Origin: Linyphia triangularis
Taxonomy: Eukaryota > Arthropoda > Arachnida > Araneae > Linyphiidae
NCBI GenBank assembly: GCA_963978545.1
Contig: OZ021727.1
Span: 91,457,262-91,521,261, forward strand
DNA length: 64,000 nt
Direction: 5' to 3'
Position numbers and translations under genes: made by a program. How positions within the stretch are numbered: the stretch's first letter is position 1; every line of letters begins with the position of its first letter. The notes beneath the pieces were generated by a model. It had not been told where the DNA came from. It searched no databases and saw only the letters and a list, made by a program, of their open reading frames with translations. Positions 1 to 64,000 of this stretch are shown here, one piece after another.

Positions 1-1352
1 TTTTCACTCACCTCTCCTACCCCCTTTCTTGAGTGGACCCTCCGATACCATTAACGGTTCACTACAATGGGGCTAGAGAACTCTCTTCACAGGGGGAGAA
101 GGGGGGGTATTTTTATTTTTGCATCGTCACAGAAGGGTGGGTAAAACAGGTAGTTTTCATTCTTATCTTTGGAAGCCTTTCATTTCACAGCTTCATGTCC
201 GAAACACAAATACTCTTTACTACTAAAGAAAACAAACAAAACGCCTTAAGGATTTACTAGTTGTCAACCTCTGCCTGGAAACCATATAAGGAAGAGAGAT
301 AAATTAACCTTAGCTTAGCAGGGGGTCGATTGCCCTTCTCTCGAAATGCTGCACTTGGAGACGTGAAAATGGTGTTTTTCTTCTTGGCGGGAACCCAGTC
401 CCTAAAGGATATTCCAGAAAACTGCTTTGGGAACTAAAGAGTTAATGTACTGTCGTTTATTGAACGAAGGACAAAAGTAAAATATTTTCTAAGACTGTGT
501 AAGTGTGGGTACTTTTCTATTTTGCTGGCGCAGACGATAAAGTCTCGAAAAATTATACTACAGACGTCAAACGGAATATCCCGACTGGTAACTTTTTACC
601 GCCACATTTTTTAAATAAGTGTTTGTATGCTGTGTGTTGTCACCCATAAAGTCTTCTTGGCTAGATTTGTGCTGCAAAATGGAAAAGTACCTTGTATTGT
701 TATTGCTTAGTTTTGCTGTATACACCTTTGGGAGTATGCACGATTTTTTGGGTTCCTAATAAATTGTTGACTTTGCGACAAACAAAAAAACCATTTTTGG
801 CCTAGGCTAAATATCAAATAAAAGTACCAAGTCGTCTTGTAGACAAAAAAATTTATCTATACTTGTTGAAATAATTTAACATTAGTTCTACTGTGTACAT
901 ATATGACAGCATCCATTTTCATAATTCTGATCCAATAGAGAGTGAGTTATGACATTCCCCATTTAGATGAAAGAATGAAGCCTTTTGAGCCCTTGGGTGG
1001 TTGGTGGAAACCGTAATGATTAAGTCGATGTGTAATAACATACATTTTCTACGTTTTACCCTTGTTGGCATTCAAGTTAACCTTATCCTTAGTTTCCCTT
1101 AGCCATGGTTTGTATGTTTTTAAAAAACCTTAAAAAGTGCTTGAAAAAAAAAACTTTCATTTTCAAGTACTTTTAAAATGTGTTTAAAGTGCTTGAATTT
1201 CATTTTATTTTCTAAAAATATAATATTCCCTTGAAATATTTTGGTTAAAAAAAATCCGCAAAATCCTTCGAATTTAGTTACGCCAGTGAGCGACCAGGAA
1301 ACAGCGAATACATACAAGATAGTGAGGTAATGAAGAGGGTATGTATCATAAG
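1..1352. other. No gene seen; probable RPS12 intron or upstream flank
   Basis: AT-rich sequence with short homopolymer runs. I looked for the missing upstream RPS12 exons (the conserved core preceding the V-D-S-N-K-K exon) and did not find them. Short open frames here have no recognisable content. Confidence 0.5.
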
Positions 1353-1780
1353 CAGGGTTCGTACGCCTTAAAAATAATCATTGAAGGGTAAAAAGATTAG
1401 TAAAACCTTAAAACGTAGCAATTTTTTTTACTCTGTAAAACTCTCTGAATCTGAAATTCTTCATAGTCTACTGTGCATGCGCTTCGTCACTACAACCTCA
1501 AAGGAAAACCCTCGGGTAATCCCAAAATACACCATTATTCTAGACAACCAGACGCTTAAAGGGTACACTATATTATAAGGTGTAATTTTTTTTCCCGTTA
1601 ACCTGTCTTTTAATATAGAATGTGCTTTACGGTCACAGCTTTTTATTTGTCGATTTTGGATAACTCGGCACCAGTGTGGTTCCATTCTAACTTGGAATCC
1701 ATTTTTGAAAATCTGTAGTTTGATGTTGATTCAACTTGGCAGCAAAATTGCCACACACAAAAAAGTGAGTACCGTAAAAC
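1353..1780. mobile_element. CAGGGTTCG-ended DNA transposon remnant
   Basis: It starts with CAGGGTTCGTACGC. Bases 1353-1612 are clearly homologous, in reverse orientation, to the element at 26961-27390; both share a segment reading CATGCGCTTCGTC. The right end is not identifiable, so the limit is approximate. Confidence 0.5.
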
Positions 1781-1844
1781 ACTTTCTACTAACCTCTGGA
1801 ACATGCTCCAGCAGATATATATTTTTCTAAAAAGTCTGGTTTAT

Positions 1845-2120
1845 TTAGAATTCTAATCCAAAAGAATTATACACATCTTGGATCTATTTATTTTTGCATC
1901 ATCTTAAATTTTAAATCAATATGTATTAAATAGGCAATAATTCGTATCAGTATAATAATAAAAACAAAATGTAGTGAGTTCAAGTTGCTGGCTGTTGCCA
2001 CATATATTAGTTAAATTTCAAAAGATATGGCGTGATTGGCTGGATTACTGAAATTGAAAATTCATGCATAAAGCACATTTAGAAAATTTGTGATTGAATA
2101 TTTAAAGTCGTTGCCATTCT
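1845..2120. repeat. Dispersed repeat, direct copy of 26627-26900
   Basis: About 270 bp align along their length with 26627-26900, starting at AATTCTAATCCAAAAG and ending at GTTGCCATTCTG. The right edge abuts the first partial unit of the snoRNA array, so this repeat may have clipped the array's left border. Confidence 0.7.
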
Positions 2121-2192
2121 GGTTCCAGCAATTATTTAATTATATCTACTAATTTTAATTAGGACAATATTGATGAATTCTAATCATATTTC

Positions 2193-2261
2193 TACTCAGT
2201 GATGACAAACAGGCTCCCTCTACTGAGTGATAATGAGGAACTGCTTTTCTGATTACCAGCA
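2193..2261 (+). ncRNA. Box C/D snoRNA-like unit 1
   Basis: Box C is GTGATGA (2199-2205), D' is CTGA (2223-2226), a C'-like GTGATAA follows at once, and box D is CTGA (2249-2252). The guide before D' is CAGGCTCCCTCTA. The flanking stem is imperfect here (TACT instead of TGCT). Confidence 0.7.
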
Positions 2262-2315
2262 ATTACATAATTATGTCTACTAATTTCAACTAGTGCAATA
2301 TTGATATCATATTTC

Positions 2316-2381
2316 TGCTAAGTGATGATAAACAGGCTCCCTCTACTGAGTGATAGTGAGGAACTGCTTTTCTGATCAGCA
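2316..2381 (+). ncRNA. Box C/D snoRNA-like unit 2
   Basis: Box C is at 2322-2328 and box D at 2372-2375. Flanking TGCT and AGCA lie close to the boxes, giving the best terminal stem of the array. The C' region reads GTGATAGTGAGG. The guide before D' is unchanged. Confidence 0.7.
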
Positions 2382-2463
2382 ATTATATGCATTAGGATTA
2401 TCAGCAATTATATGCATTCTGTGTCTACTAATTTCAACTAGTGCAATATTGATATAATATTTC

Positions 2464-2532
2464 TGCTAAGTGATGATAAACAGGCTCCCTCTACTGAATG
2501 ATAATGAGGAACTGCTTTTCTGATTACCAGCA
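2464..2532 (+). ncRNA. Box C/D snoRNA-like unit 3
   Basis: Box C is at 2470-2476 and box D at 2520-2523. One base after D' is changed (CTGAATGATAATGA). The guide is unchanged although the spacer before it differs from unit 2. Confidence 0.7.
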
Positions 2533-2589
2533 ATTAATTATGTCTTCTAATTTCAACTAGTTCAATATTGATGAATTTAAACATATTTC

Positions 2590-2658
2590 TGCTCAGTGAT
2601 GAAAAACAGGCTCCCTCTACTGAGTGATAATGAGGAACTGCTTTTCTGATTACCAGCA
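2590..2658 (+). ncRNA. Box C/D snoRNA-like unit 4
   Basis: Box C is at 2596-2602 and box D at 2646-2649. The core matches the array consensus. TGCT and AGCA flank it. Confidence 0.72.
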
Positions 2659-2710
2659 ATTACTTAATTATGTCTTCTAATTTCAACTAGTGCAATTCTA
2701 AACATATTTC

Positions 2711-2779
2711 TGCTCAGTGATGAAAAACAGGCTCCCTCTACTGAGTGATAATGAGGAACTGCTTTTCTGATCACCAGCA
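2711..2779 (+). ncRNA. Box C/D snoRNA-like unit 5 (next to the transposon)
   Basis: Box C is at 2717-2723 and box D at 2767-2770. The core matches the consensus. The spacer right of this unit is split by the element at 2791-4241, which leaves the snoRNA core intact. Confidence 0.72.
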
Positions 2780-2790
2780 ATTCCTTAATT

Positions 2791-4241
2791 CAGGGTTCCC
2801 ACGGTCCTGGAAAGTCCTTGAATTTTTTTTGATGAAATTTGGTCCTTGAAAGTCCTTGAAAAACGGATAAGGTTCTTGAAAGTCCTTGAATTTTTTAAGT
2901 GACTAATGACAGTGGTGTAGCGTAAAATAAAAAAATGTGGGAATGCTATGTTGCGTCGTTACAAACGTATATATTTTTTCTGTGTGTGTGGGGGGGGGGG
3001 GGAGAGTGAAAATGACAACTTTAAATAGTTTTGTTAATATTACTATAATAATCTCAAAATAGCTCATGAATTAAAAAAAAAAAAAAAAATTAAAAATTGC
3101 GTGTTTCGACTTATTCTTTTATTCAAATAATTTTATTAAACTAATAAGTTATATGGATTTTTAAATAATTTGCTTTGCACAACCCATTTTAAAAGATTGT
3201 TTAACACTTTATAAAGGATTATAACGCATTTTCAAACATATTATTGACACAAATTTTTTAAACATTTTTTACAACAATTTTCCAAAATGTCAGAGATGCC
3301 TTACATGCAATGGGTTCGGATAAATTCCCAGATTCTGTAGCTCCTCGAATTCTGTTTTCAAAATGAATGAAAAAGATTGGGATTGTTGCAGAAGTTGATT
3401 GAAAAGTTTTATGGCTTTTCTCCTTCTCATAAAGAAAATGTAGAGAAGTTCATCTTGCTTGATAGATCCTTCCTTTCCTTTTCCAAATTTGCTCCATTAA
3501 TAAAATAATTGGAAAATTCAAATCCAACTGTCGATTTAAATTTCTTGATAAAATATTAATTTGTGTGCCATCTCAATCATCTCTAATTTTAAGCGGGATA
3601 TTTCCCATGTAGACTCATTACTTGCCAGATTTGCTTGGGCTGCTTTTTTATCCAGTTCGATTTTGTCATTTCAACAGTGGTGACGATTAGGTGACAATAA
3701 TAGTCAAAAATGGGTATAAATCGGAGGAGAAAGCAAACTGCAAAATATATATGATATGGCCATCAAAATCACTAGATTTTAAAAATGATCGGAGAAATTT
3801 CCTTCCTTTATTGCCGCCACTGTATGATTTTTTTTTAAGAACTGCTGCTACATTTTTGGAATAAATTCTGTAATAACTGTAAATGTAAAACTTTCCCATT
3901 CTCAAATCGAAAAGCAATTCAATTTTGCATTTTAAAGTAGTACATCGGAATTGCTTTCCTACTTCTTCGCAGCCCAATTTCGATGTATTCCCATTTGGGG
4001 GGGGGGGGGAATTAGATGAGGGAACGTCATTCCGAGTACTATAAATGTAAAGGATCGCCGTTGCCTCGTGTTTCCACTCCACTACATCCCTGCCCACCGA
4101 AAATCTCCGTTTGGTAATTTTACATCTGATGTAGTATTTAAAATTATGGTCCTTAAATTTTTCTAAAAAGGTCCTTGAATTTTCTTAAAAAGGTCCTTGA
4201 AAGTCCTTGAATTTTTTTCTTTAATAAGAGTGGGAACCCTG
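2791..4241. mobile_element. CAGGGTTCCCAC-ended hAT-like element (family B) in the snoRNA array
   Basis: Terminal inverted repeat CAGGGTTCCCAC is present at both ends. The 6-bp target duplication TTAATT (2785-2790 and 4242-4247) is present once at the equivalent place in neighbouring units. Subterminal CCTTGAAAGT motifs are abundant. The reverse strand holds decayed coding-like stretches: a possible Myb/SANT-like segment (V-V-E-W-K-H-E-A-T) near 4030-4090 and a charged helical stretch near 3545-3660. A related, reversed copy is at 41686-43570. Confidence 0.85.
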
Positions 4242-4288
4242 TTAATTATGTCTTCTAATTTCAACTAGTGCAATTCTAAACATATTTC

Positions 4289-4357
4289 TGCTCAGTGATG
4301 AAAAACAGGCTCCCTCTACTGAGTGATAATGAGGAACTGCTTTTCTGATCACCAGCA
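4289..4357 (+). ncRNA. Box C/D snoRNA-like unit 6
   Basis: First of 13 homogenised 121-bp units. Box C is GTGATGA at 4295-4301, D' is CTGA, and box D is CTGA at 4345-4348. TGCT and AGCA flank the unit. Confidence 0.75.
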
Positions 4358-4409
4358 ATTACTTAATTATGTCTTCTAATTTCAACTAGTGCAATTCTAA
4401 ACATATTTC

Positions 4410-4478
4410 TGCTCAGTGATGAAAAACAGGCTCCCTCTACTGAGTGATAATGAGGAACTGCTTTTCTGATTACCAGCA
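4410..4478 (+). ncRNA. Box C/D snoRNA-like unit 7
   Basis: Consensus unit with box D at 4466-4469. TTACC rather than TCACC follows box D. Confidence 0.75.
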
Positions 4479-4530
4479 ATTACTTAATTATGTCTTCTAA
4501 TTTCAACTAGTGCAATTCTAAACATATTTC

Positions 4531-4599
4531 TGCTCAGTGATGAAAAACAGGCTCCCTCTACTGAGTGATAATGAGGAACTGCTTTTCTGATCACCAGCA
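4531..4599 (+). ncRNA. Box C/D snoRNA-like unit 8
   Basis: Consensus unit, 121 bp from its neighbours, with box D at 4587-4590. Confidence 0.75.
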
Positions 4600-4651
4600 A
4601 TTACTTAATTATGTCTTCTAATTTCAACTAGTGCAATTCTAAACATATTTC

Positions 4652-4720
4652 TGCTCAGTGATGAAAAACAGGCTCCCTCTACTGAGTGATAATGAGGAAC
4701 TGCTTTTCTGATCACCAGCA
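4652..4720 (+). ncRNA. Box C/D snoRNA-like unit 9
   Basis: Consensus unit, 121 bp from its neighbours; both boxes and the 18S guide are intact. Confidence 0.75.
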
Positions 4721-4772
4721 ATTACTTAATTATGTCTTCTAATTTCAACTAGTGCAATTCTAAACATATTTC

Positions 4773-4841
4773 TGCTCAGTGATGAAAAACAGGCTCCCTC
4801 TACTGAGTGATAATGAGGAACTGCTTTTCTGATTACCAGCA
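4773..4841 (+). ncRNA. Box C/D snoRNA-like unit 10
   Basis: Consensus core. It carries the TTACC variant after box D, as in unit 7. Confidence 0.75.
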
Positions 4842-4893
4842 ATTACTTAATTATGTCTTCTAATTTCAACTAGTGCAATTCTAAACATATTTC

Positions 4894-4962
4894 TGCTCAG
4901 TGATGAAAAACAGGCTCCCTCTACTGAGTGATAATGAGGAACTGCTTTTCTGATCACCAGCA
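4894..4962 (+). ncRNA. Box C/D snoRNA-like unit 11
   Basis: Consensus unit; both boxes and the 18S guide are intact. Confidence 0.75.
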
Positions 4963-5014
4963 ATTACTTAATTATGTCTTCTAATTTCAACTAGTGCAAT
5001 TCTAAACATATTTC

Positions 5015-5083
5015 TGCTCAGTGATGAAAAACAGGCTCCCTCTACTGAGTGATAATGAGGAACTGCTTTTCTGATCACCAGCA
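5015..5083 (+). ncRNA. Box C/D snoRNA-like unit 12
   Basis: Consensus unit; both boxes and the 18S guide are intact. Confidence 0.75.
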
Positions 5084-5135
5084 ATTACTTAATTATGTCT
5101 TCTAATTTCAACTAGTGCAATTCTAAACATATTTC

Positions 5136-5204
5136 TGCTCAGTGATGAAAAACAGGCTCCCTCTACTGAGTGATAATGAGGAACTGCTTTTCTGATCACC
5201 AGCA
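5136..5204 (+). ncRNA. Box C/D snoRNA-like unit 13
   Basis: Consensus unit; both boxes and the 18S guide are intact. Confidence 0.75.
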
Positions 5205-5256
5205 ATTACTTAATTATGTCTTCTAATTTCAACTAGTGCAATTCTAAACATATTTC

Positions 5257-5325
5257 TGCTCAGTGATGAAAAACAGGCTCCCTCTACTGAGTGATAATGA
5301 GGAACTGCTTTTCTGATCACCAGCA
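5257..5325 (+). ncRNA. Box C/D snoRNA-like unit 14
   Basis: Consensus unit; both boxes and the 18S guide are intact. Confidence 0.75.
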
Positions 5326-5377
5326 ATTACTTAATTATGTCTTCTAATTTCAACTAGTGCAATTCTAAACATATTTC

Positions 5378-5446
5378 TGCTCAGTGATGAAAAACAGGCT
5401 CCCTCTACTGAGTGATAATGAGGAACTGCTTTTCTGATCACCAGCA
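5378..5446 (+). ncRNA. Box C/D snoRNA-like unit 15
   Basis: Consensus unit; both boxes and the 18S guide are intact. Confidence 0.75.
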
Positions 5447-5498
5447 ATTACTTAATTATGTCTTCTAATTTCAACTAGTGCAATTCTAAACATATTTC

Positions 5499-5567
5499 TG
5501 CTCAGTGATGAAAAACAGGCTCCCTCTACTGAGTGATAATGAGGAACTGCTTTTCTGATCACCAGCA
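5499..5567 (+). ncRNA. Box C/D snoRNA-like unit 16
   Basis: Consensus unit; both boxes and the 18S guide are intact. Confidence 0.75.
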
Positions 5568-5619
5568 ATTACTTAATTATGTCTTCTAATTTCAACTAGT
5601 GCAATTCTAAACATATTTC

Positions 5620-5688
5620 TGCTCAGTGATGAAAAACAGGCTCCCTCTACTGAGTGATAATGAGGAACTGCTTTTCTGATCACCAGCA
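5620..5688 (+). ncRNA. Box C/D snoRNA-like unit 17
   Basis: Consensus core. The spacer to its right carries a single substitution. Confidence 0.75.
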
Positions 5689-5740
5689 ATTACTTAATTA
5701 TGTCTTCTAATTTTAACTAGTGCAATTCTAAACATATTTC

Positions 5741-5809
5741 TGCTCAGTGATGAAAAACAGGCTCCCTCTACTGAGTGATAATGAGGAACTGCTTTTCTGA
5801 TTACCATCA
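5741..5809 (+). ncRNA. Box C/D snoRNA-like unit 18
   Basis: Last of the homogenised block. The core is consensus; TTACCATCA follows box D, so the AGCA half of the outer stem is lost. Confidence 0.7.
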
Positions 5810-5843
5810 ATTACTTAATTATGTTTTCTAATTTCAACTAGTG

Positions 5844-5907
5844 CAATATTGATGAAAGGCTCCCTCTACTGAGTGATAGTGAGGAACTGCTTTTCTGATT
5901 TCTAGCA
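5844..5907 (+). ncRNA. Box C/D snoRNA-like unit 19 (deletion at the 5' side)
   Basis: A deletion joins spacer sequence directly to the guide, so box C is replaced by a spacer-derived TTGATGA (5849-5855). The guide is shortened to AGGCTCCCTCTA. D' and box D (5895-5898) remain. Confidence 0.5.
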
Positions 5908-5978
5908 ATTATAAGCATTATGACTTCTCTGTTTACTAATTTTAGTTATTGCAATATTGATGAATTCAAACATATTAC

Positions 5979-6047
5979 TGCTCAGTGATGATAAACAGGC
6001 TCCCTCTACTGAATGATAATGAGGAACTGCTTTTCTGATTACCAGCA
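5979..6047 (+). ncRNA. Box C/D snoRNA-like unit 20
   Basis: Box C is at 5985-5991 and box D at 6035-6038. The core is intact although both spacers are diverged, like those of units 1-3. Confidence 0.7.
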
Positions 6048-6109
6048 ATTATGTAATTATGTGTAATAATTTCTACTAGTGCAATATTGATTAATTCTAA
6101 ACATATTTC

Positions 6110-6178
6110 TGCTCAGTGATGAAAAACAGGCTCCCTCTACTGAGTGATAATGAGGAATTGCTTTTCTGATTTCATTAT
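6110..6178 (+). ncRNA. Box C/D snoRNA-like unit 21
   Basis: Box C is at 6116-6122 and box D at 6166-6169. There is one change in the second guide region (GAATTGC), and the AGCA side of the outer stem is missing. Confidence 0.6.
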
Positions 6179-6292
6179 TATATACCTTAAAAGTTCTGTA
6201 CCTATTAATTTTTCTAGCGGAATGTGCATTGATAGAAAACATGCTTTTGATGTTAGCAGTAGTTTAATGTTGATCTAATACAGACATTAATA

Positions 6293-6356
6293 CAGCTGAT
6301 TGATAAAAATATGACTCCCTCTACCGTGTTAGAAGAAGGAATTGTTTTTTCAATCA
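6293..6356 (+). ncRNA. Degenerate snoRNA-like unit 22 (relic)
   Basis: ATTGATAAAA stands where box C should be. The motif GACTCCCTCTACC survives from the guide. D' and D are lost (CCGT and CAAT). Probably dead. Confidence 0.4.
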
Positions 6357-6679
6357 TTTTCATATCTGTATTTATTATAAGTTCAGAACCTATTGATTTT
6401 TATCCGTTGCCGCATTTTTGAAAGTTTAGACCTTCTTGAATATAGTTTTACCTTATGTAAAGTTTGTAAGAAATGTGATGCAAAATATATTTTATATTGA
6501 ATGTCCCTGTTTTATATTGCTTCTATGTTATATCGGTACAATTTGTTTTCATGAATGCTTGGTTATCTGAACAAATTGGTTACTGAAATTTTCTATATTA
6601 TCTGTGCATGGTTAGGTCAAATCAATAAGTTATTATTAACGTGTTGGTTTTCACTACAAATATTTTTAATAAGCATCTT

Positions 6680-7895
6680 CAGGAGTCGCAGACGTCCTAT
6701 AAATCCTATATTTTTTTAAAAATTGGCAAAAACGTCCTATATTTTACAATTGTCCTATAAATCCTATATTTCTATATTGATTCGATCTATATTTTCTTCG
6801 AATTCGTAATAACGGCGCCTTTCGTTGCCATTTTTTATATTTCGGATTCTTTGCCGCGATTGTAGGTAAAAACACCTGACAAAATCAATGCTTGTAACGG
6901 AGCGTTTTATCTCTTGTGACGTCACGTGCTGTATAACCTACAACTCCACTGGAACGGCGGGAGTTGTAAACATGTGAACTTTTTCATAGTACGCGGTCTT
7001 GAATTTCTGATTTGTTTTCTCCTCCAACGTAGTAAATTAATTGGATACAGAGAGAGAGATGCAGCAACATAACTGCCTCGGGAAAAACGGATGAAAACGA
7101 CTTGTGATTAACTTGCAGGGCTACTAAAGGACATTTTGAGTGCTCAATCAATAATTGATGAAGGAAACAAAAGGGTTAAGAATTACTGTATGATGTCGGA
7201 TGACGATTTTTTTATTCCAAATCCGATACGGATTCTGCGCCACGAATTGTTTAAACGGCACCTAATTAGGGCAACCATAGGTAGTTCTCTTGCTCTTAAA
7301 AAAGTGACGGGCTGCCATTTTTTAGCGAAAATCACCTTGGCGCAGAATCCGTATCGGATTCGAAATATTAGCCACGATTTTTTCATAAAAGTCGCCAAAA
7401 TTGAAAATGACGTCAATACGTTGTGATGTCAAATCCAGACAGTCATTAGGGTTTCCGGAAAACCAAATCCCCGCATTCGGCTCTAAATCTCCCACTTTTC
7501 GCCGCCAATCCAACCGACACTGAACAGTAAATCTGAACCAACAAAAGACTGCAAACAGGGATAAAAAGAAAATACTTAAAGAAATTGGAGCAGTTCAAGC
7601 AGTTATAGATACTGGGAGCAAAAGACTCAAGATTGCAAATAATGTAATTAATAAAACTTGATTTAGGGATGGAATATTGAGGCAATAACGGATGACATAT
7701 TCAGGATCAGGCGATTTCTTTTTTTTTAAGGTGTGTTTTATATTCTCTTAAATACAGTATAACGAGTTTATAAATGTATAACTAGTTAATTTTTAAGTTC
7801 AGTAGCAACTATGTGCAGTTATTTGATGTTTTAAATTGTCCTATATATTTTTTTTGAAAATCCTACATATTCTTATTTTGTCACTTTGACCCCTG
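6680..7895. mobile_element. hAT-like element ending 39 bp before an RPS12 exon
   Basis: Ends are CAGGAGTC and, on the right, GACCCCTG. The 6-bp duplication CATCTT is present on both sides (6674-6679 and 7896-7901). Both subterminal regions are rich in TCCTATAAATCCTA-like motifs. No transposase domain is recognised; an open frame of 96 codons at 7136-7426 overlaps an internal inverted repeat and is not convincing as a gene. Confidence 0.8.
7220..7360. repeat. Perfect 23-bp inverted repeat inside the element
   Basis: 7220-7242 and 7338-7360 are exact reverse complements, and each contains the small palindrome ATCCGATACGGAT. The loop is 95 bp. It may be the ends of a tiny nested element or a transposase-binding structure. 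Confidence 0.7.
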
Positions 7896-7934
7896 CATCT
7901 TATTTAATGCCATTTTTTTTTTTTTTTTTTCTAG

Positions 7935-8036
7935 GTTGACAGCAATAAAAAGTTAGGGGAATGGGCTGGTCTGTGTACATTTGATAAGGAAGGAAAAGCT
8001 AGGAAGGTTGTTGGCTGCAGTTGTGTTGTTGTGGTA
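7935..8036 (+). CDS. RPS12: Ribosomal protein S12, penultimate coding exon
   Basis: Encodes 34 residues reading [18 protein letters not shown], then [12 protein letters not shown] and four valines. This is the C-terminal half of eS12, a protein of the 40S subunit; human RPS12 reads almost the same here (K-K-L-G-E-W-V-G-L-C). The acceptor is a long T run then CTAG; the donor is GTAAGT at 8037. It joins in phase 0 to the exon at 9973. Earlier exons, including the start codon, are not visible. The upstream intron carries the snoRNA-like array and two transposons. Confidence 0.93.
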
Positions 8037-8538
8037 GTAAGTATAACTTGTACTCTGTTTTCCCAAGTCCGTAAAAACCATTGCAATGAATCAAATAGCG
8101 TTAAAATGTTTGTAGTATGGCTAGTTCCTTACTCTGCCATGAGTTTGGCTAGGATGATTAGATTGTAAAAGTGCTTTAATGTTTCATAAATGTATGCCAG
8201 ACTGATATCAGGATCTCAACTTCTGAATAATTGCCTTAAAATTCCTAATATTTCCTAAATTTTTGTTATCCTTAAAAAGGATTTTTTTTTAAAAAAAAAC
8301 GGAAAATTCCTACAAAATCTGCAAAAAAAAAACCTCGACTATTATTTTGCTAAAGTTATTTGAAGTTAAATTTTTTGAAAATTGTCGGAAGTGAATTATA
8401 GTTTGCAATACCACTTTTGCTGTCTTTTCTTGTCCAGAAAACTCATTTGATTTTGTAGCCATGCCTCTCGACATGCCAATTAATTTAAAAGGTTTTCTTT
8501 GTAAAAGACGTCTGTTTGGTTCCTCTTACTGTCTTTTA

Positions 8539-9770
8539 CAGGAATAAGATTTGTCCTCCTTTTTTTGCTTTTTATATAACATTTCTTAGTCCCTGTTTTG
8601 AGGATCCACATTTTTCTGATCTGACCCAATTTTCCCTGCAAAAAGTATACTTTTCCTCATGTCTAAACAAAAAAAATCCCTCTTCGCTCCCTTTCCTCAC
8701 AGATTACTTCACAAGCTCCTCGCAGCAAGGAACACTTTGTACTGTGATTTATTCTAAATGTATTATAGTGTAATGGAAAGTTGTGAGGTGTTCCACGCTC
8801 CTAGTTTATTGAATTTTGGTGTATTCCTTCCACGAGCTTTTGGGTATCGTCCCCTCCTCTTGCTTTTTTTAACATAGACTTATTATTATCAATAGACTGC
8901 GCGTTTCCATTTCAATTATACAACGAGAATGAATCACATGAGTAGGGACTTTTTGGCAGATTTGGCGGGTTTCTCCTCACTCGGGCGATAAACAAAAACA
9001 TATTTATGAGTGTACTGTAAAACCTTAACTAAATAGAAAATTTACAACATAGCACTTGTAAAAGGTTATTGAGCCTCCTTTCTGGAATTTTTCTTTGCAA
9101 CCAAATGCAGAACAATATTTCACCATTTTTCTTGTATTCACATACTTTCCGTCAAACGCATTTCGGCGTTTTCCAATGGAATGAGTGGGGTTTTTTTATC
9201 TTCTTCGTCTATCAGTCACGTGGTTTTTAATTTGGTTACACGATGTTACTCTAAACATGCGGTCTATACTAAACTTCAACTTAACTTGACATCACTAGAC
9301 GGTAGATCGTCACAGTGCTCATAGGTATTTAATCCATTTTGGCGGCGTGAAGGCATAATTTTCGCCAAACCACAACACTGTAGAGAACAAAAGGCGATAA
9401 GATTTGGCGAGAATTATGTCTTCACTCCGCCAAAATGGATTAATTGCCTATGAGCACTTTGAAGATCTATCGTCTAGTGATGTTAAGTTGGAGTTTAGTA
9501 TAGCAACCAACAATTTAACATACAAGACTATGTCGTAAAATTAATCCTTGATCTAATAATCTTACTATCCTTTATCGCCTGAGTGAGGAGAAACCCGCCA
9601 AATCTGCAACCCTGCTCCCAAAAAGTCCCTACTCATGCGATTCATTTTGGTTTCATTCTTGTTGTATAATTGAAGTGAGAACGCGCTTTCTATTGATAAT
9701 AATAAGTCTATGTTTTTTAACAAATTTTTTGTATTTCCTCCTTTTTGCTCTCTGACCACTCTCATCCCTG
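8539..9770. mobile_element. CAGGAAT-ended element with nested insertions
   Basis: The left end CAGGAATAAG and right end CATCCCTG are flanked by a 6-bp duplication CTTTTA (8533-8538 and 9771-9776). Parts match the element at 11770-12183 (shared CCTGCAAAAAGT and TTCCTTCCACGAG). Between them lies a foldback with arms near 8868-8993 and 9572-9722, which itself contains a 240-bp MITE. Confidence 0.7.
9264..9503. mobile_element. 240-bp palindromic MITE, copy 1
   Basis: Ends are CTATACTAAAC and GTTTAGTATAG. The whole element folds back on itself: GACGGTAGATC pairs with GATCTATCGTC, and CCATTTTGGCGGCGTGAAG pairs with its mate. Copies of the same length lie at 22334-22573 and 61241-61480. The TATA-type ends fit a Tc1/mariner-like MITE with TA duplication, which is an inference. 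Confidence 0.85.
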
Positions 9771-9972
9771 CTTTTAACAGACATACATGTTTTGATGGAT
9801 GTGTTTTTTAAGCTTGGTTTAGATTGTGAATGAACTCATTTTCTATAATAAAATATTGCAATACAGGCAATTTAATTATAATATTGGTCTTTTTCTTTCT
9901 AAAAGCATGAAAGTTGCTTTTTTTTACTGTTGACTTAATTTAATCTCTCTTCTTTTTTTTTTTTTTTAATAG

Positions 9973-10038
9973 GATTATGGAAAGGAAACCCAAGCACATG
10001 ATGTACTAAATGATTATTTCAAGTCAAAAAGAGCGTAA
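9973..10038 (+). CDS. RPS12: Ribosomal protein S12, final coding exon
   Basis: Encodes D-Y-G-K-E-T-Q-A-H-D-V-L-N-D-Y-F-K-S-K-R-A and a TAA stop, matching the C terminus of eS12 (human: D-Y-G-K-E-S-Q-A-K-D-V). The acceptor is AATAG at 9968-9972, phase 0. Confidence 0.95.
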   Translation, partial: DYGKETQAHDVLNDYFKSKRA

Positions 10039-10053
10039 TGTAAGAAGAGTTGT

Positions 10054-10059
10054 AATAAA
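10054..10059 (+). terminator. RPS12 polyadenylation signal
   Basis: AATAAA lies 16 bases after the stop codon and is followed by an A-rich stretch and GT-rich sequence. Such a short 3' UTR is usual for ribosomal protein genes. Confidence 0.75.
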
Positions 10060-11769
10060 TTGAGAAAAAAAACATCGTCTTTGTTTACTTTTGTATATTT
10101 CTCGGATGGCCAATTTGTAAAAAATTTTATAACGTGAGGGATTTGAGTTTTTATTTTAAGTTATTCAAATAATGTTCTTTACATAAACCCATATTAAGTT
10201 TTATATATTTTCGACTTGGGGAAAAAAAGGTTATATAAAAATCAAATATCATTTGAATATTGTTGATAGCACAAGTAGACTAATTTTTTTTTAGAGAATT
10301 CAATAAGTTTGTTGGCAAATTTTAAATGAATATGTATTTTTTTAGTTGCTAGCTGTGTGACTCCATGTTGCTGAGACACGTCAATGTGTAAAGGTAAACA
10401 CAAGAAATCGGTGCCTGAATTTCTCTGGTAGCAACCCTGAAAAAGTTGGTGATTAGATTTGTAAAAAGAGTTTTCAGTTTAATCACATTAAGTTTAGATA
10501 TGCCTTTAGAGATATTTCCGCTATAATATTGGGAAGGCAATCCCTTTAGAGAACATTCCTGGCTTTAATTTTTCACCTACAAGTATTTATTTAAAAGTTT
10601 ATGCCCTTTTTTTTGTGTGTTTCTCAAGTATTTAGGGGTATCAAGATTTTAGGGGACTTGGTACCCTTTTTAAACTATTTTTTTAATTTAAACTTTTAAA
10701 ATTATAATTTTTTGCATATGTGGAAGTACAGTCGAACCCCACTATAATGACACTGGTATAGTGGCACAGAACCTGGAAATGTCGGGGAGCTTTCTGATTC
10801 TGGAAAAAATTAGTTTTTTTTAAATGTCGCGAAAATATGAGAAATTTTCTTTGTTCTGAGGCACGTTTCTTCCCCCGTTCATCCATATTTTGGCCGAAAA
10901 ATTGTGGTAATCGTTAAAAGTTTAACGTTATTGAATAATTTAAACTTTCCATTGCCTCCAACACTTTCAACTAGGGGTGTGGAAAATCGCACAGCTTTCA
11001 ACTACACTATTATACTGATATCAATTTGTGTCATTTACCATTTGTATATTTTCATCATTCATTTAAAAGAAATGGCCAGTTTTGCGATAATTCTGGTGTG
11101 GGTGTATTAAAAAAAAATGACGATTTTAGCGATATACTTTTCAATCTATATATTTAATAGGCAATACGTTTTTTGGGGTTAGTCCGTCCGCCTAAACTGC
11201 TCAACCAATTTCAATGATCAAGTTGTCATTTTAAAGGAAATAAGCTGTAGATTTGCCAAAATAATTTATTAACACTTTATTAATTAGTTAAATTTCAATA
11301 TTTTTCATCATTAAGCTACTACAAAGCCTCAATGATTTTGAATATATGAATGGCAACATCCTTACGTATGTAAACAACAAATCCGTTGCTAATTTTAAAG
11401 CTCTTTTTAAACTCTTCGTTTCAAAGTTGATTTTTTCTGTTTTTCTGAAGCATTTTTGTATTAGAGTAATTATTATTTTGAAGTATTTCTATCCAGAAAA
11501 TGCCTCGCTTTGGACCTAATGAAGTTTTAAGTCGGAATGTTGGCGGATAGTGTATTTAACTTTCTATTATGAAACTTGCAATTTGGGTGTTTTCTCTATT
11601 AGGCCTTGCATTAAATTTATAAAAATTTGGTTACATTTTTTATGGCTGGCAAACCTATTCGAGCGCAGCAAAATGTTTTAACCACAAATTCGAGCGCACC
11701 GAGGCGTTTGGGAGTTCGCCCCCTGGTAATCCTTATATTATCCTTTATTATAAGCGAAACTGATAGGAG
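10060..11769. other. Intergenic, mostly unidentified
   Basis: AT-rich. Bases 10755-10965 are a diverged, reversed remnant of the CAGGGTGGCCAC family (shared GAGCTTTCTGATTCTGG and TTCATCCATATTTTGG). Near 10731 CAGTCGAACCCCACTATAAT resembles a Tigger-type end. No gene was seen in the rest. Confidence 0.5.
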
Positions 11770-12183
11770 CAGGAATGACAGTTTTCCTCCTTTTGGAGAA
11801 TTTCCTCCTTTTTGGTTTTTTATGTAATATTTTCCTTCTCTTTGTCCCTGTTTTAAGGATCTGCATTTTTTTTATCTGAACCAGTTTTTCCTGCAAAAAG
11901 TTTACTTTTCCTCATGTCTGAACATAAGATTTTCCCTCTTAGCTCCCCTTTCCTTACAGATTACTTCACTAACTTCTAATATTTGAAATGTAATTATTAT
12001 ATAGTATGAGAAATTTCATTGTATCTTTAAAATTATTGAATCATCCTTTCCTGCATACTTATTTGATAGATTTTTTGTGTATTCCTTCCACGAGCTTTTT
12101 TAACGAATTTTTGGATTTCCTCCTTTTTGCTCTCTGATCACTCGAACGAATTTTTGAATTTGCTCTGATCACTCTCATCCCTG
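11770..12183. mobile_element. CAGGAAT-ended element, short copy
   Basis: The left end CAGGAATGACAG and the right end, which reads CAGGGATGAGAGTG in reverse, form imperfect inverted repeats. The interior matches 8539-8870 and 9720-9770. No clear target duplication was found. Confidence 0.65.
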
Positions 12184-12300
12184 AGGCATTAATTTTTCAA
12201 CTTTTTACGCCATAAAACATTTTTACGGGAATTTCGGAGGTAGAAATGCTTAGAACACCTTAAGAGGCATTACCACAGCAATTTTTGTCAAAATCTTTAG

Positions 12301-12480
12301 GCCGACCAAACTGTATAGTGGTTAGCGTGCTAGCTTCTAGACCGAGAGGTTGCGAATTCGAGTCCCGTGTAAGGCATGGGTGTTTGTAAATGTATATTGG
12401 CTTGTGAAATGACGAATATTTTGGCGCATTATAGCCCTCGTGTTGCTCACGGCGCCAGATAATCTGAAAAAAACAATCAA
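12301..12480 (+). mobile_element. tRNA-derived SINE, copy 1
   Basis: It has a Pol III A box-like TAGTGGTTAGCGTGC and a B box-like region reading GAATTCGAGTCCC, followed by a shared body (GGCGCATTATAGCCCTCGTG) and an A-rich tail. It is about 180 bp and clearly related to 41217-41395 and 43818-43998. Confidence 0.8.
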
Positions 12481-12727
12481 AATCGTTAGAGCCGTTTTTT
12501 AACAGTCATTGAAAAACATGAGTTTTTCAATGGCAGCTACCTTATGCGCACTAACCCTCATACCAAATTTGAACACCGTAGGTCAATTTGTTCGGGAGTT
12601 ATGCTGACCACAGACGGACAGTTTTTCAAGATCACTCTTTGGAAATCAGGATGCTCCAAAACGTGGAGAAATACAAAAAGATTATATTTTTTTTACCAAA
12701 TGCTATACTTTCATTACCCTATGTATC

Positions 12728-12896
12728 TCTCTATATAAGGCAAAGCCCTCACTGACTCACTCATCACTAATTCTCCCACTTCCCACATATTCACAACTCT
12801 GAAAATCGGCACAGATATCAACAATGGTAAAAATAGAAAAAGTAAGCTATTCCGATCTCGATTAACCCACTTTAAGGGGTCGAAAAGGGGTTAAAC
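12728..12896 (+). repeat. First satellite unit, split by a transposon
   Basis: From about 12775 this is one unit of the satellite that continues at 16566. The preceding TCTCTATATAAGGC followed by repeated GACTCACTC-like sequence resembles the 5' end of some Helitron-like elements, but this is weak. Confidence 0.6.
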
Positions 12897-13168
12897 CAGG
12901 GTGCGTACGCGGCCTGGAAAACCTGGAAAGTCCTTGAATTTCATTATTTTTTTTCAAGGCCTTGAATAACCTGGAAAAATAGGATTATTTCTAAAAAAGC
13001 CTGGAAAGTCCTTGAATTTCCCATTTTCAATTCTAAAACCATAAAATTCTCGTTCCCGTATTACCATTATTCTGACGTCACACTTTCTAGCCGGTTCACT
13101 TTTGGCGGATCTGTTAATCACACTTGAATCGGTTCCTCCCGAGCGGCCCTGGAACGGCACGGTCACTA

Positions 13169-13181
13169 TGACCTTTGACCT
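13169..13181. promoter_or_regulatory. Perfect DR1 nuclear receptor element
   Basis: TGACCTTTGACCT is, in reverse, AGGTCAAAGGTCA: two AGGTCA half sites one base apart, the consensus for RXR/HNF4-type receptors. It lies in a locally GC-richer part of the transposon just upstream of its transposase fragment. Binding is untested. Confidence 0.4.
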
Positions 13182-13456
13182 CTCCCCGAAAGGGACAAAA
13201 AGTTGCACGATGAGTATCCGGTGGAAAGAGGGTGTAATTTGATATGCAGGATATTTTCGCTTTTCTCTCTCTCTCCCTCATTAGGTGCATTCTCAAACGA
13301 CCAAAATTTTCCTCTGAGAGGATTTTGTGTTTGTTGGAAATGGAATGAAAAAGAGCGCGCTTAGCATATTTGTAAATAAAATATCGAAGGGAAAAGAATC
13401 GAATTAATCGCACTATGTGAATTCATCCCATTGTTTAGAGCCGATCAACATTCGGT

Positions 13457-13645
13457 ATGTTCTTCTGTCTTTACCCGCAGTTAAGGGAAGACAAAGTAAA
13501 AAATTTCAACTTTTTCCGGATGTCGATTGAGAGCTTCGACGAGTTGGTGGAGAAATTATGTTCCAGACTGCAAAAACCCGACACTAACTATCGGAGGAGT
13601 ATATCGCCTACAGAGAAAATAGCAGTTACGCTTCGGTATTGTATT
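13457..13645 (+). pseudogene. PIF/Harbinger-type transposase N-terminal fragment
   Basis: The open frame reads L-R-E-D-K-V-K-N-F-N-F-F-R-M-S-I-E-S-F-D, continues to D-T-N-Y-R-R-S-I-S-P, then E-K-I-A-V-T-L-R-Y. This is the conserved region just before the DDE nuclease core in HARBI1-like proteins (F-R-M-S, then T-N-x-R, then E-x-x-x-x-T-L-R-Y). After L-R-Y the expected L-A-T-G is absent and the frame soon ends, so it is truncated or interrupted by an intron. No catalytic DDE residues were found downstream. Confidence 0.7.
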
Positions 13646-16565
13646 ATGATTTATATCATTCTTTCATTTATGTCGATTCCTATTTAAAGAAAGAAGAATT
13701 TCTTTTTCTGTAGAAGGTGAAGGGTATGTAGTTTTTTATATCAATTACTAAAATGGCCTACTTTAAAGCCGTGAAAGTTATTAACTAAGGTTGCTGGGGG
13801 AAAAAACCTTCCAATTTTATTAAATTTATTTTGAGCTCTTTAAAAAAAATTCTAATTACAGGGGTGTAAGAGCTGTTCTAATTGCGCCAAACTGACTACC
13901 CTGCTCCAAACTGCGCCAAAAACCTCTTTTCGGTTAAGATTGCGCCGAACTGCGCCAAAAAATGATTTTTTGACTTGAAAAACTACTTGGCTAGAATTTT
14001 GTCTCGAAATTTTTCAAAATTATCAAAAACGTCACCAACAAAGCGATAAAGAGTATTTTGCCCTTCAAGGGCGTTTTTCGTCGGTTAACGTGCCGGAAAA
14101 GGTTCGCACTTGAAAATACATATTACAATCTCTCAGTTTTGTTGTAGGTTTTTCAAACTATAAAGAAGTAGTAAATGAATCAGTGTGTATCTGATTTAAA
14201 TCTGTTTTCTTGGCTGATTTTAGGTATAGAAAATTAATACTTTTTTTTATACTTATAGAATACATGTTTTTTTTTTTTTTTTTTTTAATTTTTTTTTTTT
14301 ACTGAGACTTCGTGCTAAAAATAGAATACAAGTATTGTATTTTTCACACAAGAAATCTTAGTGCATCTGGTTTAGATTTGCACTCTTGCCTGGTTTCAAT
14401 AATAAAGAAATATATAGCTTTCTTTAAGCTAAAAGAAAACGCGAATATTTTTTAATTTCTAAGTCATCGGTAAAACGGGATTTGAATTTTGAACTTGCCT
14501 TTTTGATTATCTGGAAGGATTGGTAACTATTAGTAAATGATTTTTTGGCAACGCTGGATGTTGGATCATGATTTTGACTTTGCAACGAACGGGAAAACGC
14601 ATATTACGTCATTCTTTTATTGTAGCCAATTCCCAGAAAAAGCGCAAAGTCGTACCCTAGACTAGAAATTTTACGAAGAACTTGAATGGGGGATTTAAGC
14701 TATGTCTTTATTTAAAAAAAAGTAAGGATTTCTTGTATTTACAAATATTTGTTCCTTTAAATTAGCGATAGGAAAGATCAGGGATTCGCGGCAGTTTGCC
14801 CCTTGCTCCGTTAAACTTCAACCAACCAACCAGGGATTCGCGCTTTAAATTCAAACTGTAGAAGGCATGAAATCAATCTTTATGCATCCAATTTGGATAT
14901 TTTTTTCTTGCCTGTTTGTAAGTAAAAATAATAAATATTTTTCTTAGTACTTTAAGAGTGCATGATTATTTTTTTGGCACATATTTAAAAAAAAAAACTA
15001 ACCAAATAACCACAGACTTAAGATCATTTTGTTTCCATTGACCTTGAGATTTCACATGGGAACCCTCTAATCCATTTAGACAATGGAGAGTGTTAGAAAA
15101 CAAACCACTACAAAAATTAATATTTTTCAGCTTGCCTTGTTTTAGTTTATTATTTAATTACATTAGAAGTTATTTCTTTATGTTAAATGCTAGTATAATT
15201 GTCTAATTTCAGTTAGAGGTTTTAATTTGTTTGAGTTTAAAAAAAAATTATCTTCCAATAAACAAATAGCCCTAAAAAATCTGCTAAGTGAAGCTATCAG
15301 TCCAAACAAGTTATGAAATCTAATGCTTGCCGCTAAGCAGCCTTGTTTCACTTTTTTTTGCATGGGGGGGGGGGGGGGAGGAAGTACTTTGTATCGAATT
15401 AAATTATTTTGGATTATTGGGAAGAACTTCTATAGGTAATTGGTACTAGGCAGACTAGAGTTTTTAAAGAAAAAAATCTTATTTCATCAGTTGTTAAAAG
15501 TAGCTCTAACTGAGATTATTTCGAAAAACTTTCAGTGATGAACCGAATCTTATGATTGGTTGGTTAGTTTTTGTGGCGCAAAAGCAACACTAGGGCCATG
15601 CTGTGCCCCGAACCTTATGATATCATGTCATCACTGAAAACTTCCTAATATTTTAATTGTTTGCAAAGAGGTTAATAAATGCCATGCTTTTTAATTTATT
15701 TTTTGAGTAATGCAATCAAATTAATAATTGTAAATTTAGAATGCAAACGTATTTATGAACAAGTTACACCTTTTTTTTACTTTAAATTAATTTGAAATAT
15801 CAAGGTTGAAATATACAAAAATATTTACTTCATCACTAATTTAAATGTAATAATTTTCTGCTCCAAAACCACATTTTGCTGCTTCAAAATCGTATTTTTA
15901 CTCAAAGCCGAAGGAGGGGGTTTAAAAAATTACTCGCTTTTTTCGAGTTATCGAAGAACTATCTATTTCTGTGGCTAAAAATTATCGACTCCGAGATGGA
16001 AACCTCAGGGAATTTTTTTTCTGAAAATGTGTATGAACCCTGTTTAAAGAATAGTATCTCTAAATAAAGTACTAAAATTTAATGTGATTTGAATGTCCAC
16101 ATAAGTAGGAATAATTGTTTATTTACTTAGTTTAAATTATTTTCAGAAAAAATGTTAATTATTATTTAAACATTAATTATTCTAGTTAATGACAAATTTT
16201 ATTTATAAATACGAGTACGTGTAATTAGAAAAGAATTAACCCGGTTTAAACAAAAAAAAAACTGGTTTAAACCCCAAAATTTTTTTTTTTTTAACCTAGT
16301 TTTTTTCCTTATCCTGGTAAGAGGTATAATTATCAATAAATATATGTGGTTGCATCTTAGTTGTTAAGTAATAAGTATTTTAATTCTTTTTGCAACTTCG
16401 TTAATTAAAAAAAAATATATAAAAATTAAATTTTGGTATCGACTCTGCAACGGTAAAACAGGGCCTTGATTTTTGTTGAAATATCCTTGAAAAGGGCCTT
16501 GAAAATCCTTGAAAAGGGCCTTGAAAGTCCTTGAATTTCACTTCCAAAAAAGTGTATGCACCCTG

Positions 16566-18255
16566 TTAAACGCTCCAAACGAGGGACATTCGAAAATCCT
16601 ACTTCCCATTTGGTCACAACTCTAAAAATTAATACAAATATTAACAATAGTAAACATAGAAAAAGTAAGCTATACCGATCTCGATTAACCCTCTTTAAGG
16701 GGTTAAACGTTCCAAACGAGGGACATTCGAATATCCTACTTCCCATTTGATCACAACTCTAAAAATTGGTACAAATATTAACAATGGTAAAAATAGAAAA
16801 AGTAAGCTATTTCGATTTACCCACTTTAAGGGGTTAAACGTTCCAAACGAAGAATAATCGAATGTCCTACTTCTCATTTCGTCACAACTCTAAAAATTGG
16901 TGCGAATATCGATACAGACAAACGAAGAAAAAGTAAGCTATTCCGATCTCGATAAACCCACTTTAAGGGGTGGAAAGGGGGTTAAACGTTCCAAACGATG
17001 GACATTTGAATGTCCCACTTCCGACATGGCCACAATTTTGAAAATTGGCTTAAATACCAACAATGTTAAACATAGAAAAAGCATGCTAATCCGATTTCGG
17101 TTAACCCACTTTAAGGGGTCGAAAAGGGGTTAAACGTTCCAAACGAGGGATATTCGAATGTACCACTTCCTACATGTCCACATATCTGAAAATTGGAGCA
17201 AATGTTGACATAGGCAAACATAGAAAAATTAAGTTATTCCGATCTCGATTAACCCCCTTTAAGAGGTCGAAAAGGGGTTAAACGTTCCAAACGAGGGATA
17301 TTCGAATGTCCTACTTCCCATTTCGTCACAACTCTGAAAACTGGTGCAAGTATCAACAAAAACAAACGTAAAAAAAGTAAGCTATTCCTATCTCCTTTAA
17401 CCCACTCTAAGGGGTTAAAAGTTTCAAACGAGGGATATTCGAATGTACCAATTCCCATATGGTAACACCTCTAAAAATTGGTACAAATGTCAACAATGGT
17501 AAACATAGAAAAAGTAAGCTATTCCGATCTTGATTAACCCACTTTAAGAGGTCAAAAAGAGGTTAAACGTTCCAAACGAGCGAGATATTCGAATCTCCTA
17601 CTTCTCATATTGTCACAACTCTGAAAACTGGTGTGAATATCAGTAAAGACAAACGCAGAAAAAGTAAGCTATTCCGATCTCGGGTGTATGAAGGGGTGGA
17701 AAAGGGGTTAAACGTTCCAAACGAGGAATATTCGAATGTACCACTTCCCATATGGTCACAACTCTAAAAATTGGTAAAAATATCAACAATGACAAACATA
17801 GAAAAGTTAAGCTATTACGTGCTTGATTGACCCACTTAAAGGGGTTAAACATTCCAAACTCGAATATCCCACTTCCCATATAGTCTCAACTCTGAAAATT
17901 GGTAGGAATGTCAATAAAGATAAACGTAGAAAAAGTAAGCCATTCCGATCTCGAATACCCACTTAAGGTTTGCAAAAGGCGTTAAACTTCCAAACTAGGG
18001 ATATTCGAATGTCCCACTTCCCATTTGGTCACAACTCGGAAAATTGGTACAAATGTCAAAAAAGATTAAACATAGAAAATGTAAGCTATTCCGTCCTCGA
18101 TTAACCAATTTTAAGGGGTCGAAAAGGGGTAAAATGTTCCAAACGAGGGATATCCGAATGTTCCTCTTCCAATGTAGTCATATTTCTGATATTTGGTGCA
18201 AATGTTAAAAAAATAAGTCATTCCAATATCGATTAACGAATTTTTAAGGGATTAA
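16566..18255. repeat. 129-150-bp satellite, about 12 units
   Basis: Units carry TTAAACGTTCCAAACGAGGG, then a CCCACTTCCCAT region, then AAAAATTGGTACAAAT, AGAAAAAGTAAGCTATTCCG and a TTAACCCACTTTAAGGGG end. The AAGTAAGCTA motif falls near 16663, 16801, 16930, 17079 (variant), 17229 (variant), 17374, 17510, 17658, 17804, 17933, 18079 and 18210. Units differ by many substitutions. One reversed unit is at 39820-39945. Open frames repeating M-G-S-G-I-F-E-like sequence on the minus strand are artefacts of the repeat. Confidence 0.9.
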
Positions 18256-18518
18256 AGTCGAGGCAACATTGCAACTATACGAGGATTAACTTAATGTCTC
18301 AATTCCAATACAGCTACTACTTTGAAATTTAGAACTAAGAGCAAACATAAACACAATAAACTATTCAATTTACTATTCACAATTATAAATTTCGTTTAAA
18401 ATGTCAACAAAGGAAAGTTCCTATTTTGATCAATCAATTTGTCGGGATCGAAATGGGAGCAAACGTCTGAAGTGTAGAATACGTGAATGTCTTTTAATCG
18501 CTAAAATGCTAATGGTAA
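18256..18518. other. Satellite-edge sequence, no gene
   Basis: AT-rich transition from the last satellite unit. An open frame starting at 18401 may be the frameshifted upstream part of the Mutator-like fragment. Confidence 0.35.
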
Positions 18519-18707
18519 AATTTCATAATATGTACCAAAAATTGGGGAGCATCGTCTTCGTCTATGGAATCGGGCATTATAGTTGAAGGAATTTTATCTA
18601 GTGTGAAAAACTATGATATGAAGTACCATCAAGTTATTGCTGATGGGGACAGTAACGTTTACAAGAATATTGAAAGCATGCACCACAAAAACAAGCGATT
18701 AAAATGA
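18519..18707 (+). pseudogene. Mutator-like transposase fragment
   Basis: The frame reads C-T-K-N-W-G-A-S-S-S-S-M-E-S-G-I-I-V-E-G, then Y-H-Q-V-I-A-D-G-D-S-N-V-Y-K-N-I. The pattern S-S-x-x-M-E-x-x-I-I-x-E-G followed by D-G-D-S-x-V-Y is typical of the Mutator-like transposase family found in invertebrates. It is bounded by stops at 18516-18518 and 18705-18707, so it is a remnant. The assignment is by motif memory only. Confidence 0.55.
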
Positions 18708-19199
18708 GCATAAAAAACAATTAAAATATGGATTAAATAGTGAAGCATAAAATGTTTTTAATTTGCTTAAACAAATTAGTTCTCTTATACTTTAAAGGAA
18801 AGTTATGGCGTCAATTTTAAAAAACTAAATTATAATGGAATTGTGATTTTTTTTTTTTTTGTGTGTGTGTCTTACTTTTATAACAGATACATACTGATGG
18901 CATTTTACCACCTTTTCCGTTTGTAAGCTTTTTATTACATTGTTTGGAAATAATGAAACTGCATAATGTCCCTAAGACGTCGCTGGTACATCAACAACTT
19001 GTAATATTTAAGGGATTACACGAATGATTGAATATTGTACAGGGCCTATTGTGGTCTATTCTGTGTTGTGGCAGTCGTGGTCTATTTGGGCAGTCGTAAA
19101 AAATTGAAAAATAAGGAAATTAAAAATATGATTTTATTAAAGGAGTGCAATTATTATTCGTCTTTTTGAATTTGATTATAATAAAATCTAAAATGACTT
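18708..19199. other. Gap between convergent genes, nothing recognised
   Basis: AT-rich, with a T run and GT repeat near 18850. No open frame or repeat family was recognised. Confidence 0.4.
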
Positions 19200-19739
19200 T
19201 TTTATTTGTTTATGCAACCCTTCCTTCTTTGAATTTTCACCTTCACTGAATATACCTTTGTTCCAATCTTGAAACTTGGCTTATGAAGCATGCGCGTAGC
19301 CAAGGGTGCCAAAATTTTTAGATTGTAAAAAAAAGCAGTAGATATCAAAAACCAAAATAAAACTAACCAATCCCCCACCCCCCAATTTTCATACTGAAAT
19401 GTAGTGAAATTGTCTGCTTCTATGTTGAGTAACCCTCGTTTTCCAGAAGACTTTCCAGGAATTGGAATTGAAAAACCTCTTCCTCCCACCTTTTTTTTTG
19501 TCGAGCAATTCCATCCCTTCTTACCTGTTTTTTTTTTTATTTTTTCCTTCTTCTTTTCAACTAATTCTGTCTGTTGCCTACAGGCTATTATCTGTGGCCA
19601 CTCTGCATCCATCAGTTTTTCCAACCAAATGAAATTATGAGAGGCTTCTTAAAATAAAGTTATTTTAATGACTAAAATTCCAGTTTAATGACAATATATA
19701 CAAATTCATTGCAAATCGTGATCCAAGACAAGGCAGTGA
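19200..19739 (-). other. Probable NF-YC 3' UTR
   Basis: On the minus strand an AATAAA (TTTATT at 19200-19205 on +) lies about 540 bases after the stop codon. A closer ATTAAA variant is at 19682-19687. A 140-codon minus-strand open frame here has no recognisable domain and is probably chance. Confidence 0.4.
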
Positions 19740-19880
19740 TTACGATTGCTGTTCTTCGTCGGTCGAAGATTGTTGTTCTGCAGAAACCGCTTGGATCTGG
19801 ACAGTAGTGGCACCACCTGGTGCTTGGGTCAGAAATACAGGAGTTCCGGACTGACCAGCCTGTTGTAATTGATAGACAGC
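19740..19880 (-). CDS. NFYC: NF-YC coding exon 11 (C terminus)
   Basis: Encodes residues 362-407: A-V-Y-Q-L-Q-Q-A-G-Q-S-G-T-P, then V-F-L-T-Q-A-P-G-G-A-T-T, an acidic and glutamine-rich tail and a TAA stop (19740-19742). This matches the end of the NF-YC activation domain (human: L-Y-Q-I-Q-Q-V near the C terminus). The acceptor is TTAG next to 19880; phase 0. Confidence 0.9.
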   Translation of the reverse strand, partial: AVYQLQQAGQSGTPVFLTQAPGGATTVQIQAVSAEQQSSTDEEQQS

Positions 19881-20060
19881 CTAAGAGATGCAATAGAATA
19901 CCATTATTAAAAATTATGCTCATAATATTGCTTAAAAATATGAAGTCACAGAATGGGGGGGGGGGGGGTCCCTGATATTCCTCTGAAAATTTTCAGTCAC
20001 TAAATATTAAAATTCTTAGGTTTTTTCTATATATATAAAATATATATATATTTTATGTTA

Positions 20061-20520
20061 CAGTAGAACCTCGATTAACCGTTCCTCTTTTATCCGGAAC
20101 TCTCTGTTAACCGGCAATCATTTAGTCGACATCAAAAATCTCCCAAATGAGTAATAAATCATTTACTATTTTTTGAACAGGAATCTTTTCCCTTACTGTA
20201 AAGTTACATCAGTAATGGTGAGGCTTTTGACTGTTTTTCAAAAGGACTGTCACGGTTAGAGCAACATTCAGATGCAGATCAAACTGATCTATTACTTAAA
20301 AAAAACTCCGCGATGGAGCTGCGAAACAACGATTATCAAGATTATTGCAACAAAAATTCATTTCCGACAATTATGACATAAAAAAATATTAAAAGTCCGG
20401 TATTCAATAAATGAAAACCGTATACTTTTTATAATTTTTTACAACTCCCTATTATCCGGAATTTTAGCTTATCCGACCTACCTTTGGTCCGAATTAGGTC
20501 GGTTAATCGAGGTTCTACTG
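20061..20520. mobile_element. pogo/Tigger-like MITE
   Basis: The terminal inverted repeat CAGTAGAACCTCGATTAACC is almost perfect at both ends, with a TA duplication on each side (20059-20060 and 20521-20522). Tigger/pogo elements have this kind of end. There is no transposase coding. Confidence 0.85.
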
Positions 20521-20649
20521 TAGTAACATTTAGAATTTTTAGAACTTCAGTTAAATCGACTGGTGTGTGTTTTGTTAGGTTGCAAGAACATGTAAAGAGG
20601 GGTTCATAGGGTACAACAGACAGCTTGGCAATACTATTATACATGTTAA

Positions 20650-21325
20650 TAATTAGACTGGGAGGCGGCTGCAATTTTTGGACCCCATCGAACATCATTC
20701 TGAATTTTTTATAGAAATTAGCGAAAAGTGAGTAGATTACGAATCCACTGGTCTGCCGTGGCAAAAATGGTCGAAACTGGTCAAAAATCGACTTTTAATA
20801 AGTTGAACTAAATCCAATTGCCAAATGCGCCATAACTTGCCAAATAATGAGCATTTTTTAATTTTTTTTATTTGGTAACCCTCACTCTTTAATTTTCAAT
20901 TAAGAAGGTTGCAGACGATTCAGATATCAGGCCACGGTCTACTTGCATCTATTAAAAGGGAGCCAAGTTGGCAAAAAATATTCCGTCACTTATGACATAA
21001 CTGATGTCGCCAATTTGGCTTACTTTTAAAAGATATAAGTTTTCCCAGCCAAAGATCAGAAATCGTTTGCGCTTTTTCTCATTGAAAATCAAAATGAAGT
21101 GGGTTGCCAGACGAATAAGTTTGTTCTATTTTTGGCAAGTTATGACATATTTGGTAATCGGATTTTAGTTCAACTCATTCCAAGTCGAATTGATCAGTTT
21201 CGGCCATTTTTGCCACTACAGACCAGTGGATTCCTAATCTACTCACTTTTCTCCAATTTCTATAAAAAATTCAGAATGATGTTCGATGGGGTCCGAAAAT
21301 TGCAGTCGCCTCTCGGACTAAATGG
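20650..21325. mobile_element. Large foldback element (family F)
   Basis: Arms of about 200-270 bp (20656-20850 and 21100-21322) are reverse complements, for example AGACCAGTGGATTC against GAATCCACTGGTCTG. The centre includes a second short palindrome around AAGTTGGCAAAA and GCCAATTTGGC. One arm and the centre recur at 39946-40712, and a fragment at 38605-38700. Confidence 0.75.
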
Positions 21326-21644
21326 GGCACAGAATATATTTTGTTTTGATTCAAAATTGAAGGAATAAGAACTGAGAGTTCCTATGTAAAATGTCAATTG
21401 TTACAAAGCATCCAAATTAGAGCAAATTAGACTGATTAGAAAAAATTGCAACACAATGCAAATAGAAACAAGAAAGACAATTATATGTTTCCACACATGC
21501 TTCTTAAAAAATTTCCATGCAAATAAAACCCAAACCAATAGGATGAGCTGACTTTTAGGCCCAAATAAGATTGAAACACAATAAAAAAAAGTAATCAAAG
21601 TAACTAAATGTAGAATAAAATTGTTAAAATAAAAAAAATTTAAA

Positions 21645-22045
21645 CAGGGTTCCCCACTCAAATCACAGAATAAAATTCAATGATTTTAAAGGACCTAAAC
21701 AATGTTTTTAAGGACCTTAGAAAATTTATTTTCAGGCATTATGTCCATATATAAATTTTTAATAAAGTGCATTCTACCAAAAAAGTTACAAGTTGGTGGA
21801 TGAGCAATACAAATATGTCTCAGAGAATTCCGATACGGCGCGGATAAGTGGTGGTCACGCGGGGATAGCAAGACAGAGTTGTATTTTAATAACTTTTGCA
21901 GTTGGGCACACAACATTGTCAAGAATTAAGGACTTTTAAGGAGCAATAAGCATTTTCAAGGACTTTTAAGCACCACTAAACATTTTCAAGGCCTTGAAAA
22001 TCAGGTCAAAAATATTGCACTTTTAATGACTTTCAATGATCGTGG
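21645..22045. mobile_element. Family A hAT-like MITE, right end lost
   Basis: Starts CAGGGTTCCCCACTCAAATC and has the family body. The expected GGGAACCCTG end is missing after CGTGG. Confidence 0.75.
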
Positions 22046-22333
22046 TAAAAAAAATATACCCTTACTTAACAATTGTGCTACTTTTTCTTAGAAAATAACA
22101 ATATTAAAGCATATGAACCTACTGATGGAATTCTCAGTGATAAAATATTCACTTATTTTGAAAATTAAAAATATTCTCATGGAACCCTTATTCCCAGTTA
22201 CTATTAGTTAGGGTTCCCACTTTTTTTCCAAATAAAAAAAAGTTTAAAAAAAAAAAAAAAAACATCTAACAAAAACATGATAAAAGTCATGATGCAAATA
22301 TACATCACTGAGGTTAGTAGCATAGGAGATTTT

Positions 22334-22573
22334 CTATACTAAACTTCAACTTAACATCACTAGACGGTAGATCGTCACAGTGCTCATAGGTATTTAATCC
22401 AATTTGGCGGCGTGAAAGCATAATGTTCGCCAAACCACAACCCTGTAGAGAACAGAAGGCTATAAGGTTTGGCGAGAATTATGTCTTCACTCCGCTAAAA
22501 TGGATTAACTGCCTATGAGCACGGTGAAGATCTATCGTCTAGTGATGTCAAGTTAAGTTGGAGTTTAGTATAG
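22334..22573. mobile_element. 240-bp palindromic MITE, copy 2
   Basis: Same ends (CTATACTAAAC and GTTTAGTATAG) and exact length as the copy at 9264-9503, with high similarity throughout. Confidence 0.85.
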
Positions 22574-22771
22574 TATGAGGATTATACTGTGCAGGAACAT
22601 AGTTAAAGAAGAAGTCCTAGTAAGGATTGTTCCCTATATACTCGCTATGTTACAATCTGATAGCCCAGTGCATTTAAAATGTATTTTTTTTTTTAAATTT
22701 GGTCAGTAGGTACGAAAATTATCTCCTAATGAAATGCCATTAATTGTTTTCATTTAATGTCTATATATTAT

Positions 22772-23148
22772 CAGGGTTCCCACTCGAATCACAGAATGAA
22801 AATCAATTACTTTTAAGGACCTAAATAACGTTTTCAAGGACCTTTGAAAATTTGTTTTCAGGCATCATGTCTATATACAAATTTTAAATAAAGTATATTC
22901 TACCAAAAAAGTTACAAGTTGGTGGATGAATAATACAAATATGTCAGATAATTTCGATACGGTGCAGATAAGTGGCGGTCAAACGGGGATAGCACGTCCG
23001 AGTTCAATTTTATAAATTTTGCAGTTGGGCACACAACATACGCAAAAACTAAGGACATTTAAGGACCTCTAAGCAATTTCAAGGCCTTGAAAACAAGTTC
23101 AAAAATATTAAGCACTTTTAATGACTTTCAATGACCGTGGGAAGCCTG
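22772..23148. mobile_element. Family A hAT-like MITE
   Basis: Ends CAGGGTTCCCAC and GTGGGAAGCCTG; 5-bp duplication ATTAT (22767-22771 and 23149-23153). Confidence 0.85.
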
Positions 23149-24269
23149 ATTATAAATGAATATTGAAACACCAATAGATAAAACCAGGTGGAGCCACTGC
23201 ACATGCATTGACGTAAGGATTTTACTGCTAATGTTAATTTGGCGTATTTCATGTACCTTTTTCTCATAAAATAATTGACATTGAAGCCTAATTTTTGTCC
23301 CAGTGCATTTAGCAGACACTTGTTATTCTACTGAAGTTAACTTTTGATTGTAATTCATTTACTTTTTTTTTTAAAAATGAATTTTCGTGAAAGTCACTCA
23401 AATTTTTTAAAAATCACAAGTTGTTTTTTTTTGCCGAAATAAGCCAAAACAAAAAATATTTTAAAAATAAAAACAAAACTTCACTATATACTGATACTTA
23501 AAAGGAATATGTGGTAAAAGTTTTAGGAAGATAGCTTGTGCAGTTTCTGAGAAAAATGTACATGAATAATGAAAAATGTAGTTTTGAGAAAAATACATTA
23601 AAAAAAAAAAACTTTACTTACACTGATAGTTAACAATTTTGTCTTCAAAAAATTATTAAAAATACTTCTAGTTGAAGTATTATTACAAATGAGATATCCT
23701 TTTAAAGGGAAGAATTTAAAATTTGATAAATAGTAATAAACTAAAAATCTATTCTTTATAAATTTTTGAGTACCAACATCTTAATTTTATGTCATTTCAT
23801 TAAGTGTTCATTTTTGTACCTACTTGCCAAATTTCAAAGTTTTATAGAAAGTAGTTTCTAAATGCACTAGACTAGAAGAATGTAGCATAGCGGGTATGGG
23901 GAATGGATTCTACTAGGACTTCTCCTTAAAAAGAAAAATATCTTACAGAAACCTTCCCAAGAAGGAACTGTCCAGCACTTTTTAATGGAAGGAAACAAAG
24001 AACAGAAAGCAAAAAATTAAGAAAAAAATAGGCAAATTTTTTATATTGTTAATAGTTTTCAGGGGAAAATAAGGAGTTGATCTAGTTTAAAAAATAAGGA
24101 GTAAAGGCTCGCAAAAATGAAAACTGAAATGAAGTTTTTAAGGACTAGGACCCACGGTAAAAAATCCACATACTTTTTTCATAGTTTAGATCTTAAAATT
24201 ATATTTCTTATAATATTTATTCACTACCCTATATCAAGCAATGCAGCTAGTGTTAACATGAAAATATAA

Positions 24270-24653
24270 CAGGGTGGCCACAAAATTTAGGGAAAAAAGT
24301 TCCCTGATTTAACTGAAAGATTTCTAAAAAATTCCCTGATGTTAGGGCAAACTTTTTTTCAAATGTCCCCAATTTTCTTAGGTTTTCCAGATGTCTAGAC
24401 ACCCTGATCAAATAGAACATATATTCTAAAGAAATAATATGCAATTTTTTAAAAAATAGTTTTGCTGGTAATGAAAAGTTTAAATTATTCCGTAACATTA
24501 AACTTCTAATGGCTTACCACTGCAAATCTCCATGTAAATAGCGCCAAAATATGGATGAACGGGCCTTAAACAATACAAAATTTCCCTGATTTTCGTGAAA
24601 TTTTAAAAAGTTTCCTGACATTTCCCTGATTTCCAGGTTCTGTGGCCACTCTG
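24270..24653. mobile_element. Family C hAT-like MITE
   Basis: Ends CAGGGTGGCCACAAAATT and GTGGCCACTCTG; 5-bp duplication TATAA (24265-24269 and 24654-24658). CCCTGA-rich inside. Confidence 0.85.
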
Positions 24654-24772
24654 TATAAACTTCCTAGGAAAATATTCTGCAGATATTTTGCTCAATGACA
24701 GCATTAGATATGCTGGTCATGAAAACGTGGGACAACCAAACATAAATGAGACTAATTAATTTTAACACAAAC

Positions 24773-24823
24773 CTGCGCTTGTTGTTGCGTGAGTTGTTGA
24801 TTTGCCTGTTGAAACACAGTCCC
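24773..24823 (-). CDS. NFYC: NF-YC coding exon 10
   Basis: 51 bases encoding residues 345-361, G-T-V-F-Q-Q-A-N-Q-Q-L-T-Q-Q-Q-A-Q. CAG acceptor and GT donor fit at both edges; phase 0 on both sides. It is too short to stand out as an open frame and is supported by the splice fit and glutamine-rich composition. Confidence 0.8.
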
Positions 24824-25177
24824 CTGATAAAAAAAAGATGACAATGAGCATGCAAAGCAATGCAGCAACAAGAAAGGTCAAACAAACAGTTTAAATCAAG
24901 GCACAAATCAAAGGGTCAGATCACACACACACACACAAAAGAGAAAAATTACGAGTTGCATAAAAAAGCAGAGCATACATAAACATGCAGAGTGTTTTAA
25001 TTCATAAACAGGTAGATGTTTCTAAATATTTGCAATACAATTTTGAAGATATGGTACATCTCCCAAAGCTGAACTTCTTGCAAAAAAGCTAAACTTCTTA
25101 CAAAAGTGATAAAAACCATCACAAAAAAAAAAAAAAAAAAAAAAATAATAATAATAATTTCCAAAGTTAACTATACT

Positions 25178-25564
25178 CAGGGTTCCCACTCAAATCACAG
25201 AATGAAAATCAATGACTTTTAAGGACCTAATTAATGTTTTTAAGGACCTATGAAAATTTGTTTTCAGGCATCATGACTATATATATAAATTTTTTATAAA
25301 GTATATTCTACCAAAAGAGTTACAAATTGGTGGATGCATAATACAAATACGTCGGAAAATTCCGATACGGTGCAGATAAGTGGCGGTCATGCAGAAATAG
25401 CAAGTCTAACTTGAAATTTTTATAAATTTTGCAGTTGGACAACATCTGCAAAAATTAAGGACTTTTAAGCACCTCTAAGCATTTTCAAGCACTTTCAAGG
25501 CCTTGAAAACAAGTTCAAAAATATTAAGCACTTTTAATGACTTTCAATGACCGTGGGAACCCTG
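25178..25564. mobile_element. Family A hAT-like MITE
   Basis: Ends CAGGGTTCCCAC and GTGGGAACCCTG; 5-bp duplication ATACT (25173-25177 and 25565-25569). Confidence 0.88.
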
Positions 25565-26626
25565 ATACTACATTGACAAACAGGTGAATTTCATTAAACC
25601 CAGCGTTTCAATTTTTAAGCTGCATTCAAAGTACTGAAATTTCAATATAAATAGGTGAAATCAGTCTTTCTGCTGAACTGTACCATATCTGATATTGACA
25701 CAGGTAAAAATTCAATTTTTTTTAACGTAGTATATATACATAACCAGGTTCTGTTTGTGTGACAAAATATTGCTGATTTTTAATAGTTCCTCTAAAATAG
25801 ATCAGGACTATTTAATAGATTTTTTTATTGGTACTTTTTGTTTTTAATTAAAATTTTAAGCATGCACTAAGTTACATAAAAGCATACCCATGTGTTCATT
25901 TATACAATGTAAATATGTAAACACTAGAAGGCTCTTCCCCCTGCTAGCTAACACTTGCCAACCCCCTGGATTGCTATGCAATCCCCTTGGTTAGCGACGC
26001 AAATCAGGCTCGTTCCGCTCGCTTAAAAGTGAGACATTTAAAATATCCCCTAGAAAAAAGCTATTTCAGCTGCATAATCAATAAAATCCTTGAAAAGTGA
26101 TATTGAGCCATGAAACTGAAAACGTTGGATTATTTATGATGACCTACGATACTTTGGACGTCATTATCTTACTACTTATGTTGAGACGCGTTAAGCAGGG
26201 ACCGTTTGGCAAAGTAGCAGAACGTTTTTGGAAAACAATAAAAATAAACACTCTCATACATATGTTTAAAAAAGATAAGTTATTTCAGAAAGCAATTTAA
26301 ACTTATGGACTGGTTTTGTAAGAAGCGCCAAAATAATTAAAGTTGCACATCGAAATTTCTTAACGAAACAATATTAGCAATCTCATATTTGCATAAAACT
26401 TTTAGCAATACTTAAAAAATAACAGTCAAATTGTTTATCAGCAATTCTGAAGTATTTATTCAATCGGTATGAATGTGAGCATGTAAACCTTAATATTCTT
26501 AAAGGAAATTCCATGCTCAGTTTTTATAGCCATGTATCCGGAAAACGTTCATAATAAATATGTTGTGGTTATTTGCCGAATCCAAACAAATCTGGCTTGT
26601 TTTAATTGTATAAGAAAGGAGTTCCC

Positions 26627-26945
26627 CGAATTCTAATCCAAAAGAAATGTACACACATTGCATCATTATAAATATTAAATCAATATGTTTTAAATAGGCA
26701 ATAATTTGTTTCTGTAGACTGTAATAAGAAAAACCAAATATAGCGAATCCAAGTTGATTTCTGTTGCCAGTTGTATTAGTCAAATTTCAAAAGATATAGG
26801 GTGATTGGCTGAATTGCTGAATTTGAAAATTAGTGTATAAAATACATTTAGAAGATTTGTGATTGGATGTTTGAAGTCGTTGCCATTCTGCTAACAGAAA
26901 TACAGCTGAATTTGGGCGGCAAGCAAGAGAATTATATATATAGAT
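26627..26945. repeat. Dispersed repeat, copy of 1845-2120
   Basis: Aligned along its length with 1845-2120. Its right flank reads GGGCGGCAAGCAAGAGAATT then a TATATA run, which looks like the terminus of an element; type unknown. Confidence 0.65.
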
Positions 26946-26960
26946 AAGACAAGTTTATAA

Positions 26961-27390
26961 CAGTGTTCATACTCAATCCATGATAGTAAAATTCAGGAGT
27001 TATTAAGGCATTAAGTACAGTAAATTCGGCAGTTAAGGGGGAAAAAAATTACATGCCTTGTAATATAGTTTTCCCTCTACGCGCTTAATTGTCGATAATC
27101 ATGATGCAGTCTGGGACTGTCCGAATGTTTTTCTTTAAGGCTGTAGAGACGAAGCGCATGTGCAGTTGACTCTGAAGTACATTAAGAATTTTGGATTACA
27201 GAGACGTTTTATCGAGTAAAAAACCCACTAAGTTTCAAGGATTTACTAATCTTTTTATCCTTCGATGATTATTTTTAAGAAGAAAAAAAAAAGAAATATC
27301 AGGAGTAGAAATACAATTTTTAGGAGTTATAAGGGCTCTTATAAAAAAAAAGTAAATTTCAGGAGTTTTTCAGAAGGTATACAAACCCTG
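26961..27390. mobile_element. CAGTGTTCATAC-ended element
   Basis: Ends CAGTGTTCATAC and GTATACAAACCCTG. Homologous in reverse to 1353-1612. No clean target duplication. Confidence 0.6.
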
Positions 27391-27974
27391 TTGTAAGGAA
27401 AGAAAACAAAAATGTCAAGGGTTGTATGACAATGGTCTAAAGCTTGGGAATATAACCAAGAAAGAAGATGGTATACTGCCTAAGTGCACTTTTTTTTATA
27501 TCATTATTTATGTTCATGTAATTTCAAACTGAAGTAATAATGTAATTGCAGTTAAAAAAGCATGAAAGATATTTTTTTTACAATTACCTAAACTTATTTG
27601 TGCAATCTCAACTACTATTATTAAAAAAAAGAAAATATACTTTCATTTTGATGCATTGTAAATATTTAATTTTCATGGCTCAAGAACTAAGCAAGAGTTA
27701 TACTGTCATGTAAGAGTGTACAGAAGTAGTATTTACAACTAAACTCAAATTGAGAAATGGCAGTTCAAATTTTAACAACTTCATGTATTTGATGCAAACA
27801 TATGAACTTTTTTATTATTTCCAGTGAACATATATGATCATTATACTTTACTATTAAGTAGAACAAATAACAGAGAATCATCTATTAACTATAACTCAGT
27901 TTGACCAAACAACGCAGATACCATCTATTTGCTTAGCACTGCAGTATATTTTCTAAAATATTGCACCTTTGTAT

Positions 27975-28850
27975 AGACTCAAAGTGCAGTGAGTTTTCTA
28001 AAAAAAATTAGGTAGGAATTTTAGGGATATTTCTTCTTTTGAAGCTGACATAAGCTCCTAACATAGCATATTCTTTCCAAAGCTTATTTCAATATCACAA
28101 AAAAAAAAAAAAAAAAAAAAAAAGCCAATTTTCAAAAAATTGAACTTTAAACAACTTTTTAGCAAAACAGGGTGGCCACAAAATTCCAGGAAAAAAAGTT
28201 CCCTGATAATTCCCAGACAGATTTCTAAAAAATTCCCTGATTTTAGGGCAAACTTTTTTTCAAATTTCCCCAATTTTCTTAGATTTTCCATATGTCTAGA
28301 CATCCTGATCAAATAGAACATGTATGCTAAAGAGATAATATGCAATTTTTTTAAAATAGTTTTGCTGGTAATGAAAAGTTGAAATTATTCCGTAACATTA
28401 AACTTCTAATGGCTTACCACTACAAATCTCAATGAAAATAGCACCAAAATATGGATAAACGTGCCTTAAACAATACAAAATTTCCCTTTAAATTTTAAAA
28501 AGTTCCCTAACATTTTTCAGAATCAGAAAGCTCCCTGACATTTCCCTGATTTCCAGGTTTTCCCGGTTCTGTGGCCACTGTGCAAAATAACAGTTATGCA
28601 AGTAAACAATTATACTATTTTGACCAAGCATGCAAATTTAATTAAATCCACTTTTCTCATCTGGAGGTCATCTTCTTCTATCAGAGTTTTTGGTGGACAA
28701 TCGAGAAATTTTCGAGGTTTTTAATTTGGTTTTCATGAATTATCGAAAAAAAACTAAGTACAATTTTAGAAATTTTAGGGAGAAATAAAAATATTAGAAA
28801 TATTACGAATTTCAAGGCGAATGTGACCCTTGATATTAAATAATAGTATG
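27975..28850. mobile_element. Family H repeat with nested family C
   Basis: Flanks of the nested element align with 59255-59675 (GCAGTGAGTTTTCTAAAAAA, TTTTGAAGCTGACA, ACAATTATACTATTTTGAC). In the uninterrupted relative the sequence runs AGCAAAATAACAGTT, which shows the empty site. Confidence 0.75.
28168..28582. mobile_element. Family C hAT-like MITE nested in family H
   Basis: Ends CAGGGTGGCCAC and GTGGCCACTGTG; 5-bp duplication CAAAA (28163-28167 and 28583-28587), confirmed by the empty site near 59430. Confidence 0.88.
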
Positions 28851-29167
28851 AATTCAAATGAAGGACGTCTTTTTGGAGTCATTTCTTGTGAAATTGCCAT
28901 CACGTTTGCATCATTAAGAACACATAGTAAACCTTCACCAGACATTGCCATAAAATCTTTTGTTACAATTGCTGTATGATCAATAATTTCTATAAAGTAG
29001 AGTTTGCAAAGAGGTCTTTTGATATTTTAGGTCCTTGTTCTGTACCCAAGACATGGGTTTGACACTTACTTAAAAGAAATATTTTTGAGAGAGAAATTAA
29101 GATCCCATTAAAATAAGTGTAACAAAACAAGAAATAGATTAGTGTATAAACTCTAGACTGAGCTTAC

Positions 29168-29332
29168 CTGAGCATACTGTGCTTCATTTCCATTCCATAT
29201 GTTCTCCTGGGTGCCAGCCTGCTGACCAGTATTTTGCTGTACGGGGGCAGCATGAATGATAATCGGTTGATTGGTGTTCTGTCCCTGCATCTGCATCCGA
29301 ATCAGCTGCAGCTGGCTTGGGTTCAGCTGGAA
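29168..29332 (-). CDS. NFYC: NF-YC coding exon 9
   Basis: Encodes residues 290-344, starting F-Q-L-N-P-S-Q-L-Q-L-I-R-M-Q-M-Q. The human protein has V-Q-L-N-A-G-Q-L-Q-Y-I-R at the same place, so this is a conserved part of the glutamine-rich activation domain. Acceptor TTAG and donor GTAAGC; phase 0. Confidence 0.93.
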
Positions 29333-29976
29333 CTAATGAAAACATTTTTAAATATTATGTTTCAATTCAGTAAAGAACACAAACCATTTTGAATTGACTT
29401 GAAATTACTTTGCGATCATACTTTTAAAATAATAGCAAAAGGGAATGATTTAATACTTAACTGCAATAACTATGTTATTATACATTAAATGCATGCCTAC
29501 AAATTCATGAGAATATTAAAGTTTTTAAATTCGATATTTAATATACAAAAATAAAATATTTTTGTTCCTAAATTTAGCAAAATGAATAAAATTAAACTAC
29601 TGAAGTAATGCAATGCAAAAGGTTTCATCACAGACTCTAGTTTTGGCACATCAATTACCTTGATATGTCACTGAATGGAAAACTTCAGTTCAGAAACCAT
29701 TTTGGAATTCACCAAATACACTTAGTCTTTCAGATATCTCCACAGAACATACAGATTGAAGTCATGAGAATAAGGGGGGGGGGGGGATGCCCATTTTTGT
29801 TCTGGATACTCCAGAGCAATCATAAAAGTGCTCTGCACAACATATTGGGTAGTTAGTTTAATCACGAAGTTTGAAAGCATTATGTTCAGTGGTTTTTTTA
29901 GATAATATTACACTTCCTAATCGGGAACGCTTATTTCTTGTCATCTCGTATGTATATAAATAAGCATCCAACTTAC
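29333..29976 (-). other. NF-YC intron 8
   Basis: 644 bp, AT-rich with a G run at 29776. No repeat family recognised. Confidence 0.8.
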
Positions 29977-30099
29977 TGGTATCTGTTGTATCTCTCCATT
30001 GCTGTTGAGGAACTGTTGCACTATTTGAATCCCACCACCAGCTTGATTAACCTGGTTACCTATAGGCTGTTGCAGTTGCAATACCTGCTGAGCTGAATT
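29977..30099 (-). CDS. NFYC: NF-YC coding exon 8
   Basis: Encodes residues 249-289: N-S-A-Q-Q-V-L-Q-L-Q-Q-P, then G-G-I-Q-I-V-Q-Q-F-L-N-S-N-G-E-I-Q-Q-I-P. The ending N-x-x-G-E-I-Q-Q-I-P is conserved with human NF-YC (T-N-T-G-E-I-Q-Q-I-P). Acceptor TTCCAG and donor GTAAGT; phase 0. Confidence 0.93.
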
Positions 30100-33000
30100 C
30101 TGGAAATATGAAATGATTATAGATAAAAACATAAAAGAGTTGGTAACAGTCAAAAGCAATTTAATGTTCCTGTTTATGAAAGAAATCTGTATGATATTTG
30201 AAGGAGGGGATAAGGTTTGTACCGTAGCAGAAATATTTTCTTTAAAAGTAGCTTTTTTGTTGTTAATGAGGAACTTGCACAAGTGAGGAAAATGAATATT
30301 TTTTGTATTTTCTAGTGTTATCCAACGAATATATTTGAGCAGTGCAATTATTTTTTATCTTTATGCTTTCAATTAATCAAAAATCGAGTTTGAAATTAAC
30401 CGAAATCAAAGCAAAAGTCATGTGACCAAAAACTTATTAAAAAAAAACGTGACGTGGTTACGCCGAGATAAAATCGCAAAAAGAAGGAGAAACCTCACTC
30501 ATTCCCTTTCTAAAACAGGTTTTAGACTGGTTCATTATCTGCGCGCTGATATTTCACGCAAAAGTGGCTTTTTCCCGCCAAATCACAAAGTGAAAAACTA
30601 AATATTTTTTTAACTATCTATCCGAGCTCAAAATTTTGAAAGAATGGTATTGTTTTTCATGATTTTTTCTCTACTTTTATTTAAAAATAAAACCAAAACA
30701 TTTTTAAGTTCCTCATTGTAGAATTATATACGTAATGATTTTCTAATGTGCCAAATGAATAACTTCTTTGAATGTTCACTTTCATTTGCAATCTATTTTT
30801 AGAACAGTTACACAATAGTTTAAACTGTTCTCACATGATTGAGCCTCATTAATATTTTCTGATGTGTTAGTTCTCGCACTTGTAAATCCCCAGACTTGTG
30901 ATGTCATTTTGCCTTTATCATCCAATCATTTGCCTTTTTTCACTCCCTTTTTGTCTTTTATTGTATCTAGAAGTGGGGTGTGCATTTTGCCATATAAAAT
31001 ACAGATGCCTGCATTGACAAGATTGAAACCACACTTATTTCGCAACTGCCTTTAACTTTTGATGAGCTTTATCTGGACTCATTACATATAAATATATTTC
31101 TAGACATTTGTAAAGCATGCATTCTAACCCAAAAAACAAGGTAACTATATAGGAATAATCTGATTTCACCGAAATTTATCAATAATAAAGACCCTTTATT
31201 TGGAACTTCAATTGTTTAAACTTAGTTTATATCAAATTTACTTTGCTCTTATTTATTATATTTGCACCAGACTGATTTCTGCACATCATTGCAGAGCAAC
31301 GTTTTTCTTTTATGTGAGATTAGTATTTCACTTTTTTCCCCTTTCAAATTTAAACATTTCCAGATGTTTCAGTCAAAAATTAGCAAGTTTGAATTTTGCA
31401 CCATACATTTTAGGTAATCTAAATTTTTACTTGAGCTAAATATATATATAATTCGCAAAAATTCATAAAATAAATGTTCATTTTAACCATTGTTACAATA
31501 TTTATTAAAAAAGTTTAATACTAATAGTATTTTATGAAAAGTTAATTTTTTTTTTTTAAATCTATATATTAATGATTCTAACAGACAATTAAAGGTGAAA
31601 ATTTTCAAGTATCTATAATGTAGGGATCTAGAGTTATAACGATTCAAATATCAAAAGACAAAGAAAATATCATCAACAAGAAAACTGGATTTTAATATAG
31701 CATGGTTGAGAAGCAACTGTTGTGATACTAATTATTTAATAAGTTGTAATTCAGGTAAAGCTTAACTTTCAATTTCTTTCCAGATCTTTCATTATCTTTT
31801 AAACTTAAAAAAAAAAAAAAAAATGTAAATTTGGCAAATTTAGTGTCTTATAACCCCTTAAATTTTAAGAGTTGTCTTGTGGAGTAATTAACTCTCATTA
31901 TTAAATTCTCAAAAAGCTTTCGAAAAAAAAGCTGCAAAAAAATAATATAATCGCGATATTAATTTATTTTTAGTACACTTTGTTTAAAAAATTAATTGAG
32001 TACTTATCAAATATTTGGTAGCATAAAATTTATGCTAGCAAATATTTTATTAACTTTAAATAAAAAGCTATTTTATACTAAATATCATCAAAACATATAT
32101 TTTTCCACCTTCAACTTTTCTTTTTGGGTCTAAGACTAATCTTCAAATCCAATCATAAAAACGGAGATTTTAAAGATACTGTCTGAATAGTTTAGTAATA
32201 AAGTTGAATTATAACAGATGCATTTTATAACTAACAGATTGAGACACTAACCAGAGAGGTTTCTTGGCGAAGTGCATTGTACATTCTTTTTCTTATTTAT
32301 AGTTTTCCTTGAAGCCTCAGGGAGAACTTGTTTTTGAACATCTACTCCCGTTAGTTAGAGAAAGACAAGCAATTGTGCGATATGTATGCTTTCACATTGT
32401 AAAAAGATACTATTTAGTTCAATTGTGCCTTTAAATATACATAGGGACTATATTATTCAGGCTGGCCACAAAATTCAGGAAAAAAGTTCCCTGACAGATT
32501 TCTTAAAAATTCCCTGATTTTATAGTAAACTTTTTTTAAAATTTCCCCAAAATTTCCAGATGTATAGACACCCTGATTAAATAGAACATGTATGCTAAGG
32601 AGATAACTTGCCAATTTTTTAAAAATAGTTTTGGTGGGAATGAAAAGTTTAAATTTTTCCGTAACATTAAACTTCGAACGATTACCACAACAAATCTTCC
32701 GAGAAAAGGCGCCAAAATACAGAAGAACCAGGAAAACACACCTGAAAATTTACTTGATTTTCGTTAAATTTTATAAAGTTCCCTGACATTTCCCTAATTT
32801 TTTCCAGAATCAGAAAGCTCCCTGACATTTCCCTGATTTCCAGGTTCTGTGGCCAATCTGTTATTTCTAGTACATGAATAAATTCATATTTTAGCTATTC
32901 AATGAATTATCTCCAATTCGTAATCCACTCTTATGCATCCGACCCATAATGGAGACCTGCGAGTAAAATAATTACCTCGAGGCTCGCTAGGTGGTCAAAA

Positions 33001-33187
33001 AATTACTTTCTTCAATTTTACCATTCAAAGAATTAACACTTTGCTAAAAAAGCACTTGCAGCTTAATTCCTACAAACACTAGAATCAAAACACTTCAGTC
33101 TTCAGCACACTAACACTCAAAGTGATTTCCCTTCAAATATCCAAATGCAAAAGCATATAAAAGATTGGACTTCCTTTAAAATTATAC
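30100..33187 (-). other. NF-YC intron 7
   Basis: 3.1 kb, very AT-rich. Apart from the family C element at 32458-32860 I recognise nothing in it. Confidence 0.75.
32458..32860. mobile_element. Family C hAT-like MITE
   Basis: Ends CAGGCTGGCCAC and GTGGCCAATCTG; 5-bp duplication TTATT (32453-32457 and 32861-32865). Confidence 0.85.
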
Positions 33188-33271
33188 CTGTTGATTATTC
33201 TGTACTTGAACTTGTTGCACTTGAACCTGGGCATTGGCCTGAGCTTGTTGCTGAGCCTGATCTGTTTGAAC
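33188..33271 (-). CDS. NFYC: NF-YC coding exon 7
   Basis: 28 residues (221-248), half of them glutamine: V-Q-T-D-Q-A-Q-Q-Q-A-Q-A-N-A, then a Q-V repeat. Acceptor CCAG and donor GTATAA; phase 0 on both sides, so it is skippable without a frameshift. Confidence 0.88.
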
Positions 33272-34208
33272 CTGGAATTATAACAAATATTTAAATTTTC
33301 TAAAAGAAATTGAATAAAAAACAATGAGTTTCTGGTTTTATAAATTTTAATATTGTTATTGCTATTAAATTCTTTTATAAACAACATTCAATCTAAAAAT
33401 GAATAAAACAGCATGGAAACTTATAAAGCCAAATTGTTGAACAAATCTGAACCTATGATAATTTTGAATTAGAAACTATAAAAGCTTGAGTGTGTTTTGA
33501 TATTATAAACAATTATACTATTTTATACAACTACTATTAAAATAATTAAATAATTATACTATTTAAGTAAACATGCAAATTATTTAATTAAACCCACTTA
33601 TCTCACCTGGAGGAATATCAAGGTTTTTTCGTAGGTATTGGAGAAAAATGAGTTAATTTAAGAATTTGTAATTTTTTTTAAGGAATTATCGAAACATTTA
33701 AGTACAATTTTAGGGAACTTAAGGAATATTGAGAATTTTTAGGGCGAATGCAACCTCTGTATTGATTGTCTAGAATACAGAATCTCAGTTTTGAACAGTG
33801 TTCCCACTCAAATCACAGAATGAAAATTAATGACTTTTAAGGACCTAATTAATGTTTTTAAGGAGCTTTGAAAATTCGTTTTCAGGCATCATATCTATAT
33901 TTAAATTTTTAATAAAGTATATTCTACAAAAAAAGTTACAAGTTTCGCAATACAAATATGTCGGAAAATTTGGATACGGTGCAGATAAGTGGCGGTTATG
34001 CGGGGATAGCAAGTCCGAGTTGTATTTTTATAAATTTTGCAGTTGAACAACATCTGTAAAAATTAAGGACTTTTTAAGGACCTCTAAGCATTTTCAAGGA
34101 CTTTTAAGCACCTCTAAGCATTTTCAAGGCCTTGAAAACAAGTTCAGAAATATTAAGCATTTTTAATGATTTTCAATGGCAGTGAGAACCCTGTTGAGGT
34201 GTACTTAC
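33272..34208 (-). other. NF-YC intron 6
   Basis: 937 bp. Holds a family H fragment near 33490-33770 and a family A element that ends only 15 bp from the next exon. Confidence 0.75.
33796..34193. mobile_element. Family A hAT-like MITE
   Basis: Ends CAGTGTTCCCAC and GTGAGAACCCTG, both with one change from the family. The flanks TTGAA and TTGAG form an imperfect 5-bp duplication. Confidence 0.8.
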
Positions 34209-34322
34209 CGTTTGAACTTGGAGTACATTTGGCACAGAAAATGTAGGAGAGGCAGTCTGCACAGAAAGGGGCTGAGTGTTGGAGATCTGTTGCACTGAAG
34301 CATTGGCAGGCACAAGTTGAAT
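34209..34322 (-). CDS. NFYC: NF-YC coding exon 6
   Basis: Encodes residues 183-220: I-Q-L-V-P-A-N-A-S-V-Q-Q-I-S-N-T, then S-P-T-F-S-V-P-N-V-L-Q-V-Q-T. Low-complexity activation-domain sequence. Acceptor TTTAG and donor GTAAGT; phase 0. Confidence 0.88.
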
Positions 34323-35083
34323 CTAAAGCAAGTGAAAATCAATTATTGAAAAAAAAATATGCAATGGAACGATTCATAACAGGATCCAACAGCTTTTAAA
34401 AAGTAAAAATTATATAGTTTTTAAGGAATTTTTACATTTTTTAAAGACCTCTTACAAATTTGTAGATAAAAAAAAACCTTATCGTTTTCTTGAACTTGAA
34501 TTCAAAACTTTACATTACAAGAACGAAAATTGACAAATAAACAATTTGGATAACATATATGTAGAATTTGCTTTGGGCGACATTTTTCTTCTTTATGTTT
34601 AACGGAAGTTAATCCACGCTTGAAATAAAAGAAGTGAAGTGATCCTGGAAATCAGCGTCTCCAAGAAACTTGGTAGTTAACCAATGGATCTGAATCGGTA
34701 GAAGAAGGAAAATAGAAAAATCAAATTTGAGATAACCAAAAAAATTTAAAGAAATATAATCACAATCAAAAATTAAGGACCCAAGATAAAAAAAAAATAA
34801 GGATTTTAAGGGCTATACGAAAAATAAATTGTTCGACTTTTAAGGACTACATATATGTAATCCTTTCAATATTTCTCAGAGGCAAGGTGGGGACTGCAAG
34901 ATATTGACCGGCAGCTTTGAAATTTTAGACTTGGAAACTTTTTTAAAAACTTGTGATAATTTCCAATTCATCCCCTCATCCACCTTTTTAATAACGCAAA
35001 AGACTAAAAACTGAATATAAAGTAAACTTTGATACATAAAATCAGTTTGTAAATTTTCTAAAAACTCTTAACAATTTTATTTA

Positions 35084-35492
35084 TTGTATTATGTATATTT
35101 TATTGTATTATGTATATTGTATTGTATTATGTATATTGTATTGTATTATGTATATTGTATTGTATTATGTATATTGTATTGTATTATGTATATTGTATTG
35201 TATTATGTATATTGTATTGTATTATGTATATTGTATTGTATTATGTATATTTTATTGTATTATGTATATTGTATTGTATTATGTATATTGTATTGTATTA
35301 TGTATATTGTATTGTATTATGTATATTGTATTGTATAATCCTGTAACTATTGTATATTGTATCAGCTTGTATATATTGCTTGCATTATATATTGTATTTT
35401 TCCAGTATGATTGTCAAACGCTGTGTCAACTTTGTATATTGCATTGTATTATGTACATTGTATTGTATTATGTATATTGTATTGTATAATCC
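35084..35492. repeat. 19-bp minisatellite
   Basis: Unit ATGTATATTGTATTGTATT, about 13 near-perfect copies at 35084-35335 and a few more at 35445-35490. Because 19 is not a multiple of 3, all three frames stay open and give repetitive M-Y-I-V-L-Y-Y-V-Y-like translations, which are not genes. Confidence 0.92.
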
Positions 35493-36222
35493 TGTAACTA
35501 TTGTATATTGTGTGTATGATCCTGTAACTAAGCTATATTGTATGTATGATCGTGTAACTATCATATGCAAATTATTTTCTATTTCTATATATGTGTATAT
35601 ATATTTACTAGACCAACCCTGTTGGGCCTTGAGCCTTTTTTTGGTCTTAAAATTTGTATTTGTATTTGTAATGTAAAAATTAAAATATACAATTGTTTAA
35701 AATTTTATATTGATACTTTAGCAATATGGTAAAAAAAATTAGTCAAAAAAAAAACCAAAGTTGTAATATAAATCACCCACCTGACAGCTGTATGGCTGAC
35801 ACCTGTAGGTCAAAGTCTGATTAGTAGTTGTAGTGGACAAAAATAGGTTGTTGAGCTTACAAACCAACCAACTAACCGTAAATCCTCCATAAGCATTGCC
35901 AACTTGGATGTGTTATTGCAACTCATTTAAGAGATTTTGTTATTAGATTGAGTTTTCATAGTGTCTACGAACAAACGAACAAAACCATCGATTTTGCAGC
36001 ATTGACTAACTTATAGAAATGTATGTAAAAGCAGCTTTTTAGCGATAACCCTCGAAGCTCGATGGTGCTTTGCCATCGAAAAGGAGTCTATTTTTTAAGT
36101 TTCAGCTCGATTGGTAGATGGTAAGCAGGTAATTTAGCCCTTTGAAGATTTCCACGCCAGAAACAAACACATAAAATAGAAATTAATGTATAAGATTTAA
36201 AGAGGGATAGAAGAATAATGCA

Positions 36223-36635
36223 CAGGGTTCCCACTCAAATCACAGAATGAAAATCAATGACTTTTAAGGACCCTAAAAAATTTGTTTTCAGGCATCATGC
36301 CTGTATAAAAAAAATTTATAAAGTATATTCTACCAAAACAGTTACAAGTTGGCGCATGTATAATACAAATATTTAAGAAAATTCCGATACAGTGCAGATA
36401 AGTGGCGGACACGCGGGTATAGCAAGTCTGAGTTGCATTTTTGTAAATTTTGAAGTTGGTCAACATACACAAAAATTAAGGACTTTTAAGGACCTCTAAG
36501 CATTTTCAATGACTTTTAAGGACCTCTAAGCATTTTCAATGACTTTTAAGCACCTCTAAGCATTTTCAAGTACTTTCAAGGCCTTGAAAACAGGTTCAAA
36601 AATATTAAGCACTTTTAATGATCGTGGGAACCCTG
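36223..36635. mobile_element. Family A hAT-like MITE
   Basis: Ends CAGGGTTCCCAC and GTGGGAACCCTG; duplication AATGCA, here 6 bp (36217-36222 and 36636-36641). An internal segment of about 30 bp (GACTTTTAAGGACCTCTAAG) is repeated. Confidence 0.88.
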
Positions 36636-37165
36636 AATGCAGTTATAAAAATGCAATTTTTTTGCTTGCAAGCTAAAAATAAACACTTTTGAATTAAAAG
36701 ATATTCAATTTCTGGTGCATTTATAGCAAAATCCCTGACACTTTCATTTATAATCTAGGCACTGCCATTTAGAAAAAAATCCCAGATATTTTCAGAACTG
36801 CCAATCTTCCAGATCCCCATAGTTTCCCTGAAGGTTGGACACACAGCAAGATACAAGGTATCCAGCGAACAACTCCCTGTTTTTCAAATTAAATAACTCC
36901 AAACAAAGATCGATAAAACAATTAAACAAAACGAAGTTATTTTGAAAGCTGTAAAAATCTGAAATAGAAATTTCAGAATTAGTTACAAATGTTGCCAACA
37001 AATGGTGCTGTAGTTACAAAATTCTAGAAATGCGGTATAAATTTGTCCTCTATAATCAATCGTTGCAGTCACGCTAACTTCTTCTACGTTTAAACAGTGG
37101 AACGGTCCGAAGAATAATCACTCTGAGCTTCAAAGCTCTCTTTATTCATAAGAACTACAGTGTAC

Positions 37166-37180
37166 AGCGCCACCTGTTGG
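37166..37180. promoter_or_regulatory. CTCF-like motif
   Basis: AGCGCCACCTGTTGG reads in reverse CCAACAGGTGGCGCT, close to the CTCF core (CCASYAGRKGGCGC) with one mismatch. Sequence match only. A similar site is at 63378-63392. Confidence 0.3.
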
Positions 37181-37377
37181 CAACATTTATAACTAATTTT
37201 GAAAATGTAGTATCCGATTTTTACAGCCTTCAAAATGACTACACTTTTTGTTTCCTTCTCCTATCGATCTTTGTTTTTGAATTATTTAATTTTAAAATCA
37301 GGAAGTCCTGGGCATCCTGTATGTAGCTAAGCAAAATTTGAAATAAAGATTCTTCCCTTCAACAACAGTTTCCTTAC

Positions 37378-37611
37378 CTGCTGAGGTTGTTGTATCTGCT
37401 GCTGTTGAGTTGTGGTGTTCTGCTGCTGCTGCAGTGCTGCCTGGTGCTGTTGTGCCAGCTGGAAGTAGTACTGCACCTGGTCTGGGTGCATGGTTGCCGT
37501 TCTTACATTTTCATCTGGCCGCTTTGGAGGCTTTAGTTCCTCTCTTGGTACAATGTCGATCAAGAAGTCGAATTGGTCATACTTAGTGATTGCCATGGCA
37601 ATGTCGTTACG
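37378..37611 (-). CDS. NFYC: NF-YC coding exon 5 (end of histone fold, start of Q-rich domain)
   Basis: Encodes residues 105-182. [20 protein letters not shown], then [11 protein letters not shown], is almost identical to human NF-YC and forms the third helix and C-terminal helix of the histone fold, which contacts NF-YB, NF-YA and [13 protein letters not shown] follows, then polyglutamine. Acceptor CAG and donor GTAAGG; phase 0. Confidence 0.97.
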
Positions 37612-38604
37612 CTGGAGATGAAACAAGGCAATTGTTAGGTTATTTCAATACATAATACCTCTTTCTTAAGTTAATCAACAAACCACTCTTGAAGATAAAA
37701 CTTTAGCAGAACTTCAAATGATTTTGCAGATCTGATCTTTCAGATGTAAATGGCAGAATTTTTGATTTATTTTTTAGTCACTCTTTTTGCAGGATCGACT
37801 TGTCTTGTAATGTAAGCACAAGACAAGACGCAATTGATGATTTTTATAGGAAGGATTGACCGAACACAATTGATGATTTTTATAGGAATGGAGGTTATCG
37901 CTACTAAATTTAACTGTTGTTACATATTTATTGAGGAATTTGTTACGTTGATTTACTGATTTTTCTGCAATTTTTTAGTTTGTACAATGGTTAACATTTC
38001 AGGATTTTTTTTGGGGGTAAAATAAATATAGTTTTATAATAGTTACATTAATTGCTTACATTAAAAATGGATATTAAATTTCAGGCATTTACTTAACTTA
38101 AAATGTTATATTAATATATATATTGATCATGTATAATTACTTGAAATTTTTTGTTTAATTCTATTAAGTTAGCTGAATACATTGAAAGTATTTCATGTAA
38201 ACAGAAGTACATAGTTCAGATTACCTATTTTAAATAAAACACTATCAACTTGACAGACAAGAAAATCACAAAAATAAGAAAAACACACATTTGTACTTTA
38301 GCATTTAAAAATATTGCTTGTGCAAGAATAACGAAAAAAAATTACCAAGAGGAATTTTACTTTATACATTTTCATCCTATTGATAGCGAAAACAGTCCTT
38401 CTAGAGAATATGTCTCTTAAAAGTAGCCTCTATGTCATTGGCTGGGAAACTACGCTGGTAATGTGTTTTTATTCATAACTACAAACATGTTACAAGAATT
38501 TAACTCGCTCACTTATATTCTTAAAGCATTTTTATTAAACTTTTTAGAAATGATAGAAGTATTTAAGCATAGTTTGTGCAAGGTTTCCCCAGATGTAATC
38601 CTAG

Positions 38605-38700
38605 TTACAGACTGAGGGGAGACTGCAATTTTAAGTATCTCATCGAACACTATTCTGCAATTTTTTTTACAGAATATAGAGAAATATTAGTAGACTAGCT
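38605..38700. mobile_element. Family F foldback fragment
   Basis: A diverged piece of one arm of 20650-21325 (CATCGAACACTATTCTG against CATCGAACATCATTCTG). Confidence 0.5.
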
Positions 38701-39104
38701 GAATACCCTTGCTTCAATTTTACCATGTGCATTTTAGCAATCAAAAGACTTTGATGTATTCCACATTTCAGACGTTTGATCTCATTTTAATCATGAAAAA
38801 TTGATTTATCAAAATAGGCATACCTTAGTTTATCTATGCTTGCCTTTGTTCTAAAATTTATAATTCTGAATATATTGAAAATAAAATATTTGAACATCCC
38901 TTGTTTGAAAATTTAACTCCCTTTTGACCCTTTTTAATTAGTTAATTGAGTTTGCAATAGTCTATTGTGTTTATGTTTGCTCTTAGTTCTAATTTTCAAA
39001 ATTGTAACTGTTATGGAAGTGAAACATTAAGACATTCCTTGTATAGTTTCAATGTTGCGTCAACTTTTTATCCCTTAAAAATTCATCAATAGATATTCGA
39101 ATAA

Positions 39105-39778
39105 CAGGGTGGTCACAAAATTCAGGAAAAAAGTTCCCTGATAATTCCCTGACAGGTTTCTAAAAAATTCCCTGATATTTGGGCAAACTTTTTTCTAAAT
39201 TTCCCCAATTTTCTTAGGTTTTCCAAATGTCTAAACACCCTGATCAAATAGAACATGTACTTTAAAGAGATAATATGCAATTTTTAAAAAAATAGTTTTG
39301 CTGGTAATGAAAAGTTTAAATTATTCCATAACATTAAACTTCTAATGGCTTACCACTACAAATCTCCATGTAAATAGTGCTCAAATATGGATGAACGTAC
39401 CTTAAACAATACAAAATTTCCCTGATTTTCATGAAATTTTAAAAAGTTCCCTCTGACAATTCCCTGATTTTTTCCAGAATCGGAAAGCTCCCTGACCAGA
39501 GTCCGATAAAATAGACGTACGCGCGTACGATATACGCAGGAAATCGTCGGATGCCGCAGGAAATTAAAGTCAAATGCCGTTTTTTTTTTTAAATGGAGAA
39601 ATTCCAGTTAGGCAGGGCGGGAAAGTTGAAGTTGTTGACTCCTGTAACGCCGGGAGGTGAAAGGTTGAAGAAATTTTTGGATATGGCATTTGTGTACGCA
39701 GGAAGAAAATATTTTTCTGGAGCCCTGTCCCTGACATTTCCCTGATTTCCAGGTTTTCCCTGTACTGTGACCACTCTG
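39105..39778. mobile_element. Family C hAT-like MITE with nested insertion
   Basis: Ends CAGGGTGGTCAC and GTGACCACTCTG; 5-bp duplication AATAA (39100-39104 and 39779-39783). Interrupted at 39497-39727. Confidence 0.88.
39497..39727. mobile_element. Nested element with 8-bp target duplication
   Basis: Ends CAGAGTCC and GGAGCCCTG. It is flanked by TCCCTGAC twice (39489-39496 and 39728-39735), a sequence that occurs once at this place in other family C copies. The 8-bp length is classical for hAT. It contains the CpG-rich palindromic GTACGCGCGTAC. Confidence 0.85.
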
Positions 39779-39819
39779 AATAACTTATTTTTTCTATATT
39801 TGTGCTTCTTAATATTTCC

Positions 39820-40712
39820 AGCAAATATCGGAGTGGTGACTTCATTGGAAGTGGGACATCCGAATATCCCTCGTTTGGAACATGACCTTAAAGTGGGTTA
39901 ATCGAAATTGGAATAGCTTACTTTTTCTATGTTTGCCTTTGCAGATAATTGGTCTTTCCTGGCGCCAAAATATTTTCGCTTTTAAAAGAGCGCCAAGTTG
40001 GAGATAAATATTATGTCATCATTGATGTAATATTTATCTCCAACTTGGTTCACTTTTAAAAGATGGAATTATTTTCCACCAGAAAATAAATATTGTCTAT
40101 GTCCTTTTACTCATCAGGGTTCCCACTCAAATCACAGAATTAAAATCAATGACTTTTCAGGACCTTTAAAAATTTGTTTTCAGGCATCATTTCTATATAT
40201 AAATTTTTTACAAAGTATATTCTACTAAAACATTACAAGTTGGTGCATGCGTAATACAAATATGTCAGAAAATTACGATACAGCGAGCATAAGTGGCGGC
40301 CACGCGGGGATAGCAAATCCGAGTTGAATTTTTGTAAATTTTGCAATTGGTCAACATACACACAAATTAAGGACTTTTTAAGGACCTCTTAGCATTTTCA
40401 AGGACTTTTAAGCACCTCTAAGCATTTTCAAGGACTTGAAAACAGGTTCCCTGGGAACCCTGCTCATTGAAAATTAAAGACCAGTGGGTTACCAGGAAAA
40501 AAAAAAGCTCATTATTTGACAAATTATGACATATTTGGCAATCAGATTTAGTTCAACTGATTCTAAGTCGATTTTTTAAGAGTTTCGGCCATTTTTGCCT
40601 CGGCAGACCAGTGGATTCATGATCTACTAACATTTCTTGACATTCTATACAAAATTCAGAATGACGTTCGATGGGATACCTAAACTAGCAATCGCCTCTC
40701 AGACTACTAAAG
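39820..40712. mobile_element. Satellite unit and family F foldback, split by family A
   Basis: 39820-39945 is one reversed unit of the 16.6-18.3-kb satellite. 39946-40712 matches the centre and right arm of the family F foldback. A family A element interrupts it. Confidence 0.65.
40115..40462. mobile_element. Family A hAT-like MITE nested in family F
   Basis: Ends CAGGGTTCCCAC and CTGGGAACCCTG; 5-bp duplication CTCAT (40110-40114 and 40463-40467). Confidence 0.88.
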
Positions 40713-40870
40713 ACAAAGTGTGATAGTGAATTTGTTTAGAAATTACCATAGTTTAAGCATCTAATGGTAAAAAAGCACAATTACCAACAATTATCAGAGT
40801 AAAGTTAATAGGTCACATCCAATTGCAACAATGCTCTGAAATAATATAAAATAGTATCCAATACGCTTTC

Positions 40871-41214
40871 CAGGGTTCTCACTCAATTTGCAGAATGAAA
40901 ATCAATGACTTTTAAGGACATAATTAATGTTTTTAAGGCCCTTTGAAAATTTATTTTCAGACATCATGTCTATAAATAAATTTTTAATAAAGTATATTCT
41001 ACCAAAAAAGTTACAAGTTCGCGCATGGGTAATACAAACATACCAGAGAATTCCAATCCGGTGCAGATAAGTGGCGGTCATACGGGGATAGCAAGTCTGA
41101 GTTGTATTTTTATAAATTTTGCAGTTGGGAACAACATCCACAAAAATTAAAGACTTTTAAGGACCTCTAAGTACTTTCAAGAACTTCTAAGCACCTCTAA
41201 GCATTTTCAAGACC
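40871..41214. mobile_element. Family A hAT-like MITE, truncated at the SINE
   Basis: Starts CAGGGTTCTCAC and ends within AAGACCTTG, where SINE sequence begins. The missing right end was not found beyond the SINE. Confidence 0.75.
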
Positions 41215-41216
41215 TT

Positions 41217-41395
41217 GGTTGGTTGTTTTCAGATTATCTGGCGCCGTCAGCAACACGAGGGCTATAATGCGCCGAAACATTCGTCATTAGACAAGCCAAC
41301 ATGCATTTACAAACACCCATGCCTTACACGGGACTCGAACCCGCAACCTCGCGGTCTAGAAGCTAGCACGCTAACCACTATACCGTTTGATCGGC
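41217..41395 (-). mobile_element. tRNA-derived SINE, copy 2
   Basis: In reverse it begins GCCGATCAAACGGTATAGTG and ends in CAACCAACC, matching copies 1 and 3. The A and B box regions are intact. Confidence 0.82.
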
Positions 41396-41685
41396 ATGAA
41401 TATTTGGATGCAGGTTAGTTTATCAGGATGCAGATTATTTCACAAGTAAAACATTAAATAACACCTCGATAAAAAAAAAAGAATTTTGCTGACAACCAAC
41501 CCTAATACTAAGTTTCATCAACGATAAGAGAATACTAGCAACTGTAGAATTTAGTGTAATTTTACGTCAAAAGAAGAAATACCAATACGATCAAATGACT
41601 TCTGTTCACATTAGTTAAGACAGAAACAAACACCTTATTTCTCCAATTCAGTTTTCAAACCATATTTGAAATTTAAAATAAGATG

Positions 41686-43570
41686 CAGGGTTCTCACTCT
41701 TATTGAAGAAAAAAATTCAAGGACTTTCAAGGACCTTTTTAAGAAAATTCAAGGACCTTTTTAGAAAAATTTAAGGACTTTAATTTTAAATACTACATCA
41801 TCAGATGTAAAATTACAAAACGGAGATTATCGGTGGTCAGGGATGTAGTGGAGTGGAAACACGAGGCAACGGCGATCCTTTACATTTATAGAAAGCGAAA
41901 TGACGTTCCCTAATCTAATTTTTATTTTTACGTGATACTGAACTTAAAGCCAAGTAAGCAAACAAAAAAGTCATTTCGTGGGAACTTGCTTTCGTCTGGA
42001 ACCCACAACTTCAGAGCTGAGCAGGCAAGTTCTAGTTTTTGTAAAACACTTGAAAGAGGCGCGGCAACCCACACATGGCCATTTCTCCTTGATTAGAAAT
42101 GAACTTACATATATGCTTACATCTAGCTATGATTCATTCAATAGCAATTATCCTCTTCAACGAATAATCGGTATTTGTGGAGGAATTCCAGACGTCAAAT
42201 TTGTATGGTTCGTCGTATATACAGTCTAAAACTTCCATACACAAATTCATGCCAATTATCTACATTTTTAAAGAACAAAACTGTGACCTAGCACATTCAG
42301 TTCTTTGCGCCCTTTCCTTGAAGAATATTTTGAAGAATATTTGCCTTAATTTTAACGGGAACGCTAACCGATTTATCAACAAAAGTTATGCAATTTTTTT
42401 TTTTTTTTTAAAATTTTTATATCAAGGACAGATTTAATAAATTATTTGTAAACCTCTCAACGTACATAAGAAATGAATTCGTTCAAGAGGAAAAAACCAA
42501 TGACAATAAAAGATGGGTTTTTTTCATAATCCAAAAAAGTTAAGCAAACTTGCGGTTCTGACGGAAAAAACTGGTTAGTGCTAAAAATCCAAATAGATAA
42601 GAGCAAAATGTTGATATTTTGTATTAGCTTTTAAGGTGTTCTGAGATCACGGAATTATGCATTTATATTTTGTCAGATATTGGGAAATATTTATAGCCAA
42701 ATTGCAGACCTTCACAACCCAAAGTTGAAAAGGGGTTCCATGGCTTGCGCTAAGAGCGGAGGACTACTAAAAAAAGTAATACGTAGGAAAAATTAGTAAT
42801 TTTAATAAGACGTATTTTATTCAATTCTTACAAAAATAATTTTATTACAATTGTTATATTTTATAAAAAAATAAAAAAAATTGAATCCGTGGGTTCATTA
42901 ATAAAAGCTGACTTAAAATAATGTTATTTAGTGCAGAAAAAGCTACGATTTTAATAGTTTGCATCCATACCATTTTTAAAGTGTTTTCTATACCCATTTT
43001 CATTGTAAGGGGCGCCAAAACTCATTCTTGCACACATAGCATTTTACTCCAAGGCCGGTCCTGTATATTTGATTTTCCTTAATATAAAAGTGCTAATGGT
43101 TTTGCAAATGAGTATAATACATCGAAATTGGGCTGCGAACAAGTAGGAAAGCAATTCAGATGTACTACACTACTTTAAAATGCAAAATTAAATTGCCTTT
43201 CGGTTTGAGAATGGGAAAGTTTTACATTTACAGTTATTACAGAATTTATTCCAAAAATGTAGCAGGAGTTCTTAAAAAAAATCATACAGTGGCGGCAATA
43301 AGGGGTATTAGTATAGTAATATTAACAAAACTATTTAAAGTTGACATTTTCACCCCCTCCCCCCCCCCCCTCCACACACACAGAAAAAAATATATACATT
43401 TGTAACGACGCAACATAGCATTCCCACACTTTTATTTTACACTACACCGCTGTCATTGGTCACTTAAAAATTCAAGGACTTTCAAGGACTTTATCCTTTT
43501 TTCAAGGATTTTCAAGGACCAAATTTCATCAAAAAAAATTCAAGGACTTTCCAGGACCGTGGGAACCCTG
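41686..43570. mobile_element. Family B element, reversed relative to 2791-4241
   Basis: Ends CAGGGTTCTCAC and GTGGGAACCCTG; 6-bp duplication AAGATG (41680-41685 and 43571-43576). The outer parts match 2791-4241 in reverse. About 1.2 kb near 41920-43120 is extra and unidentified. Confidence 0.85.
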
Positions 43571-43817
43571 AAGATGGCAATAAAATAACTTATAAAAACA
43601 AAGTTTGCATTATAAATCCTTTATATGCATTGCCAATTTTTATATTCGTTAACACAGGCGCCAATTCTGTCAACAGCATGTGCTTGGTATTTGCATCTAA
43701 TTTTAAATATCAAAAGCACTTCTATCAGCAAAATGTGCGGCTAACTAAGTTTCAAAATTTATTTATGAAAATGTGCATTTATGCTCTGCTGCAAATGCTG
43801 CATTTATGCTCTCGTAT

Positions 43818-43998
43818 TGCCGATCAAACGGTATAGTGGTTAGCGTGCTAGCTTCTAGACCACGAGGTTGCGAGTTCGAGTCCCGTGTAAGGCATGGGTG
43901 TTTGTAAATGTATGTTGGCTTGTCTAATGACGAATGTTTCGGCGCATTATAGCCCTTGTGTTGCTGACGGCGCCAGATAATCTGAAAACAACCAACCA
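43818..43998 (+). mobile_element. tRNA-derived SINE, copy 3, with 12-bp duplication
   Basis: 181 bp with A box-like TAGTGGTTAGCG and B box-like GAGTTCGAGTCCC, ending CAACCAACC. It is flanked by ATGCTCTCGTAT at 43806-43817 and 43999-44010, a typical LINE-mediated target duplication. Confidence 0.9.
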
Positions 43999-44989
43999 AT
44001 GCTCTCGTATCCAAATATCACTTATTTATTCTTATTAAAGTAATTTTTTATTTATTAAAAAAAATTGGCAACTGGAAAGAGTTTCAACAATGGTCGGTTC
44101 AATGCTTTTTTTAATACGATTGGATGACGACAAGTTGGTTTATTAGTATTCCGTAAAAGCAACCTTTTAATAACAGTTACAACCGCGAAAATTGATAGAA
44201 TGCATCGTCATCGACATCATCTGCTAAGTTTCAGTCCGATTGGATGACAGCGAGGGGGTTAATTAGGCATCCACAGATTTGAACTCCATCGACAAACCCA
44301 CAAAATCGAAGTTAACATAAAGGATTCAAAAATAAAAGTTAAAAGTCGTAAATTTGGATGCATTTGGCAGTAAGAGTCCCGATATAGTTAGTAGCGCAAA
44401 AAATTATAAATAGACTAAAAAATACAAAATCAGTGAGTACTTACAAAAAAAGATCCTAATGCAATTGTTTTAAAGCTTCACCTTTTATAATTCGTATGGT
44501 CCGAGCAACCGCATTGGAACGGTGTTACTGTTTCGTGTTGAAAAATATTTTTAATTATTAGTATTTTGTTTTAATTTTGGCAGATCTATGTTTTTGTACA
44601 ATGAACTAGGTTGCAACAAGAAAAAAAAGTTTCAACAAATCGAAATTTAAGTTGGCAACGGTGACCTTCACTCACCAGTCATGAAATCCTTTACAAGGGC
44701 AGAAGGCTCATACATTTTAATATTCAAAATAGACATGCCCAGGAAAAGCAGTTTAATAGATGCTCATTTCATCATGAATAATTTATTACTATGATGATCC
44801 TCACAATTCAGAATTACATTATTTATTATAAATACTTTTCAACTACGGAAAGAGAAAATAAAGAGAAATAAAATACAAAAGTTTTTTGTTTTTTTTAATT
44901 AGGAGATCAGGATTTTTTTTTATGGAAGTTTCTGAAATACACACACAAAGGAAAAAAAAGAAAAAGGAATAACAGATGTCAGTTATTTT

Positions 44990-45141
44990 CAAGAACTTTT
45001 CAAGAGCCCTAAAACATTAAAAAAGTTTCAAGGACCTTCAGGTTAAAAATAAGGAGTTTTCAAGAACTTTTCAAGGGCCCTTGGAGACATTAAGTAAAAA
45101 TAAGGAGTTCTTAAGGACTTTCAAGAACTGTACAAACCCTG
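44990..45141. mobile_element. End of a CAGGG-type element
   Basis: Contains several AAGGACTTTCAAGAACT-like subterminal repeats and ends TGTACAAACCCTG. The other end was not located. Confidence 0.4.
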
Positions 45142-45783
45142 CCTCTGGTACAGGGGACGATAGGTAGGGAATTGTTTTTTTAGTTTTCAAAAATGGAAAA
45201 ACAAAGCCATAATCTGAAGCATATGAATGCTAATGAAATACAAATTTACAGGAGTAAAGTCTTAAAAATATCCAGAATCTTTCAAATGCATGGATAAGAT
45301 AAAAACTTTGAACTTGAATTTTTTCTAAATGTGTTCAGCCTAGTCAGATATTTTTAAATACCCTGTCCAACCTTGGATAGGTTGGATGCTGTCTTGTTAT
45401 GATAAAATAATGCTGAATAGAATACTAAAAGAGAAAATGGTTTAATTTTTAACAAAATATGTGGAAAAATGTTTTCCCCGCTGCTTGATGCCCTTTTTAA
45501 ATAACATTTTCTTTACGAGTTATACAAATTAAATGGTACGCAAATTAATAATTCGCATAAATCGCCAAATTTGGCGACCCTACTTAAGGCAACCAAAAAT
45601 CGCCAAATTTGGTGACCCTACTTTCGGCAACCCTACGTGTTATATGTGGTTTTCGTAAATAAATTATTTTGCTTACTGGTTAAATTGAATGCCGTCAAAT
45701 CGCGCCAACCTGGTTGCAATCATACGTAAGTACCAATTAAATTTTTATTCAAATTGTGAAAGTACAATAAGAAGTTAGCTTAC

Positions 45784-45897
45784 TTGTAAAGTACGACGTT
45801 TATTATCTTCCGTATGCACCCAAGCTCTGAGAGATAATTCTGTAATGAATAGTTCTGCTGCTTTAGCAAACAAAACAGGAGCTTCAGCACTGATCAT
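45784..45897 (-). CDS. NFYC: NF-YC coding exon 4 (histone-fold core)
   Basis: Encodes residues 67-104: [20 protein letters not shown], then [18 protein letters not shown]. This is the long central helix of the NF-YC histone fold, nearly identical to human. Acceptor TTTCAG and donor GTAAGC; phase 0. Confidence 0.97.
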
Positions 45898-47138
45898 CTG
45901 AAAAAGTATACAAAGTAAAACTTACTAAAGAGACTAGAACTAGTAAAGACAACTTGTGACGCTTCCTTACTGGAAGGTCTGAGGTTCAGAAACATAGAGA
46001 GTGAGATCAAATTTCAAACACATATTTATTTAACACGCCAAAATCAGTTCCATAAAAACATTTAAGTTAATACCAAAACAGTTGCATAAAGAAATATTCA
46101 AGTTAACACCAAAACAGTTGCATAAAGAAATATTCAAGTTAACACCAAAACAGTTGCATAAAGAAATATTCACAAATAAAGAGACATTTCAGTTAACACC
46201 ACAGAACAGTTGCATCACCAGCATACATTCGAGTCGGCGGCCAACAGCTGGTGGGGGAACAATGTGCGGCAACAAAGCTCTATCACCAACGTGCATTGGA
46301 GTCGGCTGCAATCAGCTGGTCGGGAACAATGTGCGGCAACAAAGCTCTACCACCACCGGAGGTACCGATGGGTATTGCCTGAACCGAGACCAAACGAAAC
46401 TTCAGCGGCCTTAAATACCGACAGCTGACGTCGTTTACTCAGCTCACCTCAGTTCCTTTCTGCTACTCCCATTCGGCACTCACCATACCTATATCGAACC
46501 TAGTCCATACTTACACTCGAACCCTAACAACCTCCAACAAAAGGTCACAAAGTAATCACGAGTTCTAAAAATGAGGTTCGAACTAACCAGGTCCGTTACA
46601 AAGTGCATATATCTGTGTAATATTTGAAATATTAATTTAAATTTGCATCCTATACATTTTATGAGTCATAAGGCTTATTACTGTTAAGCTCTGGGTTGTT
46701 GACCAATATGGGGGGTACAACGATACCGACTTTTTTTTACTTGCAGGACCTAATGCGAACTGGTTTATTTGTGCTTTCCCCTCGGCCAACTAGCGAGAGC
46801 CAAACAGTACTGGCTATAAGAGGATAGGGAAAATATTACAATACTTCAAAACTGTGAAACAATTTATATTAAAATATATTTAGCAGCTTATAGAAAATTG
46901 ATTGCATCCAAGAAACAATTTTCTTATCATATACACACAAAATTAAAAAATATTTATAAAAGGGTATGAACCTAAGCAATCTTGTAAACATAAAACCTAA
47001 ATTTAATAAAAATTAGTGATCATTTAGCTATGATTTCACATAGCATTGATAAATTTTATTAAATATGATGATAAAATGTACTAAGATTTTCAGTATAGGA
47101 GAGATAAAACTGTAAGAATATTCAAATATTGAACTCAC
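45898..47138 (-). other. NF-YC intron 3
   Basis: 1.2 kb, half of it a solo LTR. 46601-47138 holds nothing recognised. Confidence 0.8.
45955..46600 (-). mobile_element. Solo LTR (retrotransposon)
   Basis: On the minus strand it begins TGTAACGG and ends GCGTCACA, the TG...CA form of LTRs. It has a TATA-like TATTTAAGG (near 46409-46420), and an AATAAA (near 46025-46030) lies downstream in the right order. It carries internal tandem repeats: a 36-bp unit (46045-46185) and a unit of about 70 bp (46231-46355). No internal retroelement genes are adjacent. A clean target duplication is not evident. Confidence 0.7.
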
Positions 47139-47210
47139 TTTTACATCTTCGTCCAGTTTCATTATTTTCTTTATTCGAGCTAAAGGAAGTTCCTGACTTT
47201 TAAAATCACC
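47139..47210 (-). CDS. NFYC: NF-YC coding exon 3
   Basis: Encodes residues 43-66: G-D-F-K-S-Q-E-L-P-L-A-R-I-K-K-I-M-K-L-D-E-D-V-K. Q-E-L-P-L-A-R-I-K-K-I-M-K is an invariant NF-YC signature (first helix of the histone fold, DNA backbone contact). Acceptor TTTGCAG and donor GTGAGT; phase 0. Confidence 0.97.
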
Positions 47211-47957
47211 CTGCAAACAAGACATTTGGTGCATAAAACAAAATAGGAAAAACAGAAATAACTTTGATCCAAATAATTATCATTTTACGACATTCCAAAT
47301 AATCAGCAGTTATGTAAATATAAATCAACATTAAAATGCACAATTTTATCGATATTGGAAGAGCATTATGAAAAGTATTATTAAATTGAAAAAGTTTCAT
47401 TTGAAGATTCAAATATTCTTAAAACTAGAATCTGGAATATGATTAGTCAAATAAAAAAATTACTTTTGTATGGAGGAAACAAGTAAAAGAGATTTCTTTG
47501 ATAAAATTGCTCATTAAAAATTTGCAAAATGTTGCTATTTCAAAGAAGGGAAAAAAAAAAAAAAAAAAAAAATTGCATCTTTATTGTGATTTGTTCCAAG
47601 TTAACCAATTTTTTAAAAATAATAGTGCATTTTAAAAGCTAACAAATTGGCAAGGTTGGCTTCAAAAATAGGGTAATATTCCGTTAGTTAGGCACCAAAT
47701 AAAAAAAAAAACTAAATTGCAGACATAACTCATCCAAATCATTTATAATTCCAATAACAAACTGCAAACATTCAAGCTTAGTGATACATTTACGTGTTAT
47801 TAAAATGTGTAAATATTTAGACTTGGCGACAGCTTGTATCCAGCTAACAAAAAAGTACTGAAAATAGTTATTAATTTCTATTTTAGGCCAAGTATGGTGA
47901 GCAGAGTTCCCACTGAAAACATAGATTGAAAATCAATGACTTTTCATGGACTTTTGA

Positions 47958-48334
47958 CAGGGCTCCCACTCAAATCACAGAATGAAAATCAATGACTTTT
48001 AAGGACCTAATTAATATTTTTAAGGACCTTTGAAAATTAGTTTTCAGGCATCATGTCTATATATAAATTTTTAATAAAGTATATTCTACCAAAAAAGTTA
48101 CAAGTTGTTGGATGCGTAATACAAATATGTCGTAAAATTCCAATACGGTGCAGATAAGATGCGGACACGCAGGGATAGCAAGTCAGAGTTGCATTTTTAT
48201 AAATTTTGCAATTGGCTTCACAACATCTGACAAATTAAGGACTTTTAAGGACCTCTAAGCATTTTCAAGCACTTGAAAACAAGTTCAAAAATATTAAGCA
48301 CTATTAATGACTTTCAATGACCGTGGAAACCCTG
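47958..48334. mobile_element. Younger family A MITE inside the older copy
   Basis: Ends CAGGGCTCCCAC and GTGGAAACCCTG; 5-bp duplication TTTGA (47953-47957 and 48335-48339). Confidence 0.85.
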
Positions 48335-48379
48335 TTTGAGGACCTAAATAATATTTTTGAGATTACCTTCGAAAATTTG

Positions 48380-48537
48380 TTTTTATGCATCAGGTCTTTA
48401 ATGTGTAACTTTACAGCTGCTTTGCCCAGAGCGTTAATATCAAAATCTTTCATGCACAATTTGCATTTGGCCGCATGAACAAACTTTGATGAAGGTCTTT
48501 GATTTTTTAGCTCACAAAAAGTAAACACTAAACTCAC
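48380..48537 (-). pseudogene. hAT transposase BED-type zinc-finger remnant
   Basis: The minus-strand frame reads S-S-K-F-V-H-A-A-K-C-K-L-C-M-K-D-F-D, then G-K-A-A-V-K-L-H-I-K-D-L-M-H-K. C-x2-C followed by H-x5-H with the F-D-I and A-x-x-x-H context is the BED-like finger at the N terminus of many hAT transposases. No catalytic domain remains. Confidence 0.65.
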
Positions 48538-48720
48538 ATGTTTGTATCACAGAGTACAATTTGCAACTAAAACCATTCGATTTCGACTCCACCAATCAGT
48601 AAATACGAACCAAACGATGTACAAGTTGATGCACGCTTAACACAAATATACCAAAAAATTTTGGTGTAAAAATTAGTGACAAAAATTAAGGAATTTTAAG
48701 GACTTCCACAAATTTTTAAA

Positions 48721-49598
48721 CAGGGTTTTCATGGTTTAAGCCACATGTTGTTTTTTTTCAAAAAACCAGATTGGTTTTTTAAAGAATAATTTAAAATTGT
48801 ATTTTTATTTATTTATAATTAGATTTTTCGAATTATTTGATGTTGTAAATGACTTCTATTTTTAACTGAACAACTCAACTTTTCTTCCTATTATTTTTTA
48901 TGAAAATAATTCACTAAATGAAAAATTATATGAATACTATAGATGGATAAGTTCTCATGTATTTTAACACGTTCACGCCTGTGCGTACCACTGGTGGCCA
49001 GCACTAGACTGTCTCATCAGGCGGCGCGTACCACCGGTGGTACGATGAGACAGTCTAGTGCAGGCCACCGGTGGTACGCGCCGGTGTGAATGTGTTAAAA
49101 TAAATCTTTCAATTAAAGACTTTTCATAAGAAGTATAGAAGTTTTCATAAGTATCAACAATAAGTTTTTATATTAAACTAATAGATATATTAATGTTTTA
49201 TGATAATTCCAAATTATTAATTAAACTTAAAATATAGGCTGCATTTTAAATTTGTTTCTAAAATATAGGTTTTGTGTTTTAACAACTTATTTCTAAACAT
49301 TATAAATATCATTTTGAACAACTTATCACAATTACTGACGAATCTAAGAGCAATATTCTATGTATTATGAAGTAAACAATTACTATTGCATGATATTGTA
49401 CACGTTCAATTTAAAAAATAGTATCTCTGAATAAAATAGTAAAATTTAATATGATTTGTATATTCATATAAGTAGCAACAATTGTTTATTTACGTTTAAA
49501 TTATTTTCAAAATAAATATTAATTGTTATTTGAACATAAATTATTCTAGTTAATGTCAAATTTTATTTATTTATATGTATACATGTAATTAGAAAAGG

Positions 49599-49629
<31 letters not shown>

Positions 49630-49683
49630 GATTTAAACCAAAAACCCGTTTTTTTTTTTTGTGTGGTTTTTTTAGAAACCCTG
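48721..49683. mobile_element. CAGGGTTTTC-ended element (family G)
   Basis: Starts CAGGGTTTTCATGGTTTAA and ends GGTTTTTTTAGAAACCCTG (inverted). It splits the older family A copy. Its right part (49420-49680) aligns with 16040-16300. Confidence 0.65.
48964..49098. mobile_element. piggyBac-like palindromic MITE
   Basis: TTAA is duplicated at both edges (48964-48967 and 49095-49098). The 127 bases between fold into a nearly perfect hairpin with CGTACCACCGGTGGTACG at the centre, and are much more GC-rich than their surroundings. TTAA duplication and a CACGTTCAC start fit piggyBac. Confidence 0.8.
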
Positions 49684-49829
49684 CTTTTAAGGACCTTTAA
49701 GCATTTTCAAGTACTTTAAGAGCTGGAAAACCAGTTAAAAAATATTAAGTGCTTTTAATGACAATGGGAACCCTGGAAAAGGGTCAATAGAAAAAACTTA
49801 ACGTGTAACAAAATAAGGATGCAACTTAC

Positions 49830-49955
49830 GGATCCGAGGCCTCGGATTTCTTCCATCTCCCTTTCCCAGAAAACATCCAGGACCTGCTGTGCCTCGTTAT
49901 TGCCCGAGGTATTGGTAGGACTGAAGCCACCCTCTTGAGAAAGGTTTTCCTCCAT
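49830..49955 (-). CDS. NFYC: NF-YC coding exon 2, with the start codon
   Basis: NF-YC pairs with NF-YB through a histone fold and, with NF-YA, binds CCAAT boxes in promoters in the nucleus. This exon gives residues 1-42, starting M-E-E-N-L-S-Q-E-G-G-F and ending V-F-W-E-R-E-M-E-E-I-R; human has F-W-P-R-V-M-E-E-I-R. The ATG (49953-49955) is preceded by AAA and is the first in the exon. The ten coding exons give 407 aa: N-terminal region 1-47, histone fold about 48-126, glutamine-rich activation domain 130-407. Every coding intron is phase 0. The exon continues as 5' UTR to 49971, where a CAG acceptor lies. Donor GTAAGT. Confidence 0.95.
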
Positions 49956-49971
49956 TTTAAATGCTTAATTC
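49956..49971 (-). other. NF-YC 5' UTR part of exon 2
   Basis: Sixteen bases between a TGTGTGCAG acceptor and the ATG, so a non-coding first exon must lie to the right. Confidence 0.75.
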
Positions 49972-51072
49972 CTGCACACAAAAAAGTTACATTGTAGGAA
50001 GGAAAAATGGAAAAAACAAAACTTATTTCAAGGAAGAGAGAATGACAAATTGCAATTAAGAGGAATGCACCCAGAAATCGTCTCATGTGGGCTCTCTATA
50101 GGAATCAAGATTATAACAGGACTTGACATTAATATTTTGGCATTTGAGGGTCCTTAATAAACTATAACTACGTTACTTGGGAGTCCAGAGGAAATTATTG
50201 AACCATGCTGTTATATCTCAGTCATCATAATTTTAATAGAATGTTTAATAAAAGCTGTTCAGAAAGCTAACCTGTTAGAATTTAATTGGATTTTCCACAT
50301 CTAGCAAAAGGGATTCTAAAAGAAAGTGATGATAAAAAGTGTTACACAATCAAGATTACGAAAATAAGAATATAGTTGCATTTTATAAATATTTAACTAC
50401 ACATCTGGTTAAAATTTATAATAGAAAATGCAATTGCTATAGAATTTATAATTTAAGAGAGCTACGATGAATTCATTTTGTTTTAATTACTACTTTTTTT
50501 ATAAACACAAACTCTCCTTTTATATGCTATCATGAAAATTCCATGCATACTGCGTTATTTTCAACCACGAATTACAGTTTTCATCAACAATTTTTTAGTT
50601 GTAATTTAATAGAGTTACATTTTTGTTGTTGTAATTTAGGAGAGCTAGTAAATTTGCATTACAAAACATCAGGAAAATAGCCATGACTGATTCATTATTT
50701 TTCATATGATAAAGCATTGGTTATGTTATAGCAAACAAAAAAACAATAACAAATTTAATAAATCTACACAGAGCCTCCGCAATCTATAAACCAAATTAGG
50801 ATTAGAGATATAGTTGATTTGAAGATAGTCAATGGTAGAATTATTCCTTATTTGAATTGTACATGGAGACTCAAAATGACTGTCATGATTTCAACAATTC
50901 CAATTATTAAATGAACACTAATTTTACCAAATAAATGCACTTCGAAGTGGGTTTACCATACATTAACAAGTTTTCTATCGGACTTACCTAAGGTCGCACA
51001 CATTCTTTATGAGTTTGTATCAGATGTATTCAGGTACCAGATTACTATGCTTAAAAAGCAAACATAGACGAT

Positions 51073-51445
51073 TCCCTCACTATATACGTACCTATAACAA
51101 TTTTATTTGACACATCTAGCATTTGATCATTTAATTACTTTGTCCTTTCAATAAAATATAGAAGAGTAAAACTATTACAGTGTTCCCACTCATATTGAAG
51201 AAAAAAAATTCAAGGACCATAAAATTACATTCTTTAGACATAAAAATACAAAACGGAAGCAAAAAAAATAAAAAAAAATCAAGGTGGAGATTATCAGTGG
51301 TTGCTCAAAAATTCAAGGACTTTCCAGGACCGTGGAACCCTGCTCACTATATACGCACCTATAACGATTTTATTTGACAATCCAGAATTTGATCATTTAC
51401 CTTAGTCCTTTCAATAAAATACAGGAGTGTAAAACTATTACTTCT
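51073..51445. repeat. 100-bp direct duplication around a short family B element
   Basis: 51073-51177 and 51346-51445 are near-identical (CTCACTATATACG, ACCTATAACRATTTTATTTG, GTAAAACTATTAC). The element lies between them. Confidence 0.85.
51178..51342. mobile_element. Short family B MITE
   Basis: Ends CAGTGTTCCCAC and CGTGGAACCCTG; 165 bp with the family B subterminal CAAGGACTTTCCAGGACC. Confidence 0.8.
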
Positions 51446-52938
51446 GAAGGGTCTGGTTAAGACACAGGAGTGCTATTCCATACAGACAGGGATAATGACT
51501 AGCTCAAGAGATAATTATTATAATTAGAAGGGAAAAAAACTAGTAGCAAACATATGGTAGTTTTACTTTTAACAAGGAAGCAATAATTAAAATCAAGCAG
51601 TTTTGAATGCAAACTATTCCCTGGTCACCCACCCAAATAAAAACAAGTCAGCGTTTAATTAGTTAAAGAATATATAGCCTTTTATGTATTGGAATTTATC
51701 ATAATCCATACAAATTGATTATCTATGATCCAAACTAAAAGTAATTGCAGAAAAGGTAAAGAGCAATGAACTAGAATAAAACAGTTGTAAAGCTATTTTA
51801 ATTGGCTGGACTAAGATTACAACCAGAAAAAAAGAGAATATATATTTTTTGTGTAAAAAAACAACAACGAAATCTCTTATGAAATAGATTTCTATTTTTA
51901 TTATTCTTTAACGATAATGCAAACAAACAAAATAAATAGAAAGTATATTCACAGGTGTCTATTGTAAAACTACAAGGTAATAATAAAGTAAATAACATTT
52001 TTGTGTAACATTGTAATATTTTTCTTGTCCAGATATTGGGATAATGGTAAAAACAGGAAATTTAAAAAGTGCATGACATATCACCAAGAGCAATGGTAAT
52101 GCAATGTTTTAAACATATTTCATTATAGAGGATATTGTACCACAAGAAACAGTTACTTGAATACTTCAACTATATAAAACAAGACACATTTTCTTTAACC
52201 GAAAATAAAAACCAATACAATAAGTTTCAAAAAGTTGGTACAATCTTAGTTTTAAAAGAAAGATCAACTATCAATTGATAGTTTATAATAAAATTGGGGG
52301 TAAATATTCTTCTAACAGGATGGTCAGGATGGGATTTTTTCTCAATAGAGCATACCAAGACAAGTATTTCACTATGATACAAGAATTAGGGTCTTGTATA
52401 ATAGTAATAATCTGAGTTACCACAAGTTAGTACGAGTTACCATACATTGCGAGACACTCATGTCAGAAGTCCAAATGCTCCAAAAGAATTACAATCGAGT
52501 ATTACCTTTTAAAGTAGAGCTACTCCTTTAAGATTTGTCCCTGCTCCATAAACTATTGTTTAAGCCACAATATGTGCCAAAGTATTGTTTTAGACATCGT
52601 ATTTTTTTGCCAGGTATAACAATGGCAAAAAATTGAAGGGAAAATAACTGGCGATTTTTAAAAATTTATAAGAAATCCAATAAAACACATAATCTTCCAA
52701 TTTGTAAATGATCTTTTATTACAGCAGATAAACCTATTGTATAAAAATTTATATTTCTAAACCAAAATTTCAGCAGATATGGTAGCATAAAAAATTAAGC
52801 ATTAGGTATATGAGTCTATGACAATCCCTCTTAAGGAAAAATATGGTACTTTTCGGTTATACAGATGCAAATCTCGCCTATTATTATTATTTTATTTTTT
52901 TGGCAATGTTGTAGGTCTTAATTATTTGGCGACTTTTC

Positions 52939-53345
52939 CAGGGTTCCCACTCAAATCACAGAATGAAAATCAAAGACTTTTCAATGACTTTTAAGGACCT
53001 AAATAATGTTTTTAAGGACCTTTGAAAATTTGTTTTCAGGCATCACGTCTATATATAAATTTTTAATAATGTATATTCTACCAAAAAAGTTACAAGTTAG
53101 CGCATGCATAATACAAATATGTCAGAGAATTCTGATACGGTGAGGATAAGTGGCAATTACGCGAGGATAGCAAGTTTGAGTTGTATTTTTGTTGGGTACA
53201 CAACATTCGCAAAAATTAAGGACTTTTAAGGACCTCTAAGCATTTTCAAGGACTTTTAAGCACTTTTGGGCATTTTCAAGGCCTTGAAAACAAGTTCAAA
53301 AATATTAAGCACTTTTAATGACTTTCAATGACTGTGGGAACCCTG
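52939..53345. mobile_element. Family A hAT-like MITE
   Basis: Ends CAGGGTTCCCAC and GTGGGAACCCTG; 5-bp duplication TTTTC (52934-52938 and 53346-53350). Confidence 0.88.
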
Positions 53346-53882
53346 TTTTCGCTTCCGCCTGACTGATTGAAAAATATCAAAGATATATTTTTGTCCCTTA
53401 AAGCATCATGAATCTGGTTTAGATTAGATCAGGCTCTCTGCATAAAATGTTTTAAATATTGAATCTTAAAGAGTTGTAAAATCAAGCAAGAAATAATTAC
53501 ATAATAAACAAATACAATTAAATAACAATTTTCTTGAATACAAAGGGGAAAAAATGACACTTGCTAAGATAACAGAATAAAATTTGAAAAGCAATTGCAA
53601 TACCATTAAAATTATTTAATGATTATTTTTTAAGTACCTCTGTGCTCCAACTAGGTGAAAGTAAGTAAAAACTGTACTTGAATGTATATTCTTGTTATGC
53701 TACCTCGGAGTAAATAATAAGTGAAAATGCGCTAAATTATCAGACCATAATTTGATTTAAACTATAAAAACAAAAACTGCTAAATTCAGTTACAAGAACT
53801 GCAGAAAAAAAAAATTGAATTCACAAATAGCTATAAAAAAAATTCTGGATTAAGCAATCAAATGTGATGGTTCCGATTATTA

Positions 53883-54255
53883 CAGGGTTCCCACTCAAAT
53901 CACAGAATGAAAATCAATGACTTTTAAGGACCAAATTAATGTTTTTAAGGACCTAAAAAATTTATTTTCAGGCATCATGCCTGTATAAAAAAAATTTATA
54001 AAGTATATTCAACCAAAACAGTTACAAGTTGGCGCATGTGTAATACAAATATGTCAGAAAATTCCGATAAAATGAGGATAAGTGGCGGACACGCGGGTAT
54101 AGCAAGTCTGAGTTGCATTTTTGTAAATTTTGAAGTTGGTCAACATACACACAAATTAAGGACTTTTAAGGACCTCTAAGCATTTTCAAGGCCTTGAAAA
54201 CAAGTTCAAAAATATTAAGCACTTTTAATGACTTTCAATGACTGTGGGAACCCTG
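53883..54255. mobile_element. Family A hAT-like MITE
   Basis: Both ends intact; 5-bp duplication TATTA (53878-53882 and 54256-54260). Closest relative in the window is 36223-36635 (shared CATCATGCCTGTATAAAAA). Confidence 0.88.
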
Positions 54256-56014
54256 TATTAAAATCAACATTCTTAGAAAATTCTCTAAGTTTATTTTAGT
54301 TAAAATAAAAATATTCAGTAGATTTTTCAATGTACAAAATATAACAAGGAGTGAACGACATAACAAGTGGTTCCATGTGATTAAATAATCTTAGCATGTT
54401 GAGTTAAAAAACAGCAGTGAATTTTTTTTCAACCAACAAAACAATTCAAGATTGTGGTCCACATACTAGAAAACAGTTTGTATAGGACATAAATTCGGAA
54501 AATCACAACAAGGGAAAAAATAATTTAAAAATCCCAACTAAACACACAATAAGTTAAAAGTGACTTAGAGGAACATAACATGACATAGTAAACCTTGAAA
54601 TAGGTTATTTTGGAGAATATAAGTACTAAAACAATATTCATGCATATTTAGGGAAATAAGTTTAAAGATAATTTATAATACAGTATGTGTTACGTGCCCA
54701 TGATAGCATAAACAGATACTTCTTATATTTATGATATATTCTACATTATTTCATCTCTCTTAACAACATCATTGTTGACAAGATTAAAACAATGATATGA
54801 ATTTACCAGTAAAGGGGGAAAAAAACAGAACAGACACCACATAATTAAAAAAGTAATGGAAAAATGCAATCAAAATTTTATCTTTTTTTGCAGATAATAA
54901 CTTTTTTGTTCACTTTTGACTTTAGAAAATATTTAAAAAATAAAAATCATTCTTCACTCAAATAACGATTATTTAAGATTTACAGCAAAAAATAGTTAAC
55001 TCGCGAAATGAAAACTTTAAAACCATGAGCCATCTCTGATTGATTAGAGATAGTATTTTCGAAATACTATATAAGAAAACCTTGAAAAATAAAAATGGTC
55101 AATATCAAATACCATATTAGGCACAATTTGGGTAATTAGGCTGGGAATATGTCTACAAGATTTATTAAAAAAAGGCTTTTTTTAAAAAACAAGTTTAGTA
55201 TAAGTTAAGAATGATATCAAATCGTTAATAAAGAAATTTTGCAAACGATTAAACAAAAGTTAAATTTTCAACATGGTAATAACAACAAATTAACCCAATC
55301 TGATTGGCAACATATTGGTTGTCTTCAAAGACAGGTTTTTTTTTAAATATAGAAAGCATAAATCCAAACTGATGGTAAAAGGAAATTTTAATTGTCCCAA
55401 CGTATGTTGGAATATATCTATACACCGAAGGTAAAAGACACTACATCACATTTTTGAATTTGTACAGGAGAACCAATTTTCCATAACTTTGAACTATTAA
55501 AATTTGTTTCTTCGTTACTAATAGAAACAGTAAAATGAAAGTTTGTCACATTGATAAGTATAATTGGAAGTATTGAAATAATTAATAAAAACATGATATT
55601 AAGTCAATTTAATAAAAAAATGACATGGTTTCCTTTTTACCTCCAGGAAACAGATATATATGCAACAAAAACTGTTGCACCTAATTTATCAACATAACTT
55701 AGTATGGAATACATAAAATACCAAAAGGGAAAAAGCTTACATATTTATAAAGGATTTTCAAACACTTTTAGTAAAAGTTTTTAAAAATGTATAATAAGTA
55801 GAAAATTACTGATGAAGTTTGTAAAGATTATGCTTAGTCTTCTAGTTAATAAAGAAAAATGACGGCAAATAAAAGACAAAGCTTCTTTTCTCTTATTTGA
55901 AGTTTTTCAAAGTCAGTAAATGGTAATTTCAATATTCCAAAGGTTCAGTCAAATTAGAGAAACTATTATTGCAACTGACTCTTGACAACAATTGTAGAAA
56001 CTAAGTCATAATTT

Positions 56015-56320
56015 CAGGGGTTGCAGAGAGTTTTCTAAAAAAATAAGGTAAGATTTTCAGGGATGTTTTCAAACATTTAGGGATATTTTCAAAAATTTAG
56101 GGATATTTTCAAAAATTTAGGGATATTTTCAAAAATTTAGGGATATTTAAAGTTGGCATATGATCCTAACATAGACATTCTTTTCAAAGCATATTTCAAT
56201 ACGGATAAAAAACTGCCAATAGAGAAAATTTAGATTATTTTTTTAGGAAGAAACAAAACTTTAAGGAATATTAGGAATTTAACACGACTCTTGTATTTCT
56301 CCGGAAGTTAATTTTATGGC
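56015..56320. mobile_element. Family H fragment with 22-bp tandem repeat
   Basis: Related to 59255-59675. At 56055-56142 the unit GGATATTTTCAAAAATTTAG is repeated about four times. Confidence 0.6.
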
Positions 56321-56336
56321 TGCACCCATTCAATAC

Positions 56337-56744
56337 CAGGGTTCCCACTCAAATCACAGAATGAAAATCAATGACTTTTAAGGACCTAATCAATGTTTTT
56401 AAGGACCTTTGAAAATTTGTTTTCAGGCATCATGTCAATAAATAAATTTTTAATAAAGTATATTCTGCCAAAAAAGTTACAAATTGGTGGATGCGAAATA
56501 CAAATATGTCGGAAAATTTCGATACGGTGCAAATACGTGGCAGTCACGCGGGAATAGCAAGTCCGAGTTGTATTTTTATAAATTTTGCAGTTGGCCACAC
56601 AACATCTGCAAAAATTAAGGACTTTTAATGACCTCTAAGTATTTTCAAGGACTTTTAAGCACCTCTAAGCATTTTCAAGGCCTTGAAAACAAGTTCAAAA
56701 ATATTAAGCACTTTTAATGACTTTCAATGACCGTGGGAACCCTG
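56337..56744. mobile_element. Family A hAT-like MITE
   Basis: Both ends intact; 5-bp duplication AATAC (56332-56336 and 56745-56749). Confidence 0.88.
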
Positions 56745-57430
56745 AATACAATAGAATAAAATGAGTTACTTTAACAACACTTTGGCATAACAACAAACAT
56801 TTGGTAGAGTATGGCAACGACAGATAGGGAACATCTAGATTCATTAAGCTATGTTCTTCAATATATAGTAAACATAGTTTGGTTCAAATGTTATTTAACA
56901 TTTTGCTTGCCTGTAGTCATGATATGCTTGTAATGAAAGTAATGTTAGAAAAATATTTGTTAAAATTCAGTTTTTAGGTTTCGGCTATTATGGTACAATT
57001 TATACAATCCTCTGTTAAAGAATCGAAAAATTCTTAAGTTTATGATTAATAAATATCTATAAGGCCTGGTAAAAGAAATATTATACACAACAGACAATAT
57101 TAAGAGAAATGTTCAGCTTTTTATAAACAGTTCAAAGTGGTTACTTTTCGGTAAAAACAGCTTGAAAAATTCTTAATACAAAAGGGAAAAAACATCCTGC
57201 AAGGTTGAAGCATTAAAACGTTGTCAGTAAAAAAATTTAAGTGAAATACAGTAATGGTAAAGGAAAGAAATTTTTCTTAATTGACTGGTAAATTTAAATT
57301 ATTTGGCAAATAAACTCATTTTTCATTTGGGACATTTTAATTTAAGGGTTCTGTCTACTTTGGATGCATGAAAAAAAATATGCTATTTTTACTAGTTTTT
57401 TTTTTTTTTTAATTTTTTTATTTAAGAATA

Positions 57431-58015
57431 CTGTTATGTTTATTGATATAAAACTTGTTAAACTTAACAAAAACATTTGTAAATTACAAAAAAAAATTAT
57501 TTATTTTAACTACATTTTTAGTGTGAAAATGCCAGGTAAACAGGAGTCCTCAAAAAATAGGTAGGTGTGCGCTGTTGAAAAAATCTGATCAACGGCCCAC
57601 CTGAAACAAAACAAATTTAATGGTTTTAGGTTTAGTGTAACAGCTGGCTATGTCCAGTACCTCTAATATTAATTTATATGCAAAAATAACAAAATGGTGG
57701 ACAACAAAAATTAAAAAACATGGGTTTTTTTTGGCATGTTTTTTGTTAAAAAAAATAGTAAAAACTAAAATATTTTGCAACAATTCTGATACAGGATATA
57801 GCAATAAGTGTACAGAATATGTAGTTAAAATTTCAGAAGGATCAGTTCAGTAGTTTCTGAGATTTTTTCAACAGCGCACACCTACCTACTTTTACAAGAC
57901 TCCTGTTTACCTGGCATTTCCACACTAAAAAAGTTGTTAAAATCAATAATTTTTTTTTGTAGTGAAAGAATGTTTTTGTTAAGTCTAAGAAGTTTTATAT
58001 CAATAAACGTAACAG
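57431..58015. mobile_element. Foldback element with 150-bp arms
   Basis: 57431-57588 and about 57868-58015 are inverted copies, for example GCCAGGTAAACAGGAGTCC against its reverse, and GTAGGTGTGCGCTGTTGAAA against its reverse. The 280-bp loop encodes nothing recognised. Confidence 0.85.
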
Positions 58016-58309
58016 CCCTCAAGAAAGTTTCATGGTTACCTTACAAAAGCTATTAACATGCGGCGCCTTCCTATTCAATCATATAGAAACCACCGCATCT
58101 CTTCCTATTTATTCCTAAATCGTTGCTTTTAATGTGAAACGAAGTAAAAAAAAAAAGAAAGGTTTGTTCCCTGTAACAGGGTGGGTGGGTAGGAAAAGTT
58201 TTTTTTTGTTTTGTTAAATATATTAAGCAAATACACAAAAATAAATATTATCGGAGTATATAATGTGAAAGATTTTAAACTGATCAGTGTGGTACATTAA
58301 TTTTTGTAG

Positions 58310-58693
58310 AGCAATACCCTGGGTATAGGTACCATCCATATAGATAAACAACTGGATAGACTGCTCCATTGTCAATGCAAAGAGAAAAGCGCGTAGGGGA
58401 TTGCGAAGCTGGTGGGAAGATTAACCAATCACAGTTCACTTTTATAGCTGGATGGAAATGGGAAAAACCTTGCAAAATGCTAGAGTATATATTTTTTTAC
58501 ACATTATTACTAATTAAGGTCTACTATTGACATTTCTGCTGTGTAAATCCCAAAATTTTATTTTCAATTCTCGGCAATTCGTATTTTTTATCCCACCAAT
58601 GACATCTGGCAACGGCTTCATTTTCCCAGCGTTAAGCAGTCTATCCAGTTGTTTGTTTATATCAATGATAGGTACCCAAATAACCCAGTTATT
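58310..58693. mobile_element. Foldback MITE
   Basis: 58312-58364 and 58635-58693 are inverted copies (AACTGGATAGACTGCT against AGCAGTCTATCCAGTT). The exact ends are uncertain. Confidence 0.7.
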
Positions 58694-59254
58694 TATTGAA
58701 ATTGGTTATTTATAATTTTTCTTTGAGTTTAACTGCTCGTTATGTGATAATTGCTTTCATGAACGTTTTTTATACAACTGAATTTTTTTAAAAGCGTAAA
58801 AAAACTTTAGGGTCGAAATTTTTGTATTGTAATTTTAGGGTAGGTAGGGTTACAGGAAGCAAACTACTTTTTTTTTTTTGACCTGAACAAAAGCAAAGTA
58901 GGAAAAAAAGTAATTTTAATATATTGTCAATTGTATTCAATATATCTGTACACATAGGCTATTTATATCTTTCTAAGTATGGAAATCGTATAAAGGGAAT
59001 GGACGGGAATTCATTTTTTGACAAAGCAAAAGATGTTGCCACAACATGCAGTTAATTTTATGATAAAACAATAATTGATAAGTAAGCACATCATCACAGA
59101 ATATAACTAATTGCAAATCTGAAAAAAATATGTTAGAATATGTGCTTTATGCTGCCCAATTACTTTTGGCGATTTTGCGCCAAGTATGATAACCCGACAC
59201 CAATATAGGTCAATTCCAACTAGGCATCCGTTACGGTAAACCTGTAGTTTACAG

Positions 59255-59675
59255 GAGATGCAGTGAGTTTTTTAAAAAATTTAGAAAGGATTTTAGGGAT
59301 AATTCAAAAACATTTAGGGATATTTCTTTTGAAGCTGACAAATGCTCCTAAATTCTTTCCAAAAGCTTGTTTAAATATTGTCGAAAACTGCCAATCTTCA
59401 AAAAATTGGGTGTCAAACAACTTTTTAGCAAAATAACAGTTATATAATTAAACAATTATACTATTTTGACAAAGATGCAAATTTAATTAAATCCACTTTA
59501 CTCATTTGGAGGAATATCGGGAAGGGAGGGGGGGGGTCCACGGGTTTCAGTGGAAAATCGGGAAATTTTCAGGGTTTTTTTTTTTTTTTTTTAGAAATTA
59601 TTGAAAAAATTAAGTACAATTTTAGGGGGAACATTTTTTAAGACTGTTAGGAATTTTAGGATGAATGAGACCTTA
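59255..59675. mobile_element. Family H repeat, uninterrupted copy
   Basis: Starts near CAGGAGATGCAGTGAG. It matches 27975-28850 without the nested family C element and so serves as the empty-site reference. Confidence 0.7.
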
Positions 59676-59683
59676 AGTTTTTT

Positions 59684-60370
59684 CAGGGTTCCCACTAGTA
59701 TTAAAGAAAAAAATTCAAGGATCATAAAATTCATACTTTAGACCCCGAAAGCAGAAAGTGCCTAAAACTGCGACGTACGTTGTAGAACAATCAGAGTCCT
59801 TGCAGAACAATTTTAAGTTTGGAACAAATGCCCGCGAGTGAGAAAAATAATTTCACCTACGGGATGACATGTTTTGCAGAACAAAACGACTTTATTGTCC
59901 ACCTTTCCCCTCCCCCCTCAATTTTCTCAGAACAACATTTCCCCCGAGCTTCAGTTTCTTATAGAAAAACTCCCAGCGTTCATAGGGGGATCACGTGTCC
60001 GTTTCCCGTTCTGGAGCGCCTTTCTTGCTGAAAGTCATTGATAAAGTTACAAATTTTGAATGTATGCCTTGGTTTGAAAAATAATTGTTTTCGTCATTGT
60101 CATTTTGCAATAAATGTGTAGTATTAATTTTATGGGTTTTTTCTTTTATGTCATAATGGAAATTTTGAAAAAATGTCTGCAGAACATTTGTAACTGTCAA
60201 AAGTCCCGTTGCAGAACATTATATATTATTCTGCTTCTGGGCAATAGACATAAAAATACAAAACAGAGATTATTGGTGGTCACTTAAAAATTCAAGGACC
60301 ATATCCTTTTTTCAAGCACCAAATTTCATTAAAAAAAATTCAAGGACTTCGCAGGACCGTGGACACCCTG
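59684..60370. mobile_element. Family B element with nested insertion
   Basis: Ends CAGGGTTCCCAC and CGTGGACACCCTG. Outer parts match 51178-51342. The interior 59742-60245 is foreign, with inverted GAAAGCAGAA and TTCTGCTTC ends and TAGAC on both sides. Confidence 0.75.
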
Positions 60371-61240
60371 TTGTTGCCTAATCAACTTGGGTAAATTTTG
60401 CAGTCGCCAATTAGGTAGTATTAAGCACATTCTAACCGAAAAAAAAAATCCAACATTTAAATAATGAGGAATAAAATTTTAAGAAAAAACAAAGTTAATT
60501 TTCAAGACCAATATTCTATGAACATTGTTTGTCCAAAAATAAACAAATAAAGTTTTGAGAAAATAACACATCATTAGAAATATAAATTTATAAGAAATAA
60601 TGGAGATGTCTATTGATCAGTTACTGTTGCAAAAGATATATTTAACTCACATTTGTGAAAAATAAGTTAAAGATAAAGCAGGGGAAGCTTTGCACATCAA
60701 AGCAATTTTGCATAATTTAGGCAAAACATCACTAAAAACACTTTCAATAAGAAATGCAACATTTAAGCTCATAATTTGTATTAGGATTTTCCAAAAGCAA
60801 AAATTTAAAGTTCAATATACTTTTCGCAGAAAAATACTTTGGCTAACATACTAACACTTTTTAATAAAAAGGCTCAGAATACTGTATTCTGTCACTAAGT
60901 AACACTGTTGCAGTTTTAGAATCAACTTTTGTAGGAAATTCAAGTTTTTTTTTTGTTCTCCACAAAGAAAACAAATTATAATTTTCTTAATAAGTGCTAC
61001 ATTGAAGGTTTATGAAAGACATTTTGAATGATGGATTTGAGTTTTATAATTCTCACAAAATTTAATTTAGCGCTTTTATGTCTTTAAAAGAAAGGTCATT
61101 CAGAAGCTGTTATTAAATTATCGCAAATGCTCAGTTATTTCACTAAGTTCCTGCTAGTAGCAGAAAATATCCGGTTAAAATTCCAACTACGGTACAGATT
61201 CTGCACCAAGAAGATTTTTGCCAACAAAGGATATACTAAA

Positions 61241-61480
61241 CTCCACCTTAACTTAACATAACTTAGACGGTAGATCTTCACCGTACATATAGGCAATTCA
61301 CCCATTTTGGGAGCGTGAAGGCATAATGCTTGCCAAACCTCATAGCCTTTTGTTCTCTACAGGATTGCTGAACAGAGCTTCACTGCATGCCTTCATGCCG
61401 CCAAAATGGATGAATTGCCTATGTGCATGGTGAAGATCTACCGTCTAAGTGATGTCAAGTTATGGTGGAGTTTAGTATAG
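61241..61480. mobile_element. 240-bp palindromic MITE, copy 3
   Basis: Ends ATATACTAAAC and GTTTAGTATAG; again 240 bp, but internally more diverged from copies 1 and 2. Confidence 0.8.
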
Positions 61481-62026
61481 TTGCTGCCATTTCTTTAATA
61501 ACAAGTGAGTTGCCTATAGTTGCCATAATTTGGTGCGCTTTTATGTAAACAATTCTTGCCGCAGAATTCATATTGTACATGGAAGTTTTACCAAATATTC
61601 AATTAGATTTTAGGATGAAAAACGTTTACAAAGTTGTTTGACTGCAAAAATGAAAAGCCAACTTAAGAAAGGGCTAAAAATTATATCACTTCCTGCAATA
61701 TGGAGTATAGTGGTTACATCTGGTGGAACTTAAAGACACTGGCCTTAACAAATTGACAGCAAAATATATTAGTAAAATAGTCTTTAAGTTTTTCCATGTA
61801 TCCAGCAAGCAAAACCTAATATCAAGGCAATATTAAATTTGCCTAACATCAGGTTTGGCTTGCAACAGATACAAGTGAGCATTATATATAAATTTTTAGT
61901 AATGATATCCGAGTACAATTCTCCTGAATATTTAGTTGCCAAATTAGTAACGTGTGCTATGAAAGTTTCTGAAAATTTTAAACACCAACAAGACTTCACA
62001 CTATATTACATTGATCAAACTTCAAC

Positions 62027-62716
62027 TTAAGCCTCGCCACTGAAACCCAGCAAGTCTTCCCTCGGCTGATAGTAGAGCTTGAGCGGTGGGTCTTTCTTCC
62101 TCCACCTTGTCACATAAATGAACTTGAGCGTGTGATCTTTGCCAAGGATCTCGTCATTACAAAGAATGTCTACTGTACAGCACTTCTCCAGATCTTGGAA
62201 AAGCTTCTTTGCCACCAACTTTTTGACATGGTTCACTGTGGTGCGAGACGAACAGCAGATGAACTTTTTGGTGAGGGCCTTCAATGCAGAGGTTTTGGTC
62301 TCAAGCTGGATGCACACACGGTCTTCCAAGACTGGCCTCTCCACTGGTCCTTCAGACACTTCAATTTGCTTGCCTTTCATGACTAAAGCATGGTTCTTTT
62401 CATATGGAATGCCTTTGAGTTGGCAGAAGATTCTTTCTTTGATTACTTCGCGACATTGCAGCTCTGGCACAACCTTGTAAACTATGTCCTGCATCTTTCG
62501 GTCGAGCCTGATACCCTGCAATGGGTTGCTGCGATGAATGACCACATCACATTTGGGACATGTGTTGCCTTCTTTGGAATCCAGTCTTTTGACAATGCAG
62601 CTTTTGCAGAAGGTGTGCAAACATTCTGTGATCGCCGTCGCGTCAATCAGGTATCCCTTGCAGATGTAGCAAGAAATGTACGGATTGAGAGACTGGACGG
62701 TGACACGAGTATCCAT
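62027..62716 (-). CDS. Polycomb group RING finger protein, PCGF3/5-like, intronless
   Basis: 229 aa. PCGF proteins pair with RING1 in Polycomb repressive complex 1, which ubiquitinates histone H2A in the nucleus. The RING has all eight zinc ligands: C16, C19, C32, H34, C37, C40, C53, C56, in the signature T-E-C-L-H-T-F-C-K-S-C. M-Q-D-I-V-Y-K-V-V-P follows at 75-84. The RAWUL domain (about 134-217) has D-I-L-C-N-D-E-I-L-G-K-D-H-T-L-K-F, closest to PCGF3/5. The Met at 62716 is chosen because PCGF3 starts equally close to the first Cys; the frame stays open to a Met at 62803. The loop between C40 and C53 is two residues longer than in human PCGF3. One uninterrupted frame suggests a retrocopy, but no poly-A tail or target duplication was seen. 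It lies in NF-YC intron 1 on the same strand. Confidence 0.9.
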   Translation of the reverse strand: MDTRVTVQSLNPYISCYICKGYLIDATAITECLHTFCKSCIVKRLDSKEGNTCPKCDVVIHRSNPLQGIRLDRKMQDIVYKVVPELQCREVIKERIFCQLKGIPYEKNHALVMKGKQIEVSEGPVERPVLEDRVCIQLETKTSALKALTKKFICCSSRTTVNHVKKLVAKKLFQDLEKCCTVDILCNDEILGKDHTLKFIYVTRWRKKDPPLKLYYQPREDLLGFSGEA

Positions 62717-62985
62717 GATGATGAATCTATCGATGGACAAGATACAAATTACCTTTAGATAGCTCACATATGGGACGTTGACGATGTTTACCGTTGCGTT
62801 CAATTATTTCTCACATGTTGCTGGATGTCAGCATACGTCAACAATTATGGAGAGATTCGCGTTCAAGGAGCTGTCAAATGAAAATGGCTCACGAAAACGG
62901 AAGTCATTCGCATTAACAAAGTATTTAAGGAGAAGAGTTGTTTATTTACACTTGGAAAACAATTTCCTCTCACGAATGCAATAAG

Positions 62986-63109
62986 CCAATCAAATAGACC
63001 TACGGCACTGTACAATGACGACGCAGAACTAAGTTTCCCTAGCAATGGACGCCAACCGGATTGGATATTTCTGACCAACGAATGGCGAGACACCCTTCAT
63101 CCAACCAAT
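62986..63109 (-). promoter_or_regulatory. CCAAT-box cluster upstream of the PCGF-like gene
   Basis: CCAAT occurs at 62986-62990 (AGCCAATCA) and 63105-63109 (AACCAATGA), and in reverse at 63060-63064 (GGATTGGAT). The first two fit the NF-Y consensus (RRCCAATSR). They lie 270-390 bp upstream of the start codon. Confidence 0.4.
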
Positions 63110-63205
63110 GACCGCGTAATTGTACAAATCCCGCTTAATCAAAAACTAGATTAACAAAGAACAAATACCGCGTTCCCTATACAATATTAAAATCAATTAA
63201 CTTAC

Positions 63206-63350
63206 CTTAGGGCCAGATCGCTTGAATGAGGACTCAATAAAGATTTCAGCGTTACACGGAATTCATCATGGAGGACAACTTTAGTTTGCAAATTGTTCGG
63301 CTATTCGGCTGAATTCAAAACAGCGTGAGCCGACAACACGCTAGAGAACG
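63206..63350 (-). other. Candidate non-coding exon 1 of NF-YC
   Basis: On the minus strand CCCTAAG|GTAAGTTAATT is a strong donor (63204-63205). The upstream 150 bases are GC-richer than the surroundings and contain only a very short upstream open frame. Position, strand and the need for a 5' UTR exon fit NF-YC; it could instead belong to the PCGF-like gene. The transcription start is a guess. Confidence 0.45.
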
Positions 63351-63372
63351 CACTACCATGAAAAAAGTTAGA

Positions 63373-63392
63373 CACGTGGCGCCATCTGTTGG
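63373..63392. promoter_or_regulatory. E-box and CTCF-like motif at the probable NF-YC promoter
   Basis: CACGTG (63373-63378) is followed by GGCGCCATCTGTTGG (63378-63392), in reverse CCAACAGATGGCGCC, one mismatch from the CTCF core. The motif stands just upstream of candidate exon 1. Confidence 0.4.
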
Positions 63393-63399
63393 TTACAGA

Positions 63400-64000
63400 T
63401 ATAAATGTTGTTACGAAACAATGCTGAATTAAATTTTACTTCCATAAAAAAAGTATTTTGTACAAGAAAAATTTAAAGTGTTCTTATTAATTACCCACAA
63501 GAAAAACAATATTTTTATTGAATTAATTAACAGATCTTTTCTGCTAACATGGCATTAAAATAGAAGGAAGAAAAAAAATGTAAAAGATATTTTCATAGTG
63601 AAACTAAAGAGTTAAAATAAAAAAAAAAATGCATACTAAACAGATAACGAATTTTTTTCTAAATATCACAACTAACTAGATTAAAGTTGATAGAAAAAAA
63701 AACTTAATCGTAGTTAGTATTTAAAGTAGCTTTTAGTTAACATAAATAATCAAAATACTAATAATATTTAATATTTAGGAAAACAGAATTTCGAGAAAAT
63801 TTCTCAAGAAAGTTTTTAATCGACTACGATTATTTTTAATACATAATTTTGGTTTAGAAGATGAACAAAAATTGACCCATATTTTACAAAAAGTAACACT
63901 TTGATAAGATTATTGAGAAATATAAATTTACTAGCTGTTAATGTTTTTGATCATTCTGTTTTTTAATGGATGTTAGAATTATGTTCACAAGTTATTAACT
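63400..64000. other. Upstream flank, nothing recognised
   Basis: Very AT-rich with short A and T runs; no open frame or repeat family recognised. Confidence 0.5.

Follow-up and report, generated by a model that had tools for sequence, protein, structure and literature searches.

A tandem array of SNORD100-type box C/D snoRNA units in an RPS12 intron of the spider Linyphia triangularis

An intron of the ribosomal protein gene RPS12 of Linyphia triangularis carries a tandem array of 21 units which, judged by their nucleotide sequence, represent SNORD100-type box C/D snoRNA genes. The snoRNA itself is ancient, and the novel part is its amplification. Tandem growth of an intronic SNORD100 to 21 copies yielding guide RNAs from RPS12 pre-mRNA is in our opinion the probable explanation, supported by the sequence, the identity of the host gene, the pairing of guide and target, the pattern of constraint and the fact that no other copy was found in the genome. 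The existence of the array as a whole, proposed earlier in a sequence-only reading, is confirmed, while the interpretation offered there is supported in part.

Arrangement of the array

Motif search of the window (the whole analysed stretch of 64,000 nucleotides) revealed 21 exact copies of GGCTCCCTCTACTGA on the + strand, spanning 2212–6129, and none on the opposite one, so that the units do occupy the host strand, as had been suggested. The ordered pattern RTGATGA, 3-25 nt, CTGA, 10-45 nt, CTGA gave 20 matches in the 64-kb window, all of them inside the array, and no matches on the - strand. The succession of box C (RUGAUGA), D' and D (CUGA), previously ascribed to about 21 units, therefore holds for 20 of the 21, the exception being unit 19 (guide at 5858), whose own box C region is gone and is replaced by TTGATGA. 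Since these counts rest on preselected motifs and depend on their choice, a motif-free repeat search matters; it delineated a 62-nt segment in 22 copies, the additional one being a decayed unit with 73% similarity to the reference. The distance from box C to box D equals 54 nt in 20/21 units. Ten of the 21 are identical over the 121-nt frame, a second sequence is common to two more, and within the 121-bp block neighboring cores are separated by about 67 nt. In the sequence-only reading 13 units had been counted in the homogenised block, and its length corresponds to exactly 13 unit lengths. The extent proposed for the array, 2123-6360, does enclose the units, and it also includes a transposon-like insert of 1,451 bp with ends CAGGGTTCCCAC and GTGGGAACCCTG, flanked on both sides by the direct repeat TTAATT. 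The features are as follows:

2199..2252, + strand, C-to-D core (54 nt) of unit 1, diverged edge unit
2322..2375, + strand, core of unit 2, diverged edge unit
2470..2523, + strand, core of unit 3, the strongest Rfam SNORD100 match among the units (2463-2530, 45.9 bits)
2596..2649, + strand, core of unit 4
2717..2770, + strand, core of unit 5, the final one ahead of the insert
2791..4241, no strand assigned, transposon-like insert within the spacer that separates unit 5 from unit 6
4242..5814, + strand, homogenised block of 13 head-to-tail 121-bp units (units 6-18)
4295..4348, + strand, core of unit 6
4308..4318, + strand, main part of the unit 6 D' guide, GGCTCCCTCTA, preceded by CA, with counterparts at all other 20 motif sites
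4416, 4537, 4658, 4779, 4900, 5021, + strand, core starts of units 7-12 in 121-bp steps
5142, 5263, 5384, 5505, 5626, 5747, + strand, core starts of units 13-18 in the same steps
5849..5898, + strand, unit 19, which has lost its original box C region and reads TTGATGA there
5985..6038, + strand, core of unit 20, diverged edge unit
6116..6169, + strand, core of unit 21, the last intact unit, its 3' flank replaced and a possible stem lost
6288..6349, + strand, decayed relic unit CTCCCTCTACC with degenerate box C and D', from the motif-free repeat search

Assignment to SNORD100 and the predicted target

RF00609 (SNORD100) is the top-scoring Rfam family for 21 units, with 29.6-45.9 bits and E from 3.2e-7 to 0.012. 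Since even the best value lies below the curated gathering score of 58 bits, the units are termed SNORD100-type and are not formal Rfam members of RF00609. Rfam scan of the window at gathering scores produced no matches, and a permissive scan of positions 1-20000 returned 82, SNORD100 among them. The archaeal families sR3, sR5 and snoPyro_CD match the same units weakly; given the higher score of SNORD100, these matches were rejected as a reflection of shared C/D boxes. The earlier description of the units as box C/D snoRNA-like is upheld, their SNORD100-type identity having been missed. Reports place SNORD100 (HBII-429) in RPS12 of animals ranging from sponges to vertebrates, as a predicted guide for 18S Gm436 (PMC3412847), and in mouse it occupies Rps12 intron 4 (PMC10287158). 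The spider array likewise lies in an RPS12 intron on the host strand, and it shares with SNORD100 (PMC3412847; Rfam alignment) the host gene, the strand, the D' guide GGCUCCCUCUA followed by CUGA, and the 18S target. Since RPS12 is the animal host reported for this snoRNA, the copy number is what is unusual. The array differs from SNORD100 in having 21 units in one intron, in a D'–D part shorter than that of the Rfam model (seen as an alignment gap) and in scores under the Rfam cut-off.

The D' guide forms 12 Watson-Crick pairs with the spider's own 18S rRNA (L038:595-606, within the segment L038:204-2015 identified as 18S by Rfam), a length reached by none of 100 shuffled guides. This pairing predicts 2'-O-methylation of 18S G395, which would be equivalent to human G436 on the basis of PMC3412847. 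Several hundred 18S matches are present in the assembly. For the D guide no convincing target emerged in one 10-kb rDNA stretch where Rfam names 18S and 5.8S and no 28S, its score being equalled by 40 of 100 shuffles.

Host intron and conditions for processing

RPS12 exons flank the array on both sides, on the same strand as the units, confirming the proposed location in an RPS12 intron with the amendment that this intron, 8,637 bp long, starts 702 bp before window base 1. Its donor appears to be of the GC type (AAG/GCAAGT, in L009). A second RPS12 locus was not found in the genome search. The host elements are as follows:

1..7934, + strand, portion of the host intron inside the window
7935..8036, + strand, RPS12 exon after the array intron, ending in VVVV and followed by GTAAGT
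9973..10038, + strand, final RPS12 coding exon including the stop codon, DYGKETQAHDVLNDYFKSKRA

A 4-bp terminal stem TGCU/AGCA, located away from the boxes, is possible in 17/21 units. Flanking stems reach -4.1 kcal/mol in 13/21 units, the mean at 400 random intron positions being -6.4, and only three units (2, 3 and 20) exceed this mean in stability, so that across the 21 units terminal stems show nothing beyond chance relative to random intron positions. Folding of one core was not better than that of its shuffles (z -0.31), and the hairpin potential of one folded spacer was unremarkable (z 0.94). Between the end of the last intact unit and the 3' splice site lie 1,765 nt (1.77 kb); the optimal distance reported for vertebrates is about 70 nt (PMC1821038). 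Weak terminal stems together with a remote 3' splice site count against easy processing.

Constraint on the units and alternative explanations

The array might instead be an intronic minisatellite, in which a SNORD100-bearing segment was expanded via replication slippage or unequal crossing-over, RNA being made from one or few units, with the others as passengers and the copy number devoid of function. Near-perfect homogeneity of the middle of the array, extending to spacer and core alike (the ten identical units), is expected of recent expansion regardless of function; the weak stems and distant splice site point the same way, and unit 19 together with the relic at 6288 indicates that some units are decaying. 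Passengers, however, should decay evenly. Divergence was compared in edge units 1-4, 20 and 21, which are older and come from both sides of the array, together with one core unit: cores differ in 37 of 1,134 comparisons (3.3%) and spacers in 250 of 1,293 (19%; permutation p about 5e-5), edge-unit spacers carrying indels as well, while not one of the differences falls in the 13-nt guide or in boxes C, D' and D. Conservation of the cores suggests several selected copies, and the minisatellite, against which these retained boxes and guides testify, is regarded by us as rather unlikely.

Still less probable is a role exerted mainly in cis, with snoRNPs assembled on the array slowing the splicing of the putative GC-AG intron or giving sno-lncRNAs, intron fragments capped by snoRNAs, and thereby tuning RPS12. 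It is consistent with the apparent GC donor, the 8.6-kb intron and the presence of many units in one intron, paired snoRNAs in one intron being known to yield sno-lncRNAs (PMC11028025); intactness of the 18S guide in 21 of the 22 units from the motif-free search speaks against it, as a purely structural function has no need of the guide.

Satellite DNA with chance snoRNA likeness would account for the regular 121-bp period and is otherwise largely refuted by the 12-bp 18S match beside D' in the reported host gene of SNORD100 and by the genome search, where all 21 matches listed for the 121-bp unit sit in the RPS12 intron array. That search scores best candidates only and skips very common words; among the matches so listed, the ordinary satellite at other genome sites that would have contradicted the initial proposal has not appeared so far. 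In the genome-wide search with RF00609 (61 of 53,849 candidates scored), 21 of the 22 matches listed belong to the array, and the remaining one (C15, 24.3 bits, E 6.5) is without the guide and was rejected as chance. The box C-plus-guide pattern was not found in viral contigs, which are a poor place to look.

Comparison with known systems

Amplified snoRNA in a ribosomal-protein gene is exemplified by Fugu U17 in RPS7 introns, an H/ACA snoRNA present as one per intron. The intronic clusters of rice and Drosophila are small and are not known to be homogenised arrays of one guide. These clusters likewise place more than one snoRNA in an intron (PMC2780460). The Drosophila mfl gene offers an arthropod snoRNP-machinery gene with several isoforms of one rRNA-guide C/D snoRNA, DmSnR60, differing in that its four isoforms occupy separate introns, with about 70 nt between each isoform and the 3' splice site (PMC1821038). 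Large tandem C/D snoRNA repeats are described for SNORD113/114, SNORD115/116 and rat Bsr, for which homogenisation by conversion is discussed; these eutherian repeats comprise orphan snoRNAs in repeated lncRNA introns of imprinted loci (PMC11028025). In contrast, the spider array consists of rRNA guides in 121-bp units within one intron of a protein-coding gene. The analogy to SNORD115/116 drawn in the sequence-only reading hence survives as far as tandem C/D repetition goes and is otherwise weak, since those are orphans distributed as one snoRNA per repeated lncRNA intron, while the array has an 18S guide and all 21 units in a single coding-gene intron. Among the titles and abstract openings listed in searches of open-licence papers, none describes a SNORD100 array.

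Proposed origin and significance

The favored reading, amplification of a functional guide, may be envisaged as follows; its single-copy ancestor, as well as transcription, processing, methylation and the dosage effect, is what we infer. A single intronic SNORD100 gene in RPS12 of a spider lineage would have grown in tandem to 21 copies, the middle being homogenised by unequal exchange or conversion and the edges diverging. Every unit would be made from RPS12 pre-mRNA, each intact one being able to form a box C/D guide RNA about 65-70 nt long, the D' guide of which would direct 2'-O-methylation of 18S G395 (presumably human G436). With 21 units in one intron, the freeing of any beyond the outermost would need cleavage within the excised intron, besides exonuclease trimming. 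The likely outcome would be more SNORD100 dosage per RPS12 transcript, coupling the dosage of the snoRNA to RPS12 expression. That the array works as a polycistronic snoRNA operon, with endonucleolytic release of many SNORD100 RNAs per RPS12 pre-mRNA, is a tentative and somewhat doubtful extension.

Such an array is far removed from the usual animal pattern of one snoRNA per intron and raises the question of how introns of this type are processed. Its guide is of the ordinary rRNA-directed kind and has a predicted site, so that any effect of copy number on the level of an rRNA mark can be measured directly. If true, the polycistronic operon would serve a single 18S methylation as a gene-dosage amplifier.

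Host gene and organization of the array

RPS12 exons lie on both sides of the array and share the + strand with all its units, which bears out the sequence-only reading that the array occupies an intron of this gene on the host strand. The window (G000:C6:91457262-91521261; assembly of 1.35 Gb in 369 contigs) and L009, the piece upstream of it that holds the start of the array intron, contain the following (window positions unless prefixed):

L009:9073-9297, +, RPS12, protein match upstream of the window
-702 to 7934, +, array intron, 8,637 bp, from junction sequences
2791-4241, insert of 1,451 bp, ends inverted, flanked on either side by a TTAATT repeat, in the spacer between units 5 and 6
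4242-5814, +, homogenised block of units 6-18, period 121 bp
7213-7367, inverted repeat of 30 nt within the array intron, 93% complementary, arms 95 nt apart
7935-8006, +, RPS12 exon, protein match
7935-8036, +, RPS12 exon after the array intron, from reading frames and splice sites
9973-10032, +, RPS12 exon, protein match
9973-10038, +, last coding exon of RPS12 with stop, from reading frames and splice sites

The start-codon exon was not located among the exons placed in L009 and the window. The junctions read ...AAG/GCAAGT on the donor side (L009:9298) and TTTCTAG/GTTGAC on the acceptor side, implying a phase 0 intron that probably uses a GC donor, since extension to the next GT brings in an in-frame stop codon. 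Genome-wide search with RPS12 (three candidates scored) found no second locus: both matches are exons of this gene, and the TAG counted in the second falls within the splice acceptor. The mouse gene is described as carrying Snord100 in its intron 4 and Snora33 in its intron 5 (PMC10287158). The spider array sits in the last-but-one intron of the coding part.

The guide motif GGCTCCCTCTACTGA occurs in 21 exact copies, all on the + strand, and the order of boxes C, D' and D is kept in 20 units, so that the proposed count of about 21 holds for the motif and the complete order for one unit fewer. The ordered pattern (gaps of 3-25 and 10-45 nt) is absent from the rest of the window on either strand. 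Because the units had been chosen by motif, a motif-free repeat search was added; it returned a 62-nt segment 22 times, and the additional copy, at 6288-6349, is a relic (73% alike) whose boxes are broken. Cores measure 54 nt from box C to box D in all units except unit 19. Over the 121-nt frame, 10 of the 21 units have the same sequence and two others agree on a different one; the 13-unit homogenised block was correctly described.

Spacing across the insert equals 1,578 bp (121 + 1,457), so the array was periodic before the insert landed. Its ends recur in the window, CAGGGTTCCCAC at 9 places and GTGGGAACCCTG at 7, and judged by sequence it is a member of an abundant transposon-like family.

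Recurring insert ends: 22772, 25178, 25553, 36223, 36624, 40115, 43559, 52939, 53334, 53883, 54244, 56337, 56733, 59684

Elsewhere the window holds the following:

16565-18180, about 148 bp repeated in tandem, a single row of 7 copies
35078-35336, 19-bp TATTGTATTGTATTATGTA repeat, 13.7 copies
62027-62716, -, Polycomb group RING finger 3 (PCGF3) gene, protein match, open without introns here

Among the best 120 of 1,169 matches, PCGF3 reaches 85% to Oedothorax gibbosus and 70-76% to the next six named, presumably all spiders. By this protein the window comes from a spider, and the single top match would put it near Linyphiidae, the family of Oedothorax.

Predicted rRNA target

A pattern of 31 bases from 18S rRNA, allowing up to two mismatches, was found at 547 places genome-wide (288 + 259; control 0). 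The matches lie on many contigs, for example at C6:96408124-96454604, many of those listed being about 15.5 kb apart; one group is near the end of C6, the contig also carrying RPS12. L038, an rDNA stretch of the same genome, was annotated with Rfam, which listed no 28S there:

L038:204-2015, 18S rRNA
L038:2377-2530, 5.8S rRNA

The D' guide forms 12 Watson-Crick pairs with L038:595-606, the first one base from the box, while 100 shuffled guides never exceeded 10. The modified position of a target faces the fifth nucleotide from the box, by which rule the predicted target is L038:598, or G395 of the spider's own 18S. For the D guide the best pairing in L038 is 8, a length that 40 of 100 shuffles match or surpass, so that the unit looks like a single-guide RNA.

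Assignment as SNORD100-type

Covariance search, suggested by the sequence-only reading, reported nothing at the curated Rfam thresholds; a permissive scan matched 21 stretches to SNORD100 (RF00609; 29.6-45.9 bits, E 3.2e-7 to 0.012), all below the cut-off of 58. In the six alignments shown, GGCUCCCUCUACUGA is identical, and the units have a gap between D' and D where the model is longer. Genome-wide (E up to 10; best 61 of 53,849 candidates scored), 21 of 22 matches fall in the array; the other, a weak match on contig C15, was rejected as lacking the guide. Weak matches occur in 12 of 14 control genomes, none over the cut-off; the assignment is therefore based not on score but on host gene and guide together. 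SNORD100 is reported in RPS12 from sponges to vertebrates, as a predicted guide for 18S G436; of the animals examined, it went undetected there only in those with intensive intron loss (PMC3412847).

Constraint on the copies

A comparison of edge units 1-4, 20 and 21 plus one core unit yields 37 differences at 1,134 core positions and 250 at 1,293 spacer positions (permutation p ~5e-5), with no changes in boxes C, D', D or the 13-nt guide. When the core frame was shifted circularly, however, 3 of 118 placements, counting the unshifted frame, were equally low. Over all 21 units the differences are 203/11,160 in cores, 1,171/12,900 in spacers and 20/2,730 in the guide, the last arising from unit 19. 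Counted without alignment, differences number 80/420 in the 20 bases preceding box C and 180/420 in the 20 following box D; omitting two units whose flanks are changed brings the latter figure to 26/200. Such constraint would be the trace expected from several working copies and provides the chief reason to doubt that a single unit is functional and the rest are passengers; an alternative to selection would be conversion confined to the cores.

Comparison with known arrays and implications for processing

Large C/D tandem repeats are described as eutherian-specific orphan snoRNAs in lncRNAs, together with rat Bsr (PMC11028025); unlike these, the spider units have a predicted rRNA guide, share one intron and reside in a protein-coding host. 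No comparable array is described in the titles or abstract openings found in open-licence literature. As a sequence feature the SNORD100-type array is real, and it is moderately surprising.

Terminal stems, folds and splice-site distance are less favourable to processing. The method of PMC10234308 was applied in simplified form, with mature ends and 20-nt flanks assumed. It gives 13 of the 21 units a stem energy of -4.1 kcal/mol and the whole set a range of -0.4 to -9.8, whereas 400 random positions in the intron average -6.4. Seventeen of the 21 units could form a 4-bp TGCU/AGCA stem. Folding of one spacer gave no hairpin beyond chance (z 0.94), and neither a core (z -0.31) nor a complete 121-nt unit (z 0.61), one of each being folded, did better than shuffles. 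Between the end of the last intact unit and the 3' splice site lie 1,765 nt, the reported optimum for vertebrate C/D snoRNAs being about 70 nt, as also found for Drosophila DmSnR60 (PMC1821038). The objection from distance is eased by a report that most expressed human intronic snoRNAs are farther from the branchpoint than assumed, but the same paper finds terminal stems to be more stable in the C/D snoRNAs that are expressed (PMC10234308). One snoRNA per intron is mostly the animal rule (PMC11028025). If trimming proceeded from the ends only, no more than the outer units could come out cleanly; expression of many units would require cuts between them.
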